A stretch of 64,000 nt of DNA, from the NCBI RefSeq assembly GCF_003943735.1, contig NZ_RJMV01000002.1, forward strand, positions 199,315 through 263,314, given 5' to 3'. Below the pieces are notes generated by a model, which did not search any database, had not been told where the DNA came from, and worked only from the letters and a program-made list of their open reading frames with translations. This document shows, piece by piece, positions 1 to 64,000 of the stretch (position 1 is its first letter; every line of letters begins with the position of its first letter). Origin of the DNA: Streptococcus sanguinis (GTDB lineage: Bacteria; Bacillota; Bacilli; Lactobacillales; Streptococcaceae). The position numbers were made by a program, and so were the translations under genes.

Positions 1-203
1 TTATTGCTGGATCAATCACTAAAAAAGGCGGCTCAATGGGTGTTATTGCAAACGTTGTTGCAGGTTTAGTTGGTTCTGCTGTCGGTCAGTCACTTTTGGG
101 AACTTGGGGTCCTAGTTTGGCTGGTATGGCCTTGCTTCCTTCTATCATTGGTGCAGTTATTGTAGTAGCTGTTGTATCATTTTTTGTAGGTAAAAATGCA
201 TAA
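1..203 (+). CDS. GlsB/YeaQ/YmgE-family membrane protein (3' part only)
   Basis: The reading frame is open from the window edge to TAA at 201-203, giving the last 66 residues of a small membrane protein. Two Gly/Ala/Val-rich hydrophobic stretches are visible, with GSMGVIANVVAGLVGS near the front and a second helix ending FFVGKNA. This glycine-rich pattern is that of the transglycosylase-associated (GlsB/YeaQ) family. In streptococci and enterococci this family commonly sits beside gls24 and amaP, as it does here. The N-terminus is outside the window. The family assignment is from pattern recognition, and the molecular role is not established. Confidence 0.75.
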   Translation, partial: IAGSITKKGGSMGVIANVVAGLVGSAVGQSLLGTWGPSLAGMALLPSIIGAVIVVAVVSFFVGKNA

Positions 204-258
204 ATTGTCTTTTTACTTTCAAAATACAATTTAAAATTTAATGATGTGAGGATTCAAT

Positions 259-840
259 ATGTCAAAATCAAGAAAAATACTTTCCCTTATTTTCTGTATT
301 TTAATCTTGACAATTTTGATTCCTGTTTTGCTAGACTTTCATAAAGTCAGCGGTCTGGGGCTCCAGTTATTTAGTTGGAAGTTATTCACGTGGAAGCAGA
401 TTCCTTTTGTGGGCTACTATCTTTCTAGGTATGTTTTCTGGGGCACTGTGGTTTTAGCAAGCTTAATCTTACTACTAATGTTAGTGATAGTTTTTTATCC
501 TAAGAGACGTTTGGAAATTCAGCTAGCTGATGCGGATGGGAAACTGATGCTGAAAAATTCAGCCATTGAAGGGTTTGTTCGTAGTCTGTTAACAGACCAC
601 GGTTTAATTAAAGATCCTACAGTTTCAGTAAATAGCCGTAAAAACAAATGCATGGTTTCCGTTAAAGGGGCAATCGTTCCTTCGGAAAACATCATCAAGA
701 GAAGTCAGTTGATTCAAGAAGAAATTGCGTCTGGATTGACAGAATTCTTCGGAATCAATCATAATGTCAAGCTTAAAATCTCTGTCTCAGACTTCAAGCC
801 AAAAGAATCGGCTAAAAAAACTACTAGCCGTGTAAAGTAA
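259..840 (+). CDS. amaP: Alkaline shock response membrane anchor protein AmaP
   Basis: This 193-residue protein has two N-terminal membrane helices (about residues 8-26 and 60-80) joined by a short loop. A soluble domain follows, with a conserved-looking segment around the NSAIEGFVRSLL motif. In the family, AmaP anchors Asp23/Gls24 proteins at the membrane. The gene is followed by a small DUF2273-type protein and gls24, the standard arrangement. The ATG at 259 is preceded by GTGAGGA at a suitable distance. The C-terminus is basic (KKTTSRVK). The role is known for the family; membership is inferred from the topology and neighbours. Confidence 0.85.
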   Translation: MSKSRKILSLIFCILILTILIPVLLDFHKVSGLGLQLFSWKLFTWKQIPFVGYYLSRYVFWGTVVLASLILLLMLVIVFYPKRRLEIQLADADGKLMLKNSAIEGFVRSLLTDHGLIKDPTVSVNSRKNKCMVSVKGAIVPSENIIKRSQLIQEEIASGLTEFFGINHNVKLKISVSDFKPKESAKKTTSRVK

Positions 841-851
841 GGAAGTAAAAA

Positions 852-1022
852 ATGGAATGGTTTAAAAAATATCAATATCCAATCTTGTCTGGATTAGCAG
901 GCATTATTCTAGCGTGTTTTATCCTATCCTTTGGCTTCTTTAAGACTCTATTTGTCTTGATTTGCGCTACTCTAGGGGCAGGAATTGGATATTATATTCA
1001 AAAAAATAATATATTTAAATAA
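852..1022 (+). CDS. Small DUF2273-type membrane protein
   Basis: This 56-residue ORF starts with ATG at 852, 11 bp after amaP, and ends at TAA 1020-1022, 14 bp before gls24. It encodes two hydrophobic helices (about residues 9-27 and 30-48) and a short basic tail ending KNNIFK. Small two-helix proteins of the DUF2273 type occupy exactly this position between amaP and gls24/asp23 in Firmicutes, so it is very likely real although short. The precise role is unknown; it may help anchor or organise the Gls24 complex at the membrane. Confidence 0.8.
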   Translation: MEWFKKYQYPILSGLAGIILACFILSFGFFKTLFVLICATLGAGIGYYIQKNNIFK

Positions 1023-1036
1023 TAAAGGAGTTTAAT

Positions 1037-1636
1037 ATGTCACATAAAGATGTTAAAGAAGTAAAAGATGTTGCAAAAAAGGAAGTTGCTCCAGCAACTC
1101 ATGAAGTAAAAGGTGAATTGACTTACGATGACAAAGTCATTCAAAAAATCATTGGTATCTCTTTAGAGAAAGTTTCAGGCTTGCTTGCTGTTGATGGTGG
1201 CTTCTTCTCTAACTTAAAAGATAAAATTGTCAATTCTGACAACGTGACTCATGGTGTCAATGTTGAAGTTGGTAAAGAACAAGTAGCTGTTGACTTGAAC
1301 GTAGTTGTGGAATATCAAAAGAATGTCCCTGCATTATATGAGGAAATCAAAAAAGTTGTTGTAGAGGAAGTATCTAAGATGACTGATTTGGAAGTTGTTG
1401 AGGTTAATGTCAATGTTGTTGATATTAAAACAAAAGAACAACACGAAGCTGACTCAGTAAGCCTGCAAGATCGTGTGACAGATGTTGCTGAATCAACAGG
1501 TGAATTTGCTTCAGAGCAATTCGAAAAAGCAAAATCTGGCATTAGCGGTGGTTTCTCAGCTGTTCAAGAAAAAGTTGGCGATGGTGTAGAGGCTGTTAAA
1601 GACGCTGCATCAAATGAAAAAGCTCGCGTTCGTTAA
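1037..1636 (+). CDS. gls24: Asp23/Gls24 family envelope stress protein
   Basis: This 199-residue soluble protein has a lysine-rich start (residues 1-25) and an Asp23/Gls24 domain (about 26-140) with the typical VSGLLAVDGG and VNVEVGKEQVAVDLNVVVEY patterns. A charged, Ala/Lys/Glu-rich tail follows that could form amphipathic helices. A strong AAAGGAG site precedes the ATG. The family is induced by cell-envelope, alkaline or bile stress and is membrane-tethered through AmaP, encoded just upstream. It lies in an apparent operon running from the window edge to the csbD-like gene. Confidence 0.93.
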   Translation: MSHKDVKEVKDVAKKEVAPATHEVKGELTYDDKVIQKIIGISLEKVSGLLAVDGGFFSNLKDKIVNSDNVTHGVNVEVGKEQVAVDLNVVVEYQKNVPALYEEIKKVVVEEVSKMTDLEVVEVNVNVVDIKTKEQHEADSVSLQDRVTDVAESTGEFASEQFEKAKSGISGGFSAVQEKVGDGVEAVKDAASNEKARVR

Positions 1637-1712
1637 TTCTCTAGCTGAGATTAGGAATTCTTATATTCTTTCATTGCTTTAAAAATTGAAACTAATAACG
1701 GAGGTATCAATT

Positions 1713-1916
1713 ATGTCTACAGAAGAAAAATTCAACCAAGCTAAAGGTTCTGTTAAAGAAGGCCTTGGCAAATTAACTGGTGATAAAAAAACAGAAAAAG
1801 AAGGAGCTGCTGAAAAAGTAGTTTCTAAAGTTAAAGAAGTTGCAGTAGATGCCAAAGATGCTGTTGAAGGCGCAATCGAAGGCGTTAAAAATATGGTTAA
1901 AAAAGACGATAAATAA
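1713..1916 (+). CDS. CsbD-family stress protein
   Basis: This 67-residue, very hydrophilic Lys/Glu-rich protein starts at ATG 1713. An in-frame TTG at 1686 is possible, but the CGGAGG site at 1699-1704 clearly serves the ATG. The motif [22 protein letters not shown] is the CsbD signature, followed by repeats of the type [15 protein letters not shown]. CsbD-like proteins are small general-stress proteins of unknown biochemistry. A terminator follows at 1988-2021, marking the end of the stress cluster. Confidence 0.9.
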
Positions 1917-1987
1917 AACCAATAGTTGATTTTCCTTATAAAAAGTCTTTGTTAGCTATAGTTACTGATAAAAATTATCTAGAATTT

Positions 1988-2021
1988 AAAGGAGATCATT
2001 TTAAGGTCTCCTTTCTTTTTT
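1988..2021 (+). terminator. Intrinsic terminator of the gls24 cluster
   Basis: A perfect 8-bp stem (AAAGGAGA with TCTCCTTT, 11-nt loop) is followed by CTTTTTTC. It lies about 70 bp after the csbD-like stop codon. Confidence 0.85.
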
Positions 2022-2051
2022 CTTAGCTAAAAAGTTTTTTAATTTCTTAGT

Positions 2052-2089
2052 TGTAAACGCTTGCAAAAATCTGGATAGAGTACTATAAT
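2052..2089 (+). promoter_or_regulatory. Sigma-A promoter overlapped by a cre-like site
   Basis: TTGCAA (2061-2066) and TATAAT (2084-2089) are separated by exactly 17 bp. TGTAAACGCTTGCA (2052-2065) matches the CcpA-binding cre consensus and overlaps the -35 box. No convincing ORF follows for about 600 bp, so the promoter appears to make an untranslated RNA, probably repressed by CcpA when glucose is present. The regulation is inferred from the motif. Confidence 0.75.
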
Positions 2090-2094
2090 AGAAT

Positions 2095-2505
2095 TAAGGA
2101 AATAGAAAGAAAGGAAACCAAATTCATTCGGTTTTAAGTTTACTTTGTTGGTATAGTTGTTTGTAATACATAAGTAGTTGCTTTACTTGACATATTGGTT
2201 GAATTGTCAGACAGGCCTGCTTAGCTTGCCTGATTGTAACGATAGTATAGAAAGTAGAAGCTTTTAGATGGTTTTCAAACTTCGAGAATTCAATCAATAG
2301 TGCTTTATTATGTTATAGAGATTTCCAATGCTAAGATAAAAAGAAAATCATTAGCGGTTGAAGGAATTAAAAGTTTATAAAAAATAATAAAAACAATAAA
2401 TCAAAAAAATTGTTATTCAGTTACACCTTGGATGAACTGATTGCTCTCATACCAGCGAAGTAAACCAGACCTCTAGCCGAGTAAAGCTAGAGGTCGTTTT
2501 TGTTG
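2095..2505 (+). ncRNA. Candidate untranslated RNA (about 0.4 kb)
   Basis: The stretch lies between a consensus promoter (2061-2089) and a strong terminator (2470-2502) and has no ORF with a credible start and ribosome site on either strand. Its 5' part is AT-rich. A short imperfect inverted repeat is visible around CAGGCCTG/GCTTGCCTG (2213-2231). I do not recognise it as RNase P RNA, tmRNA, 6S or SRP RNA. It could be a regulatory RNA or the remains of a decayed gene that kept its signals. Confidence 0.45.
2470..2502 (+). terminator. Strong intrinsic terminator
   Basis: GACCTCTAGC pairs perfectly with GCTAGAGGTC across an 8-nt loop (CGAGTAAA), followed by GTTTTTGTT. There is no gene immediately upstream, which supports a transcript starting near 2095. 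Confidence 0.9.
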
Positions 2506-2534
2506 TAGAGGGTGCTAAGAAGGCACGCTTGACT

Positions 2535-2562
2535 TTGAAAAAACATGAAAAAATGCTATAAT
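2535..2562 (+). promoter_or_regulatory. Promoter for rnjB
   Basis: TTGAAA (2535-2540) and TATAAT (2557-2562) are 16 bp apart, with an extended -10 TG at 2554-2555. This leaves a leader of about 120 nt before the rnjB ATG. Confidence 0.75.
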
Positions 2563-2686
2563 AGGTTAGATATGCGAACCTTAGGTTTGCAAGACTGTAA
2601 TTCGACTTGGCTAGCCAAGGACCGTTAGTAATAAAATAAAGAATCTTTGATAAAAGTGAGATTCTGAAAATTGAATAGGAGAAAAA

Positions 2687-4354
2687 ATGAGCAAGAGCAA
2701 TATTAAACTGATTGCTTTGGGCGGCGTACGTGAAAATGGTAAAAATCTCTACGTTGCCGAAGTGGATGATTCCATTTTTGTATTGGATGTTGGGCTGAAG
2801 TACCCAGAAAATGAGCAGTTGGGTGTGGATTATGTCGTTCCCAACATGGACTATTTGTTTGAAAATAAGAAGCGGATTGCGGGTGTCTTTCTGACGCACG
2901 GACACGCGGATGCGATTGGTGCTCTGCCTAATCTTTTGGCAGATGCTAAGGTGCCCGTTTTCGGTTCTGAGTTGACGATTGAGCTGGCCAAGCTTTTTGT
3001 CAAAAACAACGATGCGGTTAAGAAGTTCAATGATTTCCATGTGATTGATGAAAATACCGAGATTGAATTTGGCAAAACCGTGGTTTCCTTCTTCCGGACG
3101 ACTCACTCGATTCCTGAGAGTTTGGGAGTTGTCATCAAGACCAGAAAGGGCAGTATCGTTTATACAGGTGATTTCAAGTTTGACCAGTCTGCCAGTCCGT
3201 CCTATGCGACAGACTTTGGCCGTCTGGCTGAGATTGGCCGCGAGGGTGTTTTGGCCTTGCTCAGTGATTCAGCCAATGCAGATAGCACTGTTCAGGTGGC
3301 TAGCGAGAGCGAGGTCGGCAAGGAAATCGAAGATACGATTGCTGACTGGGATGGTCGTGTGATTGTTGCGGCAGTTGCCAGCAACTTGTCTCGTATCCAG
3401 CAGGTCTTTGATGCAGCTGCGGAGACTGGCCGCCGAGTGGTTTTGACAGGCTTTGATGTTGAAAACATCGTTCGTACGGCTATACGCCTCAAGAAGCTGT
3501 CCTTGGTGGACGAACGCCTTTTGATTAAGCCCAAGGAAATGTCTAAGTTTGAAGACCATGAGCTGATTATTTTGGAGACTGGCCGGATGGGTGAGCCTAT
3601 CAATGGTCTGCGCAAGATGTCAATCGGCCGTCACCGCTATGTGGAAATCAAGGAAGGCGATTTGATTTACATCGTAACGACGCCGTCTATTGCCAAGGAA
3701 GCGGTCGTGGCTCGCGTGGAGAATATGATTTATCAGGCGGGGGGCATTGTCAAGCTGATTACCCAAAACCTGCGGGTTTCAGGTCACGGAAATGCGCGTG
3801 ATTTGCAGCTCATGATTAACCTGCTGCAGCCTAAGTACCTCTTCCCTATTCAGGGTGAGTACCGTGGCTTGGATGCTCATGCTAAGGCTGCCATGGAAGT
3901 TGGCATGCTGCCGGAAAATATCTTCATTCCTAAGCGAGGTAGCATCATGGAATATGACCATGGTGATTTTGTGCCTGCTGGTGCAGTATCAGCTGGAGAT
4001 GTCATGATTGATGGGAATGCGATTGGCGATGTGGGTAATATTGTCCTGCGTGACCGCAAGGTCTTGTCTGAAGATGGTATTTTCATCGTGGCACTCACAG
4101 TTAACCGTAAGGAAAAGAAAATCATTTCCAAGGCTAAAGTACACACCCGTGGATTTGTCTATGTCAAGAAGAGCAGAGATATTTTGCGTGAAAGCTCTGA
4201 CATTATCAATAAAACCGTGGAAGACTATCTGGCGCAGGATAGCTTTGACTGGGGTGAGCTGAAGGGTGCTGTCCGTGACAGTCTGGCCAAATATCTCTTT
4301 GACCAAACCAAGCGTCGCCCAGCTATTTTGCCAGTTGTTATGGAAGTGCGGTAA
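2687..4354 (+). CDS. rnjB: Ribonuclease J2
   Basis: This 555-residue metallo-beta-lactamase/beta-CASP ribonuclease is a partner in the RNase J1/J2 complex that processes and degrades mRNA and rRNA in Firmicutes. The N-terminal metallo-beta-lactamase part carries [12 protein letters not shown] at residues 69-80. The family's HxHxDH metal motif here reads H71-G-H73-A-D75-A76, so the last His is missing. RNase J1 has an intact HGHEDH, so this is the J2 paralogue with a weak or absent catalytic centre. Further beta-CASP landmarks are GDFKFD, the SNLSRIQQ region and VSGHG. The start ATG follows TAGGAG. The gene has its own promoter and is followed by estA. The J2 assignment rests on the degenerate motif and on overall similarity as remembered for streptococcal J2. 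Confidence 0.9.
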
Positions 4355-4370
4355 AAATCTGAACACAAAT

Positions 4371-4402
4371 ACAAGAAAAGTCGGGCTTCGGCTTTTTCTT
4401 GT
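4371..4402 (+). terminator. Hairpin between rnjB and estA
   Basis: ACAAGAAAAG...CTTTTTCTTGT forms a long, nearly perfect stem around a GGCTT loop just after rnjB. The run of T lies inside the 3' arm, so it may only partly terminate transcription and allow read-through into estA. Confidence 0.6.
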
Positions 4403-4427
4403 CAGAAAGATAGAAGGAGAAATGCGA

Positions 4428-5207
4428 ATGGCAGTGATGAAAATAGAGTATTATTCTGAGGCTTTGGAGATGGAATGGGGCGTCAATGTCCTTTATCCGG
4501 ACGCAGCTCGTGTGGACAAGCCGGATGATAAGGACATTCCTGTTTTGTACTTGCTTCATGGTATGAACGGCAATCACAATAGCTGGCTCAAGCGCTCAAA
4601 TATTGAGCGTCTGGTTCGCTCGACCAACTTGATTGTTGTCATGCCTAATACCAGCAACGGCTGGTACACCGATACTCAGTATGGTTTTAACTATTACGAA
4701 GCCATCGCTGAGGAGCTGCCTCGGGTGCTCAAGCGCTTTTTCCCAAATATGTCGGATAAGCGGGAGAAGAATTTTATTGCGGGTCTTTCCATGGGTGGAT
4801 ATGGAGCCTTTAAGTTGGCTCTCAAGTCTAACCGCTTTTCATACGCAGCTAGTCTTTCTGGCGCTTTGAGTTTTCTTGATGCTCGTCCAGACAATGCTGA
4901 AATGGCAACGCCAGCCTATTGGCGAGGAGTTTTCGGAGACTATAAAGACTGGACTAGCAGCCCCCATTCGCTGGAAAGTATAGCCAAGCAATCTGATAAA
5001 AAGACTAAGCTTTGGGCATGGTGTGGCGAAGAAGACTTTCTCTACAAGGCCAATCAGGAGGCAGTGAAAAATCTGCAAGACTTAGGCTTGGAGATTACTT
5101 ACAGCCACAGTCCAGGTAAGCATGAGTGGTATTACTGGGAAAAGCAGATGGAGAATGTGCTGGCCTGGCTTCCTATCGACTTCCAGCTGGAAGAGCGCCT
5201 GTCGTAA
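4428..5207 (+). CDS. estA: Tributyrin-type esterase EstA
   Basis: This 259-residue alpha/beta-hydrolase of the esterase D/EstA family hydrolyses short-chain acyl esters. The oxyanion-hole region is [15 protein letters not shown] (residues 39-53), the nucleophile is S121 in GLSMGGYG, and the catalytic His is in the C-terminal [10 protein letters not shown]. The frame is open far upstream, but AGAAGGAGA at 4412-4420 places the start at ATG 4428 (MAVMKIEYY), the start used by streptococcal homologues as I remember them. ATG 4422 is too close to the ribosome site. No signal peptide is seen, so it is cytoplasmic. It lies downstream of rnjB and may share its transcript. Confidence 0.88.
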
Positions 5208-5246
5208 AAATAGACTGTAAAGTCGTATTATGACCTCAGAGTATGA

Positions 5247-5252
5247 TATAAT
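5247..5252 (+). promoter_or_regulatory. Extended -10 promoter for gltX
   Basis: TGATATAAT is an extended -10 element (TATAAT at 5247-5252), 62 bp before the gltX start. No good -35 box is seen. Confidence 0.6.
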
Positions 5253-5313
5253 GATTACGTTTGAAAATCGGAGTGGGAATGATTCCCCGAAATACAAATA
5301 GGAGAATGGAACT

Positions 5314-6771
5314 TTGACAAAAGCGATTCGAGTGCGTTATGCACCAAGTCCGACTGGACTTTTACACATCGGAAATGCGCGGACTGCGCTCTTTAACTAC
5401 CTCTATGCTCGTCACTATGGCGGAACCTTCATTATTCGTATCGAGGATACAGACCGCAAACGCCATGTAGAAGACGGAGAACGCTCACAGCTTGAAAACT
5501 TACGCTGGCTGGGTATTGACTGGGACGAAAGTCCTGAGACTCACGAAAACTACCGCCAGTCTGAGCGCTTGGATATTTACCAAAAATACGTCAATGAACT
5601 CTTGGACAAGGGCTTGGCTTACAAGTCCTATGTGACTGAGGAAGAATTAGCGGCTGAGCGTGAACGTCAGGAAGCAGCTGGTGAAACACCGCGTTATATC
5701 AATGAGTTTCTAGGTATGTCAGAGGAAGAAAAGGCAGCCTATATCGCTGAGCGCGAAGCAGCGGGCATCATTCCAACGGTTCGTCTGGCTGTCAATGAAG
5801 CTGGTGTCTATAAGTGGACTGACATGGTCAAGGGCGAAATTGAGTTCGAGGGTGGCAATATCGGTGGTGACTGGGTTATCCAGAAGAAAGACGGCTACCC
5901 AACTTATAACTTTGCTGTGGTTATTGATGACCATCTGATGGAAATTTCACACGTTATTCGTGGAGATGATCATATTGCTAACACACCTAAACAGCTCATG
6001 GTTTATGAAGCTCTAGGCTGGGAAGCACCAGAATTTGGTCACATGACCCTGATTATCAACTCTGAAACAGGTAAGAAGCTGTCCAAGCGCGATACCAATA
6101 CCTTGCAGTTTATCGAGGATTATCGCAAGAAGGGCTACCTGCCAGAAGCAGTCTTTAACTTTATTGCACTGCTGGGCTGGAATCCTGGCGGCGAGCATGA
6201 GATTTTCTCTCGTCAAGAATTAATTGAGCTTTTTGACGAAAAACGTCTCAGCAAGTCCCCAGCTGCCTTTGACCAGAAGAAGCTGGACTGGATGAACAAC
6301 GAATACATCAAGAATGCGGATTTTGACACAATCTTCGCCCTGGCTAAGCCGTACTTGGAAGAAGCGGGCCGTTTGACAGATAAGGCAGAAAAGCTTGTAG
6401 AGCTCTACAAACCACAAATGAAGTCTGTGGATGAAATCGTGCCGCTGACAGACCTCTTCTTTGCGGACTTCCCAGAGTTGACAGATGCGGAGCGTGAGGT
6501 TATGGCTGGTGAAACGGTACCGACTGTGTTGACAGCTTTCAAAGAAAAGTTAGAAGCCATGTCTGATGCAGATTTTGTGACGGAAAATATCTTCCCACAA
6601 ATCAAGGCTGTCCAAAAAGAGACAGGGATCAAGGGCAAAAACCTCTTCATGCCGATTCGGATTGCCGTTTCGGGCGAAATGCATGGACCAGAGCTGCCAG
6701 ATACGATTTACCTGCTAGGCCGCGAAAAATCCATCCAGCATATCGAAAACATGCTGAATCAAATTCAATAA
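5314..6771 (+). CDS. gltX: Glutamate--tRNA ligase
   Basis: This 485-residue class I aminoacyl-tRNA synthetase attaches glutamate to tRNA(Glu). The HIGH-type motif is in [12 protein letters not shown] (residues 11-22) and the KMSKS-type motif is GKKLSKRDT at about residue 250. The C-terminal half is the helical anticodon-binding region. Length is typical. The start is TTG at 5314, preceded by AGGAGAATGG. In organisms without GlnRS this enzyme also misacylates tRNA(Gln) for the GatCAB route; this is general for streptococci and is not shown here. A terminator follows directly. Confidence 0.96.
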
Positions 6772-6774
6772 GAT

Positions 6775-6799
6775 AAACCAGCTTTCGAGCTGGTTTTTA
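6775..6799 (+). terminator. Terminator of gltX
   Basis: AAACCAGCT and AGCTGGTTT pair across a TTCG loop and are followed by TT, four bases after the gltX stop codon. Confidence 0.9.
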
Positions 6800-6859
6800 C
6801 TTTGCAAATTTTGTTTTTATGTCACAATCGTAATAAGAAAATACCTTAAGGAGATAAAA

Positions 6860-7495
6860 ATGAAAAAATGGATCATTATCTTGGTTGGAGGGCTAGTAGC
6901 TTTACTCGTGCTAGTAACCTGTAACCAAAAGAAAGAACAGACGAATCCTGCTTCCAATAGTTCTAAAGCAAGTTTGACTAGCTCCGCATCTTCTAAAAAG
7001 TCTGAAAGAGGGAGCAATTCGAGCGAACTTGATGGCTAAGCGGATAATCAGGAAACTTCTGATACAGGCTCTCAGCAGAATTCGGAAACTGAAGCTGAAA
7101 AGTCTACCAAGGAAACTAGCAAAGGGGAGAAAGAGGCTGCAACAACTTCTAGTTTGGATATGAAGGCTATTGCTTCTGGAGATTTTTCCAGCATGATTGG
7201 TACTTGGCAGGATGCCAAAGGGAACAGTTATACTTTCGATGCGTCTGGTATCGAGTCAGATGTTGCCAAGCTTGAGACAGGAGATTACTCTGGGCCAGAT
7301 GAAAATGGGATTTACCGAGCAGGGATTCGTTGGAAAAACCAAACCGGTGCTGCCTTTCTTATAATTCCAGCAGGAAAGAGTCTGCCAGCTGGGGAGACTG
7401 TCAATGGGACAGATCCGACTGATACCAGTCAAGATCGTTTCATCATCACCCAGAGCGTTTCCGAACATCCCGATGTTTTTTACCGCGTAAAATAA
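6860..7495 (+). pseudogene. DUF6287-type lipoprotein gene broken by a stop codon
   Basis: An ATG at 6860 with AAGGAG before it opens a frame encoding a signal peptide with a poor lipobox (LVLVTC) and a Ser/Lys/Glu-rich linker. TAA at 7037-7039 stops it after 59 residues. The same frame stays open beyond the stop and encodes the rest of the linker and a C-terminal domain of about 110 residues to TAA at 7495. That domain begins SLDMKAIASGDFSSMIGTW and ends ITQSVSEHPDVFYRVK. It closely matches the C-terminal domain of the intact lipoprotein at 12680-13690 (SIQNGDFSSIEGTW, ITQSV). The gene therefore looks like a recent single-base nonsense mutant. Re-initiation at ATG 7160 or read-through is possible but not supported by a ribosome site. 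Function is unknown. Confidence 0.8.
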
Positions 7496-7496
7496 G

Positions 7497-7519
7497 GAGT
7501 CTTGACGGACTCTTTTTTT
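7497..7519 (+). terminator. Terminator after the broken lipoprotein gene
   Basis: GAGTC and GACTC form a short stem followed by seven T, immediately after the stop codon. Confidence 0.8.
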
Positions 7520-7551
7520 CTTGTTTTGAGTCCAGTATATAATATATTGAT

Positions 7552-7569
7552 TTTGAATAAAAATCGATA
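7552..7569 (+). promoter_or_regulatory. ARG-box-like operator upstream of argG
   Basis: TTTGAATAAAAATCGATA contains TGAATAAAAAT (7554-7564), the core of the Gram-positive ArgR/AhrC operator consensus. It lies about 40 bp upstream of the argG -35 box. ArgR control is inferred from the motif. Confidence 0.55.
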
Positions 7570-7604
7570 AAACGCTTTTATTTTAATAAATATTAAATTT
7601 CCTC

Positions 7605-7633
7605 TTGACATTCGCATTTTCATACAGTAGAAT
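7605..7633 (+). promoter_or_regulatory. argGH promoter
   Basis: TTGACA (7605-7610) and TAGAAT (7628-7633) are spaced by 17 bp. The leader is about 30 nt. Confidence 0.88.
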
Positions 7634-7670
7634 GTTTAAAAATAAAATGTAGAAGGATAGAGGTAATCAT

Positions 7671-8870
7671 ATGATTAAAGAGAAAGTCATTTTAGCATAT
7701 TCCGGTGGCTTGGACACTTCGGTGGCCATTACTTGGCTGAACAAGGATTATGATGTGATCGCGGTTTGTATGGACGTAGGTGAAGGAAATGATTTAGATT
7801 TCATTCATGACAAGGCGCTGAAAGTTGGCGCTATCGAATCACATGTTATTGATGTTAAAGACGAGTTTGCAGAAGACTACGTCTTGGTTGCTCTGCAAGG
7901 ACACACCTTCTACGAACGAAAATATCCTCTAGTGTCCGCTCTGAGCCGACCTTTGATTTCTAAGAAATTGGTTGAAATTGCCCACAAGACGGGGGCGACA
8001 ACCATTGCCCATGGCTGTACCGGAAAAGGAAACGATCAGGTACGTTTTGAAGTGGCTATCGCATCCTTGGATCCCAGTCTCAAGGTCATTGCTCCGGTTC
8101 GGGAGTGGAAATGGTCTCGGGAAGAAGAAATTAATTACGCCAAAGCTAATGGTGTGCCAATTCCTGCAGATCTGGATAGTCCTTACTCAGTCGATCAAAA
8201 CCTTTGGGGACGGGCCAATGAGTGCGGAGTCTTGGAAAATCCTTGGAATGAAGCACCGGAAGATGCCTATGATTTGACGGTTGCACCAGAAGCAGCGCCA
8301 GACAGCCCAGTCTATGTAAATATTGACTTTGAGGCAGGTGTACCAGTTGCTTTAGATGGTAAAAAGATGAAGCTGGCGGACTTAATCCTTGAGCTAAATG
8401 ACTTGGCAGGACAACACGGTGTTGGGCGGATTGATCATGTGGAAAACCGTTTGGTAGGGATTAAGTCTCGGGAAATCTATGAATGCCCTGGTGCGGTGAC
8501 TCTCTTAGCTGCCCACAAGGAAATCGAGGATCTGACTCTAGTTAGAGAACTGGTTCATTTCAAACCAATTATCGAAAATGAGTTGTCTAATCTCATCTAC
8601 AATGGCCTCTGGTTTAATCCAGCGACAGAAGCCCTGATTGCCTATCTCAAGTCCACTCAGCAGGTGGTCAATGGCACAGCTAAAGTGAAGCTTTATAAGG
8701 GCTCTGCGACTGTCGTAGCGCGTAAGTCTGACAATTCTCTCTATGATGAAAGTCTGGCTACCTATACCAGTGCAGATACCTTTGACCAGGATGCCGCGAT
8801 TGGTTTTATCAAGCTATGGGGGCTTCCGTCTAAGGTTCACGCAGAGGTCCAGGCTCACAAAGATAAATAG
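7671..8870 (+). CDS. argG: Argininosuccinate synthase
   Basis: This 399-residue enzyme condenses citrulline and aspartate with ATP to argininosuccinate, the penultimate step of arginine biosynthesis. The ATP pyrophosphatase P-loop [12 protein letters not shown] lies at residues 8-19. ARGSS-type motifs such as [14 protein letters not shown] and [12 protein letters not shown] are present. Length matches the family. The ATG follows GAAGGATAGAGG. It is the first gene of a two-gene operon with argH (14-bp gap), preceded by a consensus promoter and an ArgR-box-like sequence. Confidence 0.97.
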
Positions 8871-8884
8871 AAAGGGGCTTTCCT

Positions 8885-10270
8885 ATGGCGAATCATAAAC
8901 TGTGGGGCGGACGTTTTGAAGCCTCTCTGGAAGGCTGGGTAGAAGAATTTGGTGCCAGCATTGGCTTTGACTATCGTCTGGCTCCTTATGATCTGCAAGG
9001 CAGCCTAGCCCATGTCAAAATGCTGGGGCAGACAGGAATCATTGCTCCAGAGGAAGCAGCTGTTATTCAGGCAGGTTTGGAAAAGCTGTTGGCACGTTAT
9101 GAGTCTGGAGAGCTTGAGTTTGATGTCCGTAATGAAGATATTCATATGAATATGGAGGCTCTTCTGACCGAGGAGATTGGGCCAGTGGCTGGTAAGCTTC
9201 ATACGGCTCGCTCTCGTAATGACCAGGTGGCGACAGATATGCACCTTTATCTCAAGGATCAGCTCGGTCAGATTGCGGATAAACTCTTGAATTTGCGTCA
9301 GGTGCTGCTGGACTTGGCTGAGGAGCATGTAGAGACAATCATGCCAGGCTATACCCATCTGCAGCATGCTCAGCCGATTAGCTTTGCCCATCATCTGCTG
9401 GCCTATTATCAGATGTTCAGCCGGGATAGTCAGCGCTTTGCCTTTAATCTGGAGCATACGGATTTGTCTCCTTTGGGAGCGGCGGCTCTGGCGGGGACAA
9501 CATTTCCGATTAACCGAGAGCTGACGGCTGATTTATTGGGCTTCAAAGGCATTTACCACAATTCTTTGGATGCGGTCAGTGATCGAGATTTTATCTTGGA
9601 GTTTCTATCTAACAGCAGCATGCTCATCATGCATCTGTCTCGTCTCTGCGAGGAGCTGATTAACTGGTGCAGCTATGAATATGGCTTTGTCAGTCTGTCA
9701 GACACCTTTAGTACAGGATCATCCATTATGCCGCAAAAGAAAAATCCGGACATGGCGGAGCTGATTCGGGGTAAGAGCGGCCGGGTCTATGGCCATCTCT
9801 TCAGTCTTCTGACGGTTATGAAATCCCTGCCCTTGGCCTATAATAAGGACCTGCAGGAAGACAAGGAAGGCATGTTCGATACAGTAGATACTATCCAAAA
9901 ATCGCTGGATATTATGGCGGGTATGCTGTCTAGTATGACAGTCAATAAGGAAAAAATGCTGGTTTCAACCCAGCAAGACTTCTCTAATGCTACAGAATTG
10001 GCTGACTATCTGGCCAAGAAAGGACTGCCTTTCCGGGAAGCCCATGAGATTGTCGGAAAGTTGGTGCTGGAATGCAGCAAGGCAGGCTATTATCTACAGG
10101 ATATTCCGCTGAGCCGCTATCAAGAAGTGTCATCACTGATTGAGGAAGACATTTATCAAGCGCTTGAGTCTCAGACCGCTGTACAAAAACGGGATTCCCT
10201 TGGCGGGACGGGATTTGCACAGATCCGTCAGGAGTTGGAAAGAGCGAAGAAACAGCTGGAAAAGGAATAA
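8885..10270 (+). CDS. argH: Argininosuccinate lyase
   Basis: This 461-residue member of the fumarase/aspartase superfamily cleaves argininosuccinate into arginine and fumarate. The signature loop [20 protein letters not shown] (about residues 279-298) holds the catalytic serine region. [13 protein letters not shown] and [14 protein letters not shown] are also characteristic. It is translated 14 bp after argG from a GAAAGGGG site and ends in a terminator, so argGH is a complete operon. Confidence 0.97.
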
Positions 10271-10278
10271 GATATAGG

Positions 10279-10308
10279 GAACATCGCAAGGAAATTGCGG
10301 TGTTTTTT
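10279..10308 (+). terminator. Terminator of argGH
   Basis: AACATCGCAA and TTGCGGTGTT pair (one G-T) across a GGAAA loop, followed by TTTT. Confidence 0.88.
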
Positions 10309-10360
10309 AAGTGAATCGACCTTTTAAATATTTGCAAAAACAGCGTCATAGCGGCTCTTA

Positions 10361-10388
10361 TTGGCATTTTCGAAAAATATGGTATAAT
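10361..10388 (+). promoter_or_regulatory. rnpA-yidC promoter
   Basis: TTGGCA (10361-10366) and TATAAT (10383-10388) are spaced by 16 bp, about 30 bp before rnpA. Confidence 0.8.
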
Positions 10389-10418
10389 AGATATAATTTT
10401 GGTGGATGGAGTTGAGTT

Positions 10419-10778
10419 TTGAGAAAAAACTATCGCGTCAAGAGCGAAAAAGATTTTAATGCGATTTTTAAAAGAGGACAGAGTTTTGCTAATCGAAAAT
10501 TTGTCGTTTACATGTTAGAAAAAGAGCAAAAGCATTTTCGAGTTGGAATTTCCGTCAGTAAAAAGCTAGGGAATGCAGTAGTTCGTAATCGTATTAAAAG
10601 AAAAATCCGCCATGTCTTGATGCAGTATCAGAAACAGTTAGTCCAGGCAGACTTCGTAGTTATCGCTCGCAAAGGAGTGGAAGAGTTGGACTACCACCAA
10701 GTTGAACAAAATTTATTGCATGTATTAAAGATTGCTAAACTTTATCAGGAAGGATTCATTTGTGAAACAGAAAAGTAA
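10419..10778 (+). CDS. rnpA: Ribonuclease P protein component
   Basis: This 119-residue basic protein binds the RNase P RNA and helps mature the 5' ends of tRNAs. It has the expected FANRKFVVY and the RNA-binding RNR motif [18 protein letters not shown] at about residues 48-65. The start is a TTG preceded by GGTGGATGGAG. The 3' end overlaps yidC by 17 bp, a common rnpA-yidC arrangement. Here rpmH is not directly upstream but lies about 4 kb away at 14479. Confidence 0.95.
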
Positions 10779-11577
10779 ATTAGGGATTTTGCTGGTTGCC
10801 TCGTTGCTCTTTCTTACAGCCTGCGGAACTAGTCAAGTAACGGCCGATTCACATGGCTTTTGGGAAAAGTTGGTCTATTTCTTTGCGGACACCATTCGTT
10901 TTCTATCCTTTGGTGGAAGCAAGGGGATTGGGATTATTCTCTTTACCTTGATTATCCGGACAGTTCTCCTGCCGGTCTTCCAATTCCAGACGACTTCTTC
11001 GCGCAAGCTGCAGGAAGTACAGCCGCATATCAAGCAGCTACAGGAAAAGTATCCTGGTAAGGATATGGAGAGCAGAACAGCCTTGGCTGAGGAAACTCAA
11101 AAACTCTACAAAGAAATGGGTGTCAATCCTTATGCCTCATTCATTCCGCTCTTTATCCAGATGCCGGTTCTCTTGGCTCTTTTTCAAGCCCTGACTCGGG
11201 TTGAATTTATGAAGACAGGTCACTTCCTCTGGCTCAATCTAGGAGCGACAGATCCGACCTTTATTCTTCCGCTGTTGGCGGCTCTCTTCACTTTCTTCAG
11301 TACATGGCTTTCAAACAAGGCCTTGCCTGAGAGAAATGGCGGGATGACAGTCATGATGTACCTAATGCCAGTGATGATTTTCTTTTTTGCCCTTTATGCA
11401 GCGAGCGGGGTAGCCCTCTACTGGGCGGTCTCAAATGCTTATCAGGTGGTTCAGACCTTACTGCTGAGCAATCCTTTTAAAATCATTGCTGAGCGGGAAG
11501 ACAAGGAACGGTCAGAGCGTCAATTGGAACAGAAAAAGAAACGTGCCCTGAAAAAAGCACAGAAAAAGAAAAAGTAA
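10762..11577 (+). CDS. yidC: YidC/OxaA membrane protein insertase (lipoprotein form)
   Basis: This 271-residue insertase of the YidC1/SpoIIIJ type inserts and folds membrane proteins, alone or with SecYEG. A signal peptide ends in the lipobox LTAC (Cys about residue 22). The 60KD_IMP domain follows with five membrane segments, including [16 protein letters not shown], and [19 protein letters not shown]. The C-terminus is very basic ([14 protein letters not shown]), as in streptococcal YidC proteins that contact the ribosome. GTG at 10762 is the start, with AAGGA inside rnpA. khpB follows 21 bp later. Confidence 0.95.
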
Positions 11578-11598
11578 GTAAGAAGGAGGACTCTTGCA

Positions 11599-12624
11599 AT
11601 GGTTATTTTTACAGGAGCAAGTGTTGAAGAAGCCATTCAAAATGGTTTGAAAACGTTGGATATTCCACGTATGAGAGCGCATATCACTGTTATTTCACGT
11701 GAGAAAAAAGGCTTTTTAGGCTTGTTTGGCAAAAAGCCAGCTCAGGTGGATGTCGAGCCGATTGCTGAGACGACAGTTGTCAAGGCCAATCAAAAGGCTG
11801 TAAAAGGTGTTCCCGAAGAGATTAATGCTCAGAATGAGCCTGTGCAGTCTGTCAGTGAAGCGACGGTTGATTTGGGCCGTGTGGTAGCTGCCATCAAGAA
11901 GGTCGAAGGCGAAGGCGAAGTTATCTCAGATGAGGTCAAGGCTGAAATTCTCAAAAATGACAAGCAAGCCAATACAATTTTAGAAGAGACTGGCACTATT
12001 GATCTTCTCAAGACCAACCAAGCTATTGATGAGTCAATTGCTCAAGCAGAAGAGGGCGATAGCAAGGTTATCTCTTTTGAACAAGCAGCTAAAGACAAGG
12101 CTGAGCCGACAGAAACAGAAGAAAGCTCTTTTGCTGATTTAGGCATCCAAGTCGAAGCAGACTATGATATTGAAGAAGTAGTTGAAAACGTAACGGACTA
12201 CGTTCAGAAAATCGTTGATGAGATGGATGTTGAAGCGGGCATTTCCAGCAGTCACAACCGCCGAACTATCAACATGCAGATTGATACCAATGAACCGGGG
12301 CGCGTGATTGGCTACCACGGAAAAGTCTTGAAAGCTCTGCAGCTCTTGGCGCAAAACTATCTTTATAACCAATATTCTAAGAGCTTCTACATTTCCATTA
12401 ATGTCAATGATTATGTTGAGCATCGAGCTGAAGTGCTGCAAAGCTATGCGCAGAAACTGGCTCAGCGGGCTTTGGAAGACCGACGCGGTCAGCACACAGA
12501 CCCTATGTCTAACAGCGAGCGCAAAATTATCCACCGCATCATCTCTCGCATCGATGGCGTGACTAGCTATTCCGAAGGCGACGAGCCAAACCGCTATGTC
12601 GTTGTGGATATTGACAGCGAATAA
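11599..12624 (+). CDS. khpB: RNA-binding protein KhpB (Jag/EloR)
   Basis: This 341-residue protein has the three-part KhpB layout: a Jag-N domain (residues 1-52, with EKKGFLGLFGKKPAQV), a long acidic linker (about 53-190), a KH-II domain (about 195-270, with GRVIGYHGKVLKALQ) and an R3H domain (about 275-341, with DPMSNSERKIIHR). With KhpA it binds RNA and controls cell elongation and peptidoglycan synthesis in pneumococcus; this is family knowledge. It lies 21 bp after yidC, as usual, and ends at a terminator. Confidence 0.94.
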   Translation: MVIFTGASVEEAIQNGLKTLDIPRMRAHITVISREKKGFLGLFGKKPAQVDVEPIAETTVVKANQKAVKGVPEEINAQNEPVQSVSEATVDLGRVVAAIKKVEGEGEVISDEVKAEILKNDKQANTILEETGTIDLLKTNQAIDESIAQAEEGDSKVISFEQAAKDKAEPTETEESSFADLGIQVEADYDIEEVVENVTDYVQKIVDEMDVEAGISSSHNRRTINMQIDTNEPGRVIGYHGKVLKALQLLAQNYLYNQYSKSFYISINVNDYVEHRAEVLQSYAQKLAQRALEDRRGQHTDPMSNSERKIIHRIISRIDGVTSYSEGDEPNRYVVVDIDSE

Positions 12625-12630
12625 AAAGAA

Positions 12631-12655
12631 AGCCAGCAGAGATGCTGGTTTTTGT
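12631..12655 (+). terminator. Terminator of rnpA-yidC-khpB
   Basis: AGCCAGCA and TGCTGGTT pair across a GAGA loop and are followed by TTT. Confidence 0.88.
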
Positions 12656-12679
12656 AGTAATAAACCAGGAGAAAGAATT

Positions 12680-13690
12680 ATGAAGAAGAGAGTTTTTCTA
12701 ATTATTTTAGGATTAGCATTACTTGCTGCCTGTGGTCAAAATAAAATAAAGAATCAGGAGAATACTCCTGATTCGAGTAAGAGTGCATTGGACAAAAAGC
12801 AAAAGAGCTCTTCGATTTCAGTAGAACAAGATGAAAAATTATATGCTTCGACTTTGTATAAATTAACAAAAGATACTTCTGAAGGCCGTGCGCAGATATA
12901 CACATTCTATGATATTGATAAAAATGGGACGAATGAATTAATCACAGGACATCATTCTGACGGGGCTTATTATTTAGCGGCTATTTATTATTTGAATCAA
13001 GGAACATCAACTTATTTAGCTCAATCAAAAGTAGCCTCAGCAGGTGGAAGTCGAGAAAGCGCCACAATATATGCAGATGGAACAGTCTTTTATGCTCAAT
13101 GGCATTCTCTAAGTCCTGATGCTAAGGGTTATCTTTATCAATTGAGATCTGATAATAGTGGTATAGATGTGCTAAAAGAAGCAGATTTTCAAATAGCAGG
13201 TGTAGATTCAAATTCTGAAAAAAGCGTAGATTCAGTTTTTGGGTTAGCTTCTAAAAAAGAAATTGATTTAGCTTCGTTGACTTGGAAAGATATTGAATCT
13301 TATCAATCAAAAAGCTCCGTAGGAGCAGAGGACAATCCAGAAATTTCAACTCAAATGGATTTATCAAGCATTCAAAACGGTGATTTCTCAAGTATTGAAG
13401 GTACGTGGAAAAATGGAAATGGAGAAGAGTTGGCCTTTGATAAAAATGGTTTGGTGACTAATGGGCTAAAATTAGGAAATCAGTTTAAAATAGTCAACTC
13501 CTATTTAGAGGGTGGCGTATCCTATGGTGGTCCGGGTGCAGCGATATTATTTATTCCTGCTGGTGTAGATATGTCTATGACTTTAGATAATCAAAAAATA
13601 ATGGATGCTTCTAATCGTAAGAGGGACAGGATTCTTATTACGCAAAGTGTTAACGTTAATAACTCAGAAGTATTCTATTATAAAGAGTAA
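12680..13690 (+). CDS. DUF6287-type lipoprotein
   Basis: This 336-residue putative lipoprotein has a signal peptide with the lipobox LLAAC (Cys about residue 20), then a charged Ser/Lys-rich linker. A middle domain with tracts such as YDIDKNGTNELITGHHSDG resembles an EF-hand-like or FG-GAP-like loop. The C-terminal domain (about residues 230-336) has SIQNGDFSSIEGTW and ends RILITQSVNVNNSEVFYYKE. The C-terminal domain is shared with the broken gene at 6860-7495, so the two are paralogues. The start is ATG 12680 with AGGAGAAAG. The frame opens upstream but overlaps khpB and lacks a ribosome site there. Molecular function is unknown. Confidence 0.8.
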   Translation: MKKRVFLIILGLALLAACGQNKIKNQENTPDSSKSALDKKQKSSSISVEQDEKLYASTLYKLTKDTSEGRAQIYTFYDIDKNGTNELITGHHSDGAYYLAAIYYLNQGTSTYLAQSKVASAGGSRESATIYADGTVFYAQWHSLSPDAKGYLYQLRSDNSGIDVLKEADFQIAGVDSNSEKSVDSVFGLASKKEIDLASLTWKDIESYQSKSSVGAEDNPEISTQMDLSSIQNGDFSSIEGTWKNGNGEELAFDKNGLVTNGLKLGNQFKIVNSYLEGGVSYGGPGAAILFIPAGVDMSMTLDNQKIMDASNRKRDRILITQSVNVNNSEVFYYKE

Positions 13691-13707
13691 AAAAGAAAGG
13701 ATTTTTC

Positions 13708-14340
13708 ATGTCACTTTTTCCAGCTATTGAAAGTTATCTGCCTCATCAAGGGGCTAAGTATATATCTCCAGACAAGGCGGGGCAGCTGCGTGAGTCTATG
13801 TTGGAGTTGAGAGCTAAAGGCCAGGCGGCACGCAAGGAATTTGCTGACTTGGTCAAGGATTTTCAGAGCTTCTATCCTAAGCTGACCTTGGAGCGAACCA
13901 GCCAGTGGATGAATCAAGCGCAGATACTGCGGCCCCATTTTTGGAATTATCTTAAAGGTTATGGGGAAATCACTGAGCCAATGTTTGCTCTGCGCTTGTA
14001 TGGAACTGCAGAAGATTTCGGAGTGTCGCTGGAGGTGAGCTTCATGGAGCGCAAGAAAGATGAGCACAGCCTCAGCAAGCAAAATCGGGTCTTGGAGTTG
14101 CCCATTCAGTCGCCAGCTTATTATTTTGCTCAGATAGATGGTGTGAGTCAGCGTTTTGAAGGAACAGAGGAAAATCGCCAGTTCCTTACTCAGCAGCTAG
14201 CGGCCGGTCAAGTTCGTAAGGTCTTGGTCAAATACGATGTTTCCCTTTCTCAGGCTGCTTCAAGAGAGCAGGTGCTGTCTCAGCTGCAGGAGGCCATGAC
14301 AGCTTTGATTCCCTTTTATGAAGCGACTCGGACTTTATGA
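13708..14340 (+). CDS. Conserved hypothetical cytoplasmic protein
   Basis: This 210-residue soluble protein has no signal peptide, membrane helix or motif I can assign. It starts at ATG 13708 behind GAAAGGA, 17 bp after the lipoprotein gene. The N-terminal third is helical and charged; the centre alternates aromatic and basic residues (QILRPHFWNYLKGYGEIT); the C-terminus again looks helical. A nuclease-type fold is conceivable but there is no catalytic motif to support it. Codon use and the good ribosome site indicate a real gene. Function is unknown. Confidence 0.7.
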   Translation: MSLFPAIESYLPHQGAKYISPDKAGQLRESMLELRAKGQAARKEFADLVKDFQSFYPKLTLERTSQWMNQAQILRPHFWNYLKGYGEITEPMFALRLYGTAEDFGVSLEVSFMERKKDEHSLSKQNRVLELPIQSPAYYFAQIDGVSQRFEGTEENRQFLTQQLAAGQVRKVLVKYDVSLSQAASREQVLSQLQEAMTALIPFYEATRTL

Positions 14341-14375
14341 TTACGTTTACAAAGAGAAAGTTATTTAAGTAAGTA

Positions 14376-14404
14376 TTGACAAAAGCCCCAGAATCATATA
14401 GAAT
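14376..14404 (+). promoter_or_regulatory. rpmH promoter
   Basis: TTGACA (14376-14381) and TAGAAT (14399-14404) are spaced by 17 bp, with a 74-nt leader to rpmH. Confidence 0.88.
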
Positions 14405-14478
14405 AATAAAGTATGTTTAGTAACTGATCACAACTAGCCGGCTAAACGAATACAAGAATCTAAGAGGAGGTATTCATC

Positions 14479-14613
14479 GTGAAACGTACTTATCAACCAA
14501 GTAAAATCCGTCGTGCGCGTAAACATGGTTTCCGCCACCGTATGTCAACTAAAAACGGTCGTCGTGTATTGGCAGCTCGCCGTCGTAAAGGACGCAAAGT
14601 TTTGGCTGCTTAA
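14479..14613 (+). CDS. rpmH: Large-subunit ribosomal protein bL34
   Basis: This 44-residue, strongly basic protein starts at GTG 14479 with an AGAGGAGG site. It reads [20 protein letters not shown] at the start and ends in [11 protein letters not shown], the invariant bL34 pattern. It is complete at both ends. It is a monocistronic unit with its own promoter and terminator and is separated from rnpA, to which it is often adjacent in other bacteria. Confidence 0.97.
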
Positions 14614-14631
14614 TCCAAACGATTTATCAAG

Positions 14632-14666
14632 AAACCAGCGGAGACTCGAGACCGCTGGTTTTTTGT
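14632..14666 (+). terminator. Terminator of rpmH
   Basis: AAACCAGCGG pairs perfectly with CCGCTGGTTT, followed by TTTT. Confidence 0.93.
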
Positions 14667-14673
14667 GTTAAAT

Positions 14674-15279
14674 TTACGGGTAAAAGTCGATAGACTGGCA
14701 GGAAAGTTCCTCTTTTTGTCCAGTGTCTTTATTTATGACCTCCACATACCAGTCTCCTTTGTGGCTATATAGTTTGATAAATTGAACCTGAAGAGACTGC
14801 TGCTCATACTTAATTGGAAAAAATTCTTCCTGCCTGTGCAATAAAATATCAAGAATGATTCGCAACTGAGAGTTGTTGATTGTCTTTCTGACTTCTGGTT
14901 GAAGGATTTTCTCAATTTTTGTGATCTTGCTTAACTGCTGTTCTGAAATCGAGTTTTCAAATTTTTCTTTTAATTTTTGCAGGTCAATATCAAAAGGACA
15001 CATATTGTAGTTTTCCAGAGTCAGCATGGAAAAATACAAGGCAGAAATTTCATCTATGGAGAAAATAATAGGAGATAACAAGTCGTTGCTAAGAATTTTA
15101 TAACTGCCATTCCGACCTAAGTCAGAATAAATTGGAATTCCCAGCGTTTCAAGGCTGGCAATATCACGAAGGGCAGTGCTTTTTGAAATGTGATATCGAT
15201 TCATAATATCTTTTAGATTGAATTGTCTTTTCTTATTGAGGAAAATAAGCATATCGTTAATTCTTTGAGATTTATTCAT
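14674..15279 (-). CDS. YafY/DeoR-like HTH transcriptional regulator
   Basis: This 201-residue protein has an N-terminal winged helix-turn-helix (about residues 1-60) with FNLKDIMNRYHISKSTALRD followed by a wing ending GRNGSYKIL, as in HTH_11/WYL-type regulators. The remaining 140 residues may be a short sensor domain. The usual WYL proteins are about 300 residues, so this is a short form. The start is the ATG at 15279 with GGAG at a good distance; upstream ATG codons lack one. It is divergent from the flavoprotein gene at 15370 and is likely its regulator. Confidence 0.75.
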   Translation of the reverse strand: MNKSQRINDMLIFLNKKRQFNLKDIMNRYHISKSTALRDIASLETLGIPIYSDLGRNGSYKILSNDLLSPIIFSIDEISALYFSMLTLENYNMCPFDIDLQKLKEKFENSISEQQLSKITKIEKILQPEVRKTINNSQLRIILDILLHRQEEFFPIKYEQQSLQVQFIKLYSHKGDWYVEVINKDTGQKEELSCQSIDFYP

Positions 15280-15369
15280 GCTAAACTCCATATTTTTATT
15301 AAATGGTTTCAAATAATGATACCTTTTTATATTATACTAGTTTTAGAAAAAATAATAAAGGAGTCAAAT

Positions 15370-15780
15370 ATGAATCAATATTTTAAGGCCTTATTGGCAG
15401 AACAGACAGAAATGGCCCTAGCTACTTCTGTAAAGGATATCCCAAATGTAAGAATTGTAAATTTTTACTATGATGAGGAGACAAAGAAATTGTTCTTTAT
15501 CTCATTTAAAAATAGTCATAAAATCCAAGAGCTGGCAATCAATAATCGTATTGCTCTTACAACAGTCCCGAAAGGTGATGGGAGGTATATCCGGATTCAA
15601 GGAAGAGTCAAAGAAAGTCAGCTTTCTATTGAGGATATAAGAAGCGTTTTTGTCCAGAAGTATCCTTATTATCAAGATATTATTGAGCAACACAAAAACT
15701 CTTTGCAACTTTTTGAGGTCTCTTTTTCTGATGCTTTCTTAGTCTTAGATAATAATCAAGTTGAGAAAATTAAACTATAA
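15370..15780 (+). CDS. Pyridoxamine 5'-phosphate oxidase-like flavoprotein
   Basis: This 136-residue protein has the split-barrel FMN-binding pattern: an N-terminal segment with ALATSVKDIPNVRIVNFYYD, a middle ISFKNSHKIQEL, and a basic GDGRYIRIQGRV. Small proteins of this type bind FMN, F420 or related cofactors; the substrate is unknown. The start is ATG 15370 with AAGGAG immediately upstream; earlier in-frame starts lie in the regulator/promoter region. It is 12 bp from tag, suggesting co-transcription, and divergent from a WYL-like regulator. Confidence 0.8.
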   Translation: MNQYFKALLAEQTEMALATSVKDIPNVRIVNFYYDEETKKLFFISFKNSHKIQELAINNRIALTTVPKGDGRYIRIQGRVKESQLSIEDIRSVFVQKYPYYQDIIEQHKNSLQLFEVSFSDAFLVLDNNQVEKIKL

Positions 15781-15791
15781 GGAGAAAATAG

Positions 15792-16352
15792 ATGGTTGAG
15801 GTAAAAAGGTGCGATTGGGCTGAAAATAGTGAGCTTGAGAGAAATTATCATGACCATGACTGGGGGCGACCTGTGCATGACGAGCATAAACTCTTTAAAA
15901 TGTTGATTTTGGAAGGTCAGCAGGCGGGCTTGAGCTGGCAAACTATTTTGTCAAAAATGGATGCTATGACAGAGGCTTATGAAAACTTCAATCCTGAAAT
16001 ACTCTCCAACTATGACGAGCAGAAGATTGAAGAATTGCTTAGTGATCAAAGAGTGATACGAAATAAGCTGAAAATAAAGGCAGTTATAAAAAATGCTAAA
16101 GCCTATTTAAAACTAAAAGAAGAATATGGTAGTTTGGATTCTTATATTTGGTCTTTTGTAAAGAATGGACCGATTGTCAATTCATGGTCTAGTATTGAAG
16201 AGGTGCCCGCTCGAACGGATCTATCCGATAAAATTAGTAAAGAACTCAAAAAGAAAGGTTTTTCTTTTGTTGGTTCTACGACTGTATATGCCTTTATGCA
16301 GTCCATTGGCATGGTCAATGATCATTTGCTGACCTGTGATTTGAGAATATAA
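15792..16352 (+). CDS. tag: DNA-3-methyladenine glycosylase I
   Basis: This 186-residue base-excision repair enzyme removes 3-methyladenine from alkylated DNA. Family landmarks are present: CDWAENSELERNYHDHDWG at the N-terminus with a conserved Cys and His, LEGQQAGLSWQTIL, FVGSTTVYAFMQSIGMVNDH, and the closing H-x3-C (HLLTC) that completes the zinc site. Length is normal. The ATG follows AAGGAGAAAATAG. It is the second gene after the flavoprotein. Confidence 0.93.
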   Translation: MVEVKRCDWAENSELERNYHDHDWGRPVHDEHKLFKMLILEGQQAGLSWQTILSKMDAMTEAYENFNPEILSNYDEQKIEELLSDQRVIRNKLKIKAVIKNAKAYLKLKEEYGSLDSYIWSFVKNGPIVNSWSSIEEVPARTDLSDKISKELKKKGFSFVGSTTVYAFMQSIGMVNDHLLTCDLRI

Positions 16353-16425
16353 TTTTTTTCCTTTGAATGAGAAAGGTGAGCGGTCTATTATCGAACACCG
16401 GTAAATGATGTAAAAAAGGAGAATA

Positions 16426-16462
16426 AAACCAGAAAGAAATTGATTTTCTTTCTGGTTTTTTG
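16426..16462. terminator. Bidirectional terminator between tag and the membrane-protein operon
   Basis: AAAACCAGAAAGAAA pairs with TTTCTTTCTGGTTTT around a short loop. T-tracts are present on both strands, serving tag (+) and the convergent gene at 16484 (-). Confidence 0.9.
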
Positions 16463-16483
16463 TGTATAGTTAAGTACAGTTGC

Positions 16484-17899
16484 TTATTTTGCTACTGGTA
16501 AAAGTATTGGATACAGATAGCAGAGTAAGGTAAAGCTTATCAGGGCGTAAAAGATACCGATGCGGATAGCTTGGATAGGTTTATAGAAACGAATCAGGGT
16601 CAGTAGGCACCAGACTAAGAGAACTAGGATGAACCAAGCCGAAATCAAGCGCAGCGGTGTTGGTCCGTAAAGGTAGATATAGATGCCAAATAATTTCCAG
16701 CCAGCTAGCAAGGCCAGCAGACCCGTAAAGATAAAGAGAATAGTAGCTGCGGATCGTGTCCCTTTCTGGTCCCAGAGCGGTTTTTTGGCAATCAGATAGA
16801 AGACGCCTAGGACTGCAAAGTTAAGGATAGAGACCCGAACCAGCTGCCAGAAACCAGCTACGGCAACAGTCGAAGCATTCTGGGGAGAAATAGACTGAGC
16901 TACTGTTCCGGCGCTTAGGAGCTGACCGAGCTCACCCAGACCCGTCAGGAAAAAGAGCGCATAGGTCAAGCAGAGGCTGCCGATGATAATGTAGGCTGCG
17001 AAAGCGGGTGCTACTCGCAAAGGGCGGATACTTGCTTGGAATTTTTTGTAGCTAAGTTTAGTATCTTTTTTGCCTAACAGACTGCCGGCTAGGAGGCCAT
17101 ACAAGTAGAGACTGACAGGAACAGCCAGGAAGGCCTTGAAGAGAATCATGCTGCTATCAAGACTTGAAAAGAGGGAGTCAAGTAGATTCTCAATAATATC
17201 AGCGGTATTGCTGAAGAAGGAGGCAAAGCTGTCTGAAACCTGACTTAGCTGGGACCAGACAAAGTAGACCAAGATTCCTGCTACAAAGAAGCTGCTGACA
17301 ATAATCGCGAGCTGTTGGGATTTCTTTGAAGATAGACTATCAGAGCAGTCGGAAGAGTCCTGCTGCTTGCCTTCTATAAAGACTAGAATAGCAGCAATGA
17401 AATTTTTAAAGGGCAGGATACAGAAGACTTGAATGGCATCAAACCAGACCAGGATACCCAAACGCCCCTGGCTTAACCAGCCGGTGCGGGACAGAATATA
17501 GAAAGCGAATGAGATGTGGATGGCTAGAAATTGAAACAATTCTAGCTGACGATGAAGCCCCCAGAGACTTAAAGCCAGAGCTTGAGCTAGCGTCATGATC
17601 AGAAAGCTTCTAGCCTCTAATCTGCTGCCAAGATTTTTTATCTGCAGTGATGGATAGGCCAATTTCCTGATTAGGGCTTCGCTTAGCAATATAAGACCAA
17701 TTGCAAAAGGGAAAAAGGATGCAGTTTGATAATTAAAAAATACTGCAGAGTAAAAGTAGGTTAAAAGATAGAGGATTAGATAGCTGATTTTAAAGAATCG
17801 CAGTTGCTTATCCTCTAGGCCTGTGAAGATGGTCTGTCGTTCTGCTTCTGCGGGCAGACAAGGCTGGACATTCATCTGCTCTTGTGCTGGATATTCCAT
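16484..17899 (-). CDS. DUF4153/DUF4173-like polytopic membrane protein
   Basis: This 471-residue protein has about 11-12 hydrophobic segments through most of its length, after a short cytoplasmic N-terminus of about 35 residues. A hydrophilic, Ser-rich loop lies at about residues 188-205. Near the C-terminus, LYGPTPLRLISAWFILVLL resembles the conserved YGLTxLR region of DUF4153/DUF4173 proteins. It starts 2 bp downstream of the HTH gene stop, with AGGAGGAG overlapping that gene's end, so the genes are translationally linked. Function is unknown; the neighbouring regulator and DUF2975 protein suggest one envelope-related module. Confidence 0.7.
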   Translation of the reverse strand: MEYPAQEQMNVQPCLPAEAERQTIFTGLEDKQLRFFKISYLILYLLTYFYSAVFFNYQTASFFPFAIGLILLSEALIRKLAYPSLQIKNLGSRLEARSFLIMTLAQALALSLWGLHRQLELFQFLAIHISFAFYILSRTGWLSQGRLGILVWFDAIQVFCILPFKNFIAAILVFIEGKQQDSSDCSDSLSSKKSQQLAIIVSSFFVAGILVYFVWSQLSQVSDSFASFFSNTADIIENLLDSLFSSLDSSMILFKAFLAVPVSLYLYGLLAGSLLGKKDTKLSYKKFQASIRPLRVAPAFAAYIIIGSLCLTYALFFLTGLGELGQLLSAGTVAQSISPQNASTVAVAGFWQLVRVSILNFAVLGVFYLIAKKPLWDQKGTRSAATILFIFTGLLALLAGWKLFGIYIYLYGPTPLRLISAWFILVLLVWCLLTLIRFYKPIQAIRIGIFYALISFTLLCYLYPILLPVAK

Positions 17900-17901
17900 A
17901 A

Positions 17902-18120
17902 TTATTTCTCCTCCTCATCGTCAGGGATATACTCCAAAATGTCGCCAGGCTGGCAGTCTAGTTCACGGCAGAGAGCGTTGAGTGTTGAAAAGCGGACGGC
18001 CTTGGCTCGATTATTTTTTAGGATAGATAGATTGGCTGGTGTTAGGTCAATCAGCTCTGCTAAACGGCCAGCACTGATGCGCTTTTGCGCCATGACAAGG
18101 TCTAAATTTATCTGAATCAT
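17902..18120 (-). CDS. Small Cro/C1-type (YozG-like) regulator
   Basis: This 72-residue protein is essentially a single helix-turn-helix: LVMAQKRISAGRLAELIDLT followed by the recognition helix PANLSILKN and the LNALCRELDCQPGDILEY tail typical of YozG-like regulators. AGGAGG precedes the ATG. It is sandwiched between a DUF2975 membrane protein (8-bp gap) and a large membrane protein (2-bp gap). DUF2975 plus YozG-type HTH pairs are common, so the HTH probably controls this operon. Confidence 0.9.
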   Translation of the reverse strand: MIQINLDLVMAQKRISAGRLAELIDLTPANLSILKNNRAKAVRFSTLNALCRELDCQPGDILEYIPDDEEEK

Positions 18121-18128
18121 AAGACCTC

Positions 18129-18605
18129 CTAAATAGTGTAGTCCACTTGATCCTGCAGCTCAATGGCCTTGCCAAAGGCGTTGCGGATGACACGGATAAT
18201 CAGGGTCAAGATACTGCAAGAAACAGTGACTAAGAGCATGGGCAAATAGGCTGTCAGTCCCATAAAGAGGGAGATAAGAGCGACAGTGCCGACTTCCCAG
18301 CCAAGATAGCGCATGTACTGAACATTTTGTGTGATAAAGACCTGATTTTTACCGATGCGGCTAAGGAGCCGATAGAGATGGACAATGCAGGCCAGCGCTA
18401 GGCAGCCTAGGACATAGCCGAGCAGCAGCAAGATCCAAAAACGCGTCTCCCCTTGAAAGAAAGGAGAGGGAAATTTGATAACTAGATTGACGACCCAAGG
18501 TCCAAGAGCAATCAGGATAATGGAAGCAATAAATAAAAGGCTGATACTGATTTTTGTAAGAGTAATGCTCATATCTTCAGCAGTCTTTTTCATTTTGTCT
18601 GTCAT
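18129..18605 (-). CDS. DUF2975 membrane protein
   Basis: This 158-residue protein has four predicted membrane segments (about residues 17-35, 52-78, 95-115 and 118-140), the pattern of DUF2975. It is followed by a YozG-like HTH gene, the usual partner. The ATG at 18605 is preceded by GGAGG. It is the first gene of a three-gene minus-strand operon. Biochemical role is unknown. Confidence 0.82.
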   Translation of the reverse strand: MTDKMKKTAEDMSITLTKISISLLFIASIILIALGPWVVNLVIKFPSPFFQGETRFWILLLLGYVLGCLALACIVHLYRLLSRIGKNQVFITQNVQYMRYLGWEVGTVALISLFMGLTAYLPMLLVTVSCSILTLIIRVIRNAFGKAIELQDQVDYTI

Positions 18606-18638
18606 AATTTCCTCCGACTAACGTTTCATTTCTTAGTA

Positions 18639-18667
18639 ACTATAACACGACTCTTATCGATAATCAA
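18639..18667 (-). promoter_or_regulatory. Promoter and palindromic operator of the DUF2975-HTH operon
   Basis: Read on the minus strand, TTGATT (18667-18662) and TATAGT (18644-18639) are 17 bp apart. The spacer contains the palindrome TTATCGATAA (18654-18663), a likely site for the HTH protein. Operator function is inferred. Confidence 0.7.
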
Positions 18668-18806
18668 TAAAAAACCATCGAAAAAAGATAAAATCAGTCT
18701 TAAGGACTAGATGAAAGATTCTAAAAAGTTCTTATTGTATAGAGATGGATTTCTTGTCAGGAGATGAACAGAGTGGAAGACGATGAATATTTCGCCTGAT
18801 TTTTGG

Positions 18807-18812
18807 TATAAT
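18807..18812 (+). promoter_or_regulatory. Extended -10 promoter of the ArsR-type regulator
   Basis: TGGTATAAT gives an extended -10 (TATAAT 18807-18812). The ATG at 18811 lies inside this box and cannot be the translation start. Confidence 0.7.
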
Positions 18813-18876
18813 GAAAAACAGGAATTGTATACTCTTTCTGGTCAGAAGCGGAGTATGTGTAAGGAGGGAAGAATCT

Positions 18877-19893
18877 GTGGGTGTAAAGCTTGTTCACTAT
18901 CGTAGTAAGTTATATGAATTTCTCATGGTGCCTGCCATCGTTTCAAGGGATGATAAACATATGTGGAAGGATTTACGGCAGAATCAAAAGGAGCTGCTTC
19001 TTGATGTACAGCCGCACTATGATAAGCTCTATCAGGCTTTACTTCCTTTGAAAAGCGAGCTTGTTGCGGTTAGTTTGTTTGAAGGAGCTACGGTGGGACT
19101 GGCTCCGCTCCTCTACCTCTACTTGCTAGAAAAAGGAGAAGATCCGGCCAATTTGCATGACTTGTTAGAATGTCTGAAAAAACTAGACGCAAAGCAAATC
19201 ATCTATTGCTTATCACTTAAGCTTTCTGCTGGGGAAGTTGCCAAGGAACGTCCTGAGAATCTGCTGGCTTTTATAGAGAATAGTGATAAGTCTCCGGAAA
19301 ATAAATGGTACTGGTACCAAGCTATTCAGCATCCAGAGAAGCTTCGGAACCAATTAGTTTCCTTGTTGGAAAGAGTGTTCGAGCTCTATCAGCCTATTTA
19401 TGAGCAGTTTGAGCAGGAAGTACTAGCTTTTGAACAAGAATTTAGCCTATCTGATGTGATGGATGACGAAGAGCAGAATGCCAAGCTCTTTGAAAAGGAC
19501 ACACAAATATTTGTTCTGTCACCCATGTTTATTGACTCTTTTCTCGAAAAGGTTCCTGATTTCACTTCCTATTCCTTAGTCCTTTCGACGAGAAGTTCCC
19601 AGTTATCAAAGGCGGAATCGGAGCTTAATGATGAAACATTGGCTCTGACCTTAAAAACTCTTGGTGATGAAACACGCTATAAAGTCTTGATTGAATTGAT
19701 TCAGCCGCATGCCAAGAATAAAGATATAGCTAAAAAACTGGGGCTTACAAGAGCCTCTATCTCATTCCATACGCAGAAGCTGCTAAATTCTGGCTTGCTG
19801 GAGCTTGTGGTGGATGATGATTCTGTTAAATACACGGTCAACAAAGAACTGATTCAAAAAATTATAGAGAAGCTCAAACAAGACCTAAAATAG
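18877..19893 (+). CDS. Winged-helix (ArsR-type) transcriptional regulator
   Basis: This 338-residue protein has its DNA-binding domain at the C-terminus (about residues 265-338): LALTLKTLGDETRYKVLIEL and NKDIAKKLGLTRASISFHTQ are the ArsR helix-turn-helix, followed by a wing. The 260 residues before it form an acidic, helical, probable ligand-binding part of unknown type. The start is GTG 18877, 8 bp after AAGGAGGG; the frame is open further upstream only because the TATAAT promoter box contains an ATG. A terminator separates it from the MFS transporter at 20024, which it may regulate. Confidence 0.82.
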   Translation: MGVKLVHYRSKLYEFLMVPAIVSRDDKHMWKDLRQNQKELLLDVQPHYDKLYQALLPLKSELVAVSLFEGATVGLAPLLYLYLLEKGEDPANLHDLLECLKKLDAKQIIYCLSLKLSAGEVAKERPENLLAFIENSDKSPENKWYWYQAIQHPEKLRNQLVSLLERVFELYQPIYEQFEQEVLAFEQEFSLSDVMDDEEQNAKLFEKDTQIFVLSPMFIDSFLEKVPDFTSYSLVLSTRSSQLSKAESELNDETLALTLKTLGDETRYKVLIELIQPHAKNKDIAKKLGLTRASISFHTQKLLNSGLLELVVDDDSVKYTVNKELIQKIIEKLKQDLK

Positions 19894-19897
19894 TTTG

Positions 19898-19931
19898 AGA
19901 AGACCTGGATTCATTCTAGGTCTTCTTTTTG
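19898..19931 (+). terminator. Terminator of the ArsR-type regulator gene
   Basis: AGAAGACCT and AGGTCTTCT form a strong stem followed by TTTTTG. Confidence 0.9.
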
Positions 19932-19954
19932 TAAAATAATAATCTAATAAAAAT

Positions 19955-19983
19955 TTGACAATTGACTAATTTATTGCTATGAT
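19955..19983 (+). promoter_or_regulatory. Promoter of the MFS transporter
   Basis: TTGACA (19955-19960) and TATGAT (19978-19983) are spaced by 17 bp. Confidence 0.85.
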
Positions 19984-20023
19984 TTGTTAAACAAAAATCT
20001 AACAAGAGTAAAGGAGATGTCGT

Positions 20024-21265
20024 ATGATTGTTTTTACAAAAAACAAAAATTTTCGCCAGTTGCTCATCAATCAATGGATTTCAGGTTTTGGAGACGTTGT
20101 TTTTTATTTGGCTTTGATGAACTATGTTTCCGCCTATTCCTTTGCTCCACTTGCGGTTTTATTGATTTCTCTTTCTGAAACGCTACCCCAGTTAATTCAA
20201 GTTTTTACGGGAGTTGCGGCGGACTTTCAAAAGAATCGTATTCATAAATACCTGCTTATACAGTTTAGTAAGGTCGTGCTATATAGCCTGGTAACGTTTT
20301 TGCTTCTTGGACAAGATTTCTCTTTCTTGACTCTGCTTGTGATTTGCCTGATTAACTTTCTGTCGGATAGTCTGAGTTATTTTTCAGGTGCCATGCTGAC
20401 CCCTGTTTATGTAAAGGTGATTGAGCAAGATATGACCTCTGCTATGGGCTTTCGACAGGCTAGTATGAGTCTGGTTCATATTTTGGGGAATCTAGCTGGC
20501 GGTTTTCTCATCGCTTGGATGAGTATTGGAGCTTTGGCAGGACTAAATGCTCTGACATTCTTACTAGCTTACCTTGGTTTTTGGCATATTAGTAAAAGCT
20601 TACAGGATTTAGAACCGGAGCTCAGCAGTGCCAAGGAGCTAAATAGAGAAAATTATTGGCAGCATTTATTGGATTCTCTTAAAGTCTTACTGGGATTGAA
20701 AAATGTTGTGAGGTTATTATTGGTTTCAACCTTTGGACAGGTCACTCTGAATATTCTGACGCCAGTAGCGACTCTTTTGTTGCTGAAAAGGCCTTTTTGG
20801 AATTTGCAGGTTGGTCAGTCCATTGCCGTGTTAATTGTTCTAAGTTCCGCTGGTCTGATCTTAGGAAATATTTTGAGTGGCAGTTTGCTGAAAAAACTTT
20901 CGACGAAGCTTGCTATGTATAGTAGCCAAGTATGTGAAGGTTTTATTCTTTGCGGTTTTTTCTGGCAAAATTTTTTACTTGTCCTGATAGCGAGCTTTGC
21001 TTGCTCTGTTACAGTCGGTCTGCTGAGTCCAAGATTGCAGAAATCTGTTTTCAGCCTAATACCAGAAGAGTCCATGGGAGCTATCCAGTCAGCTATTAAT
21101 TTATTTAGCATGGCTGTTCCTAGTGTTTTATCTATGCTGTTGATAGCTCTTGCCAGCAGTTTGGGGGTTATTTATATTCTCCTCCCGCTTGTGTTAATGC
21201 TGGCACTGTCTTTCTACTTGATTATTCCAATGGAGAACTTGAAGGCAGATTCGGATAGCTGTTGA
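20024..21265 (+). CDS. MFS transporter
   Basis: This 413-residue membrane protein has about 12 hydrophobic segments split into two halves by a polar loop (about residues 195-225, LQDLEPELSSAKELNREN). The first half carries DFQKNRIHKYL, the loop 2-3 position of the major facilitator superfamily, and ISETLPQLIQ-like sequence. It starts at ATG 20024 behind AAGGAGATG. Its own consensus promoter and the upstream ArsR-type regulator suggest inducible efflux; the substrate cannot be told from sequence. Confidence 0.85.
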   Translation: MIVFTKNKNFRQLLINQWISGFGDVVFYLALMNYVSAYSFAPLAVLLISLSETLPQLIQVFTGVAADFQKNRIHKYLLIQFSKVVLYSLVTFLLLGQDFSFLTLLVICLINFLSDSLSYFSGAMLTPVYVKVIEQDMTSAMGFRQASMSLVHILGNLAGGFLIAWMSIGALAGLNALTFLLAYLGFWHISKSLQDLEPELSSAKELNRENYWQHLLDSLKVLLGLKNVVRLLLVSTFGQVTLNILTPVATLLLLKRPFWNLQVGQSIAVLIVLSSAGLILGNILSGSLLKKLSTKLAMYSSQVCEGFILCGFFWQNFLLVLIASFACSVTVGLLSPRLQKSVFSLIPEESMGAIQSAINLFSMAVPSVLSMLLIALASSLGVIYILLPLVLMLALSFYLIIPMENLKADSDSC

Positions 21266-21325
21266 ATGGCAGCTATCTTATTTTTCTGCTTTGAAGAGAC
21301 TTCTGATTTTTCAGGTCATTTTTGG

Positions 21326-21331
21326 TATAAT
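21326..21331 (+). promoter_or_regulatory. Original tatD promoter, now cut off from tatD
   Basis: TGGTATAAT (extended -10, TATAAT 21326-21331) precedes AAGGAAGTAAACC and the old tatD ATG at 21361. The element inserted just downstream, so the promoter now fires into the element's left end. Confidence 0.65.
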
Positions 21332-21360
21332 AAAGGACAGGAAATACAAGGAAGTAAACC

Positions 21361-21393
21361 ATGAAGATTTTTGATACGCATACTACTGGCTGA
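21361..21393 (+). pseudogene. Displaced 5' end of tatD
   Basis: ATG at 21361 starts MKIFDTHT, nearly identical to the start of intact tatD at 27754 (MNIFDTHTHLNV). After the crossover the frame reads TG and stops at TGA (21391-21393). This is the original first nine or so codons of tatD left upstream of the inserted element. Confidence 0.85.
21367..21383 (+). repeat. Left attachment site (attL)
   Basis: ATTTTTGATACGCATAC matches the right copy at 27760-27776 in 16 of 17 positions. The first 11 bases are identical. Confidence 0.85.
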
Positions 21394-21433
21394 AAAACTG
21401 AATATATCAGTATTTTAAAAAAAGAGATAAAAA

Positions 21434-21441
21434 ATTAACCA
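21434..21441 (+). repeat. Possible integrase arm-type site, left end
   Basis: ATTAACCA, also found at the right end (27646-27653) along with two ACTAACCA copies (27623-27630, 27635-27642). The two end regions share this motif, as expected for integrase arm sites. This is an inference. Confidence 0.4.
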
Positions 21442-21479
21442 AGAAAAGAACCAAAGGAAAGCAAGTGTAGCATGCAAAA

Positions 21480-21514
21480 AGAGGAATTCGTAATGAGTTC
21501 CTCTTTTAGTCTAT
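21480..21514. terminator. Terminator with TTCGTAATGAG loop (left copy)
   Basis: AAAAGAGGAA and TTCCTCTTTT pair around TTCGTAATGAG. It lies at the 3' end of the minus-strand HTH gene. The loop is identical to that of the terminator at 23437-23470, while the stems differ by compensated changes. Confidence 0.8.
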
Positions 21515-21838
21515 ACTTTTTACTATCTCATTAAAAGATGAAATAAGTTTTACCTGTTTATCATTTGATAATTCAGCAAGATTATCTACGAGTGTATCAA
21601 GAGATACAGAATTATCAGAGAGTGGGAAGTTAAAAAATTCTTCCACCGTCATATCTAAGGCGGTTAGCACTTTTTCAAGTGTTTGGATTTTAAAGTCGTA
21701 TTTCAAATTTTCAATATTTTGAATAGCCTTGATACCTAAGCCTGCATCATTTGAAAGTTGCTCTTGACTCAGTTTCTTTTCTTTGCGGCATTCTCTGATT
21801 CTATTTGATATGTATTTCTGTAATTGGTTAGCTTTCAT
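21506..21838 (-). CDS. Cro/C1-type HTH regulator of the element
   Basis: This 110-residue protein has an N-terminal XRE-type helix-turn-helix: ISNRIRECRKEKKLSQEQLS, then AGLGIKAIQNIE and LEKVLTALDMTVEEFFNF. The C-terminal 40 residues (SDNSVSLDTLVDNL) are helical and may dimerise. The start is ATG 21838 with GAGG 9 bp upstream; longer in-frame starts lack a ribosome site. It is divergent from the membrane protein at 21986, with about 147 bp between them. It may be a repressor of the element or of the membrane-protein gene. Confidence 0.85.
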   Translation of the reverse strand: MKANQLQKYISNRIRECRKEKKLSQEQLSNDAGLGIKAIQNIENLKYDFKIQTLEKVLTALDMTVEEFFNFPLSDNSVSLDTLVDNLAELSNDKQVKLISSFNEIVKSID

Positions 21839-21985
21839 TCTTACAATCCTCTTTTGTATCATTTTACTATCCTTTTTACATGAAATTAAGTACAACAAAC
21901 AGTCTAAAAAATAGAAAAAGTGTTGTTTAGCAATACTTTTTGTGATAAAATGGATAAAAAACGGTACAAGAGGAGGTTGTACAAG

Positions 21986-23437
21986 ATGAATGAAAAGGAA
22001 TGGATAGAATATTTCGAGCTTATCCATGGACGAAAACCTAAACCTGAAGAGTTTTCACAAGCGTTAAAAAATGGAGAATTTATAGATGATAGGGGCAATA
22101 AAAAATCTAATATAGGTAGAAAGAAATATTATTTCGCTTTACTTTTAATGTCTTTCATATCATTGGCGCTGTATGTATATACGTGCATCGACTTTGATCC
22201 GGGTTTATCTTTCTTGAATATTATAGAAGGGATTACTGTAGCTCCAGTTTTAATCGTAATGCTTATTTTTGGTTTGAGAGGATTCATAAGAACACCAAAA
22301 CAATTTTTTAAAAGTAAGATATTATTTCTCTTAGTCTTTTTAGCATTTTCGATAGAATTTGTCATGAGATTTTTATTATTAGGTTCAAGTGCAATATTTG
22401 GGTGGACAGATAGAGATATAAGTAGGATTCTTTTTGAAGTTATATTAATGCCACTGCCAGTATTTATAACGTTCTTTTTATTGTTGCGGATGAAACATTT
22501 GGATAAGATAGTTTTTGAAAGTTACTTCAAAAAAATCATAGTCGCTTTATTTGTTATCTGTGTAATGTTGCCCATAGGAACAGTAAGCTTTATGTATTAT
22601 AGCTATCAAAATTCTTTTGAACAACAAATGCAAAGAAAAACATGGTTTTCACTGAGAGTAGGAGTGGAGCTAGAGAAGTGGGAATTCACATCTTCGTATA
22701 AGCTTCATAAATCGGGGATTGATAATGAATATGATAATAATTTAGACTATACTTCTTATTCATCTTATTCAGAATTTAAAGAAGAAAATAATATCGTTTT
22801 ATCTCAGAAAGAAATAATCTCAGATTTCAAAAAAAATTTTAAAGAAATAAAAGATACTAGGATAAAAGATAAAGATTTAAAATTTATCTTAATTCAAGAT
22901 GAAGATAATAATCGTTATAGCATGGTGTTTTTAAAACTTAATAAAAATCAAATTTATTATTTATATATATTTGATAAACAAACACTACCAGGGATATTAT
23001 TTACTCCATATGTGACAAATCTGAGCGGAAATTATAAAATAAACGAAGTGTTCGGATCTAAAACATCTGATGAAGAGAATCAAAGAAAGATCTCTAATTT
23101 TCCTGTATGGGAGTTTTCACATGATAAAGTAATTTCTAATAAAAAAACTCGTTACTTGATGAGCTATGAACAGGCAATTTCTTCTTATAATTTATATCCA
23201 AATGATAAATTAAAATCAAAAGAGGCTATCATAGAGTTGTTAAAAAGCAGGGGATATCAATTAAAGGACACTAACAATATATATGTCCTTGTAGAAGGAT
23301 ATGATATTTCACGAAGTTTTTTTATTGTTCCTGTAGAGAACAGAAATAAAATTTTTATGGGTTATCTTAGAAATGATAGCTCTAATGAAGAGAACAATAT
23401 ATTGATTCAATTAGAAAAGATTCAATTGAAAGAATGA
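21986..23437 (+). CDS. Membrane protein with N-terminal EWIEYFELIHGRKP motif
   Basis: This 483-residue protein has a short cytoplasmic N-terminus with EWIEYFELIHGRKPKPEEF, a motif found at the front of various streptococcal membrane proteins. It is followed by five or so hydrophobic helices (about residues 45-205). The C-terminal 270 residues are hydrophilic, Lys/Asp/Asn-rich and probably extracellular. The start is ATG 21986 behind AGAGGAGG. Very AT-rich codon use fits the element. It is divergent from the HTH gene and both are enclosed by matching terminators, so the two form one cassette. Function is unknown; it could be an accessory, immunity or exclusion function, but nothing in the sequence decides this. 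Confidence 0.72.
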   Translation: MNEKEWIEYFELIHGRKPKPEEFSQALKNGEFIDDRGNKKSNIGRKKYYFALLLMSFISLALYVYTCIDFDPGLSFLNIIEGITVAPVLIVMLIFGLRGFIRTPKQFFKSKILFLLVFLAFSIEFVMRFLLLGSSAIFGWTDRDISRILFEVILMPLPVFITFFLLLRMKHLDKIVFESYFKKIIVALFVICVMLPIGTVSFMYYSYQNSFEQQMQRKTWFSLRVGVELEKWEFTSSYKLHKSGIDNEYDNNLDYTSYSSYSEFKEENNIVLSQKEIISDFKKNFKEIKDTRIKDKDLKFILIQDEDNNRYSMVFLKLNKNQIYYLYIFDKQTLPGILFTPYVTNLSGNYKINEVFGSKTSDEENQRKISNFPVWEFSHDKVISNKKTRYLMSYEQAISSYNLYPNDKLKSKEAIIELLKSRGYQLKDTNNIYVLVEGYDISRSFFIVPVENRNKIFMGYLRNDSSNEENNILIQLEKIQLKE

Positions 23438-23470
23438 AAAAATAGGGATTCGTAATGAGTCCCTATTTTC
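23437..23470. terminator. Terminator with TTCGTAATGAG loop (right copy)
   Basis: AAAATAGGGA and TCCCTATTTT pair around TTCGTAATGAG. It serves the membrane-protein gene (+) and the convergent gene at 23473 (-). Confidence 0.85.
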
Positions 23471-23472
23471 GG

Positions 23473-23916
23473 TTATTTTATCCATGAAGAATGAAACACA
23501 TCTTCAGGTAAGTTGGAAGTGAGCTCTACGTTTAAATACAGGTGCCCGCTTGCGTTTGAAAAGACACTTCCCGTTTGGGCGATTTTTCGTATGAGAGTAA
23601 TGGGTGCTATAACAGTCTCTAAATGGGATAGCTCATTTTTTATAAAGCTATAACTGATATAGGGCACTATCTCTTCGGGATAGGATTTTACGAAATTATC
23701 GAGTTTAGTTACTGCTTTGTAATCAGCTTTATATTGTGGACTTTCTTTATCAGAAAATTGCTTAGCCAAAGGATAGATAAGTAAATCTGCTTCACCTTCT
23801 TTATGTGCAAGAATATATCCTGATTCATCTAAGAGTTCATATCCTTCAAATTCTAGCGTTGCTTTTGTAATTGATAAGCATAAGTCTTTAACTGTTTTTC
23901 TTGATAGCTTAGCCAT
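23473..23916 (-). CDS. Unrecognised element protein (147 residues)
   Basis: This 147-residue soluble protein starts at ATG 23916 behind AAGGAG. No signal peptide or membrane helix is seen. The N-terminal part is basic (MAKLSRKTVKDLCLSITKAT); the centre contains GYILAHKEGEADLLIYP, reminiscent of a small nuclease-like or DNA-binding fold, but without convincing catalytic residues. The rest is mixed with hydrophobic strands (ETVIAPITLIRKIAQTGSVF). It is transcribed away from the replication genes from a divergent promoter near 23950. Function is unknown. Confidence 0.6.
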   Translation of the reverse strand: MAKLSRKTVKDLCLSITKATLEFEGYELLDESGYILAHKEGEADLLIYPLAKQFSDKESPQYKADYKAVTKLDNFVKSYPEEIVPYISYSFIKNELSHLETVIAPITLIRKIAQTGSVFSNASGHLYLNVELTSNLPEDVFHSSWIK

Positions 23917-23985
23917 TGGATTCTCCTTGTTATTTATGTCTATAGAAATATTATAACACAAGAAACAAAAAATAGAAATAAATTC

Positions 23986-24014
23986 TTGACAACATAAAAA
24001 TTTAGTGATATAAT
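23986..24014 (+). promoter_or_regulatory. Promoter of the element's replication genes
   Basis: TTGACA (23986-23991) and TATAAT (24009-24014) are separated by 17 bp, a near-consensus promoter for the gene at 24111 and those after it. Confidence 0.9.
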
Positions 24015-24020
24015 CTTTTT

Positions 24021-24088
24021 AGAATCTAAAAAATAAATTAGATTCTATCAAAATATTTTTCCAGAAACTATTATATGTATTAGTTTCT
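24021..24088 (+). promoter_or_regulatory. Two tandem inverted repeats downstream of the element promoter
   Basis: AGAATCTAA (24021-24029) pairs with TTAGATTCT (24038-24046), and AGAAACTA (24063-24070) pairs with TAGTTTCT (24081-24088). They are similar sequences located just after the transcription start. They could be repressor operators or leader hairpins. Confidence 0.6.
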
Positions 24089-24110
24089 AAAAACTAGGAG
24101 GAGGTCTATC

Positions 24111-24488
24111 ATGGCTTTAAAAAATCTTTCTCACTTCACTGCGTTCAACGCCCCAGAATTTCTTAAACGAAAAGAACTTCGCTTCATTTCTGCTACTCGT
24201 TGGATAGAAAAAATTGATAAGAGCTCTGAAGTTGAAAAGGGGGTAAAGGTGGGACTACTTATTTTCTCTGACGATAGTGACTATCCCAACGAAAAAACGA
24301 ATATTGGAGAACAGCTTACTGTTAAAGTTCCTTATGGAGCAATCGAGGACTATGCTGATTATATGCCTATGGGCACAATTTGTGAAATCGTTGATATTGA
24401 AAAAGCTTCGGTTTACGGTGAATATCGTAATCAACTGTCAATCACAGCTAAAGTCATTCGAGCTGATGAAGAGATTGTTGAATTGTAG
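24111..24488 (+). CDS. Unrecognised element protein (125 residues)
   Basis: This 125-residue soluble protein is the first gene after the strong element promoter, with an AGGAGGAGG site. Alternating strands such as EQLTVKVPYGAIEDY and QLSITAKVIRADEEIVEL give a beta-rich look compatible with an OB-fold. Its place directly ahead of the replication genes would suit a single-stranded-DNA-binding protein. That is an inference from position and strand pattern only; I recognise no family motif. Confidence 0.6.
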   Translation: MALKNLSHFTAFNAPEFLKRKELRFISATRWIEKIDKSSEVEKGVKVGLLIFSDDSDYPNEKTNIGEQLTVKVPYGAIEDYADYMPMGTICEIVDIEKASVYGEYRNQLSITAKVIRADEEIVEL

Positions 24489-24502
24489 AAAAGAGGTTAA
24501 TT

Positions 24503-25069
24503 ATGCCATCGGTTATAGAAGAGCTACCTAGGAAAATTGCTTACACGGTCGTCAAAGTTTTTGGATTTTGTAAGCAAAAAATCATGGAGTATCAACAACA
24601 GCAGTTAGAAGAAGAGAAACAAAGACGATGGAATAATTTTCTGGGTCAAACACGTTTTAAATTAATGAAGTTGGTAAAAGAGCAGATTAGTGATGATCAG
24701 TTTGATTATGAATTACAACCTGATTTTGAAAATCAAGAAATCATTCAAGCTGATGGGAGCAAGTCAATTTATCGTATTCGCATAGAGGATAAAAAAGTAC
24801 CAATTTGTGAGTTTGATAAAGCAGGAAGAGAATTTCAAGTGGCTTGTATTGTGTTTCGGTTTACTATTTTTGGTGAGTTAGATTCCGACATTTTGCTCAA
24901 AATGAAAGAAAAATGGGTCTATTATATGAAAAACAATGGATTGTATGGTATCGCTGATACTTATAAAAAAGATGATTTACATCGTTTAGTGTTTATCATC
25001 TATGAAAAAATAAATGAGCGAGCGGTTAAAAGTGCTTTGTTTCATTTGAAAAACTCACAAAATTATTGA
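24503..25069 (+). CDS. Unrecognised element protein (188 residues)
   Basis: This 188-residue soluble protein starts at ATG 24503 behind AGAGG, 14 bp after the previous gene. A basic, Gln/Glu-rich helix (about residues 25-50, KQKIMEYQQQQLEEEKQR) precedes a mixed domain with IYRIRIEDKKVPICEFD and VACIVFRFTIFGELDS. It is co-transcribed with the 125-residue protein and lies directly upstream of the origin-like hairpins and the rep gene. It may act in replication or mobilisation. Function is not recognised. Confidence 0.6.
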   Translation: MPSVIEELPRKIAYTVVKVFGFCKQKIMEYQQQQLEEEKQRRWNNFLGQTRFKLMKLVKEQISDDQFDYELQPDFENQEIIQADGSKSIYRIRIEDKKVPICEFDKAGREFQVACIVFRFTIFGELDSDILLKMKEKWVYYMKNNGLYGIADTYKKDDLHRLVFIIYEKINERAVKSALFHLKNSQNY

Positions 25070-25103
25070 TATGAGAATTAAATTCTGTTTTATGCCGTGA
25101 AAG

Positions 25104-25215
25104 TTATTGACAGTAGGCTAAGATAAATTAGACTGGTTGAGGCGGTGCGGTCGAACTCTGTTCGCCCGTGCCGGCGCAATCAGTTTAGTCATCTTAGGGA
25201 ACCTGTTGTCAATAA
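25104..25215 (+). repeat. 112-nt multi-step hairpin upstream of rep
   Basis: Nested arms pair as follows: TTATTGACA (25104-25112) with TGTCAATAA (25207-25215); CTAAGAT (25118) with ATCTTAG (25191); AGACTGGTTG (25130) with CAATCAGTTT (25177); CGGTGCGG (25143) with CCGTGCCG (25166); CGAAC with GTTCG at the tip. The mismatches are G-T pairs when the plus strand folds, so plus-strand ssDNA or RNA would be much more stable than the minus strand. GC content at the tip is far above the surroundings. It is likely a replication-origin or packaging-type structure, or a structured RNA. Confidence 0.8.
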
Positions 25216-25249
25216 ATCATGGAATAAATTAGAATTTAATGATTACAAT

Positions 25250-25279
25250 TTTGACGCTCTTAACTTGATAAGCGTCAAA
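25250..25279 (+). other. Putative double-strand origin (nick-site hairpin)
   Basis: TTTGACGCT (25250-25258) and AGCGTCAAA (25271-25279) form a perfect 9-bp stem around a 12-nt loop, CTTAACTTGATA. The loop contains CTTGATA, the same heptamer as the nick region of pC194/pUB110-type rolling-circle plasmids. It lies 27 bp before the rep start. Origin function is inferred from structure, motif and position. Confidence 0.6.
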
Positions 25280-25305
25280 CAAAAGCACGAGAAGATAGAG
25301 GTCGT

Positions 25306-26157
25306 ATGTCAGAAATTGGGAGCAACAAACTAGTAAAATCTTATATTTACGGAGATACAGTTGAAATGACTACAGCTGACGGACAACAAAAACAGACCAT
25401 CAAGGTAATATCTGGAAAACGTTATGTAAATCTTGAAACAGGTGAGATTTATGACATGAATACATCAAATAGTACACGATTTGATAATCTTAAATCGGTC
25501 AAGCAAACGATGAAAAAACTGCGTCGCTTGGTTGCTCATAACTTTACTGGTGGATACAATCAACTATGGATAACTTTAACATATAGGGAGCATGTTATTG
25601 ATACTGAAATAGTTTATAAAGACTTTAAAAAATTTATTCGTAAAATTCGCAAAGAATACGGTCATGTAGAATATATTGTTGTTATTGAGCCACAAGCTAG
25701 TAGAAGATGGCATTTACATGTGCTGATGAAGAATACTACAACTTTGACAATTCCTAATGAAATTCTGGCAGACTTGTGGCAGAAAGGTTTTACAAAGACC
25801 AAACGATTGAGAAGGGCTGATAAGGTTGGAAATTACTTGATAGCTTATCTATCTAATTTACAGATAGGTGATGAAGATTCTCAGAGCAAAGCAACCGTTA
25901 AGGGAGCGAGACTATACATGTATCCAAAAGGGATTCGTATTTATAGAACCAGCCGAGGGATAAAAAAGCCTTTGGAGTTAACAGCAACCAAAGGAGAGAT
26001 AGTGGAATCTTATAAAATCAATAGCCCGCCAAATTTTTCACGTACTACAAAGCATGAGACGCCGTATGGTGTGAAAGAATACACAACGGAGTTTTACGAT
26101 AATATAAAAAGCCTGTCAGACACTTTTAGCGGAGCAACTGACAAGCCAAATGAGTGA
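25306..26157 (+). CDS. HUH rolling-circle replication initiator (two-tyrosine type)
   Basis: This 283-residue protein shows the three HUH endonuclease motifs in order. Motif 1 is LWITLTY (residues 87-93). Motif 2 is WHLHVLM, with metal-binding H136 and H138. Motif 3 is GNYLIAYLSN, with Y177 and Y181 (Y-x3-Y). Two tyrosines spaced by three residues are typical of the phiX174 gpA/filamentous-phage gpII-like superfamily, in contrast to single-Tyr plasmid Reps. Such enzymes nick the origin, stay bound to the 5' end and re-join the circle. The start is ATG 25306 behind GAGG. Two large hairpins lie just upstream, one with a nick-like loop. A role as mobilisation relaxase is also possible. Confidence 0.82.
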   Translation: MSEIGSNKLVKSYIYGDTVEMTTADGQQKQTIKVISGKRYVNLETGEIYDMNTSNSTRFDNLKSVKQTMKKLRRLVAHNFTGGYNQLWITLTYREHVIDTEIVYKDFKKFIRKIRKEYGHVEYIVVIEPQASRRWHLHVLMKNTTTLTIPNEILADLWQKGFTKTKRLRRADKVGNYLIAYLSNLQIGDEDSQSKATVKGARLYMYPKGIRIYRTSRGIKKPLELTATKGEIVESYKINSPPNFSRTTKHETPYGVKEYTTEFYDNIKSLSDTFSGATDKPNE

Positions 26158-26205
26158 CAAAAGAAAACTTTTATCAACTCTATTATAGCAGAAAAAGGGA
26201 GTATT

Positions 26206-26415
26206 ATGGAACATTTATACAAAACGAAAAAAGGTATTTCAGAATTATTTGATATCCCTTTAAAAACATTAAATAATGATTTGACTGAGATGAGGCGGAT
26301 TGAGCAGTTTCAAGATTTTATTTTGAAGCCCTCCCATAAGAGGGTTTATATAAGTATTGAGGGATATGAGCGCTTTTTGCAATACAAACAAAAGAAGTAT
26401 GAGGAAGCTATGTAG
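26206..26415 (+). CDS. xis: Excisionase-like small DNA-binding protein
   Basis: This 69-residue protein has a predicted winged-helix DNA-binding pattern: KGISELFDIPLKTLNNDLTEMRR followed by a strand LKPSHKRVYISIEGYERFL. Small HTH proteins immediately upstream of a tyrosine integrase are usually excisionases that direct the integrase towards excision. AAGGGAG precedes the ATG at 26206. It lies 48 bp after rep and 64 bp before int, with a promoter-like TATAAT and a small hairpin in the latter gap. The assignment rests on size, HTH pattern and position. Confidence 0.75.
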   Translation: MEHLYKTKKGISELFDIPLKTLNNDLTEMRRIEQFQDFILKPSHKRVYISIEGYERFLQYKQKKYEEAM

Positions 26416-26421
26416 TTATGT

Positions 26422-26447
26422 TATAATTAAGCTATGCTACATAGCTT
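26422..26447 (+). promoter_or_regulatory. Extended -10 and hairpin before the integrase
   Basis: TGTTATAAT (TATAAT 26422-26427) is followed directly by an 8-bp inverted repeat AAGCTATG/CATAGCTT (26429-26447). This is a possible integrase promoter with an operator or attenuator. Confidence 0.5.
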
Positions 26448-26479
26448 TCCTTTATTTATGATAATAAAAAGGAGAGATG

Positions 26480-27619
26480 ATGTTTTATAAAGAGTTAGAT
26501 AATGGTAAGTATCGCTATTATGAGAAATTTTATGATAAGCGTGATAAAAAGTGGAAACAGGTGACTGTTACTTTGAAATCAAGATCTAGAGTTTCTCAAG
26601 CAGAAGCAAAAAGGCGGTTAGCAACTAAGATAGATAAAATTCTTATGACACCGACAAAAGAAGAGCTGAAGCAACAAAAATATGAAGCGACTACGTTTAG
26701 TCAGCTGTTGGCAGAATGGAAAACTATTCGAGCTAGTGAAATTAAATCATCAAGTTTTAGAAGCGAAATGAAATGTTTACAATTTTTTGCTGATGCGGTA
26801 GGTGACTTGAAGTTGTCAGAATATACCACCCAGCAAATACAAAGCTACCTAATGAGTTTAAATGTTGAAAATTCTACAAGGAAAAATCGAAAGATTTATC
26901 TTAATGGTATCTTTGGCTATGCTGAGAAGGTCGGATATATCACCAAGAGTCCTGTCAAAAATGTAGTGATTCCTAAGCAAAAGGCTGATTATGAAAAACT
27001 AAAAAAAGCGAAGGAACATTTTATCAGCAGAGAGGAATTAGGAAAAGTTTTGTCGTATTGCGAAAATCATAATAAAGATAGACGCTATACATTAGCAATG
27101 GAGTTCATTTTTTTAACAGGTCTTCGCTTTGCTGAATTTATCGGTGTTCGCTATCAAGATATAGATTTTGAAAATTGTCTTTTGAAGATTGATCATACGA
27201 TTGACTATGTGGCTCACAAGTATGACGAGCGAGTACTTCAAACTACTAAGACGGTAGGTTCTGTTAGAACGATAATTCTGAGTGAACGTTGTATAGAGAT
27301 TGTTTTATATTTTCGTGAGCATTGCCGTGATGAAGAGTTTGTTTTTGTCACGGAGCAAGGAAATATTATGAGACAACCTTTATTATACAAATTCATCAAG
27401 AACAGTTGCGATACAGTTCTAGGTGAAGGAAAGGCATATAATATACATATGCTTCGGCATTCCCACATCAGCTTACTTGCTGAACTAGGATTACCTATTA
27501 AAGCGATTATGGAGCGTGTAGGTCACCGTGATGAGTCCATTACTTTACAGGTATATAGCCATGTTACGGAGAATATTCAAGACGAAGTAAGAACGAAGCT
27601 CAATCAAATTCACCTGTAA
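26480..27619 (+). CDS. int: Tyrosine site-specific integrase
   Basis: This integrase of about 379 residues has an N-terminal arm-binding domain (about 1-60), a core-binding SAM-like domain (about 70-165) and a catalytic domain. The catalytic residues are visible: R in LTGLRFAEF (about 216), H and R in HMLRHSH (about 323 and 326), H in VGHRDES (about 349) and the nucleophile Y in LQVYSHV (about 359). Two overlapping in-frame ATG codons exist; 26480 is better placed from GGAG than 26477. It reads towards the right end, 134 bp from tatD, as expected for an enzyme acting on the flanking att sites. Family: Tn916/phage-type integrases. Confidence 0.93.
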   Translation: MFYKELDNGKYRYYEKFYDKRDKKWKQVTVTLKSRSRVSQAEAKRRLATKIDKILMTPTKEELKQQKYEATTFSQLLAEWKTIRASEIKSSSFRSEMKCLQFFADAVGDLKLSEYTTQQIQSYLMSLNVENSTRKNRKIYLNGIFGYAEKVGYITKSPVKNVVIPKQKADYEKLKKAKEHFISREELGKVLSYCENHNKDRRYTLAMEFIFLTGLRFAEFIGVRYQDIDFENCLLKIDHTIDYVAHKYDERVLQTTKTVGSVRTIILSERCIEIVLYFREHCRDEEFVFVTEQGNIMRQPLLYKFIKNSCDTVLGEGKAYNIHMLRHSHISLLAELGLPIKAIMERVGHRDESITLQVYSHVTENIQDEVRTKLNQIHL

Positions 27620-27622
27620 AGG

Positions 27623-27653
27623 ACTAACCAAAAAACTAACCATAAATTAACCA
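27623..27653 (+). repeat. Three TAACCA repeats at the right end of the element
   Basis: ACTAACCA (27623), ACTAACCA (27635) and ATTAACCA (27646) are spaced about 11-12 bp, one helical turn, between int and attR. These are plausible integrase arm-binding sites; a matching ATTAACCA is near the left end. Confidence 0.5.
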
Positions 27654-27753
27654 AAGTGGTGAGAAACAATAGGAAATACAGGGAAATATAGAAAATTAAA
27701 ATTCTGTATTTCCAATGGTTAGAGAAGTATAGGGAAGAAGGAGGAAACAAAGT

Positions 27754-28524
27754 TTGAACATTTTTGATACACATACGCATTTAAATGTGGAAGAATTTGC
27801 TGGTCGAGAGGCAGAGGAGCTGCAGCTGGCTACAGAAATGGGCATCAGCAAAATAAATATTGTCGGTTTTGACCGACCGACCATTGAGCGCGCCTTGGAG
27901 CTGGCAGATAGCTATGATCAGCTTTATGCTACGATTGGCTGGCATCCGACTGAGGCGGGGACTTATGATGAGGCGGTGGAAGCCTATCTGTTGGACAAGC
28001 TTGGTCACCCCAAGGTGGTGGCTCTGGGCGAGATTGGGCTGGACTATCACTGGATGACAGCTCCAAAGGATGTTCAGGAGCGGGTGTTTCGACGCCAAAT
28101 CCAGCTCTCCAAAGAGCTGAACCTACCCTTTGTTGTTCACACACGTGACGCATTGGAGGACACCTATGAGATTATCAAGAGTGAGGGCGTAGGTCCTCGT
28201 GGCGGTATCATGCACTCTTATTCGGGTTCTTTGGAAATGGCAGAGCGCTTTATCGAGCTAGGGATGATGATTTCCTTTTCTGGGGTCGTCACTTTTAAAA
28301 AAGCGATAGATATTCAGGAGGCGGCTCAGAATCTGCCTTTGGACAAAATCCTCGTTGAGACTGATGCGCCTTACTTGGCGCCTGTTCCCAAGCGTGGTCG
28401 AGAAAACAAAACAGCCTATACCCGCTATGTTGTAGAGAAAATTGCTGAGCTTCGTGGGCTGCCTGTCGAAGAAGTAGCGCAAGCGACCTATGATAATGCA
28501 AAGAAGGTGTTTGGGCTTGACTGA
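27754..28524 (+). CDS. tatD: TatD-family metal-dependent hydrolase
   Basis: This 256-residue TIM-barrel hydrolase of the TatD DNase family has metal-ligand motifs at FDTHTHLN (residues 4-11), ALGEIGLDYHW (about 91-101), PFVVHTRDA (about 127) and HSYSGS, and the late ETDAPYLAP. It starts with TTG 27754 behind GAAGGAGG, and this whole start region was supplied by the inserted element. The original start (MKIF) lies 6.4 kb upstream. Residue 2 is Asn instead of Lys, otherwise the joint is seamless. rnmV overlaps its 3' end by 8 bp. Confidence 0.94.
   Translation: MNIFDTHTHLNVEEFAGREAEELQLATEMGISKINIVGFDRPTIERALELADSYDQLYATIGWHPTEAGTYDEAVEAYLLDKLGHPKVVALGEIGLDYHWMTAPKDVQERVFRRQIQLSKELNLPFVVHTRDALEDTYEIIKSEGVGPRGGIMHSYSGSLEMAERFIELGMMISFSGVVTFKKAIDIQEAAQNLPLDKILVETDAPYLAPVPKRGRENKTAYTRYVVEKIAELRGLPVEEVAQATYDNAKKVFGLD
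27760..27776 (+). repeat. Right attachment site (attR)
   Basis: ATTTTTGATACACATAC is the second copy of the 21367-21383 repeat, lying inside the first codons of functional tatD. Confidence 0.85.
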
Positions 28525-29086
28525 GAAGATAAAAATCCCTCAGGTGATCGTCGTTGAGGGCAAGGATGATACAGCCAACCTGCAGCGATTTTACCAAGTT
28601 GACACTTACGAGACGAGAGGTTCCGCTATCAATGAAGAAGACCTAGAGCGGATTGAGAAATTGCACCAGCTGCGAGGTGTGATTGTCTTTACCGATCCAG
28701 ACTACAATGGCGAGCGTATTCGTCGAATGATCATGGAGGCTGTGCCAACTGCTCAGCATGCCTTTCTCCGCCGTGATGAGGCGGCTCCTAAGTCTAAGAA
28801 CAAAGGAAAATCGCTTGGAGTAGAGCACGCTTCATTTGAGGATTTACAGCAGGCGTTAGCTGGGCTGGTCGGATATTTCGATGATGAGGATAATTTTGAC
28901 ATCACCCAAAGCGATCTTGTTCGGCTGGGCTTGCTTATGGGAAGCGACAGCCGACAGCGTCGAGAGTATTTGGGTGAGCAGCTCCGTATCGGCTATTCCA
29001 ATGGTAAGCAACTACTCAAACGATTGGAATTGTTTGGCGTGACTTTGGCGGAAGTGGAAGAAGCTATGCTCAAATATTCAGTCTAA
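28517..29086 (+). CDS. rnmV: Ribonuclease M5
   Basis: This 189-residue Toprim-domain RNase removes extensions from precursor 5S rRNA in Firmicutes. The Toprim motifs are visible: QVIVVEGKDDTANL (about residues 8-21) and VIVFTDPDYNGERIRR with the DxD-like acidic pair. GIEHA-type sequence (LGVEHAS) and GYSNGKQLLKRLE follow. The start is TTG 28517, 9 bp after AAGAAGG. The upstream ATG at 28490 would extend the protein deep into tatD without a ribosome site. It is translationally coupled to tatD (8-bp overlap). Confidence 0.93.
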   Translation: MTEKIKIPQVIVVEGKDDTANLQRFYQVDTYETRGSAINEEDLERIEKLHQLRGVIVFTDPDYNGERIRRMIMEAVPTAQHAFLRRDEAAPKSKNKGKSLGVEHASFEDLQQALAGLVGYFDDEDNFDITQSDLVRLGLLMGSDSRQRREYLGEQLRIGYSNGKQLLKRLELFGVTLAEVEEAMLKYSV

Positions 29087-29097
29087 CGGAGTAAGAA

Positions 29098-29985
29098 ATG
29101 AAAAAAGTAATTATTACGGGCGGCAATAGTGGGATTGGATATCAAACTGCAAAACAGTTAGCTGAGAAAGGTTGGTCAGTGACCCTATTTTGCCGTCGAA
29201 AAGAAGCTGCTGAGCAAGCCTGTGAGAAAATCCGTCAACAAACAGGAAACCCGCATATAGATTACATCTTGGTTGATTTATCTGATATGAAAAGTGTCAT
29301 GAAAGCGGTAGAACAGTATATCCACAAAGAAGAGAATTTAGATGTTTTAATTAACAATGCGGCCGATTTTGATTTATCGATCAAAAAGCCGATTCTTACC
29401 AAAGACGGATTGGAAAAACAATTTGCGACCAATGTGGGCGCTCCTTTCTTGCTTTCTTCCTTATTGAAAGACTTGTTGGGAAAGTCAGAAAGTGGTCGGA
29501 TTATTAATATTTCTTCCCAAGGGCTGGTGCTTTATCCTTTCATGAAGCTTGATTTTGAAAATTTATCTGGACAAAAACATTACAGTCCTGCTAAGACCTA
29601 TTATCAGAATAAACTGGCCTTGTTGATGCTGTCGCTTTATATGCGGAAGCATTGGAAAGGTATCAAGGTTCAGGCCATCCGTGTGACCAATGTCAAAGTA
29701 GATATGCGCCGCTATGATCACCTCAACGCTTTTATGAAAAATCTGTATAAAATTAAGTCGAGATTTTCGATTAGTCCTGAAGAGATGGCGAAAGTCTATA
29801 CAGCCTTATCTACAGAAGATGGCTATGAGGGCTTTTTGTATGACGAGAAATGTAGAGAAGTCAAGGCTAACGTATTTGCTTACAAGGAAGAAGAACAGAA
29901 AAAACTTTACACCTTGCTAGAGCAAATGACCTTCTTAAAAGATAACGAATTAGAAAAGAGAAAAGATGCGTATTGCAGACCATAG
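29098..29985 (+). CDS. Short-chain dehydrogenase/reductase
   Basis: This 295-residue SDR enzyme has the N-terminal Rossmann motif [13 protein letters not shown] (residues 5-17), LINNAA (about 83-88) and the active-site Ser in NISSQG with Y-x3-K in YYQNKLALL. Such enzymes reduce or oxidise carbonyls with NAD(P)H; the substrate is not evident. It lies 11 bp after rnmV and overlaps rsmA by 20 bp, so it sits inside an RNA-maturation operon where it is not usually expected. An SDR in this position is probably an accessory insertion. Confidence 0.9.
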
Positions 29986-30838
29986 TGTGACCCGTGCCAT
30001 TCTGGAGCGTCACGGTTTCACTTTTAAAAAATCTTTCGGTCAGAATTTCCTGACGGATACCAACATTCTCCAGAAGATTGTGGATACAGCCGAGATTGAC
30101 AAAAATGTCAATGTCATCGAGATTGGGCCTGGTATTGGGGCTTTGACAGAATTTTTGGCCGAAAGTGCCGCCGAAGTCATGGCCTTTGAGATTGATGACC
30201 GTCTGGTGCCAATTTTGGCGGATACTCTGCGCGATTTTGACAATGTGACAGTGGTTAATCAGGATATTCTCAAGGTTGATTTGGCCCAGTACATAGCAGA
30301 GTTTAAGAATCCAGACCTGCCTATCAAGGTAGTGGCGAACTTGCCCTACTATATCACGACGCCGATTCTCATGCACTTGATTGAGAGTAGGATTCCTTTT
30401 AGTGAGTTTGTCGTGATGATGCAGAGAGAAGTGGCCGATCGGATTTCGGCTCAGCCTAATACCAAGGCCTACGGTAGTTTGTCAATCGCGGTCCAGTATT
30501 ACATGACGGCTAAGGTTGCCTTTATCGTGCCACGGACAGTCTTTGTACCAGCGCCAAATGTGGATTCGGCCATTCTCAAGATGGTGCGCAGAGACCAGCC
30601 AGCTGTTGAGGTACAGGACGAGAAATTCTTTTTCAAGGTCTCCAAGGCCAGTTTTGTCCACCGTCGGAAGACTCTCTGGAATAACCTGACCAGTTGTTTT
30701 GGGAAGTCTGAGGAGACTAAAGGCAAACTGACAGCAGCCTTAGAACGAGCTGACTTATCTCCAAGTGTTCGGGGAGAAGCTCTGAGTTTAGAGGAATTTG
30801 CGCGCCTGGCAGACGCTTTGAAGTCTGAGGGATTATAA
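29966..30838 (+). CDS. rsmA: 16S rRNA dimethyladenosine transferase
   Basis: This 290-residue methyltransferase (KsgA) dimethylates the two adjacent adenosines in the 3' hairpin of 16S rRNA. SAM-binding motif I is [15 protein letters not shown] (about residues 51-65), with [11 protein letters not shown] just before it. The catalytic [10 protein letters not shown] lies at about 120-129. C-terminal helices are complete. It overlaps the SDR gene by 20 bp. Kasugamycin sensitivity depends on this gene in other bacteria. Confidence 0.95.
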
Positions 30839-30839
30839 A

Positions 30840-30878
30840 AAATAGAAGATCTGCTCTGTATAGCTGGTCTTCTATTTT
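30840..30878 (+). terminator. Terminator of the tatD-rsmA operon
   Basis: AATAGAAGA pairs with TCTTCTATT and is followed by TTGC. The T-tract is short, so termination may be incomplete. Confidence 0.65.
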
Positions 30879-30893
30879 GCTAATGAGGTACAT

Positions 30894-31301
30894 ATGAAAG
30901 TGAAATTTCTGTCTTTGTTTTCTGCCCTGCTCTGGTTTTCGCAGTCTTTACTCCATTTCCTGCTTATGTTAGGTCTGCCTCTGGGACGTTTTGTATTTGG
31001 CGGAGCTTATATAGTATTTCCTTTATGGCTGCGTCCTGTCAACTTCCTTCTTTTCTTGATGTTGGGTTTCTTTGGTTTCAGTTATCTATCTTTTGGCAGC
31101 TGGCTAAGAAGTAGCTTGAAGTCTTCTGTTCTGAGAAAGATCATCTTAAGCGGAACTGTTTTTCTCTTTTTGGCTACTGTTTTCAATTTCTTTGTGACCG
31201 TGAGTCTCTTAGAGAAGTATTTAACTGGGGGACTGACCTTTCTGGCTTTTCTAAGCAGTGTAATTCTGCTTCATAATAACAAAAAATCCTATCAATCATG
31301 A
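30894..31301 (+). CDS. Small hypothetical membrane protein
   Basis: This 135-residue protein is almost entirely hydrophobic, with four predicted helices (about residues 5-30, 36-62, 78-100 and 106-125). It is Phe/Leu-rich with few charged residues. ATG 30894 is preceded by AATGAGG. Its stop codon lies inside the downstream terminator hairpin. No family is recognised; function is unknown. Confidence 0.6.
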   Translation: MKVKFLSLFSALLWFSQSLLHFLLMLGLPLGRFVFGGAYIVFPLWLRPVNFLLFLMLGFFGFSYLSFGSWLRSSLKSSVLRKIILSGTVFLFLATVFNFFVTVSLLEKYLTGGLTFLAFLSSVILLHNNKKSYQS

Positions 31302-31315
31302 TAGGATTGCTTTTT
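31284..31315. terminator. Bidirectional terminator between the membrane protein and tRNA-Leu
   Basis: AATCCTATCA and TGATAGGATT pair closely and are flanked by T-runs on both strands. It serves the plus-strand ORF and the minus-strand tRNA. Confidence 0.88.
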
Positions 31316-31316
31316 A

Positions 31317-31399
31317 TGCGGAGGAAGGGATTTGAACCCTCACACCCGTACGGGCACATGCGCCTGAAGCATGCGTGTCTGCCGTTCCACCACCTCCGC
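31317..31399 (-). tRNA. tRNA-Leu (anticodon CAG)
   Basis: On the minus strand an 83-nt cloverleaf is formed. The acceptor stem GCGGAGG pairs with CCTCCGC (discriminator A). The anticodon arm CATGC-TTCAGGC-GCATG gives anticodon CAG. A long variable arm (TGCCCGTACGGGTG) and a TTCAAAT T-loop follow. The long variable arm and anticodon identify a class II leucine tRNA reading CUG. CCA is not encoded. Confidence 0.96.
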
Positions 31400-31518
31400 T
31401 TGAGATTCTATTATAACTTATTTTTGTGAAAATGCCAATAGAGAATATCAGTTTTTTTCACTGTATGAAAAAAGCAGAAAAATTTCTATTTTTTCTTTAC
31501 TAAAATAGTTCTATGATA

Positions 31519-31547
31519 TTGCCATTATAGCAAGTATTTGTTACAAT
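31519..31547 (+). promoter_or_regulatory. Promoter of the wall-anchored adhesin
   Basis: TTGCCA (31519-31524) and TACAAT (31542-31547) are 17 bp apart with an extended -10 TG. The leader is about 40 nt. Confidence 0.7.
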
Positions 31548-31593
31548 TAGATTAATTACTTATTTAGGTAACGAAATAAAAAAGGAGAATGTT

Positions 31594-34500
31594 ATGAAAC
31601 TGAAAAAATGGCTGCTATTTTTGATGCTGCCCCTGCTGTTTTTGCTGGATTTGAAGCTGTTTACAGCAACAGCTCAAGCTGATGCTTTGAAGAATGCAAT
31701 CACAGATATTAAGATTTGGGACCACTCTAATGGCCGCGAAGCAACCAAGGTTAACGGTGCTTACAATTTGGTCCAAGGGGGAAATTATCGCTATGAGCTA
31801 GTTTTTGATTTGTCTGCTTACGATAACCAGCTCAAGGATGGGGATACCTTTACCTTTACAGTACCGAACGGTGCAACCATTGCTGATGGTACAACTTTTA
31901 CTCTGACGGATAATGAAACGCAGGTCCAGCTCGGAGCTGCTAAGATGACATCGAATGGTTCAGGTAAGGGCGGTCTGATCACAGTTACTATTCAGAATTT
32001 GGCAGATTACAAGTCTAAGACAACTGCTAGTGGAGTAAGAGGGAGCTTCTTCTTTGACTTTCAGGCGACGACAGTAGGCGCTGATCAAGACTGGAATTAT
32101 AAGCCTGAGGAAACTCAAGGCGCGATGAGCCATAAGGTAACCATTAACGAGCGCAAACAGAGCAGTTTTTCAACAGCCGGTGAAAACTACGCTAAGATTG
32201 GAGGAGTCATTGCTAAGAAGCCATATAATTCGGCTATTCTAGGAAAGAGCGGTGACTACTCACACAACTGGACTGTTCGTATCAATACTCAGCAAAAGAC
32301 TTATAATTCTCCGATTGTTATCAAGGATGTCATTCCAGATAGCAGTGCACCAATGCAATTCGTTCCGGAGCAATTTGTCCTTCGCCAAGGGGAGTACACA
32401 CAGAGTTTATCAAGTATTGCGAATTCTGTTATCTTGAAAGAAGGTCAAGATTATACAGTTGCCTATAATGACACTTATACAGAGTTTACTCTAACCATCA
32501 ATAACCCAGGCAATCGTGCCTTTATGTTGAACTATATGACTACTTCACCAGCTGATGGTTCTTTAGTATCCAATACGGCTGAGATGGAAGTTGATAATAC
32601 AAAACTGCCATTCAGAGACGATCGTCCTAGTCAGACGAGTTCTACGATAGAGCGCAGTAGCCGGATTACAGAGGGCGGTGTCATCACAGCTGATATCAGC
32701 AACAGTCTGGTTCTCTACAAGCAAGATTCTAAGACTGGCAAAATGCTGGAAGGTGCTGTCTTTAAGGTGACAACTCCTAGCGGTGAAGAGATTACTCTGC
32801 CGCCGACAGATGCTAACGGTCGGGTTTCTACACAACCTTTCTCAAGTGAAGAAATCAAGAAAGGCCAATTCACAGTAGAAGAAGTCACAGCTCCGGAAGG
32901 CTATGTACTGGACAGCAATCCGATGAAAGTGACTATCAAGGCTGACGGAGCGGTTAAGACAGTCAAGAATACGGTAGATCCAAATGCCAGCAAAAAGCTG
33001 ACAGTCAAGAAAATTTGGAAAGATGAAAACAATCAGGATGGCAAGCGTCCGGCTTCCATCACTGTAGATGTCTACGCTAACGGTCAAAAACTGGCTGATA
33101 AGACAGTGACCGTAACTGGTGGCAGTACAGATGCGGAGTGGACAGCTCAGATAACTGATTTACCAATCTTTGATGCCAACGGACAAAAAATCACCTATAC
33201 AATCGGTGAAGAACAGCTTGATGGCTACGATGCTCCAGAAGTAGATCAGGAAAATCTCACTGTTACCAATAGTCGTACGCCAGAGAAAATCTCTATTAAA
33301 GCCAGCAAGAAATGGGATGATGCCGAGAATCAAGACGGCAAACGTCCTGCCAATGTTGTTGTAAAACTTTATAAAGAAGTCGGCGGTCAGAAATCAGAAG
33401 TTGCGAACAGAACTCTGACCGAAGCTGACCAGTGGGCGACTGAGTTCACTAACTTGAACAAATATGAAAAGGGACAAGAAGTTGTTTATTCTCTGGAAGA
33501 AGACGCGGTTCCTCACTATCAATCTCAGGTAACTGGCAATGCTGCTGATGGCTTTGTAGTGACCAACACTTACAAGCCAGAAACCATCAAGATTTCCGGT
33601 CAGAAGAAGTGGGATGATGCAGATAACCAAGATGGCAAGCGTCCAAATGCTGTTAGAGTCAAGATCTTGAAAGGCCAAGATATTGTCGATGTACAGGAAG
33701 TGACGGCTGCTAACGGTTGGAAATATGAATCTAATCCTCTTCCTAAATATGCAGCTGGCCAAGAAATTGCTTATACTGTTGCAGAAGAAGCTGTCTCAGG
33801 CTACACGAGCAAGGTGGACGGCTACAACATCACCAACTCTTACACTCCAGAAACGGTCAAGATTTCTGGTCAAAAGAAGTGGGATGATGCGGACAACCAA
33901 GATGGCAAGCGTCCAGCTTCTGTTAAGGTTAAAATTCTGAATGGAGATACGGTTGTTGATGAGCAAAATGTGACTTCTGCTAACGAATGGAAATATGAGT
34001 CTAAGGCTCTACCTAAATATGCGTCAGGCCAAGAAATCACTTATACCGTAAGTGAGGAAACTGTTCCAGGTTATACTAGCAAAGTGGATGGTTACAACAT
34101 CACCAACTCTTACACTCCAGAGACAACGACTGTGTCTGGAAGCAAGACTTGGGAAGATGGCGATAACCAAGATGGCAAGCGTCCAGCTTCTATCACAGTT
34201 AATCTGCTAGCTGATGGTCAAAAAGTCAATACCCAAACAGTCGGAGAGGCAGAAGGCTGGTCTTACAACTTTACTGGCTTGCCAGTCTACAAGGATGGCC
34301 AACGAATTACCTATACAGTAACGGAAGAAGCTGTTCCAGGTTATTCAACCAGTCTCAACGGCTACAATATTACTAACTCTTATACACCAGAGAAGACAGA
34401 AATCACTGCCAGCAAGACCTGGAATGACAGCGACAATCAAGACGGCAAGCGTCCAACTAAGATTAGCATTAAGCTGATGAAGACAGTCGGCGGTGTCAAG

Positions 34501-36279
34501 ACAGAAGTCGCTAGCAAGGAAGTGACGGCTACTGATCAATGGAAAACCAAATTTGAAAATCTGCCAGTCTATGAAAATGGTCAGAAGATTGATTACTCTA
34601 TCGAAGAAGATGATGTAGCTGGCTATACTAAAGAAATCAAAGATTTCACAGTTACCAACTCTTACACTCCAGAGATGATCAAGATTTCCGGTCAAAAAGT
34701 CTGGGATGACGCTGATAACCAAGACGGCAAGCGTCCAGCTTCTGTTAAGGTTAAGGTAAAAAATGGTGATACTGTCGTAGATGAGCTGGAAGTAACAGCT
34801 GCTAACGATTGGAAGTTTGAGTCTAAAGCCCTTCCTAAGTATGCAGCAGGTCAAGAGATTGCCTATACTGTTACTGAAGAAGCAGTTGCGGACTATCAAA
34901 CTAAGATTGATAAGTTCACCATTACTAATTCTTACACTCCTCAAAGTACAGAATATGCTGTGACTAAGGTTTGGGAAGATGCTGATAACCAAGACGGCAA
35001 GCGTCCAGCTTCTATCACAGTGCAACTGTATAGCTCAGTAAATGGTAAAGAGCCAGTTGCTGTCGCAGGTAAGACATTGACCTTGACGGCTGATAATGAG
35101 ACAGCTGCTAACACTTGGAAAGCAAGCTTCACCAATCTGCCTCAGTTTGACAAGGGACAGGAGATCACTTACTCTGTCAAAGAGGATGATGCAACAGTAG
35201 CCGTTTTGAAAGAAAAAGGTTACAGTCCGAAAGTAGAAGGTCAGACAATCACTAACTCTCATACTCCAGAGCAGGTGAAAGTTTCTGGTCAGAAAGTCTG
35301 GGATGATGCAGACGATCAAGACGGCAAACGCCCAACATCTATTACAGTTAAGGTAATGGATGGAAGCACTATTGTTGATACACTTGAAGTAACAGCTGCT
35401 AATGGATGGAAGTTTGAATCTAAAGACCTGCCTAAATATAGAAATGGTCAAGAGATTGTCTACACGCTTTCTGAAGTGTCAGTTGCTCAATATGAAACTA
35501 AGATTGATAAGTTCACCATTACCAACTCCTATACTCCAGAAACCGTTAAAGTCTCTGGTCAAAAGGTTTGGGATGATGCAAATAACCAAGATGGCAAGCG
35601 CCCAGCATCTATCAAGGTCAAGATTTTGGACGGAGACAAGGTGGTAGATGAGCTGGAAGTGACAGCCGCTACTGACTGGAAGTTTGAGTCTAAAGATCTG
35701 CCTAAGAATAAGAAGGGCAAGAAAATCAACTATACAGTCCTTGAAGAAGTGACAGTTGAGGGTTATAGCAGTAGCCAAGAACAAGCAACAGATGGCAGCT
35801 TCACTTTGACTAACAGCTATAAACCAACACAGATTGCTGTTAAGGGAACTGCGGTATGGTCAGATGCTGAAAATCAAGATAAGGTGCGACCTTCTAAGGT
35901 TACTGTTCGCCTCTTGGCAGATGGCAAACCAATCAAAGAAGAGGTTGTGTCAGGAGAAAATGGTTGGCAGTATAACTTTAGCGACCTTCCTAAGTACAAG
36001 GATGGCAAGGAAATTGTCTATAGCGTTGCGGCTGATCCAGTAGATGGCTATAAGCTTGAGATCAACGGTACTCAGCTGACCTTTAGTCATGTCCCTGCTA
36101 AGAAAGAGAGTGTTGAAGGGAAGGTTTCTGCTGATAAGCCAGGCGGTCAAGCTCCGAAAGTCGGAGGAAAAGCTCTTCCGCGTACTGGACAGGAAGAAAA
36201 TCTCCTTGTTACTATTCTTGGCTTCCTAGCAGCGCTTCTCGCAGGAGGAATGCTGGTAGCTAAGGCAAAACGCAGCTAA
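31594..36279 (+). CDS. LPxTG cell-wall-anchored adhesin with eleven Cna-B repeats
   Basis: This 1561-residue surface protein has a signal peptide (residues 1 to about 32, ending TATAQA). An N-terminal adhesive region (about 33-365) resembles collagen-binding/SdrC-like Ig folds, with a VKDVIPDS-type motif. A SpaA/prealbumin-like domain follows (about 370-455, with LYKQDSKTGKMLEGAVFKV and EVTAPEGYVLD). Eleven Cna-B domains run from about 465 to 1497. Each has a KxW-DD-NQDGKRP front and ends TNSYTPE, whose Lys and Asn would form the intramolecular isopeptide bond with a Glu/Asp partner. The sorting signal LPRTGQEEN lies at 1528 with a hydrophobic helix and KAKRS tail. Sortase A would link it to peptidoglycan. 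Ligand unknown. It is a single-gene unit between its own promoter and terminator. Confidence 0.95.
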   Translation: MKLKKWLLFLMLPLLFLLDLKLFTATAQADALKNAITDIKIWDHSNGREATKVNGAYNLVQGGNYRYELVFDLSAYDNQLKDGDTFTFTVPNGATIADGTTFTLTDNETQVQLGAAKMTSNGSGKGGLITVTIQNLADYKSKTTASGVRGSFFFDFQATTVGADQDWNYKPEETQGAMSHKVTINERKQSSFSTAGENYAKIGGVIAKKPYNSAILGKSGDYSHNWTVRINTQQKTYNSPIVIKDVIPDSSAPMQFVPEQFVLRQGEYTQSLSSIANSVILKEGQDYTVAYNDTYTEFTLTINNPGNRAFMLNYMTTSPADGSLVSNTAEMEVDNTKLPFRDDRPSQTSSTIERSSRITEGGVITADISNSLVLYKQDSKTGKMLEGAVFKVTTPSGEEITLPPTDANGRVSTQPFSSEEIKKGQFTVEEVTAPEGYVLDSNPMKVTIKADGAVKTVKNTVDPNASKKLTVKKIWKDENNQDGKRPASITVDVYANGQKLADKTVTVTGGSTDAEWTAQITDLPIFDANGQKITYTIGEEQLDGYDAPEVDQENLTVTNSRTPEKISIKASKKWDDAENQDGKRPANVVVKLYKEVGGQKSEVANRTLTEADQWATEFTNLNKYEKGQEVVYSLEEDAVPHYQSQVTGNAADGFVVTNTYKPETIKISGQKKWDDADNQDGKRPNAVRVKILKGQDIVDVQEVTAANGWKYESNPLPKYAAGQEIAYTVAEEAVSGYTSKVDGYNITNSYTPETVKISGQKKWDDADNQDGKRPASVKVKILNGDTVVDEQNVTSANEWKYESKALPKYASGQEITYTVSEETVPGYTSKVDGYNITNSYTPETTTVSGSKTWEDGDNQDGKRPASITVNLLADGQKVNTQTVGEAEGWSYNFTGLPVYKDGQRITYTVTEEAVPGYSTSLNGYNITNSYTPEKTEITASKTWNDSDNQDGKRPTKISIKLMKTVGGVKTEVASKEVTATDQWKTKFENLPVYENGQKIDYSIEEDDVAGYTKEIKDFTVTNSYTPEMIKISGQKVWDDADNQDGKRPASVKVKVKNGDTVVDELEVTAANDWKFESKALPKYAAGQEIAYTVTEEAVADYQTKIDKFTITNSYTPQSTEYAVTKVWEDADNQDGKRPASITVQLYSSVNGKEPVAVAGKTLTLTADNETAANTWKASFTNLPQFDKGQEITYSVKEDDATVAVLKEKGYSPKVEGQTITNSHTPEQVKVSGQKVWDDADDQDGKRPTSITVKVMDGSTIVDTLEVTAANGWKFESKDLPKYRNGQEIVYTLSEVSVAQYETKIDKFTITNSYTPETVKVSGQKVWDDANNQDGKRPASIKVKILDGDKVVDELEVTAATDWKFESKDLPKNKKGKKINYTVLEEVTVEGYSSSQEQATDGSFTLTNSYKPTQIAVKGTAVWSDAENQDKVRPSKVTVRLLADGKPIKEEVVSGENGWQYNFSDLPKYKDGKEIVYSVAADPVDGYKLEINGTQLTFSHVPAKKESVEGKVSADKPGGQAPKVGGKALPRTGQEENLLVTILGFLAALLAGGMLVAKAKRS
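32989..36100 (+). repeat. Array of eleven Cna-B-coding repeats
   Basis: Units of roughly 260-310 bp begin with a sequence encoding TKxW...NQDGKRPAS and end with one encoding ITNSYTPE. Units 3, 4, 7, 9 and 10 are the most alike (SGQKxWDDA), while 1, 2, 6, 8 and 11 are more diverged. The bases coding for NQDGKRP are nearly identical in all units, so unequal recombination and copy-number change are likely. Confidence 0.9.
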
Positions 36280-36327
36280 TCAGTTTTGTGACTTACTGAA
36301 AATTACAGTGAGCATCTCATTCGATAT

Positions 36328-36368
36328 AAAAAAGCGAACAGGTTCTTTTAAGCTTGTTCGCTTTTATC
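36328..36368 (+). terminator. Terminator of the adhesin gene
   Basis: AAAAGCGAACA pairs perfectly with TGTTCGCTTTT across a 14-nt loop. The A and T tracts on both sides allow use in either direction. Confidence 0.82.
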
Positions 36369-36480
36369 ATGCCAGTTTTATTACAAATATTTTAAAGCGA
36401 TTGTTTTCTATGAAAAATGAAGCCAACCTTAAGAAATGTCTTCTATGCAAAACAAGCAAGCTAAATCTCGCTTTTTTTGT

Positions 36481-36486
36481 TATAAT
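36481..36486 (+). promoter_or_regulatory. Extended -10 promoter of rsgA
   Basis: TGTTATAAT (TATAAT 36481-36486) lies 28 bp before the rsgA start. No clear -35 box is seen. Confidence 0.6.
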
Positions 36487-36513
36487 GAGTGTATTAACTT
36501 TTAAGGAGCAATC

Positions 36514-37392
36514 TTGCAAGGAAAAATCATTAAGGCTCTGGCTGGTTTCTATTATGTAGAGTCGGATGGACAGGTTTATCAAACCAGAGCGCGGGGTAAT
36601 TTTCGCAAAAAAGGGCAGACACCTTATGTCGGTGATGAAGTCGAATTTTCAGCAGAAAAAGACTCGGAAGGCTATATTTTAAAAATAGCAGAGCGAAAGA
36701 ACAGTCTAGTACGGCCGCCGATTGTCAATATTGACCAGGCAGTTGTAATCATGAGCGCGAAAGAGCCGGATTTCAATGCCAATCTGTTAGATCGTTTTCT
36801 GGTGCTTTTAGAGCATAAACAGATTCATCCTATTATCTACATCAGCAAGTTGGACCTGCTAGAGGACGAGCAGAGCTTGGATAGCTATGTGGATGTCTAT
36901 CAGGCTATCGGATATGAGGTTCTTAAGGCTACTGAGGAGTTGCTGCCGCAACTGACAGGGAAAATCACCGTTTTCATGGGACAGACTGGGGTTGGAAAGT
37001 CCACCCTGCTCAATAAAATCGCTCCAGACCTAGAGTTAGAAACAGGAGAGATTTCTGAAAGTCTGGGTCGTGGCCGCCATACGACACGGGCTGTCAGCTT
37101 TTACAATCTAAACGGTGGGAAGATTGCCGATACGCCAGGATTTTCGTCTTTGGATTACGAGGTGACTACAGCTGAAGATCTCAATCAAGCTTTTCCAGAG
37201 ATTGCTGAGTTCAGCCAGTCTTGTAAGTTTCGTACTTGCACTCATACTCACGAGCCGGCTTGTGCAGTCAAGCCAGCAGTTGAGTCCGGCCAGATAGCTT
37301 CATTCCGCTTTGATAATTATTTGCAGTTTCTCAGCGAGATTGAGAATCGCCGGGAAACCTATAAAAAAGTTGCCAAAAAAAATTCTAAATAA
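36514..37392 (+). CDS. rsgA: Ribosome small-subunit-dependent GTPase RsgA
   Basis: This 292-residue GTPase checks late 30S ribosome assembly. It has an N-terminal OB-fold (about 1-68) and a circularly permuted GTPase core: G4 YISKLDLL precedes the P-loop [12 protein letters not shown] (about 152-163) and DTPGFSS. A C-terminal zinc knuckle has Cys and His at [18 protein letters not shown] 36514 follows AAGGAGC. It heads the operon rsgA-rpe-thiN-rmuC-yhaM, as in other streptococci. Confidence 0.95.
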
Positions 37393-37403
37393 GGAGAAGA
37401 ACT

Positions 37404-38063
37404 ATGACATCATTCAAAATCGCCCCTTCAATTCTAAGTGCGGACTATGCTAATTTTGAAGCAGAATTGAAGAAGTTAGAAGCGACAGGTGCTGAGTATG
37501 CCCATATTGATATTATGGACGGTCATTTTGTACCAAATATCAGCTTTGGAGCTGGGGTTGTTGCCAGTATGCGTCCTCACAGTAAGCTAGTCTTTGACTG
37601 CCATCTGATGGTTTCCAATCCTGAGCACCATATCGAAGAATTCGCTCGTGCCGGTGCAGATATTATCAGCATCCATGCCGAAGCGACGCCTCATATCCAC
37701 GGAGCACTGCAGAAGATTCGGGCAGCGGGAGTCAAGCCTAGTGTTGTGATTAATCCGGGAACACCAGTCGAAGCAGTCAAAAATGTTTTGAATTTGGTTG
37801 ATCAAGTCCTTGTGATGACAGTGAATCCAGGATTTGGCGGTCAGGCCTTTCTGCCAGAAACCATGGATAAGATTCGTGAACTGGTCGTTCTGCGCGAAGT
37901 CAATCAGCTGAATTTTGATATTGAAGTGGATGGCGGTATTGATGATAAGACGATTGGAATTGCTAAAGAAGCCGGTGCCAATGTCTTCGTAGCAGGCAGC
38001 TATGTCTTCAAAGGTGATGTCAATCATCAAGTCCAAACCTTACGGGATGCCCTGCATGACTAG
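37404..38063 (+). CDS. rpe: Ribulose-phosphate 3-epimerase
   Basis: This 219-residue TIM-barrel enzyme interconverts ribulose 5-phosphate and xylulose 5-phosphate in the pentose phosphate pathway. Metal and catalytic residues are in HIDIMDGHFVPN (about 33-44), FDCHLMVSNPE and MTVNPGFGGQ. The phosphate-binding VDGGI and GANVFVAGS lie near the end. It starts 11 bp after rsgA and overlaps thiN by 8 bp. Confidence 0.96.
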   Translation: MTSFKIAPSILSADYANFEAELKKLEATGAEYAHIDIMDGHFVPNISFGAGVVASMRPHSKLVFDCHLMVSNPEHHIEEFARAGADIISIHAEATPHIHGALQKIRAAGVKPSVVINPGTPVEAVKNVLNLVDQVLVMTVNPGFGGQAFLPETMDKIRELVVLREVNQLNFDIEVDGGIDDKTIGIAKEAGANVFVAGSYVFKGDVNHQVQTLRDALHD

Positions 38064-38688
38064 GATTGCGCTTTTTGCTGGGGGGAATTTGGAGCATTTT
38101 AGCTTAGACTTTGATGTGTTGGTCGGAGTAGATCGTGGGAGCCTCTTTCTGCTTGAGCAAGGAGTTTGTCCTGATTTGGCTGTTGGGGATTTTGACTCTG
38201 TGACCAAGGAAGAATTGTCGCATATAAAAGATCGAAGCAAGGAAGTCATTCAGGCCCATCCTGAAAAGGATGATACGGACTTGGAATTAGCTGTTCTGTC
38301 TTGTTTTGAGCGCTACCCGGATGCCTGTCTGACCATTTTCGGAGCCTTTGGCGGTCGTCTGGATCATACTTTGGCCAATGTTTTCCTGCCTAGCAATGAG
38401 AAAATTGCTCCTTATATGGAGAAGATTTGCCTAGAAGATGGACAGAATCTGCTGACCTATGTTCCCAAGGGGCGTCATGAAATCAAGCCAGTAGCTGGTA
38501 TGCGTTATCTGGCTTTTCTGCCATCGGATGATGCTGCCTTAACGATTGAGGGCGCCAAATATCCGCTCAATAAAGATAACTTTTTTTTCAAAAAAGTGTA
38601 TGCTTCTAACGAATTTATAGATAAGCCCATTTATTTGGACTTTGATAGCGGCTATACAGTCGTTATTTACAGCAAAGACAGGAGCTGA
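38056..38688 (+). CDS. thiN: Thiamine pyrophosphokinase
   Basis: This 210-residue enzyme transfers pyrophosphate from ATP to thiamine to form the cofactor TPP. Family landmarks are GVDRGSLFLLEQGVCPDLAVGDFDS (N-terminal catalytic half), HPEKDDTDLELA and FGAFGGRLDHTLAN. The start at ATG 38056 overlaps the rpe stop (ATGACTAG), which implies coupling. ATG 38047 is an alternative. TPP is needed by the transketolase step next to Rpe, which gives some functional logic to the pairing. Confidence 0.92.
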   Translation: MTRIALFAGGNLEHFSLDFDVLVGVDRGSLFLLEQGVCPDLAVGDFDSVTKEELSHIKDRSKEVIQAHPEKDDTDLELAVLSCFERYPDACLTIFGAFGGRLDHTLANVFLPSNEKIAPYMEKICLEDGQNLLTYVPKGRHEIKPVAGMRYLAFLPSDDAALTIEGAKYPLNKDNFFFKKVYASNEFIDKPIYLDFDSGYTVVIYSKDRS

Positions 38689-38689
38689 T

Positions 38690-39946
38690 ATGGAGTTTAT
38701 AATTATCCTCATTCTTTTGGGAAATATAGTGCTGACCTTTCTTCTATGGCAAAAGCTTAGTCAGCAGACCGAGACGCTAAAGCAAGTCTTGGAAAATCAG
38801 GCAGATCATCTATCGGATCAGTTGGACTATCGCTTGGAGCAGGAAAGCCAGAAAAAGCAAACGGCTCAGAAAGAGCTGGAATTAGCTCTGGGAGATCGTT
38901 TGAGCGAGGTCAGGACAGATTTGAACCGCAACTTGACAGAGCTGCGCTTGGAAATCAGTGACAACCTTACCAAGAATCGGGATAAAACTGACGAGCGTAT
39001 GCGGCAAATCCAAGAGTCAAATGAAACCCGTCTAGAACAGATGCGACAGACTGTTGAAGAAAAACTGGAAAAAACACTTCAGACTCGTCTTCAGACTTCT
39101 TTTGAAACCGTCTCTAAGCAGTTGGAGTCTGTCAATCGCGGTCTGGGAGAAATGCAGAGTGTTGCCCGAGATGTCGGTACACTGAATAAGGTCTTATCCA
39201 ACACCAAGACGCGAGGGATTCTAGGGGAGTTGCAGCTAGGGCAGATTATTGAGGACATCATGACTGCTAGTCAGTATGAGCGAGAGTTTGTGACGGTGGC
39301 CGGCTCTAGTGAACGGGTCGAATATGCCATTAAACTGCCGGGGCAGGCAGAGCATGAATATGTCTATCTGCCCATTGATTCTAAGTTCCCTCTGGCTGAT
39401 TATTACCGTTTGGAAGATGCTTATGAGTCTGGCAGCAAGGAAGAGATTGAGCTCTACCGCAAGTCTCTCTTAGCAAGTGTCAAGCGCTTTGCCAAGGATA
39501 TTAAGAGTAAATATCTGGCACCGCCGGCTACAACCAACTTTGGTATCATGTTTCTGCCAACGGAAGGTCTCTATTCGGAAGTTGTTCGCAATCCAGCCTT
39601 TTTTGACAGTTTGCGACGGGAGGAGCAGATTGTGGTGGCGGGACCGTCGACCCTCTCTGCCTTGCTCAATTCACTGTCTGTCGGCTTTAAAACGCTCAAT
39701 ATCCAAAAAAGTGCGGACGACATCAGCAAGGTTCTGGGCTCAGTCAAATCCGAGTTTAACAAGTTTGGTGGCATTCTGACCAAGGCACAGAAACATTTGC
39801 AGCATGCTTCGGGTAACATTGATGAACTCTTGACTCGGCGGACAGGAGCTATCGAAAGAACCTTACGCCATATTGAGCTGTCTGACCAAGACCTCGATTT
39901 GAACTTACTTGATTTTTCAGAAGAAAGGGAAAACAATGAAGATTAA
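38690..39946 (+). CDS. rmuC: DNA recombination protein RmuC
   Basis: This 418-residue protein has an N-terminal membrane helix (about residues 2-18) and a long coiled coil (about 20-160, rich in Gln/Glu/Leu). The RmuC nuclease-like domain follows, with TRGILGELQLGQIIEDIMTA, PIDSKFPLADYYRLEDAY and IMFLPTEGLYSEV. In E. coli rmuC affects recombination at inverted repeats. ATG 38690 follows AGGAG by 5 bp, one base after the thiN stop. It overlaps yhaM by 11 bp. Confidence 0.93.
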   Translation: MEFIIILILLGNIVLTFLLWQKLSQQTETLKQVLENQADHLSDQLDYRLEQESQKKQTAQKELELALGDRLSEVRTDLNRNLTELRLEISDNLTKNRDKTDERMRQIQESNETRLEQMRQTVEEKLEKTLQTRLQTSFETVSKQLESVNRGLGEMQSVARDVGTLNKVLSNTKTRGILGELQLGQIIEDIMTASQYEREFVTVAGSSERVEYAIKLPGQAEHEYVYLPIDSKFPLADYYRLEDAYESGSKEEIELYRKSLLASVKRFAKDIKSKYLAPPATTNFGIMFLPTEGLYSEVVRNPAFFDSLRREEQIVVAGPSTLSALLNSLSVGFKTLNIQKSADDISKVLGSVKSEFNKFGGILTKAQKHLQHASGNIDELLTRRTGAIERTLRHIELSDQDLDLNLLDFSEERENNED

Positions 39947-40880
39947 TCAAATGAAAAAAGATGAACTGTTTGAAGGTTTCTATCTGATCAAGTCAGCAGA
40001 AGTCCGTCAGACAAGGGCTGGGAAAAATTATCTGGCCTTCACTTTCCAAGACGATACAGGAGTAATCGAGGGCAAACTCTGGGATGCTCAGCCACATAAT
40101 GTTGAAGAATTTACTGCTGGCAAGGTTGTGCACATGCAAGGCCGACGAGAGGTCTACAATAACACACCCCAGGTAAATCAACTGACCCTGCGTCTTCCTA
40201 AGGCTGGAGAGCCCAATGACCCGGCAGACTTCAAGGAAAAACCACCAGTTGACCAGAAGGAAATCCGAGAGTATCTAGCTCAGATGATTTTTAAGATTGA
40301 GAATTCGGTCTGGCAGCGCGTGGTCCGCTCGCTTTATAGCAAGTACGACAAGGAGTTTTATTCTTATCCAGCTGCCAAGACTAATCACCATGCTTTTGAG
40401 TCTGGCCTAGCCTTTCATACCGCTACTATGGTCAAGCTGGCAGACGCTATCGGAGACATTTATCCTCAGCTTAATAAAAGCTTGCTCTTTGCAGGGATTA
40501 TGCTCCATGACTTGGCCAAGGTTATTGAGCTCAGCGGTCCGGAAAATACAGAGTACACTGTGCGAGGCAATCTGATTGGTCACATCGCTTTGATTGATGA
40601 AGAGTTGACCAAGACCCTGATGGAGCTGAAAATTGACGATAGTAAGGAAGAGGTTATTGTACTGCGCCATGTCCTTCTCAGCCACCACGGTCTCTTGGAA
40701 TACGGCAGTCCTGTACGGCCTAAGATTATGGAGGCAGAAATTCTGCACATGATTGATAATCTGGATGCGGAGATGATGATGATGACTGCTGCCTTGGGAC
40801 TTGTAGATCCAGGTGAAATGAGCAATAAAATATTCGCTCTTGAAGGCCGTTCTTTCTACAAACCAAAACTTGAACAGTAA
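39936..40880 (+). CDS. yhaM: 3'-5' exoribonuclease YhaM
   Basis: This 314-residue exonuclease has an N-terminal OB-fold (about 1-110, with VRQTRAGKNYLAFTFQDDTG) and an HD phosphohydrolase domain. Metal ligands are in TNHHAFESGLAFHTATM, MLHDLAKVIEL and HVLLSHHG. The family removes a few 3' nucleotides from many transcripts in streptococci, acting after termination and decay. ATG 39936 overlaps rmuC. It is the last gene of the rsgA operon before purR, which has its own promoter. Confidence 0.93.
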   Translation: MKINQMKKDELFEGFYLIKSAEVRQTRAGKNYLAFTFQDDTGVIEGKLWDAQPHNVEEFTAGKVVHMQGRREVYNNTPQVNQLTLRLPKAGEPNDPADFKEKPPVDQKEIREYLAQMIFKIENSVWQRVVRSLYSKYDKEFYSYPAAKTNHHAFESGLAFHTATMVKLADAIGDIYPQLNKSLLFAGIMLHDLAKVIELSGPENTEYTVRGNLIGHIALIDEELTKTLMELKIDDSKEEVIVLRHVLLSHHGLLEYGSPVRPKIMEAEILHMIDNLDAEMMMMTAALGLVDPGEMSNKIFALEGRSFYKPKLEQ

Positions 40881-40892
40881 AATACGAAAAAT

Positions 40893-40926
40893 GGACATTA
40901 CTTGGAAAAGAATGTTCGTTTTTTTG
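40893..40926 (+). terminator. Probable terminator after yhaM
   Basis: GGACATT and AATGTTC pair (one G-T) around a 13-nt loop and are followed by GTTTTTTTG. Confidence 0.65.
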
Positions 40927-40938
40927 TTTCTGTTATGG

Positions 40939-40944
40939 TATAAT
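40939..40944 (+). promoter_or_regulatory. Extended -10 promoter of purR
   Basis: TGGTATAAT (TATAAT 40939-40944), 29 bp before the purR ATG at 40973. An ATG at 40943 overlaps this box and should not be taken as the start. Confidence 0.7.
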
Positions 40945-40972
40945 GAATAAAATAACTTTAATTGGTGAAAAA

Positions 40973-41788
40973 ATGAAATTAAGAAGAAGTGAGCGTATGG
41001 TGGTTATTTCTAATTATTTGATTAACCATCCTTATGAATTAACGAGCTTAAATACATTTGCAGAAAAATACGAATCTGCCAAATCTTCTATTTCAGAAGA
41101 TATTGTCATTATTAAGCGAGCCTTTGAAGAGATTGAAATTGGGACCATTGAAACGATTACTGGTGCCGGTGGAGGAGTCATTTTTAGCCCATCCATCTCC
41201 GATACAGAAGCTAAGACCATTGTACAAGGTCTTTGTGATCAGCTGTCTGAAAGCAATCGGATTCTTCCGGGGGGCTACATTTACCTATCTGATCTGCTCA
41301 GCACTCCATCCATTTTGAATAATATCGGCCGGATCATTGCCAAAAGTTTTAAGGATCAACAGATTGATGCGGTCATGACGGTTGCGACTAAGGGTGTTCC
41401 TTTGGCCAATGCAGTAGCCAATGTACTTAATGTACCTTTTGTCATCGTTCGTCGGGATTTAAAGATTACAGAAGGGTCAACGGTCAGTGTCAACTACGTA
41501 TCAGGCTCCAGCGGAGATCGTATCGAAAAAATGTTCTTGTCCAAGCGAAGTCTCAAGGCCGGCAGCCGCGTCTTGATTGTGGATGACTTCCTCAAAGGCG
41601 GGGGGACTATTACAGGGATGATTAGTCTCTTATCTGAGTTTGACTCTGAGTTGGCAGGTGTAGCTGTCTTTGCGGACAACGCGCAGGCCAATCGCGATTA
41701 TCTGGACTATAAATCGCTCTTGAAAGTAACCAATATTGATGTCAAGGCGAATACCATTGATGTGGAAATTGGAAATATTTTTGATTAG
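40973..41788 (+). CDS. purR: Purine operon regulator PurR
   Basis: This 271-residue Gram-positive PurR has an N-terminal winged helix (about 1-73, MKLRRSERMVVISNYLINHP) and a phosphoribosyltransferase-fold sensor. Its PRPP-binding loop is VLIVDDFLKGGGT (about 199-211). It binds PurBoxes of purine genes and responds to PRPP. The start at 40973 is chosen because streptococcal PurR begins MKLRRS and because the longer ORF begins inside the promoter's TATAAT box. Confidence 0.95.
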   Translation: MKLRRSERMVVISNYLINHPYELTSLNTFAEKYESAKSSISEDIVIIKRAFEEIEIGTIETITGAGGGVIFSPSISDTEAKTIVQGLCDQLSESNRILPGGYIYLSDLLSTPSILNNIGRIIAKSFKDQQIDAVMTVATKGVPLANAVANVLNVPFVIVRRDLKITEGSTVSVNYVSGSSGDRIEKMFLSKRSLKAGSRVLIVDDFLKGGGTITGMISLLSEFDSELAGVAVFADNAQANRDYLDYKSLLKVTNIDVKANTIDVEIGNIFD

Positions 41789-41809
41789 GGAAAAGGGCGG
41801 AGATTATAG

Positions 41810-42274
41810 ATGAAAACAGTTTTAGAAAAGTTTGACCACAGTCCGCTGTGGATTCGTTTAGGGGTATTGTCGATTTTATTTGGGATTCTGATTACCGGCA
41901 TGTTTTTTGTGCAGGGCCAGTCTAATTCCACCAGAAATTCAGTTAGTTCAGCTGCCAGCATCGCATCAAGCAGCTCTTCCTTACAGCTATCTTCTGCTCA
42001 AAAAGAAGCGCAGGAAAAAGAAATTCAGGAAGAGGAGCAAGCAGTTCAGGCCGCAGAAGAAGCAGTTAAACAGCTTGAAACCATGCAAACTTTGGAAGAT
42101 TTGCAGCTAGCTAAGACTGCTGCAGAGAAGGTCAAGGATGCAGCAACGAAGGCTAGATTCCAAAGCCGTATTCAGGCGATAGCAGTCTTGATTGATCCGG
42201 AAGCAGCTCAGGCCGCTGTTTCTGAAAATCCAGCTGCTGCATCAGAAGAAGCAGTGACTCAGCCGCAGCAATAA
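41810..42274 (+). CDS. Membrane-anchored coiled-coil protein of unknown function
   Basis: This 154-residue protein has a short cytoplasmic N-terminus and one membrane helix (about residues 16-37). A Ser-rich linker (NSVSSAASIASSSSS) is followed by a long Glu/Gln/Ala/Lys helix (about 64-130), likely coiled coil, with an Ala/Glu/Gln-rich end. It starts 21 bp after purR behind GGGCGGAG and is probably co-transcribed with it. The predicted extracellular coiled coil and position between purR and rpsL are the only clues. Confidence 0.65.
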   Translation: MKTVLEKFDHSPLWIRLGVLSILFGILITGMFFVQGQSNSTRNSVSSAASIASSSSSLQLSSAQKEAQEKEIQEEEQAVQAAEEAVKQLETMQTLEDLQLAKTAAEKVKDAATKARFQSRIQAIAVLIDPEAAQAAVSENPAAASEEAVTQPQQ

Positions 42275-42324
42275 GTTAGCAGCAATCTAATAAGCAGAGA
42301 TAAGCTTAAAATAGAAAAAATGTA

Positions 42325-42353
42325 TTGACAGAGAAGTATCGTCATGCTATAAT
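42325..42353 (+). promoter_or_regulatory. rpsL-rpsG promoter
   Basis: TTGACA (42325-42330) and TATAAT (42348-42353) are 17 bp apart with an extended -10 TG, a near-perfect strong promoter. Confidence 0.93.
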
Positions 42354-42359
42354 GATAGA

Positions 42360-42478
42360 CGGTACTTTTTACTTTTGGTCTCTCAAAAGTGTACAGAGAC
42401 GTGCTGACAAATGTTGCAAAAGTACACGCAGATGATAGCTGTCACCAAGTGTATCATCACCAAAATTAAAAAAATACA
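42360..42478 (+). promoter_or_regulatory. Structured leader of the rpsL operon
   Basis: The transcript leader of about 120 nt has at least two inverted repeats: ACTTTTG/CAAAAGT (42371-42390) and GATGATA/TATCATC (42431-42458). GTGTAC/GTACAC segments could form an alternative pairing. It may allow autoregulation by a ribosomal protein; this is inferred. Confidence 0.45.
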
Positions 42479-42489
42479 GGAGAATGTAG

Positions 42490-42903
42490 ATGCCTACAAT
42501 TAACCAATTGGTTCGCAAACCGCGTAAATCAAAAGTAGAAAAATCTAAATCACCAGCTTTGAACGTTGGTTACAACAGCCATAAAAAAGTTCAAACAAAC
42601 GTATCTTCACCGCAAAAACGTGGAGTTGCAACCCGTGTCGGAACTATGACACCTAAGAAACCGAACTCTGCCCTTCGTAAGTTTGCCCGTGTACGTCTGA
42701 GCAACCTGATTGAAGTTACAGCTTACATCCCAGGTATCGGACACAACCTTCAAGAGCACAGCGTGGTGCTTCTTCGTGGTGGACGTGTAAAAGACCTTCC
42801 AGGGGTACGTTACCATATCGTCCGCGGTGCACTTGATACAGCAGGTGTTACTGATCGTAAACAAGGCCGTTCTAAATACGGTACTAAAAAACCAAAAGCA
42901 TAA
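42490..42903 (+). CDS. rpsL: Small-subunit ribosomal protein uS12
   Basis: This 137-residue protein shapes the decoding centre and is the classical streptomycin target. The key lysines of the [10 protein letters not shown] (about 55-64) and [13 protein letters not shown] loops are wild type, predicting streptomycin-sensitive uS12. The basic N-terminus [14 protein letters not shown] is canonical. It leads the rpsL-rpsG operon. Confidence 0.98.
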
Positions 42904-42922
42904 GGAAAGGGGAGAAAGATAA

Positions 42923-43393
42923 ATGAGTCGTAAAAACCAAGCGCCTAAGCGCGAAGTATTGCCAGATCCGCTTTACAATTCAAAATTAGTTACTCGTCTT
43001 ATCAACCGAGTTATGCTTGATGGTAAGCGTGGTACAGCGGCTTCTATCGTTTACGGAGCTTTTGATCAAATCAAAGAAGCAACTGGAAACGATGCGCTGG
43101 AAGTATTTGAAACAGCTATGGAAAACATCATGCCTGTACTTGAAGTTCGTGCTCGCCGTGTTGGTGGTTCAAACTACCAAGTTCCGGTTGAAGTTCGTCC
43201 AGAACGTCGTACAACACTTGGACTTCGCTGGTTGGTAACTATTGCTCGTCAACGTGGTGAGCACACAATGGTTGACCGCCTTGCAAAAGAAATCTTGGAT
43301 GCATCTAACAACACTGGTGCAGCTGTTAAGAAACGTGAAGACACTCACCGTATGGCAGAAGCTAACCGTGCCTTCGCACACTTCCGTTGGTAA
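42923..43393 (+). CDS. rpsG: Small-subunit ribosomal protein uS7
   Basis: This 156-residue primary 16S-rRNA-binding protein organises the 30S head. It begins [20 protein letters not shown] and has [21 protein letters not shown] at mid-length and [11 protein letters not shown] at the end, as in all Firmicutes. It starts 19 bp after rpsL with AAAGGGGAG. Confidence 0.98.
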
Positions 43394-43554
43394 GAATAAG
43401 ATACTAAGGGCGTTAAAAAAGCGACTGAAAATTAGGAAGCTTGACGCAGAATCAAAGATTCTAGGAAAGCTTATCTATTTTCCGAGCTTTTAGCCCGAGT
43501 TCAATTCAACTTATCTACAAGTTGAGACCAACAAAAACAAGATAAACATTGAGA

Positions 43555-43583
43555 ACGGGTAGGTCCTGCCTATCCGTTTTTGC
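43555..43583 (+). terminator. Terminator between rpsG and fusA
   Basis: AACGGGTAGG pairs with CCTATCCGTT (one G-T) around TCCTG and is followed by TTTT. A weaker inverted repeat, CAACTT/AAGTTG, lies at 43508-43525. fusA therefore appears to have a separate promoter (TATAAT 43593-43598). Confidence 0.85.
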
Positions 43584-43634
43584 TAAATAATGTTATAATA
43601 AATTGTAAAATAAATTAATAGGAGAAATAACCAA

Positions 43635-45716
43635 ATGGCTCGCGAATTTTCACTTGAAAAAACTCGTAATATCGGTATCATGGCCCACGTCGATGCTGGT
43701 AAAACAACAACAACTGAGCGTATTCTTTACTACACTGGTAAAATCCACAAAATCGGTGAAACTCACGAAGGTGCGTCACAAATGGACTGGATGGAGCAAG
43801 AGCAAGAGCGTGGTATCACTATCACATCTGCTGCGACAACTGCTCAATGGAACAACCACCGTGTAAATATCATCGACACACCGGGACACGTGGACTTCAC
43901 AATCGAAGTACAACGTTCTCTTCGTGTCTTGGACGGTGCGGTAACCGTTCTTGACTCACAATCAGGTGTTGAGCCTCAAACTGAAACAGTTTGGCGCCAA
44001 GCAACTGAATACGGAGTTCCTCGTATCGTATTTGCTAACAAGATGGACAAAATTGGTGCTGACTTCCTCTACTCAGTAAGCACTTTGCATGATCGTCTTC
44101 AAGCAAACGCTCATCCAATCCAATTGCCAATTGGTTCAGAAGATGACTTCCGCGGAATTATCGACTTGATCAAGATGAAGGCTGAAATCTATACTAACGA
44201 CCTTGGTACAGATATTTTGGAAGAAGATATCCCAGCTGAATACCTTGAGCAAGCTCAAGAATACCGTGAAAAATTGGTGGAAGCAGTTGCTGAAACTGAT
44301 GAAGATTTGATGATGAAATACCTTGAAGGTGAAGAAATCACTAACGAAGAATTGAAAGCTGCTATACGTAAAGCGACCATCAACGTTGAATTCTTCCCAG
44401 TATTATGTGGTTCTGCCTTCAAGAACAAGGGTGTTCAGTTGATGCTTGATGCGGTTATTGACTACCTTCCAAGCCCACTTGACATCCCAGCAATCAAAGG
44501 TATCAACCCAGACACTGAAGAAGAAGAAACTCGTCCTGCATCTGATGAAGAGCCATTTGCAGCTCTTGCCTTCAAGATTGCAACAGATCCATTCGTAGGT
44601 CGTTTGACCTTCTTCCGTGTTTACTCAGGTGTTCTTCAATCCGGTTCTTATGTAATGAACACTTCGAAAGGTAAACGTGAGCGCATCGGACGTCTTGTGC
44701 AATTACATGCCAATAGTCGTCAAGAAATTGAAACCGTTTATGCTGGGGATATTGCAGCTGCTATTGGTTTGAAGGATACGACTACTGGTGACTCATTGAC
44801 AGATGAAAAAGCAAAAGTGATTCTTGAGTCGATCCACGTTCCAGAGCCTGTTATCCAGCTGATGGTTGAGCCTAAGTCTAAGGCTGACCAAGACAAGATG
44901 GGTATTGCTCTGCAAAAACTGGCTGAAGAAGATCCAACTTTCCGCGTTGAAACAAACGTTGAAACTGGTGAAACAGTTATCTCTGGTATGGGTGAGCTTC
45001 ACTTGGATGTCCTTGTTGACCGCATGCGTCGTGAGTTCAAGGTTGAAGCTAACGTAGGTGCTCCTCAAGTATCTTACCGTGAAACTTTCCGTGCTTCTAC
45101 TCAAGCTCGTGGATTCTTCAAACGCCAATCTGGTGGTAAAGGTCAATTCGGTGATGTATGGATCGAGTTTACACCAAACGAAGAAGGTAAAGGATTCGAG
45201 TTTGAAAATGCTATCGTCGGTGGTGTGGTTCCACGTGAATTCATCCCAGCGGTAGAAAAAGGTTTGGTTGAGTCAATGGCGAACGGTGTCCTTGCTGGTT
45301 ACCCAATCGTTGACGTGAAAGCTAAACTTTACGATGGTTCATACCACGATGTCGACTCATCTGAAACAGCCTTCAAGGTTGCTGCATCACTTGCTTTGAA
45401 AGAAGCTGCTAAGACTGCACAACCTGCTATCCTTGAGCCAATGATGTTGGTAACAATCACTGTTCCTGAAGAAAACCTCGGTGACGTTATGGGTCACGTA
45501 ACAGCTCGTCGTGGACGTGTTGATGGTATGGAAGCGCATGGTAACAGCCAAATCGTTCGTGCTTATGTGCCACTTGCTGAAATGTTCGGTTATGCAACAG
45601 TTCTTCGTTCAGCATCACAAGGACGCGGTACATTCATGATGGTATTTGACCACTACGAAGATGTACCTAAGTCAGTACAAGAAGAAATCATTAAGAAAAA
45701 CAAGGGTGAAGCTTAA
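43635..45716 (+). CDS. fusA: Translation elongation factor G
   Basis: This 693-residue GTPase drives translocation on the ribosome. The P-loop is [13 protein letters not shown] (about residues 17-29), G2 and G3 are [11 protein letters not shown] and DTPGHVDF, and G4 is NKMDK. Domains II to V are complete and end with [15 protein letters not shown]. Codon use is strongly biased to the highly expressed set. ATG 43635 follows AGGAG. Confidence 0.98.
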
Positions 45717-45734
45717 GCTTTAAGCTAAACCTTG

Positions 45735-45760
45735 GCACTCGCGTTTGCGGGTGTTTTTTT
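45735..45760 (+). terminator. Terminator of fusA
   Basis: CACTCGC and GCGGGTG pair (one G-T) across TTTT and are followed by seven T. Confidence 0.88.
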
Positions 45761-45797
45761 CTATTTTTGGAGAACGACCCCTCAATAAAAAGGAGAA

Positions 45798-45884
45798 ATG
45801 ATTGATCTTGTAAGTTGTATTTCTACATTTTCAAAAGATACTGCTTTGCTTTTTCAAATCAATGAAAGTCGAAATGAAAGTTAG
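45798..45884 (+). CDS. Possible 28-residue small protein between fusA and gapA
   Basis: ATG 45798 is preceded by AAAAGGAGAA, a near-ideal ribosome site, and opens 28 codons (MIDLVSCISTFSKDTALLF at the front) ending at TAG 45884. No promoter of its own is clear and it follows the fusA terminator. It could be a small protein or the remnant of a lost gene. Otherwise the 320-bp gap before gapA holds only the gapA promoter. Confidence 0.3.
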   Translation: MIDLVSCISTFSKDTALLFQINESRNES

Positions 45885-45924
45885 TGAAAGAATTCATAAT
45901 ACTTGTTAATAACAATGAAATCAG

Positions 45925-45953
45925 TTGCATTTTACCTCAATTAAGTATATAAT
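45925..45953 (+). promoter_or_regulatory. gapA promoter
   Basis: TTGCAT (45925-45930) and TATAAT (45948-45953) are spaced by 17 bp. Confidence 0.85.
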
Positions 45954-46038
45954 AGAAATGTTGAAAGGTGATTTGTAGCAACTCAAGTTACTCTTTTCAC
46001 ATAAAAATTTTTTGATTTTCATAAGGAGGAAATCACGA

Positions 46039-47046
46039 ATGGTAGTTAAAGTTGGTATTAACGGTTTCGGTCGTATCGGTCGTCTTGCTTTCCGTCGTAT
46101 CCAAAACGTAGAAGGTGTTGAAGTTACTCGCATCAACGACCTTACAGATCCAGTAATGCTTGCACATCTGTTGAAATACGATACAACTCAAGGTCGTTTC
46201 GATGGTACTGTTGAAGTTAAAGAAGGTGGATTCGAAGTTAACGGTAAATTCGTTAAAGTTTCTGCTGAACGTGACCCAGAACAAATTGACTGGGCTACTG
46301 ACGGTGTAGAAATCGTTCTTGAAGCAACTGGTTTCTTTGCTAAGAAAGATGCTGCTGAAAAACACCTTAAAGGTGGTGCTAAGAAAGTTGTTATTACTGC
46401 TCCTGGTGGAAATGACGTTAAAACAGTTGTATACAACACTAACCACGACGTTCTTGATGGTACTGAAACAGTTATCTCAGGTGCTTCATGTACTACAAAC
46501 TGCTTGGCTCCAATGGCTAAAGCACTTCAAGACAACTTCGGTGTTGTTGAAGGATTGATGACTACTATCCACGCTTACACTGGTGACCAAATGATCCTTG
46601 ACGGACCACACCGTGGTGGTGACCTTCGTCGTGCTCGCGCTGGTGCTGCAAACATCGTTCCTAACTCAACTGGTGCTGCTAAAGCTATCGGCTTGGTTAT
46701 CCCAGAATTGAACGGTAAATTGGACGGATCTGCACAACGTGTTCCAACTCCAACTGGATCAGTTACTGAATTGGTTGCTGTTCTTGAAAAGAACGTAACA
46801 GTTGATGAAGTAAACGCAGCTATGAAAGCAGCAGCTAACGAATCATACGGTTACACAGAAGATCCAATCGTATCTTCAGATATCGTAGGTATGGCTTACG
46901 GTTCATTGTTCGACGCAACTCAAACTAAAGTTCTTGATGTTGACGGCAAACAATTGGTTAAAGTTGTATCATGGTACGACAACGAAATGTCATACACTGC
47001 ACAACTTGTACGTACTCTTGAATACTTCGCGAAAATCGCTAAATAA
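46039..47046 (+). CDS. gapA: Glyceraldehyde-3-phosphate dehydrogenase (phosphorylating)
   Basis: This 335-residue glycolytic enzyme converts glyceraldehyde 3-phosphate to 1,3-bisphosphoglycerate with NAD. NAD-binding [14 protein letters not shown] is at residues 7-20 and the active-site Cys is in [12 protein letters not shown] (about 148-159). ATG 46039 follows AAGGAGG. Extreme codon bias shows very high expression. In streptococci the protein is also found on the cell surface. Monocistronic, with its own promoter and terminator. Confidence 0.97.
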
Positions 47047-47061
47047 TTCAATAGTGAAAGA

Positions 47062-47086
47062 AAGAGGCTCAAATGAGCCTCTTTTT
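47062..47086 (+). terminator. Terminator of gapA
   Basis: AGAGGCTCA pairs perfectly with TGAGCCTCT across AA, followed by TTTTT. Confidence 0.93.
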
Positions 47087-47259
47087 CTGTACCTTGCTTT
47101 GTGAGAATCATCAAAGACAGGGCTGTGGTATGTTGTACTTCTATTTTCCAAATTTTCAGTCATATAGAAAGTCATTTTTACCATATCTGTCCATTTTTCT
47201 AAATGCTTCAAGGAGCTATTTTGCGGTAAGAGAAGCTAAGCATACTTTTCTTAAAGAAA

Positions 47260-47272
47260 ACTATACCAATTT
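47260..47272 (+). promoter_or_regulatory. dre-like (NagR) site 1 upstream of the glmS promoter
   Basis: ACTATACCAATTT; the complement AAATTGGTATAGT fits the dre motif bound by the GntR-family regulators NagR/YvoA. It ends 5 bp upstream of the glmS -35 box. Confidence 0.65.
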
Positions 47273-47277
47273 CACGC

Positions 47278-47306
47278 TTGACAAAGTGAAAAACTGTGTG
47301 TATACT
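47278..47306 (+). promoter_or_regulatory. glmS promoter
   Basis: TTGACA (47278-47283) and TATACT (47301-47306) are spaced by 17 bp. The leader is about 90 nt and contains the inverted repeat TTGGAGT/ACTCCAA (47314-47332). The stretch 47090-47255 upstream shows nothing else that I recognise. Confidence 0.88.
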
Positions 47307-47337
47307 AGCTTTGTTGGAGTTTTTAGACTCCAAGAAG

Positions 47338-47350
47338 ACTATACCAATTT
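47338..47350 (+). promoter_or_regulatory. dre-like (NagR) site 2 in the glmS leader
   Basis: ACTATACCAATTT is an exact copy of the site at 47260-47272, here downstream of the promoter. Two identical sites bracketing a promoter suggest repression by looping or roadblock. Confidence 0.65.
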
Positions 47351-47399
47351 TTAATAAGAAGGGCTGGTTTCTAAAATATAGGAAATCAGAAGTAACGTT

Positions 47400-49211
47400 A
47401 TGTGTGGAATTGTCGGAGTTGTCGGAAATCGCAACGCAACAGATATTTTGATGCAGGGCTTGGAAAAGCTGGAATACCGTGGTTATGACTCAGCTGGAAT
47501 TTTTGTAACAACAGGGAAAACTTCTAGTCTGGTCAAGTCTGTCGGTCGTATCGCTGACCTACATGCTAAACTTGGCATCGATTTTACTGGGACTACTGGT
47601 ATCGGACATACTCGTTGGGCTACTCATGGGAAACCAAGTGAAAATAATGCCCATCCTCATACTTCACAGACTGGCCGTTTTGTCTTGGTTCACAACGGTG
47701 TGATTGAGAACTACCTTGATATTAAGAATACTTATCTAGCTGGTCATGACTTCAAGGGGCAGACAGATACAGAGATTGCAGTGCATCTGATTGGCAAATT
47801 TGCTGAAGAAGAAGGCTTGTCTCTTTTAGAAGCCTTTAAAAAAGCTCTCCACATTATACGTGGTTCTTATGCCTTTGCTTTGGTGGATTCAGAAGATGCA
47901 GATGTTATCTATGTTGCTAAAAATAAATCTCCGCTTTTAGTCGGACTGGGTGAGGGCTACAATATGGTCTGCTCAGATGCTATGGCCATGATTCGCGAGA
48001 CAAGTCAGTTTATGGAAATTCATGATCAAGAGCTGGTTATTGTCCGTAAAGACAGTGTGGAAGTGCAGGATTATGACGGGCATACTCTGGAGCGTGAAAG
48101 CTATACAGCTGAGCTTGACTTGTCCGATATTGGTAAGGGAACTTATCCATACTATATGCTCAAGGAAATCGATGAGCAGCCAACTGTGATGCGTAAGCTA
48201 ATCAGCGCTTATACAGATGATAAGGGGCAAGTATCAGTAGATGCAGATATTGTCAAAGCTGTTCAGGAAGCTGACCGTCTCTATATCCTTGCAGCTGGAA
48301 CTTCTTACCATGCTGGCTATGCTTCTAAGCGTATGCTGGAAGAGCTGACAGATACACCTGTTGAGCTGGGCATTGCTTCTGAGTGGGGCTATGCTATGCC
48401 TCTCCTCAGCAAGAAGCCTCTCTTCATCTTTATCAGCCAATCTGGTGAGACAGCTGACAGCCGTCAGGTCTTAGTCAAGGCGAATCAGATGGGTATTCCA
48501 AGTTTGACCGTGACCAATGTTCCGGGTTCTACGCTTTCTCGGGAAGCCAATCATACCATGCTACTGCATGCAGGTCCTGAGATTGCGGTTGCTTCTACTA
48601 AGGCCTATACAGCTCAAATTGCAACCTTGGCTTTCTTGGCTAAAGCTGTTGGCGATGCCAATAATTCCGAGAAAGCGGCAGCCTTTGACTTGGTTCACGA
48701 GCTGTCCTTAGTTGCGCAGTCTATTGAGTCCACTTTGTCAGAGAAGGAGTTGATTGATAATAAGGTCCGTGGTCTTCTGGAAACAACTCGCAATGCTTTC
48801 TATATCGGCCGTGGTCAAGACTACTATGTGGCGATGGAAGCTAGCTTAAAACTCAAAGAAATTTCTTATATCCAGTGTGAAGGATTTGCTGCTGGTGAGC
48901 TCAAACACGGTACGATCTCTCTGATTGAAGACGGAACACCAGTTTTGGCTTTGCTTTCAGATGAAGTCTTGGCTAGCCATACTCGGGGCAATATTTCAGA
49001 AGTCGTAGCTCGGGGTGCCAAGGTGTTGACCATTGCTGAGGAGAATGTAGCCAAAGAAGGCGACGATATCGTGCTCAATCAGGTTCACCCATACCTGTCA
49101 CCAATCTCTATGGTGGTACCGACACAGCTCATTGCTTACTTTGCAACCTTGCACCGTGGTCTGGATGTTGACAAACCGCGTAATCTGGCTAAGTCTGTCA
49201 CTGTAGAATAA
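47400..49211 (+). CDS. glmS: Glutamine--fructose-6-phosphate aminotransferase
   Basis: This 603-residue enzyme makes glucosamine 6-phosphate, the entry to peptidoglycan and amino-sugar synthesis. The N-terminal glutaminase starts at the nucleophile Cys (MCGIVGVVG) and has TGIGHTRWATHG. Two SIS isomerase domains follow, with ISQSGETADS and VASTKAYTAQ. The C-terminal KPRNLAKSVTVE is canonical. No glmS ribozyme is visible; NagR-like sites around the promoter suggest protein-based control instead. Confidence 0.97.
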   Translation: MCGIVGVVGNRNATDILMQGLEKLEYRGYDSAGIFVTTGKTSSLVKSVGRIADLHAKLGIDFTGTTGIGHTRWATHGKPSENNAHPHTSQTGRFVLVHNGVIENYLDIKNTYLAGHDFKGQTDTEIAVHLIGKFAEEEGLSLLEAFKKALHIIRGSYAFALVDSEDADVIYVAKNKSPLLVGLGEGYNMVCSDAMAMIRETSQFMEIHDQELVIVRKDSVEVQDYDGHTLERESYTAELDLSDIGKGTYPYYMLKEIDEQPTVMRKLISAYTDDKGQVSVDADIVKAVQEADRLYILAAGTSYHAGYASKRMLEELTDTPVELGIASEWGYAMPLLSKKPLFIFISQSGETADSRQVLVKANQMGIPSLTVTNVPGSTLSREANHTMLLHAGPEIAVASTKAYTAQIATLAFLAKAVGDANNSEKAAAFDLVHELSLVAQSIESTLSEKELIDNKVRGLLETTRNAFYIGRGQDYYVAMEASLKLKEISYIQCEGFAAGELKHGTISLIEDGTPVLALLSDEVLASHTRGNISEVVARGAKVLTIAEENVAKEGDDIVLNQVHPYLSPISMVVPTQLIAYFATLHRGLDVDKPRNLAKSVTVE

Positions 49212-49326
49212 GCACAGAGGGCCATTGCCTATAAAAATTACCTATCTCATCCATAGAAAATATATATGGTACTTATCTAAAAAGGGTACGAAAAATAAGG
49301 TTATTCAGTAGAGTCTGAAAAGCCTT

Positions 49327-49355
49327 GAAAAAGCTAGCTTAGTCTAGCTTTTTTA
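49327..49355 (+). terminator. Terminator of glmS
   Basis: AAAAAGCTAG pairs with CTAGCTTTTT around CTTAGT and is followed by TTATTTT, about 115 bp after the stop codon. Confidence 0.85.
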
Positions 49356-49390
49356 TTTTGCTTTGATAAATATTTTTAATCAGGCTGATA

Positions 49391-49407
49391 GGGAAAATAT
49401 ATTTCCC
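49391..49407. promoter_or_regulatory. 17-bp palindrome upstream of the UroD-family operon
   Basis: GGGAAAATATATTTCCC is a near-perfect dyad (GGGAAA/TTTCCC around ATATA), 54 bp before the first gene. It is an operator candidate for an unknown regulator. Confidence 0.45.
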
Positions 49408-49460
49408 AGGAGAAAAAGAGGATGGTAAGATATATTACAAATTCAAAGAAGGAGGAAGTA

Positions 49461-50468
49461 ATGGTCAGCAAGAAAGAATTAGTGCTGAGAGCTTTTCGGG
49501 GTGAAGAAGTTGACCGAGTGCCTGTTGGATTTTGGTTTCACTTTGTAAGCCAAGAGGAAAAGATGCTGGGCCTGGACAATCCAGTAATTTTCAATAAAAG
49601 TGTTGAGGGGCATGCTGCTTATGTTCGAGCTGCACGGCCAGACTTTGTCAAGATTATGAGCGATGGCTTCTTTAAGTATCCCAGCACGCTTTATTCGGAT
49701 CATATTGAGTCCATTCAGGACTTGGCAGCTATCCAGTCTATCGGTGAGCATCATCCTTGGATTGAGCAGCAGATTGATATGGTGAAAGCTGTAAAGGCAA
49801 GCTATCCGGAGGACCTCGCTTCCTTCTACAATATTTTTGCGCCGGTCTCCTATCTCAAGCGCTGGTTCCGTCGGGAAGGGTCACGAGGAGATAGAGAAAT
49901 AGCAGATTTTCTGGCAGAGGATCCTGAGCTGATAGGACATGTTTTAGATGTCATTGCCGGTGATATTGCTATTTTGACTAGGCGGATCATTGAGGAAGCG
50001 GGCATTGAGGGGATTTATCTCAGTACCCAGCAAGTCCAAGACGGCCGGGTAGATGCGGCCAGTTATCGTCGTTATATTGAGCCTAGTACGGTCAAGGTTC
50101 TGGAAGCGGCCAATGCGGCTGGCGGTCAGAATATTCTCCACATTTGCGGCTTTGAAGGAGCCAGCAATGATTTGGAACTGTTCAAGGACTATCCGGCTCA
50201 AGTCTTTAACTGGGCAACCCATCATGAGGGTGTCAGCTTAGCGGAAGGGCGCAAGCTCTTTGGCGGTCAGACTGTCCTGGGCGGCTTTGAAAATGGCAGA
50301 GCAGCTCTTCTAAATACAGGCAGTCGTGCAGAGTTAGAGGATGAGACCAAGCGACTGCTGGCTGCAGCTGGCAGACAGGGAGTGATTCTTGGGGCTGACT
50401 GCACAGTACCAGATGATTTCGAAGTAGAAAGACTGGACTGGATTCGTCAGGCAGCTAGTCAGTTCTGA
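49461..50468 (+). CDS. Uroporphyrinogen decarboxylase-family protein (copy 1)
   Basis: This 335-residue TIM-barrel protein is of the UroD/MtaA/CmuA superfamily. RAFRGEEVDRVPVGFW near the N-terminus is the typical opening; NILHICGFEGAS (about 225-236) and VLGGFENGRAALL are conserved in the methyltransferase-like branch; GADCTVPDD is near the end. True HemE enzymes have an RQAGR motif, which is absent. ATG 49461 follows AAGGAGGAAG and aligns with copy 2 (MTSKRELVLKAFRG); ATG 49422 is less likely. A methyl or decarboxylation reaction on an unknown substrate is inferred. Confidence 0.82.
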   Translation: MVSKKELVLRAFRGEEVDRVPVGFWFHFVSQEEKMLGLDNPVIFNKSVEGHAAYVRAARPDFVKIMSDGFFKYPSTLYSDHIESIQDLAAIQSIGEHHPWIEQQIDMVKAVKASYPEDLASFYNIFAPVSYLKRWFRREGSRGDREIADFLAEDPELIGHVLDVIAGDIAILTRRIIEEAGIEGIYLSTQQVQDGRVDAASYRRYIEPSTVKVLEAANAAGGQNILHICGFEGASNDLELFKDYPAQVFNWATHHEGVSLAEGRKLFGGQTVLGGFENGRAALLNTGSRAELEDETKRLLAAAGRQGVILGADCTVPDDFEVERLDWIRQAASQF

Positions 50469-50524
50469 TAGATTTGCCAAAGCAATCAAAGAGTAATTTT
50501 CAACTCTTTCAAGGAGGAAGATAG

Positions 50525-50725
50525 ATGAATCGGTATCAAAAAAGGCTTGCTGCTCTTGCTCTGATATTCTTGATAATAGGCACCTTTCTGAGCATCAGTC
50601 AGATTTATGCTCATCAGTCTTCAGACAAAAAAGAAGATGATTTGCAGGTGCTCAAGAGACTGCCTGAGCAGTCAACTGGCTTGATGCAGCCCAATGATAT
50701 CGCTGCCCTGCTCTTGTCGGATTAG
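50525..50725 (+). CDS. Small single-helix protein (66 residues)
   Basis: This 66-residue ORF starts behind CAAGGAGGAAG, between the two UroD-family genes. One hydrophobic helix (about residues 8-27) looks like a membrane anchor or uncleaved signal. A polar tail has HQSSDKKEDDLQVLKRLPEQ. The strong ribosome site and operon position argue for a real gene. It may be a small membrane partner of the operon. Function is unknown. Confidence 0.6.
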   Translation: MNRYQKRLAALALIFLIIGTFLSISQIYAHQSSDKKEDDLQVLKRLPEQSTGLMQPNDIAALLLSD

Positions 50726-50811
50726 AATTTTTACTAAAAGGTTGACTTGGCTCATTAGCAAGCTAAAAACTAACCCATTGGCTAGATAGGGATAATAAAA
50801 AAGGAGAGAAG

Positions 50812-51813
50812 ATGACTTCAAAAAGAGAATTAGTACTGAAGGCATTCAGAGGAGAGCCCGTTGACCGAGTGCCAGTTGGTTTCTGGCATCATTTTACCAG
50901 CGAGGATGAGTGGCTGGCTGGTTTTGGAAATCAAGCCATTATTGAGAAAAATCTGGCAGGCCATCAAGCTTTTCTGGCAGAAGTAGAGCCAGACTTCATC
51001 AAGCTGATGAGTGATGGTTATTTTGCTTATCCTAATGAACGCTTGAAAAAAGTCCAATCTATCAAAGAGTTGGCATATATTGAGCCACTAGGTGCTGACC
51101 ACCCTTGGATTAGTGAGCAGGTGGAGCTGGTGCAGAAGATTAGGGTTGGCTTTACAGAGGACTTGATCGCTATTTACAATATTTTTGCGCCAGTGACCTA
51201 CTTCAAATGGTTGGTCGGCAAGGTTGCCGGAGGAGATGATATCATTGCAGATTTCTTGGCAGAGGATGCAGTACTCACGAAGCGGGTGCTGGATGTGATT
51301 GCTCAAGATATTGCTGCTTTGACAGAGCGAATTATCAAGGAAGCTGGTGCGGATGGAATCTACCTCAGCGTTCAGAGCATTCAGGATGCGCGGGTGTCGG
51401 CTGAAGACTATAAGACTTTTATTGCTCCTAGTGAATTGGCAGTGCTGGAAGCAGCCAACGCGGCTGGTGGAGTGAATATCTTGCACATTTGCGGTTACGA
51501 AGGCGCGCGAAACGATGTTCATCTTTTTACTGACTATCCAGCTCAGGTCATCAACTGGGCAGTGGGGCCAGAAGGCATCAGCCTAGCGGAGGGCCGGAAA
51601 TTGTTTGGCGGTCGCACTGTTCTCGGTGGTTTTGAAAACGGCAAGAATGGCCTGCTCTACACGGGCAGCCAAGTGGCTATTCAAGACGAGACCAAGCGGC
51701 TGATAGCAGAGGCTGGCAAGGAAGCTTTGATTATCGGGGCTGACTGTACTATTCCAAGCGATATTAAGGCAGAGCGGATTCAGTGGGTTCGCCAAGCAGC
51801 AAGCTTAACATAA
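50812..51813 (+). CDS. Uroporphyrinogen decarboxylase-family protein (copy 2)
   Basis: This 333-residue paralogue of the protein at 49461 is collinear along its full length. Shared blocks include AFRGEPVDRVPVGFWHHF, FIKLMSDGYF, NILHICGYEGAR, VLGGFENGKNGLL and IIGADCTIPSD. It also lacks the RQAGR motif of HemE. AAAGGAGAGAAG precedes the ATG. The binding protein follows 15 bp later, so the two enzymes and the transporter are co-transcribed. The pair may be a heteromer or have different substrate specificity. Confidence 0.82.
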   Translation: MTSKRELVLKAFRGEPVDRVPVGFWHHFTSEDEWLAGFGNQAIIEKNLAGHQAFLAEVEPDFIKLMSDGYFAYPNERLKKVQSIKELAYIEPLGADHPWISEQVELVQKIRVGFTEDLIAIYNIFAPVTYFKWLVGKVAGGDDIIADFLAEDAVLTKRVLDVIAQDIAALTERIIKEAGADGIYLSVQSIQDARVSAEDYKTFIAPSELAVLEAANAAGGVNILHICGYEGARNDVHLFTDYPAQVINWAVGPEGISLAEGRKLFGGRTVLGGFENGKNGLLYTGSQVAIQDETKRLIAEAGKEALIIGADCTIPSDIKAERIQWVRQAASLT

Positions 51814-51828
51814 GAAGGAGACGAAAGA

Positions 51829-52713
51829 ATGAGCAAGAAAAAATGGATTATTGGTGGAGCGGCAGTGATTGCTATTGTAGCAGCGACTTATTTGGGGCGG
51901 ACCTTGACAGGTGCTTCATCTAGCAAGACGAGCAGCTCTGCATCTGGCAGTGGCAAGGTCACGACTTTGAAAGTGGCACATACACAGAACTATGTTCCTT
52001 ATGATTTTGTGGATGAAAAGGGAGAATCAGATGGCTATGAAGTTGCTGTTCTCAAGGCTATTGATGAGAAGCTGCCTGACTATCAGTTTGAATATACCGG
52101 TACTAGTGATGAGGATCTCTTAGTCGGTCTGGAATCTGGGAAATATGATATTGGAACCAAGGGAGCATGGTACACCGAAGAGCGGGCGAAGAAGTTCATC
52201 ATTCCAAAAAGCCCAATCGGGGCTAGCATTATCGGTTTCACTATCCGCAAGGAAGATGCAGAAAAATACAAGACCATTGATGATTTTGCCAAGGAAAAGG
52301 GTAAGCTGGTACCGATTTCTCCGCAGAATGCTCAATGGGCCGTTATCGAAGAGTATAATCAGAAGCATAGCGGTGCTCCTATTGATTTGACTGCAGCAGA
52401 GTCCTTCAAGGTAGCTGATGCTTATGCTTGGGTTCTGGAAGGGCGCTACGATGCTTTCTTTGACATCAAGCTGTCTTTTGAAAAAGCTGTGAAAGACAAG
52501 GAAGGTTCTTACCATCAGTATGCGGATCAACTGACTTGGTTCCCTTACAAGGGGATTCCGACCTATCCCCTGCTTCATAAAAACGAAAAAAATGAAGAAT
52601 TTGCTAAGGCATATGAGAAGGCAATTAAGGAACTGGAAAAAGACGGAACCTTGGCTAAACTATCGGAGAAGTATTTCGGAGAAGATGTCTTCTCTTATGT
52701 GGACAAGAATTAG
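51829..52713 (+). CDS. Polar amino acid-type ABC transporter substrate-binding protein
   Basis: This 294-residue SBP_bac_3-family protein has an N-terminal hydrophobic helix (about 5-25) and a Ser-rich linker. It lacks the lipobox cysteine usual for Gram-positive binding proteins, so it is probably held by an uncleaved membrane helix. The binding fold starts TTLKVAHTQNYVPYDFVDEKGE (about 47) and continues with YDIGTKGAWYTEERAKKF. It starts 15 bp after copy 2 behind AGAAGGAG. The ligand is likely a polar amino acid or a related small molecule. Confidence 0.87.
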   Translation: MSKKKWIIGGAAVIAIVAATYLGRTLTGASSSKTSSSASGSGKVTTLKVAHTQNYVPYDFVDEKGESDGYEVAVLKAIDEKLPDYQFEYTGTSDEDLLVGLESGKYDIGTKGAWYTEERAKKFIIPKSPIGASIIGFTIRKEDAEKYKTIDDFAKEKGKLVPISPQNAQWAVIEEYNQKHSGAPIDLTAAESFKVADAYAWVLEGRYDAFFDIKLSFEKAVKDKEGSYHQYADQLTWFPYKGIPTYPLLHKNEKNEEFAKAYEKAIKELEKDGTLAKLSEKYFGEDVFSYVDKN

Positions 52714-52906
52714 TGGCTGCTGTCTGCTGATTATGGGAAATCAAAGGCTGACTGATAAGCTATCTGAATACAGAGCTGGTGGCTTCTAAGCTGACCTTGA
52801 TGCTGCTTGAAGGAATTTTCAAAGAGAGAGCAAGGCTGCTCCAATCTGAAAGTGCCCGTCCAAGAGAAGCTTATTCTATCTAATCACTGTCGAAGGAGAA
52901 GAAATT

Positions 52907-53599
52907 ATGGTCTCGTATGACTTATCCCGTGTCTTTGGCCTGCTGCCTAGTCTGCTGCAGGCTCTGCCGACCACTTTATGGATTATGTTTGTGACAGCAT
53001 TGATTGGCTCCTTGCTGGGTGGTCTGTTGGCTTGGGCTCAGATTGCTGAGGAGCAGTCTTTTGCTGGCTTGGCTAGAGGATATATATTTATTCTTAGATG
53101 TACACCGCCTATTGTCTTACTTTTCTTGGTTTTTTATGGTATTCCAGAGTTTTTAGAATGGTGGCTGGGGCTGGATATCAATAATTGGTCGCGGACTGTG
53201 TTTGTCATCATCACCATGATTCTTCTCTTTGCGGCTATGATTGCGGAAGTCTTCAAGGCAGCTTATCTTGCTGTTCCCAAGGGACAGACTGAGGCAGGTC
53301 TCAGTATTGGCTTGACACCGGTGCAGACTTTTCTGCGCATCGTCCTGCCACAGGCTTTTCGCATCGCCCTGCCCAATCTCACGACTGCCCTTCTTAATCT
53401 CATGCGGGATGCTGCGCTGGCTTATACGATTGGGGCAGTTGATGTCATGGGAGCAGGGCAAAATCTCATCAGCCGTAATCTGGGCAATTATTCCCTCGAA
53501 ACCTATACAGCGGTGGCCTTGATTTACTGGGGGATTGCCCTAGTGGTTTCACTGGCTTCCCAGCTTCTGGAAAAAAGTCTGACAGTCAAGGAGAGGTAA
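52907..53599 (+). CDS. Amino acid-type ABC transporter permease 1
   Basis: This 230-residue HisM/GlnP-type permease has about five membrane segments. The EAA loop contacting the ATPase reads EAGLSIGLTPVQTFLRIVLP (about residues 131-150). ATG 52907 follows GAAGGAG. The 193-bp gap from the binding-protein gene shows no promoter, terminator or ORF that I can recognise. The next permease starts 3 bp after its stop. Confidence 0.92.
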   Translation: MVSYDLSRVFGLLPSLLQALPTTLWIMFVTALIGSLLGGLLAWAQIAEEQSFAGLARGYIFILRCTPPIVLLFLVFYGIPEFLEWWLGLDINNWSRTVFVIITMILLFAAMIAEVFKAAYLAVPKGQTEAGLSIGLTPVQTFLRIVLPQAFRIALPNLTTALLNLMRDAALAYTIGAVDVMGAGQNLISRNLGNYSLETYTAVALIYWGIALVVSLASQLLEKSLTVKER

Positions 53600-53602
53600 A
53601 GC

Positions 53603-54289
53603 ATGGATTTGAATTATATTGTAAATACCTTTCTGGTAACGTTGAAAGGCATACCTGTAACCTTAATCATTATGGCGGTGGCTATTCTGCTCAGCTTTAT
53701 TCCGGCTCTGCTTCTAGCTCTGGGACAGATTTATAAAGTTCGGGGTGTTCGGACTTTTTCGGTGGTTTATCTGGCCTTCATTCGGGCAACGCCTCCTATT
53801 TTGCTCATTCTCTTTTGCTACAGTCTTTTTCCTAGCTTACTGAATCAAATTTTCAAAAGTCTGGGTAGTCAGGTAGACGTCTTTAAGTTCAATCCGCTTT
53901 ACTATGCTTTCATCATCTATAGCCTGATGACGACAGGTAGTTTGTCGGAAATACTGCGCTCTGCCATTTTGACAGTGGATAAAGGGCAGTTGGAGGCGGC
54001 TCAAGCGATTGGTTTAAGGAATTTTCAAGCCTATCGGAGAATTGTTTTTCCTCAGGCTCTGCGCTCTGCCCTGCCCAATCTGGCCAATCTGGTTATCAAT
54101 CTAGTCAAGGGAACCTCGCTGGTATTTGTCATGACAGTCAAGGATATCACTGCCTTGGCTAAAATAGAGGCCTCCCATTCTTACCAGTATTCAGAGTCTT
54201 ATCTGGTGATTTTTGTTATTTATCTCATTATTTGCGGCTTGATTCAGTGGATTTTTAGGGGCTTGGAAAAGCGCTACGCTCTTGCTTAG
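53603..54289 (+). CDS. Amino acid-type ABC transporter permease 2
   Basis: This 228-residue partner permease has the EAA loop EAAQAIGLRNFQAYRRIVFP (about residues 131-150) and about five membrane helices. It starts 3 bp after permease 1 behind AAGGAGAGG. Two different permease subunits plus one ATPase is the usual composition for polar amino acid importers. Confidence 0.92.
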   Translation: MDLNYIVNTFLVTLKGIPVTLIIMAVAILLSFIPALLLALGQIYKVRGVRTFSVVYLAFIRATPPILLILFCYSLFPSLLNQIFKSLGSQVDVFKFNPLYYAFIIYSLMTTGSLSEILRSAILTVDKGQLEAAQAIGLRNFQAYRRIVFPQALRSALPNLANLVINLVKGTSLVFVMTVKDITALAKIEASHSYQYSESYLVIFVIYLIICGLIQWIFRGLEKRYALA

Positions 54290-54301
54290 GAAGGAAAGAT
54301 T

Positions 54302-55066
54302 ATGTTAGAAGTAAAACATATCTCCAAACGATTTGGAGAGCACCAGGTGCTGGCAGATGTCAGTCTAAAGGTCAATCAAGGTGACGTTGTGGTTATTCTG
54401 GGACCCTCGGGCTCTGGGAAAACAACATTTCTGCGCTGTCTGAATCACTTAGAAAAAGCGGATAGCGGCCAGCTGACTTTGTCTGGCAAGGACTATGATT
54501 TGGCTAAACTCAGCAAAAAAGAGATTTTGGAAATTCGTAGAAAGACGGCCTTTGTCTTCCAGCATTATAATCTCTTTGCCAATAAAACAGCCCTTGAAAA
54601 TATCTTAGAGGGCTTAGTAATCGCTCGTAAGATACCGAGGGAAGAAGCGATTGAGATTGCGGAAGAGTCCTTGAAGCGCGTGGGCCTTTTGGCCTACAAG
54701 GACTATTATCCTTCGCAGCTATCAGGCGGTCAGCAGCAGCGGATTGGAATTGCCCGTGCCATTGCTGTTAAGCCAGATGTCATTCTGCTGGATGAACCAA
54801 CTTCGGCTCTAGATCCGGAACTGGTCGGCGAAGTTCTTAGTGTCATGAAGCAGCTAGCTCAGGAGGGAGTGACCATGGTCGTTGTGACCCACGAGATGAG
54901 CTTTGCCCGTGATGTGGCCAACCATGTCATCTTTATGGACGGAGGTCACATTGTCGAAGAAAATCCTCCTCAGGAATTCTTCTCTAGCCCGAAGGAAGAG
55001 CGGACCAAACAGTTTTTGTCCCGCATTTTGTCGGACGCCAGCTATAGTGTAGAATATATGATTTAA
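54302..55066 (+). CDS. Amino acid-type ABC transporter ATP-binding protein
   Basis: This 254-residue GlnQ/HisP-type ATPase has Walker [11 protein letters not shown] (about residues 33-42), Q-loop FVFQHYNLF, signature LSGGQQQR and Walker [15 protein letters not shown], all intact, and the H-loop VVVTHEM. It is the last gene of the operon, followed directly by a terminator. Confidence 0.95.
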
Positions 55067-55096
55067 AATCTGGATTATGTCCAGATTTTTATTTTT
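55065..55096 (+). terminator. Terminator of the UroD/ABC operon
   Basis: AAATCTGGA and TCCAGATTT pair across a 5-nt loop and are followed by TTATTTTT. Confidence 0.9.
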
Positions 55097-55144
55097 GATA
55101 GAACGCTGTTATCCTTTGGCTCAATAATGAAAAAGATAGACAAA

Positions 55145-55180
55145 AAACTAGACCGAGATAGGCTTATCTTGGTCTAGTTT
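55145..55180 (-). terminator. Terminator of the fucose regulator gene
   Basis: AAACTAGACC-AGATA pairs with TATCT-GGTCTAGTTT. On the minus strand it is followed by TTTTTG. It lies 19 bp beyond the regulator's stop codon. Confidence 0.85.
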
Positions 55181-55198
55181 GTGTTTAAAGAAAGTTGC

Positions 55199-55951
55199 TT
55201 ACCAGAGGATTTCGCACTGGCTGCCGACAGCGTTTTGGAAGGATTCAACTGGTGCCTGGTCGGTGATAATGCAATCCAGGCTAGAATAGTTGGAAAGTTT
55301 GAAATAATGACTAGTGTTAAACTTAGAGTGGTCGGCCAATAGAATTGCCTTGTCACTATTAGCGATCATTTCGCGCTTGATATGTGCCTGATTGTGATTG
55401 GCTTCGTAGGCAGCGTAGCGATCCAATCCGCGGCAGCTAAAGAAGAGCAAGTCTGCATGGAAATTATTGATGAAGTTGGCAGCAAAATCGCCCAGCGCAG
55501 AATTGGTTCCGCAGCCAATGTGTCCGCCTGATAAAAAGAGGGTGACATTTTCAAAGTTATTTAGCTGGCGGGCTGCTTCAATACCATTGGTTATGACACG
55601 TAGGTTCTGGAAAGGTGCCAAATGCGGAATGAGCATAGCTGCAGTCGTAGAGCTATCAATGAAGATAGATTGGTTATGAGTGATAAAAGTTGAAGCAATT
55701 TCAGCAATTTGCTGCTTGCTTTTTTCTTCTTCACGGGCGCGAGCAGAATACACATATTCTACGTTGTTGGCCGTAATCAGCATGACTTCACCATGAGAGC
55801 GGATGATTTTCCCCTCTTTTTCTAGCTCAATCAAGTCCCGTCGAAGCGTTGATGTAGAACAGTACAAAAGTTCTTCAAGTTGGGCGGTTGCAATAATCTT
55901 TCGCTTGCTGAGAATGTCTATAATTCGACTCATTCGTTCCAAAGAAACCAT
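55199..55951 (-). CDS. fcsR: DeoR-family regulator of the fucose operon
   Basis: This 250-residue DeoR/GlpR-type regulator has an N-terminal HTH (about 1-55, with IDILSKRKIIATAQLEELLYCSTSTLRRDLIELEK in part) and a DeoR sugar-phosphate sensor domain (SIFIDSSTTAAMLIPHL, NGIEAARQL, LADHSKF). The start is ATG 55951 behind GGAGG; longer in-frame starts lie in the promoter. It is divergent from the fucose genes, and paired TGAAC repeats lie on both sides of the intergenic region. It probably responds to a fucose intermediate such as fuculose phosphate. The gene symbol is by analogy with the pneumococcal fucose regulator. Confidence 0.82.
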   Translation of the reverse strand: MVSLERMSRIIDILSKRKIIATAQLEELLYCSTSTLRRDLIELEKEGKIIRSHGEVMLITANNVEYVYSARAREEEKSKQQIAEIASTFITHNQSIFIDSSTTAAMLIPHLAPFQNLRVITNGIEAARQLNNFENVTLFLSGGHIGCGTNSALGDFAANFINNFHADLLFFSCRGLDRYAAYEANHNQAHIKREMIANSDKAILLADHSKFNTSHYFKLSNYSSLDCIITDQAPVESFQNAVGSQCEILW

Positions 55952-55966
55952 AGTGACCTCCACCGA

Positions 55967-55981
55967 TGAACAAAGCTGAAC
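55967..55981. promoter_or_regulatory. TGAAC-N5-TGAAC operator candidate (regulator side)
   Basis: Direct repeat TGAAC-AAAGC-TGAAC with 10-bp period, between the regulator's -10 (TATAAT on the minus strand, 55999-55994) and its start. A second pair with the same spacing lies at 56041-56055. Confidence 0.6.
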
Positions 55982-56040
55982 ATTTATGGTCACATTATAA
56001 CACATTAAACGAAAAAAAATCAATATAGTAACCATTAGAT

Positions 56041-56055
56041 TGAACGATTATGAAC
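56041..56055. promoter_or_regulatory. TGAAC-N5-TGAAC operator candidate (fucose operon side)
   Basis: Direct repeat TGAAC-GATTA-TGAAC with the same 10-bp period. It overlaps or adjoins the likely -35 region of the fucose operon (TATATT/TATATA at 56065-56079). Confidence 0.6.
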
Positions 56056-56113
56056 AGTTTTGGATATATTGTTATATAAAAGTTGGCTATTTATCAATTA
56101 GAGGTATAGGTAT

Positions 56114-56127
56114 TGAATGCGCTTACA
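56114..56127 (+). promoter_or_regulatory. cre-like site in the fucose operon leader
   Basis: TGAATGCGCTTACA differs from the CcpA cre consensus (TGNAANCGNWNNCA) by one base. It lies 36 bp before fucA, where CcpA binding would block elongation. Confidence 0.5.
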
Positions 56128-56163
56128 AAAAAGATTATGATGAATCCAGAAAGGAGTGAGATT

Positions 56164-56883
56164 ATGGATCATCAAGAAGAAATAATCCGCGAACAAATAT
56201 GTGATGTATGCCACAAGATGTGGCAATTAGGCTGGGTAGCCGCTAATGACGGCAATGTCTCAGTCCGTCTAGACCAAGATACCATTATTGCAACACCAAC
56301 AGGTATCAGTAAGAGCTTTATCACGCCTGAAAAACTCGTCAAGCTCAATCTAAAAGGGGAGATTATCGAGGCTCAGGACGGCTATCGTCCATCCAGTGAA
56401 ATCAAGATGCACATTCGCTGCTATGAAGAACGGGAGGATGTGAATGCTGTTGTCCACGCGCATCCGCCAATTGCGACTGGCTTTGCGCTGGCTCATATTC
56501 CGCTTGATACCTATTCCTTGATCGAAAGTGCCATTGTAGTAGGAGCAATTCCTATCACTCCCTTTGGTGTGCCATCTACTATGGAAGTGCCAGATGCTAT
56601 CACTCCGTACTTGCCAGAACATGATGTCATGTTACTTGAAAATCATGGTGCCTTGACAGTAGGAAGCGATGTGATTACAGCTTACTATCGGATGGAAACC
56701 TTGGAGCTGGTTGCTAAGACTACCTTCCATGGACGCATGTTGCTTTCCACTAAGGGAGTTGAGGAGGAAGAGATTTCTCGTCCAACCTTGGAACGCTTGT
56801 TTGCAATGCGGGCCAATTATAAAGTCACAGGCCGTCACCCTGGTTATCGTAAATATAATGGTGACGGAAGCATCAAAGAATAA
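56164..56883 (+). CDS. fucA: L-fuculose-phosphate aldolase
   Basis: This 239-residue class II zinc aldolase splits fuculose 1-phosphate into dihydroxyacetone phosphate and lactaldehyde. NDGNVSVRLDQDTIIATPTG (about 26-45) and the metal-binding His pair in VVHAHPP (about 98-104) plus ENHGALTVG fit the AraD/FucA family. ATG 56164 follows AAAGGAG; the frame begins earlier but without a ribosome site. It is about 24 residues longer than the E. coli enzyme. First gene of the fucose operon. Confidence 0.9.
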   Translation: MDHQEEIIREQICDVCHKMWQLGWVAANDGNVSVRLDQDTIIATPTGISKSFITPEKLVKLNLKGEIIEAQDGYRPSSEIKMHIRCYEEREDVNAVVHAHPPIATGFALAHIPLDTYSLIESAIVVGAIPITPFGVPSTMEVPDAITPYLPEHDVMLLENHGALTVGSDVITAYYRMETLELVAKTTFHGRMLLSTKGVEEEEISRPTLERLFAMRANYKVTGRHPGYRKYNGDGSIKE

Positions 56884-56904
56884 GAAACATTGGAGGAAAT
56901 GATT

Positions 56905-58671
56905 ATGACTCAACATCCACGTATTGGAATTCGTCCAACCATTGACGGACGTCGCCAAGGTGTTCGGGAATCACTAGAAGTACAAACCATGAATATGGCT
57001 AAAAGTGTGGCTGACTTGATTAGCTCAACTCTGAAATATCCCGACGGTCAGCCTGTTGAATGTGTTATTTCGCCATCTACCATCGGACGTGTGCCTGAGG
57101 CAGCCGCATCACATGAATTATTCAAAAAATCAAATGTCTGCGCGACTATCACAGTGACACCCTGCTGGTGCTATGGTAGTGAAACCATGGATATGTCGCC
57201 AGATATTCCGCATGCTATCTGGGGCTTCAATGGCACTGAACGGCCAGGAGCTGTTTATCTCGCTGCAGTACTGGCTTCACATGCGCAAAAAGGAATTCCA
57301 GCTTTTGGTATTTATGGCAGGGATGTCCAGGAAGCTAGCGACACTGAAATTCCAGAAGATGTAAAAGAAAAAATTCTCCGTTATAGTCGGGCCGCTTTGG
57401 CAACAGGACTGATGCGTGACACAGCTTACTTGTCCATGGGCAGCGTCTCCATGGGAATTGGTGGCTCCATTGTCAACCCAGACTTCTTCCAAGAATACCT
57501 GGGCATGCGCAATGAATCAGTTGATATGACGGAGTTTACTCGTCGGATTGACCGAGGCATTTATGACCACGAAGAATTTGAACGGGCCATGGTCTGGGTC
57601 AAAGAGCACATCAAAGAGGGTGTGGATCGCAACCGCGAAGACTTGGTTCTTTCTCCAGAAGAAAAAGCAAAACAATGGGAATTTGTAGTCAAGATGTTCA
57701 TGATTGGCCGAGACCTTATGCAAGGCAATCCTCGCTTGGCTGAGCTTGGCTTTGAGGAAGAAGCTGTTGGACATCATGCCTTAGTTGCTGGCTTCCAAGG
57801 TCAGCGTCAATGGACTGACCACTTCCCGAACGGGGACTTCATGGAAACCTTCCTCAATACTCAGTTTGATTGGAATGGTATCCGTAAGCCTTATGTCTTT
57901 GCAACAGAAAATGACTCGCTCAACGGTGTGTCCATGCTCTTTAACTATCTCTTGACAAATACACCGCAAATCTTCGCAGATGTCCGGACTTATTGGAGTC
58001 CAGAAGCGGTAGAACGTGTGACAGGACACAAGTTAGAAGGCCAGGCAGCTGATGGCTTCTTGCACTTGATTAACTCTGGTTCTTGTACTCTGGATGGAAC
58101 GGGGCAAGCCAGTCGAGATGGCAAGCCAGTCATCAAGCCATTCTGGGAATTGGAACAGAGCGAAGTAGATGCGATGCTTGAAAATACAGACTTCCCACCA
58201 GCCAATCGCGAATACTTCCGTGGGGGCGGTTTCTCTACTCGCTTCTTGACCAAGGGCGATATGCCTGTGACCATGGTACGTTTGAACATCCTTAAAGGTG
58301 TAGGTCCGGTCTTACAAATCGCTGAAGGTTATACTTTGGAATTGCCAGAGGAAGTGCATCATACCTTGGATAATCGAACAGATCCGGGCTGGCCAACCAC
58401 TTGGTTTGCACCGCGTTTGACAGGAAAAGGCGCCTTCAAGTCTGTCTATGATGTTATGAACAACTGGGGAGCAAACCACGGTGCTATCACCTATGGCCAT
58501 ATCGGAGCGGATTTGATTACGTTGGCTTCCATGCTGCGTATCCCAGTCAATATGCACAATGTGCCAGAGGAAGACATCTTCCGTCCCAAGAACTGGTCAC
58601 TGTTTGGCACAGAAGATTTGGAATCAGCCGACTACCGTGCTTGCCAATTATTAGGGCCAATTCATAAATAA
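56905..58671 (+). CDS. fucI: L-fucose isomerase
   Basis: This 588-residue enzyme converts L-fucose to L-fuculose with Mn2+. It begins [21 protein letters not shown], the family's opening. Metal-binding Glu/Asp/His residues lie in [14 protein letters not shown] (about 331-344), the Asp in DGTGQ, and the late [15 protein letters not shown]. Length matches FucI (about 590). The start is ATG 56905 behind TGGAGG. It acts before the kinase and FucA. Confidence 0.95.
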
Positions 58672-58736
58672 AGATTTTGGGTGGGCGTGCCTCTTTCTGG
58701 GCACGCAGCCTACCCAATAGAAAGAGAGTAGCTTAG

Positions 58737-59033
58737 ATGACCAAGACAATTATTCTAGCCTGTGTAGGTGGCTTAACAACCAGCATGTTGGTAGAGAGAA
58801 TCAATGAAGTTATTCATCGTGACCAATTAGATTATTCCTTTTATTCCATTGGGATTACCGGCATGAATAACTTGAAGAATATTGATGTCTTATTGCTCAG
58901 CCCGCAATTAGCCTATTTAGAAGAAAAGGCTAAAGCAAGCCTGCAGGTGCCAGTCGCAGTCATTAGTGATGAAGATTTCGAGTTGATGAGAGGCGAAGAA
59001 GTGCTTCGTCAGGCTGAAGTATTGATGGACTAG
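58737..59033 (+). CDS. PTS lactose/cellobiose-type IIB component (orphan)
   Basis: This 98-residue protein begins TKTIILACVGGLTTSMLVERI. This is the IIB(Lac/Cel) P-loop with the phosphorylated Cys at position 9 (canonical CAAGMSTS). The fold continues with DVLLLSPQLAYLEEK and PVAVISDEDFELM. No IIC permease is encoded in the visible operon, so it may be a regulatory or phosphate-relay protein. It starts 65 bp after fucI behind AAAGAGAG and 4 bp before the IIA gene. Confidence 0.82.
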   Translation: MTKTIILACVGGLTTSMLVERINEVIHRDQLDYSFYSIGITGMNNLKNIDVLLLSPQLAYLEEKAKASLQVPVAVISDEDFELMRGEEVLRQAEVLMD

Positions 59034-59037
59034 GCCT

Positions 59038-59400
59038 ATGGCAGGACAAGACAAAAGCTCAAGCCAAGAGCTGATGCGACTGATTGTCAAGAGTAGTAAA
59101 GTGACTGCGCAAGTCATGCAGAGTTTGGAGTTGGCTCAGTCAGGTCAGAAGGAGGAAGCAAATGCTGAGTTGGAACAAGCGAGAAAACTCAGCGTGGAGG
59201 CTCACAACTTACAGACCAGCCTTATCCAGTCTGAACTGAGTGGTCAAGCCAATCCTCCAAGTCTGCTGGCGGTCCATGCTCAGGACCATTTTATGAATAG
59301 CCATTTATTACTCGAATTGGCTGCCGTATTTCTCAATCAAATAGAAGAAATTGAAGATTTAAAAGCAAGAATTGCAAAACTGGAACAGGTAGGTGAGTAG
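59038..59400 (+). CDS. PTS lactose/cellobiose-type IIA component (orphan)
   Basis: This 120-residue, mostly helical protein has the IIA(Lac) active-site sequence LLAVHAQDHFMNS, with H80 the likely phospho-acceptor and the conserved D83-H84. Length and helix pattern match the family, which forms trimers. It starts 4 bp after IIB and its end adjoins the ABC ATPase gene. With IIB and no IIC it is an unusual member of an ABC-transporter operon. It could sense PTS phosphorylation state or act with a IIC encoded outside the window. Confidence 0.85.
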   Translation: MAGQDKSSSQELMRLIVKSSKVTAQVMQSLELAQSGQKEEANAELEQARKLSVEAHNLQTSLIQSELSGQANPPSLLAVHAQDHFMNSHLLLELAAVFLNQIEEIEDLKARIAKLEQVGE

Positions 59401-59401
59401 C

Positions 59402-60898
59402 ATGGATCATCCTGTCATATTAGAAATGAAGGGCATTGTTAAAAGTTTCGGTCCAGTCCGAGCCTTAAAAGGAGTCAATTTTGACTTGCGGGCTGGTGAA
59501 GTGCATGCTCTAATGGGTGAAAATGGGGCTGGTAAATCCACTTTGATGAAGGTCTTGACTGGTATCTATGGAGCAAATGAGGGTACCATTCATTACAATC
59601 AAGAAGAGGTGGTCTATTCCAAGCCCAAGGAAGCAATGGATGCTGGGATTGTTATCGTTCATCAAGAATTGAATATGATGAACCATCTAACAGTGGCTCA
59701 AAATATCTTTATTGGACGGGAAGAAGTTCAAGGCAGCTTCTTCATTAACGATGCATCCAGTATTAAGAAAGCAAAAGAACTCTTTAGTCTCTTAAAACTA
59801 GACATCAACCCAACTGAAAAAGTAGGAAATCTGACAGTTGGGAAACAACAAATGGTCGAAATTGCCAAGGCCCTCTCAATGGATGCCAAGGTGATTGTCT
59901 TTGACGAACCGACTGCAGCTCTGACTGAATCGGAAATCAATGAGCTCTTTGTCATCATTGACGACCTGCGTGCAAAAGGTGTCGGTATTATCTACATTTC
60001 TCACCGGATGGATGAGATTGCCCGAATCACAGACCGCGTGACTGTTATGCGGGACGGTGAGTATGTAGGCACGGTCAATACCAAAGATACCACCAAAGAT
60101 GAAATCATCTCGATGATGGTTGGACGGACGATTTATGAAGATCCTAAGGCTGCGTCAACAGTAGCAGAAGATGCTCCTGTGGTGCTAGAGGTGAAAAACC
60201 TCTGTGCAGGAACGGCCGTTAAAGATGTGAGTTTCAAACTCCATAAGGGCGAAATTCTAGGTTTCTCAGGATTGATGGGAGCCGGTCGGACAGAAGTTGC
60301 CCGTTTGCTGTTTGGTGCAGACAAAAAAGAAAGCGGTTCCATTGTTATAAATGGGAAAGAAGTAAGCATCAATTATCCCCAAGATGCCATTCGGGAAGGG
60401 ATTGGTTACTTATCTGAAGACCGCAAGCGCTTTGGCTGTATCGTGGACATGACCATTGCCAACAATACGGTTATAACCAATCTTGATAAGTATATCAAGG
60501 CTGGCTTGATTGATGATGGTGCTATTGTCAAGGCAAGTGATCAGTTTGTTCAATCTTTACATACCAAGACACCGTCATCCAAACAGCTGGTCCGCAATCT
60601 TTCGGGAGGGAACCAGCAGAAAGTAGTCATTGCCAAATGGCTGGAACAAAATAGTGATATTTTAATCTTTGATGAGCCGACACGAGGAATTGATGTCGGT
60701 GCCAAAAGTGAAATATACACACTGATGAATGATCTGGTTGCGCAAGGCAAATCCATTATCATGATTTCGTCAGAACTGACGGAAATCTTACGGATGAGCG
60801 ATCGAATCGTAGTCATGTGTGAAGGTAGAAAAACGGGTGAGCTGGATATTAGCCAAGCAACACAAGAGAGAATCTTGGCGCTAGCGACTGACCGTTAA
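59402..60898 (+). CDS. Sugar ABC transporter ATPase (RbsA/MglA type)
   Basis: This 498-residue protein has two fused ATPase domains. The first (about 1-240) has Walker A GENGAGKSTLMK, signature VGKQQMVEIAKAL and Walker B VIVFDEPTAALTE. The second (about 250-498) has the degenerate P-loop GFSGLMGAGRTEVAR, typical of the family, then NLSGGNQQKVVIAKWL and FDEPTRGIDVG. ATG 59402 is chosen; GTG 59393 would overlap the IIA stop. It powers a monosaccharide importer with the following permease and binding protein, presumably for fucose. Confidence 0.94.
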   Translation: MDHPVILEMKGIVKSFGPVRALKGVNFDLRAGEVHALMGENGAGKSTLMKVLTGIYGANEGTIHYNQEEVVYSKPKEAMDAGIVIVHQELNMMNHLTVAQNIFIGREEVQGSFFINDASSIKKAKELFSLLKLDINPTEKVGNLTVGKQQMVEIAKALSMDAKVIVFDEPTAALTESEINELFVIIDDLRAKGVGIIYISHRMDEIARITDRVTVMRDGEYVGTVNTKDTTKDEIISMMVGRTIYEDPKAASTVAEDAPVVLEVKNLCAGTAVKDVSFKLHKGEILGFSGLMGAGRTEVARLLFGADKKESGSIVINGKEVSINYPQDAIREGIGYLSEDRKRFGCIVDMTIANNTVITNLDKYIKAGLIDDGAIVKASDQFVQSLHTKTPSSKQLVRNLSGGNQQKVVIAKWLEQNSDILIFDEPTRGIDVGAKSEIYTLMNDLVAQGKSIIMISSELTEILRMSDRIVVMCEGRKTGELDISQATQERILALATDR

Positions 60899-60922
60899 AA
60901 GTGAAAACAGAGGTGTTTACGT

Positions 60923-61906
60923 ATGGAAGAGAAACAATCCTTATGGATGAAATTAGAAAAAACAGTTGGTTTACAAAAGCTGATTGCCTTGATTGCCTTG
61001 GTGGTAATCTTTGCCTTCTTTGCCATCTCCAGCGAATCATTTCGTTCGTTTGATACGGTAGTCAGTATCTTAGATGCGTCATATTACATTGGTTTCCTTG
61101 CCATTGGGGTCACATTTGTCATCATTACAGGTGGTATTGATCTCTCTATTGGTACGGTGATGATGTGCTCGGCTATTATCGGGGGCGTCCTTCATACCAA
61201 GATGGGCTGGCCGCTCTGGCTGTCTTTGCTGGCCATTCTAGTCATTGGAGGATTATTCGGCCTGCTGAATGGAATCATGGTCGCAAAATTCGGTTTGCCG
61301 CCTTTTATCGCGACACTGGGTACGATGATGATTTCCCGCGGTTTAAGCTCTATTGTCTCAAATGTGCAAAGTGTGACCTTCCCTCTTCGTGGAACAGGTG
61401 AAGGTTGGTACAAAGATTTATTCCGAACTCAGGATAATTTCCCGACAGGCTTGATCGTGCTGGTGATTGTGGCTGTCCTTGCTGCAGTAGTATTGAACAA
61501 GACAAAAATTGGCCGCTATATCTTCGCGATTGGATCCAATAAAGAAGCCACTCGTCTGTCTGGGGTCAATGTCGTCAAATGGGAAGGCATGGCCTATGTC
61601 ATAGGTGGTCTGTCAGCAGGGCTTGCTGCCGTTGCTTATGCAGCCACCTATTCTACGATTCTGCCAGGTACTGGTAACGGTATGGAGCTTGATGCAATTG
61701 CCGGTGTCGTAGTAGGGGGAACTTCTCTAGCTGGTGGTGTCGGATCTGTTATTGGTACCATTATCGGGGTCTTCATCATGTCAGTCCTGAAAATTGGTTT
61801 GCCTTATATCGACCTACAGCCCCACTATCAACTCTTTATTACTGGTTTTGTTGTTATCATCGCTGTTTACTTTGATATTTTCATTCGCAAGAATAAGAAG
61901 AAATAA
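60923..61906 (+). CDS. Sugar ABC transporter permease (RbsC type)
   Basis: This 327-residue RbsC/MglC-type permease has 8-10 membrane helices, with VTFVIITGGIDLSIGTVM (about 70-87) and GLNG-like GLLNGIMVAKFGLPPFIATLGTM following. IFAIGSNKEATRLSGVNV is the family's conserved loop. It probably dimerises in the fucose importer. Confidence 0.93.
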   Translation: MEEKQSLWMKLEKTVGLQKLIALIALVVIFAFFAISSESFRSFDTVVSILDASYYIGFLAIGVTFVIITGGIDLSIGTVMMCSAIIGGVLHTKMGWPLWLSLLAILVIGGLFGLLNGIMVAKFGLPPFIATLGTMMISRGLSSIVSNVQSVTFPLRGTGEGWYKDLFRTQDNFPTGLIVLVIVAVLAAVVLNKTKIGRYIFAIGSNKEATRLSGVNVVKWEGMAYVIGGLSAGLAAVAYAATYSTILPGTGNGMELDAIAGVVVGGTSLAGGVGSVIGTIIGVFIMSVLKIGLPYIDLQPHYQLFITGFVVIIAVYFDIFIRKNKKK

Positions 61907-61962
61907 GTACAGCCCTCGCTATCATATAAATGAGTGTATAAAACATAATAGGAGCTTTTATC

Positions 61963-63045
61963 ATGAGAAAATCATTTAAATTTGCTACTGCGGCACTTCT
62001 TGCTGCTGCTGCGATTGGACTAGTTGCTTGTTCTTCTAAGAAAGACAACAATAAAGCTACAGACAGCAAGGGTGGAGACTATCGGGTAGAAGTAATTGCC
62101 AAAGGTTTCCAACATGACTTCTGGAAAGCCGTTAATAAGGGTGCTGAACAAGCGGCAGATGAATTTGGCGCTAAGATTACTTTTGTCGGCCCTCAAAATG
62201 AAACCGCTATCGCAGAACAATTGGAACAGTTAAATAATGCCATTAACAAAAATCCAGATGCGATTGCCCTAGCAGCGCTTGACACCGAATCAGAGCTAGA
62301 CGCTATTAAACAAGCTCAAGCGAAGAATATTCCGCTGATTGGTTTTGACTCAGGGGTTCCAGGTGCACCAGACGGAGCAATCAAAGCAACCGCCTCTACA
62401 GACAACCATGCAGCCGGTGCCAATGCAGCAGAACACTTGTTCCCATTGTTAGAAAAGAAATTGGGCGACAAACCGATTCGTATCGGAGTAGTTTCCCAAG
62501 AAGCAAACTCACTTTCTATCACACAACGGACTTCCGGTTTCATTGATAAGATGGTTGAGTTGCTAGAAAAGAAAGGCATCAAAACGGCGGTTGTTGGTCA
62601 TGATAAATTCAAAAACAATGTCTCTGAATCAGATGCCAAAGCTATCATTGAAGTTCGTGTACCAGCACAAGTAGACGATGCAGCAGGTAAGACAGAAGCA
62701 TCCACTGTGCTTGAAAAATCAGATACCGTCGCTATTTACGGTTCAAATGAATTTGCAGCCAAAGCTATTATCAATGCCAATGGCAGTTTCAAGGAATCTA
62801 AGCTCGGTGCAGACAAGATTTTGGCTGTCGGTTTTGACTCAGGTGCCTTGCAGCAAGATGCAATTCGCAACGGTCTCTTTGTAGGCTCTGTTACGCAAGA
62901 CCCGATTCAAATCGGCTATCAATCTGTAAAATTAGCTATTGAAGCGGCTCAAGGGAAAGAAGTCAAAGATGTAGACACAGGATCAAAATGGTATGATGCC
63001 AAGAACATCGACTCTGATGAAATCAAACCATTGCTTTACCAATAA
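61963..63045 (+). CDS. Sugar ABC transporter binding lipoprotein
   Basis: This 360-residue periplasmic-binding-protein-like (type 1, ribose/galactose-type) lipoprotein has a signal peptide ending in the lipobox LVAC (Cys about 23). The mature domain starts near YRVEVIAKGFQHDFWKAVN and shows NKNPDAIALAALD, PLIGFDSGVP and LAVGFDSGALQ, the hinge and ligand-binding segments of the family. Ligand presumably L-fucose. AGGAGC precedes the ATG. Confidence 0.93.
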   Translation: MRKSFKFATAALLAAAAIGLVACSSKKDNNKATDSKGGDYRVEVIAKGFQHDFWKAVNKGAEQAADEFGAKITFVGPQNETAIAEQLEQLNNAINKNPDAIALAALDTESELDAIKQAQAKNIPLIGFDSGVPGAPDGAIKATASTDNHAAGANAAEHLFPLLEKKLGDKPIRIGVVSQEANSLSITQRTSGFIDKMVELLEKKGIKTAVVGHDKFKNNVSESDAKAIIEVRVPAQVDDAAGKTEASTVLEKSDTVAIYGSNEFAAKAIINANGSFKESKLGADKILAVGFDSGALQQDAIRNGLFVGSVTQDPIQIGYQSVKLAIEAAQGKEVKDVDTGSKWYDAKNIDSDEIKPLLYQ

Positions 63046-63087
63046 TCAAAATTATTTGTAAAGATTGGTGTATTGGAGGAGATGAGA

Positions 63088-64000
63088 ATGACATTGATGA
63101 AATTACTGGCCATTGACCTAGGTGCTAGTTCAGGTCGTGTCATGCAAGCAATTTACAATGGCCATAGTATCCAGCTATCAGAAGTTCATCGCTTCAAAAA
63201 CGAGCCGATGAACGTGAATGACGGTCTTTATTGGAATATCCTGCATCTGTTTGGAGAAATTAAGATTGGGATCAAGAAAGCTTCAGTAGATGGGATTCCT
63301 ATTCGATCCATATCCGTTGATACATGGGGAGTGGACTATGCCTACCTAGACCAAAACGGTGATCTGCTCTACCAGCCGCATTGTTATCGTGACAATCGTA
63401 TGGGCCAATACGAAGAAACTTTTTACAAGAAAATCAGCAAAGAGACGCTTTTTGAGGAGACAGGCGTACAGCCTGCCTGCATTAATACTGTCCTGCAAAT
63501 ATTCGCTGATTTGCAGGAAAAGCCCCATTTGGCAAGAGTTGCAGAGCGCGTGCTCTTCATGCCGGATTTGATTAACTATCTTTTGTCAGGTGTTTTATCC
63601 AGCGAGTATACCATTGCCAGCAGCAGCGGTTTGCTCAATATCAATTCTCAGACATGGTCTGACAGCGTTTTTGAGACGCTGGGGATTCCTAAAAAGTGGT
63701 TTGGTGAGGTGATACAGGGAGGAAAAGTCTTGAGAAGCCTGTCGCCACGGATCACACAAGAGCTGAAAATTGAGCCTTTTGATGTCATTGCTGGGGCTGG
63801 TCATGATACAGCGACAGCTGTTCTGGCTATTCCTTATGCGAGTGAGCAGCCAACAGCCTTTATCTCTTGTGGCACTTGGTCTCTGGTCGGTCTAGAATCT
63901 CAGAATCCTGTAACCAGCCAGGAAGCTTTAGCGGCCAATCTGACCAATGAAGGCTGCTTTGACGGACGCTATCGGATTTTGAAGAATACGACAGGGCTCT
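63088..64000 (+). CDS. FGGY-family carbohydrate kinase, probable fuculokinase (5' part)
   Basis: This partial gene runs from ATG 63088 (GGAGG 8 bp upstream) through 304 codons to the window edge. It starts MTLMKLLAIDLGASSGRVM, the FGGY kinase phosphate-1 motif in the RhaB-like branch, and has SVDTWGVDYAYLD (about 71-83), GAGHDTATAV and ISCGTWSLVG (about 257-266). In the fucose operon it would phosphorylate L-fuculose to fuculose 1-phosphate, the FucA substrate. By sequence pattern alone it could be called rhamnulokinase. The C-terminus is outside the window. Confidence 0.85.
   Translation, partial: MTLMKLLAIDLGASSGRVMQAIYNGHSIQLSEVHRFKNEPMNVNDGLYWNILHLFGEIKIGIKKASVDGIPIRSISVDTWGVDYAYLDQNGDLLYQPHCYRDNRMGQYEETFYKKISKETLFEETGVQPACINTVLQIFADLQEKPHLARVAERVLFMPDLINYLLSGVLSSEYTIASSSGLLNINSQTWSDSVFETLGIPKKWFGEVIQGGKVLRSLSPRITQELKIEPFDVIAGAGHDTATAVLAIPYASEQPTAFISCGTWSLVGLESQNPVTSQEALAANLTNEGCFDGRYRILKNTTGL

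What the first reader, a model, noticed from the sequence alone, without database searches (positions are those of the whole stretch)
21367..27776. Small integrated replicon inserted into the first codons of tatD
Both ends carry ATTTTTGATAC-R-CATAC, a copy of tatD codons 3-8. The left copy retains the old tatD promoter and start; the right copy joins the full tatD frame to an element-supplied ribosome site and TTG start. Between them are int, an xis-like gene, a two-tyrosine HUH Rep and four unrecognised genes, but no conjugation or capsid genes. Insertion at a gene's 5' end with repair of the start is a little-described target choice compared with tRNA or 3'-end sites.
Basis: partly seen in the sequence, partly recalled or inferred. 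Interest (0 to 1): 0.85.

Follow-up and report, generated by a model that had tools for sequence, protein, structure and literature searches.

The report
Mobile replicon inserted in tatD start
A 6.4-kb mobile DNA element sits in the first codons of a Streptococcus gene and supplies that gene with a new start; this kind of element and this target were already described in 2017, and what is added here is a map of its likely replication-start site and of how it keeps the host gene readable.

Summary
A 17-bp repeat (one G/A difference) bounds 21367-27776. The left copy keeps tatD's own ATG; the right copy joins tatD to a ribosome site and TTG start on the element side. A relative (G009) has the empty site: the joined flanks match it in one 1430-nt alignment. 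Of 18 integrase rows at 70% identity or more, 17 lie beside tatD and the 18th is cut by its contig end; all 17 have a TTG or ATG on the int side of the repeat. The site is not little described: IME_SanC238_tatD (5' end of tatD, PHA00330-type relaxase, no coupling protein) was tabulated in 2017, two tatD IMEs in S. salivarius in 2020, a Lactococcus element at spx/tatD in 2025. So: a new member of a known kind, an integrative and mobilizable element whose transfer is untested. Added here: a likely rolling-circle nick site (25260-25271), whose core ACTTGATAA is in the window and 18 of 18 relatives, with AACTTGAT in 11 of 13 plasmid relatives examined, of 29 found; a possible OB-fold gene; a conserved int promoter that may read into tatD; and a DNA block at the 3' end of rep shared by two unrelated rep families.

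The parts
21361..21393 (+). old tatD start at attL: native ATG then a 10-codon dead-end frame (MKIFDTHTTG-stop)
   Evidence: same layout (7-13 codons) in the 13 of 17 tatD elements whose attL was found
21367..21383 (+). attL copy of the 17-bp direct repeat
21437..21453 (+). left-end AACCA repeats (21437, 21449), possible integrase arm sites
   Evidence: role inferred
21477..21507 (.). inverted repeat at the 3' end of the HTH gene, possible terminator
   Evidence: the terminator scan of 21200-21520 did not list it
21506..21838 (-). HTH_3 regulator, 110 aa
   Evidence: a match in 13 of 17 tatD elements, window included
21986..23437 (+). 483-aa protein, cargo of unknown function (membrane-like by eye)
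23473..23919 (-). 148-aa protein, cargo; 100% match in L066 only
24111..24488 (+). 125-aa protein, model resembles OB-fold SSB/PriB proteins; at the position of HelP/OrfM in ICEs
   Evidence: model pLDDT 83; Z 6.2-6.9 to PriB, SSB, ICESt3 OrfM; no Foldseek match at E 1e-3
24503..25069 (+). 188-aa protein where some relatives carry an FtsK-family ATPase
   Evidence: function unknown
25089..25228 (+). long hairpin 5' of rep
25250..25279 (+). inverted repeat TTTGACGCT/AGCGTCAAA with CTTGATA (25264-25270) in its loop; TTAACTTGATAA 25260-25271: proposed nick site (double-strand origin or oriT)
25306..26157 (+). HUH Rep or relaxase, REP_ORF2-G2P, HLH and YLIAY motifs
26111..26146 (+). conserved inverted-repeat block at the 3' end of rep, shared with an unrelated rep family
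26206..26415 (+). xis-like gene
   Evidence: phrog_904
26405..26447 (+). inverted repeat around an extended -10 (TGTTATAAT, 26419-26427): proposed int promoter reading on into tatD
   Evidence: promoter read by eye
26477..27619 (+). tyrosine integrase
27624..27653 (+). three TAACCA repeats, proposed integrase arm sites
   Evidence: three TAACC repeats in 17 of 17; the third ends in C instead of A in L067 and L068
27740..27756 (+). ribosome site (GGAGG) and TTG start of tatD on the element side of the repeat
27760..27776 (+). attR copy of the direct repeat
27754..28524 (+). tatD reconstituted on the element's start

Best explanation
This is an integrative and mobilizable element of the tatD 5'-end kind. 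Its integrase recombines a circular form with the first codons of tatD (shown by comparison; the reaction is inferred). The element's right end carries a ribosome site and an in-frame TTG or ATG, so tatD stays translatable (shown in sequence). Its transcription most likely comes from a conserved extended -10 promoter between xis and int that reads through int into tatD and rnmV (inferred). The left end keeps the old promoter side and ATG and stops translation within 7-13 codons. When excised with help of Xis, the Rep would nick TTAACTTG^ATAA (25260-25271) at the loop of an inverted repeat, start rolling-circle replication with the 125-aa protein as accessory factor, and double as relaxase for transfer through a conjugative element in the same cell (inferred; transfer is only proposed in the literature).
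For: Repeat and anatomy. Empty site. 17 of 18 integrase rows at 70% identity or more lie beside tatD; the 18th (G244) stops at its contig end; the other 7 of 25 rows, at 36-39%, have no tatD in the fetched flanks. Start on the int side in 17 of 17 (12 TTG, 5 ATG), attL dead-end frame in the 13 found. Three arm-type repeats in 17 of 17. TGTTATAAT between the same arms in 16 of 18, TGGTATAAT in 2; no terminator-like site in 27400-27800. ACTTGATAA 5' of rep in 17 of 17 (window and 16 loci) and 2 of 2 more; several of these loci are near-identical. AACTTGAT on the rep-sense strand in 11 of 13 plasmid records examined (of 29 found), 0 of 13 on the other strand, 0.77 expected in all. CTTGATA is named in print as the conserved dso nick site of Rep_1-like Reps (PMC10378824, passage) and ends the ori sequence of the pC194/pUB110 family (PMC5031790, passage). 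ICESt3 OrfM is in the structure list of the 125-aa model; OrfL/OrfM take part in a relaxosome (PMC12614216, passages). Published counterpart IME_SanC238_tatD.
Against: No excision, replication or transfer data. Exact CTTGATA was absent 5' of rep in 12 of 13 plasmids; 11 of the 13 have CTTGATT, found by a second test made after the first failed. CTTGATA alone is not specific: the element has it 4 times on the + and 2 times on the - strand, and AACTTGAT also once on the - strand at 26749. The scan found no + strand promoter in 27400-27800 and none in 21200-21520, so both promoters named are read by eye. No MobT and no VirB4-type ATPase over cut-off in this draft genome, so no resident helper is shown; four FtsK-domain places were not classified. 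The 125-aa protein is not linked to DUF961 by sequence, and its structure matches (Z under 8) could be a common arrangement. In the 4 of 17 elements without a found attL, that the start belongs to the element rests on position only.
Confidence: 0.85

Rival explanations
1. An integrated rolling-circle plasmid that replicates after excision but is not mobilized by conjugation; it spreads by transformation or transduction.
For: Rep relatives in the plasmid collection: 29 records, 27 typed non-mobilizable. No coupling protein in the element and no MobT or VirB4 over cut-off in this genome.
Against: Relatives with the same Rep carry an FtsK-family ATPase gene between the 125-aa-type gene and rep (L054, L061, L060), the layout of conjugative elements; the published class is proposed to use TcpA-type helpers.
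Confidence: 0.3
2. A phage satellite packaged by a helper phage.
For: Small size, 5'-end site as in SpyCI, HTH-xis-int layout; 3 phage records (named bajarodino virus) hold a distant Rep relative.
Against: No capsid, terminase or packaging match, though four proteins are unidentified. The Rep/ATPase layout of relatives points to conjugation. The two viral contigs with the nick block show no Rep-like gene by eye.
Confidence: 0.05
3. A decayed remnant that can no longer move.
For: No coupling protein; some relatives are broken (L077 integrase split; G068 integrase with one stop; L059 rep tail out of frame).
Against: int, xis, rep, both att sites and the origin block are intact here; G282 carries a close copy (Int 97%, xis 100%) beside a different tatD (78%), which suggests recent movement.
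Confidence: 0.1

Closest known systems
IME_SanC238_tatD (Streptococcus anginosus; PMC5357655, PMC5704250)
   Same: Tyrosine integrase, 5' end of tatD, PHA00330 Rep/relaxase, coupling-protein column empty (table rows seen as passages).
tatD-site IMEs of S. salivarius (PMC7563491)
   Same: Tyrosine integrase; tatD among the 3'- or 5'-end protein-gene targets, n = 2 (passage).
   Different: Not compared by sequence.
Tn5276-like elements in Lactococcus (PMC12502582)
   Same: Inserted between spx and tatD; figure legend marks the tatD start codon and att sites (passages).
   Different: 12.1- and 19.3-kb inserts with a sucrose operon; integrase not compared. No relative of the window integrase outside Streptococcus at 1e-70 in a sample of 246 genomes of the order.
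SpyCI in the 5' end of mutL (PMC3430984)
   Same: 5'-end insertion in a repair operon of Streptococcus, splitting it from its promoter (passages).
   Different: Phage-like island; integration silences mutL, save in one strain rescued by an element promoter; here the element also carries a start codon.
Phage HK022 at torS (PMC6814406)
   Same: An element promoter replaces the host promoter (passages).
   Different: E. coli prophage; promoter mapped by experiment; no start-codon replacement in the passages seen.
ICESt3/Tn916/ICEBs1 mobilization module (PMC9371924, PMC12614216)
   Same: OB-fold proteins with a rolling-circle-type relaxase; nick in the loop of an inverted repeat (passages).
   Different: MobT relaxase with CT'AA nick; here REP_ORF2-G2P with a CTTGATA block and no coupling protein.

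Membership tests
Integrative and mobilizable element (IME) | own integrase and defined att repeats with an empty site elsewhere | tested here: met
Integrative and mobilizable element (IME) | a relaxase or RCR-initiator gene | tested here: met
   PF23343 E 3e-20, HLH and YLIAY; activity not tested
Integrative and mobilizable element (IME) | mobilization by a conjugative helper | not testable with these tools
   needs a mating assay; no MobT or VirB4 over cut-off in the draft genome
Integrative and mobilizable element (IME) | no mating-pore genes of its own | tested here: met
   no such match among the element's proteins; four proteins unidentified
tatD-site IME (IME_SanC238_tatD type) | tyrosine integrase specific for the tatD 5' end | tested here: met
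   17 of 18 rows at 70% identity or more beside tatD, the 18th cut by its contig end
tatD-site IME (IME_SanC238_tatD type) | PHA00330 Rep | not tested
   that NCBI model is not in the libraries used; PHROG 3419 rolling-circle initiation E 5e-20
CTTGATA-type rolling-circle initiators (pC194/pUB110-like) | two-tyrosine HUH Rep with CTTGATA 5' of rep | tested here: met
   in the window and 18 IME loci; in plasmid relatives the form is CTTGATT (11 of 13); cleavage not tested
DUF961 (HelP/Orf22/Orf23) proteins, for the 125-aa gene | sequence match to DUF961 | tested here: not met
   hhalign probability 0.1%; no DUF961 hit in 10 members scanned
OB-fold ssDNA-binding proteins, for the 125-aa gene | OB fold by model | tested here: inconclusive
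   top VIA rows are PriB, SSB, OrfM at Z 6.2-6.9; no Foldseek E at 1e-3
Phage satellite (PICI/SpyCI) | packaging or capsid-interference genes | tested here: inconclusive
   no such match, but four proteins are unidentified

The most novel reading that the evidence does not exclude
These elements keep their host operon running as part of their own transcription unit: one palindrome-framed promoter drives int and, through a start codon carried at the element's end, tatD-rnmV. Transfer and replication start at a nick site (TTAACTTG^AT) that this Rep class shares with small plasmids across Firmicutes. A 36-bp DNA block at the 3' end of rep marks a fixed seam at which unrelated rep genes are exchanged.
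Probability: 0.4. Interest if true: 0.5.

Novelty: new member of a known kind. Interest (0 to 1): 0.35.

Why it matters
The element itself is ordinary in kind. The useful addition is a testable origin: PHA00330-class Reps were proposed as relaxases in 2017, and in the passages and sections I read no oriT or dso was given for them. A conserved, position-fixed nick candidate with an independent match in plasmids lets one test by a simple cleavage assay whether one protein could serve both replication and transfer. The tatD junction is also a clean natural case of an element taking over ribosome site and start codon, and probably the promoter, of a host operon.

Tried and rejected
(1) 188-aa gene as a truncated TcpA: profile comparison negative; its model (pLDDT 67) has no PDB match at E 1e-3 and a best Z of 6.2 to a designed protein. 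(2) 125-aa gene as a DUF961 homologue by sequence: negative. (3) Idea that the long hairpin belongs only to elements without a coupling protein: wrong. It is in 14 of 14 elements with the 188-aa gene and also in L111 and L112, which have a P-loop-type gene in that position; it was not seen in the 260 bases 5' of rep in L054, L060, L061. Support for the pairing is modest: 10 distinct sequences, 55 pairs, 98.4% of cells paired (0 of 500 shuffles), 4 pairs with both sides changed (14 of 500), further pair types 21 (40 of 500). No Rfam match in 21200-28000. (4) Rep tail as a conserved C-terminal peptide: set aside in favour of a DNA site, because in L059 the block is kept while its frame is lost. 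(5) Nick block in viral contigs: two hits, no Rep-like gene by eye. (6) Exact CTTGATA in plasmid relatives: 1 of 13, and that one 18 bases before a match that begins at query residue 41, so probably inside rep; the broader block was tested afterwards. Of 29 plasmid records 13 were fetched. (7) PADLOC: HTH-type hits for the regulator and one weak match for the 483-aa protein (E 0.0097). (8) A literature search for the Tn5276 core repeat held no paper with all terms; that its repeat is TTTTTG is recalled only. A search for tatD with attB, start codon, integrase and prophage listed 20 of 72 papers, none of the 20 with tatD. (9) The fetched stretch of G023 (L065) showed no tatD match and was dropped from the empty-site comparison.
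Full report
OBSERVATION. The repeat, its coordinates and the two junctions are as described. Left junction: native ATG-AAG, then the repeat, then a stop after 10 codons. Right junction: GGAGG, spacer, TTG-AAC, then the repeat and the whole tatD frame (TatD_DNase). Between them lie an HTH gene, a 483-aa gene, a 148-aa gene, a 125-aa gene, a 188-aa gene, rep, xis and int. The window lies in G000 contig 2 of a 36-contig draft genome. I take it as Streptococcus from its relatives: seven named loci with a related integrase are all Streptococcus.

EMPTY SITE. In G009 the left flank matches at 94% over nearly all of 300 bases; four further genomes of the 41 searched had a match, one of them the window's own and three of about 40-47 bases. 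A joined left-flank/tatD query aligns to G009 as a single 1430-nt match at 91.5%; the true window gives two blocks that overlap at the repeat. G017 and G008 show the same empty layout; in all three tatD starts ATG-AAA-ATTTTTGATAC.

THE INTEGRASE IS TIED TO tatD. A search of 284 Streptococcus genomes gave 25 rows in 23 genomes at 1e-60, with at most 6 candidates scored in most genomes. Of 18 rows at 70% identity or more, including the window, one with a stop inside (G068) and one split gene (G231, L077), 17 lie next to tatD and the 18th (G244) ends with its contig inside int. Of the 7 rows at 36-39%, none has tatD in the fetched flank. In a sample of the order, 3 of 246 genomes matched at 1e-70, all Streptococcus, 1 of 64 genera. 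In 17 of 17 an in-frame start lies on the int side of the repeat (12 TTG, 5 ATG). In the 13 whose left end was found the native ATG leads to 7-13 codons and a stop; the left end was not found in L053, L060, L073 and L077. Where both ends are known, elements measure 5987 to 10455 bp (13 cases). Differences between paired left and right copies (L057 and L072 in the 3' part, L067 at base 9) suggest, but do not fix, an exchange in the first eight or so bases of the repeat.

RECOMBINATION AND EXPRESSION SIGNALS. Three TAACC repeats follow int in 17 of 17; the third reads TAACCC in L067 and L068, TAACCA elsewhere. Between xis and int an 11-bp perfect inverted repeat (26405-26415/26437-26447) frames TGTTATAAT, kept in 16 of 18; the other two (L060, L077) have TGGTATAAT, and one arm is changed in L060. 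No terminator-like site was found in 27400-27800. I infer that int and tatD share this promoter. The consensus scan found no promoter on the + strand next to tatD and none at the old tatD side, so both promoters are readings by eye.

REPLICATION MODULE. Rep matches REP_ORF2-G2P and PHROG rolling-circle families. HUH and YxxxY motifs are present in 19 of 19 IME Reps (window included) and, by the same pattern, in 11 of 13 plasmid Reps; the pattern missed L091 and L133. In 147 genomes, 20 had a Rep match: 10 rows at 58-100% identity and 12 at 28-32%. 5' of rep, ACTTGATAA is kept in 17 of 17 (window and 16 loci) and 2 of 2 more, also where the upstream DNA does not align well (L054, L060, L061). 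The longer TTAACTTGATAA is in 18 of these 19; L054 has TTTACTTGATAA. Some loci are near-identical, so these are not 19 independent cases. In the window CTTGATA (25264-25270) lies in the 12-base loop of a 9-bp perfect inverted repeat. CTTGATA alone is not specific: 4 copies on the + and 2 on the - strand of the element.

TEST OUTSIDE THE FAMILY. Of 29 plasmid records with a Rep relative 13 were fetched. Exact CTTGATA failed (1 of 13). The best ungapped match to the block pointed to TTAACTTGATT, and AACTTGAT then proved to lie on the rep strand in 11 of 13 records, 67-176 nt before the rep match (L134 only if its record is circular), with 0 of 13 on the other strand and 0.77 expected in all; L132 and L133 lack it. 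This is close to the CTTGATA dso nick site of Rep_1-like Reps (PMC10378824, passage) and the pC194/pUB110 ori (PMC5031790, passage).

HAIRPIN. A long hairpin (25089-25228) is far more stable than shuffles (z -7.1 for 25090-25240). It recurs in 14 of 14 elements with the 188-aa gene (10 distinct sequences) and in L111 and L112, but was not seen in L054, L060, L061. Covariation is modest. A single-strand origin or a Rep-binding site are possible roles; neither was tested.

ACCESSORY GENES. The order 125-aa gene / coupling ATPase or 188-aa gene / Rep recalls that of ICEs (ICE gene order recalled). L054, L061 and L060 have an FtsK-family ATPase there; L112 has an AAA-domain match and L111 a P-loop-like ORF (by eye) without a Pfam hit. 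The 125-aa model resembles PriB, SSB and ICESt3 OrfM (Z 6.2-6.9 in the top 25 rows, rmsd 3.4-5.0), without a Foldseek match at 1e-3. In ICESt3 one of the two OB-fold proteins interacts with the relaxase and PcrA (PMC12614216, passages). By analogy the 125-aa protein would assist Rep and PcrA.

MODULE EXCHANGE. L067 and L068 have the same xis-int at tatD but an unrelated 457-aa Rep (RNA_helicase in both; Rep_OBD over its cut-off in L068 and just under it in L067). Both rep families end in the DNA block TGTCAGAYACTTTTNNNGGAGNNDCTGACA. Allowing 3 mismatches it was found once each in 19 of 284 genomes, with 0 matches of the backward control: 16 of the 18 genomes with a tatD-type integrase (not G078, G231) and 3 (G013, G167, G256) with other integrases. 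It is absent from G008, whose Rep is 58% identical. It is kept as DNA where its frame is lost (L059), so a DNA role or an exchange seam is likelier than a peptide tail.

PRIOR WORK. IME_SanC238_tatD is in the tables of PMC5704250 (passages) and tatD among the targets in PMC5357655 (passages and sections 13 and 16); two tatD IMEs in PMC7563491 (passages); the Lactococcus element in PMC12502582 (passages). Insertions with promoter effects: PMC3430984 and PMC6814406 (passages). A whole-word search for IME, tatD, Streptococcus and promoter gave one paper, the 2017 review. For an origin of PHA00330-class Reps one search listed 10 of 244 papers, of which four hold the word PHA00330: three I had already seen in part and PMC7168690, which I did not open. 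'Not in print' is therefore not claimed.

VERDICT. Real, correctly delimited, and a member of a known kind. The origin prediction, the shared promoter and the rep 3' block are the parts worth a bench test.

Noticed in passing
window 26111-26146; L067, L068, L054, L111, L112: A 36-bp inverted-repeat DNA block at the 3' end of rep is shared by two unrelated rep families and by elements with, by eye, three kinds of integrase.
   Followed up: partly
window 25089-25228: A 140-nt hairpin 5' of rep (z -7.1) with no Rfam match, present with or without a coupling-type gene, not seen in three more distant elements.
   Followed up: partly
L066 (G282) 5633-12077: A close relative (Int 97%, xis and 148-aa gene 100%) sits beside a different tatD (78%), suggesting recent transfer between species.
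   Followed up: no
L077 (G231) 1621-3502: Split integrase that lacks its middle next to tatD: a decayed tatD element where tatD still has an ATG.
   Followed up: no
window 24503-25069: The 188-aa protein occupies the coupling-protein position in most tatD elements and is conserved (45-64% identity to the window in six aligned) but has no recognised family.
   Followed up: partly
L091, L127-L131, L134-L137 (plasmids): TTAACTTGATT is a shared block before rep in 10 of 13 small plasmid records examined, from Staphylococcus, Caldicellulosiruptor, Ruminococcus, Exiguobacterium, Anoxybacillus, Lysinibacillus, Enterococcus and uncultured bacteria.
   Followed up: partly
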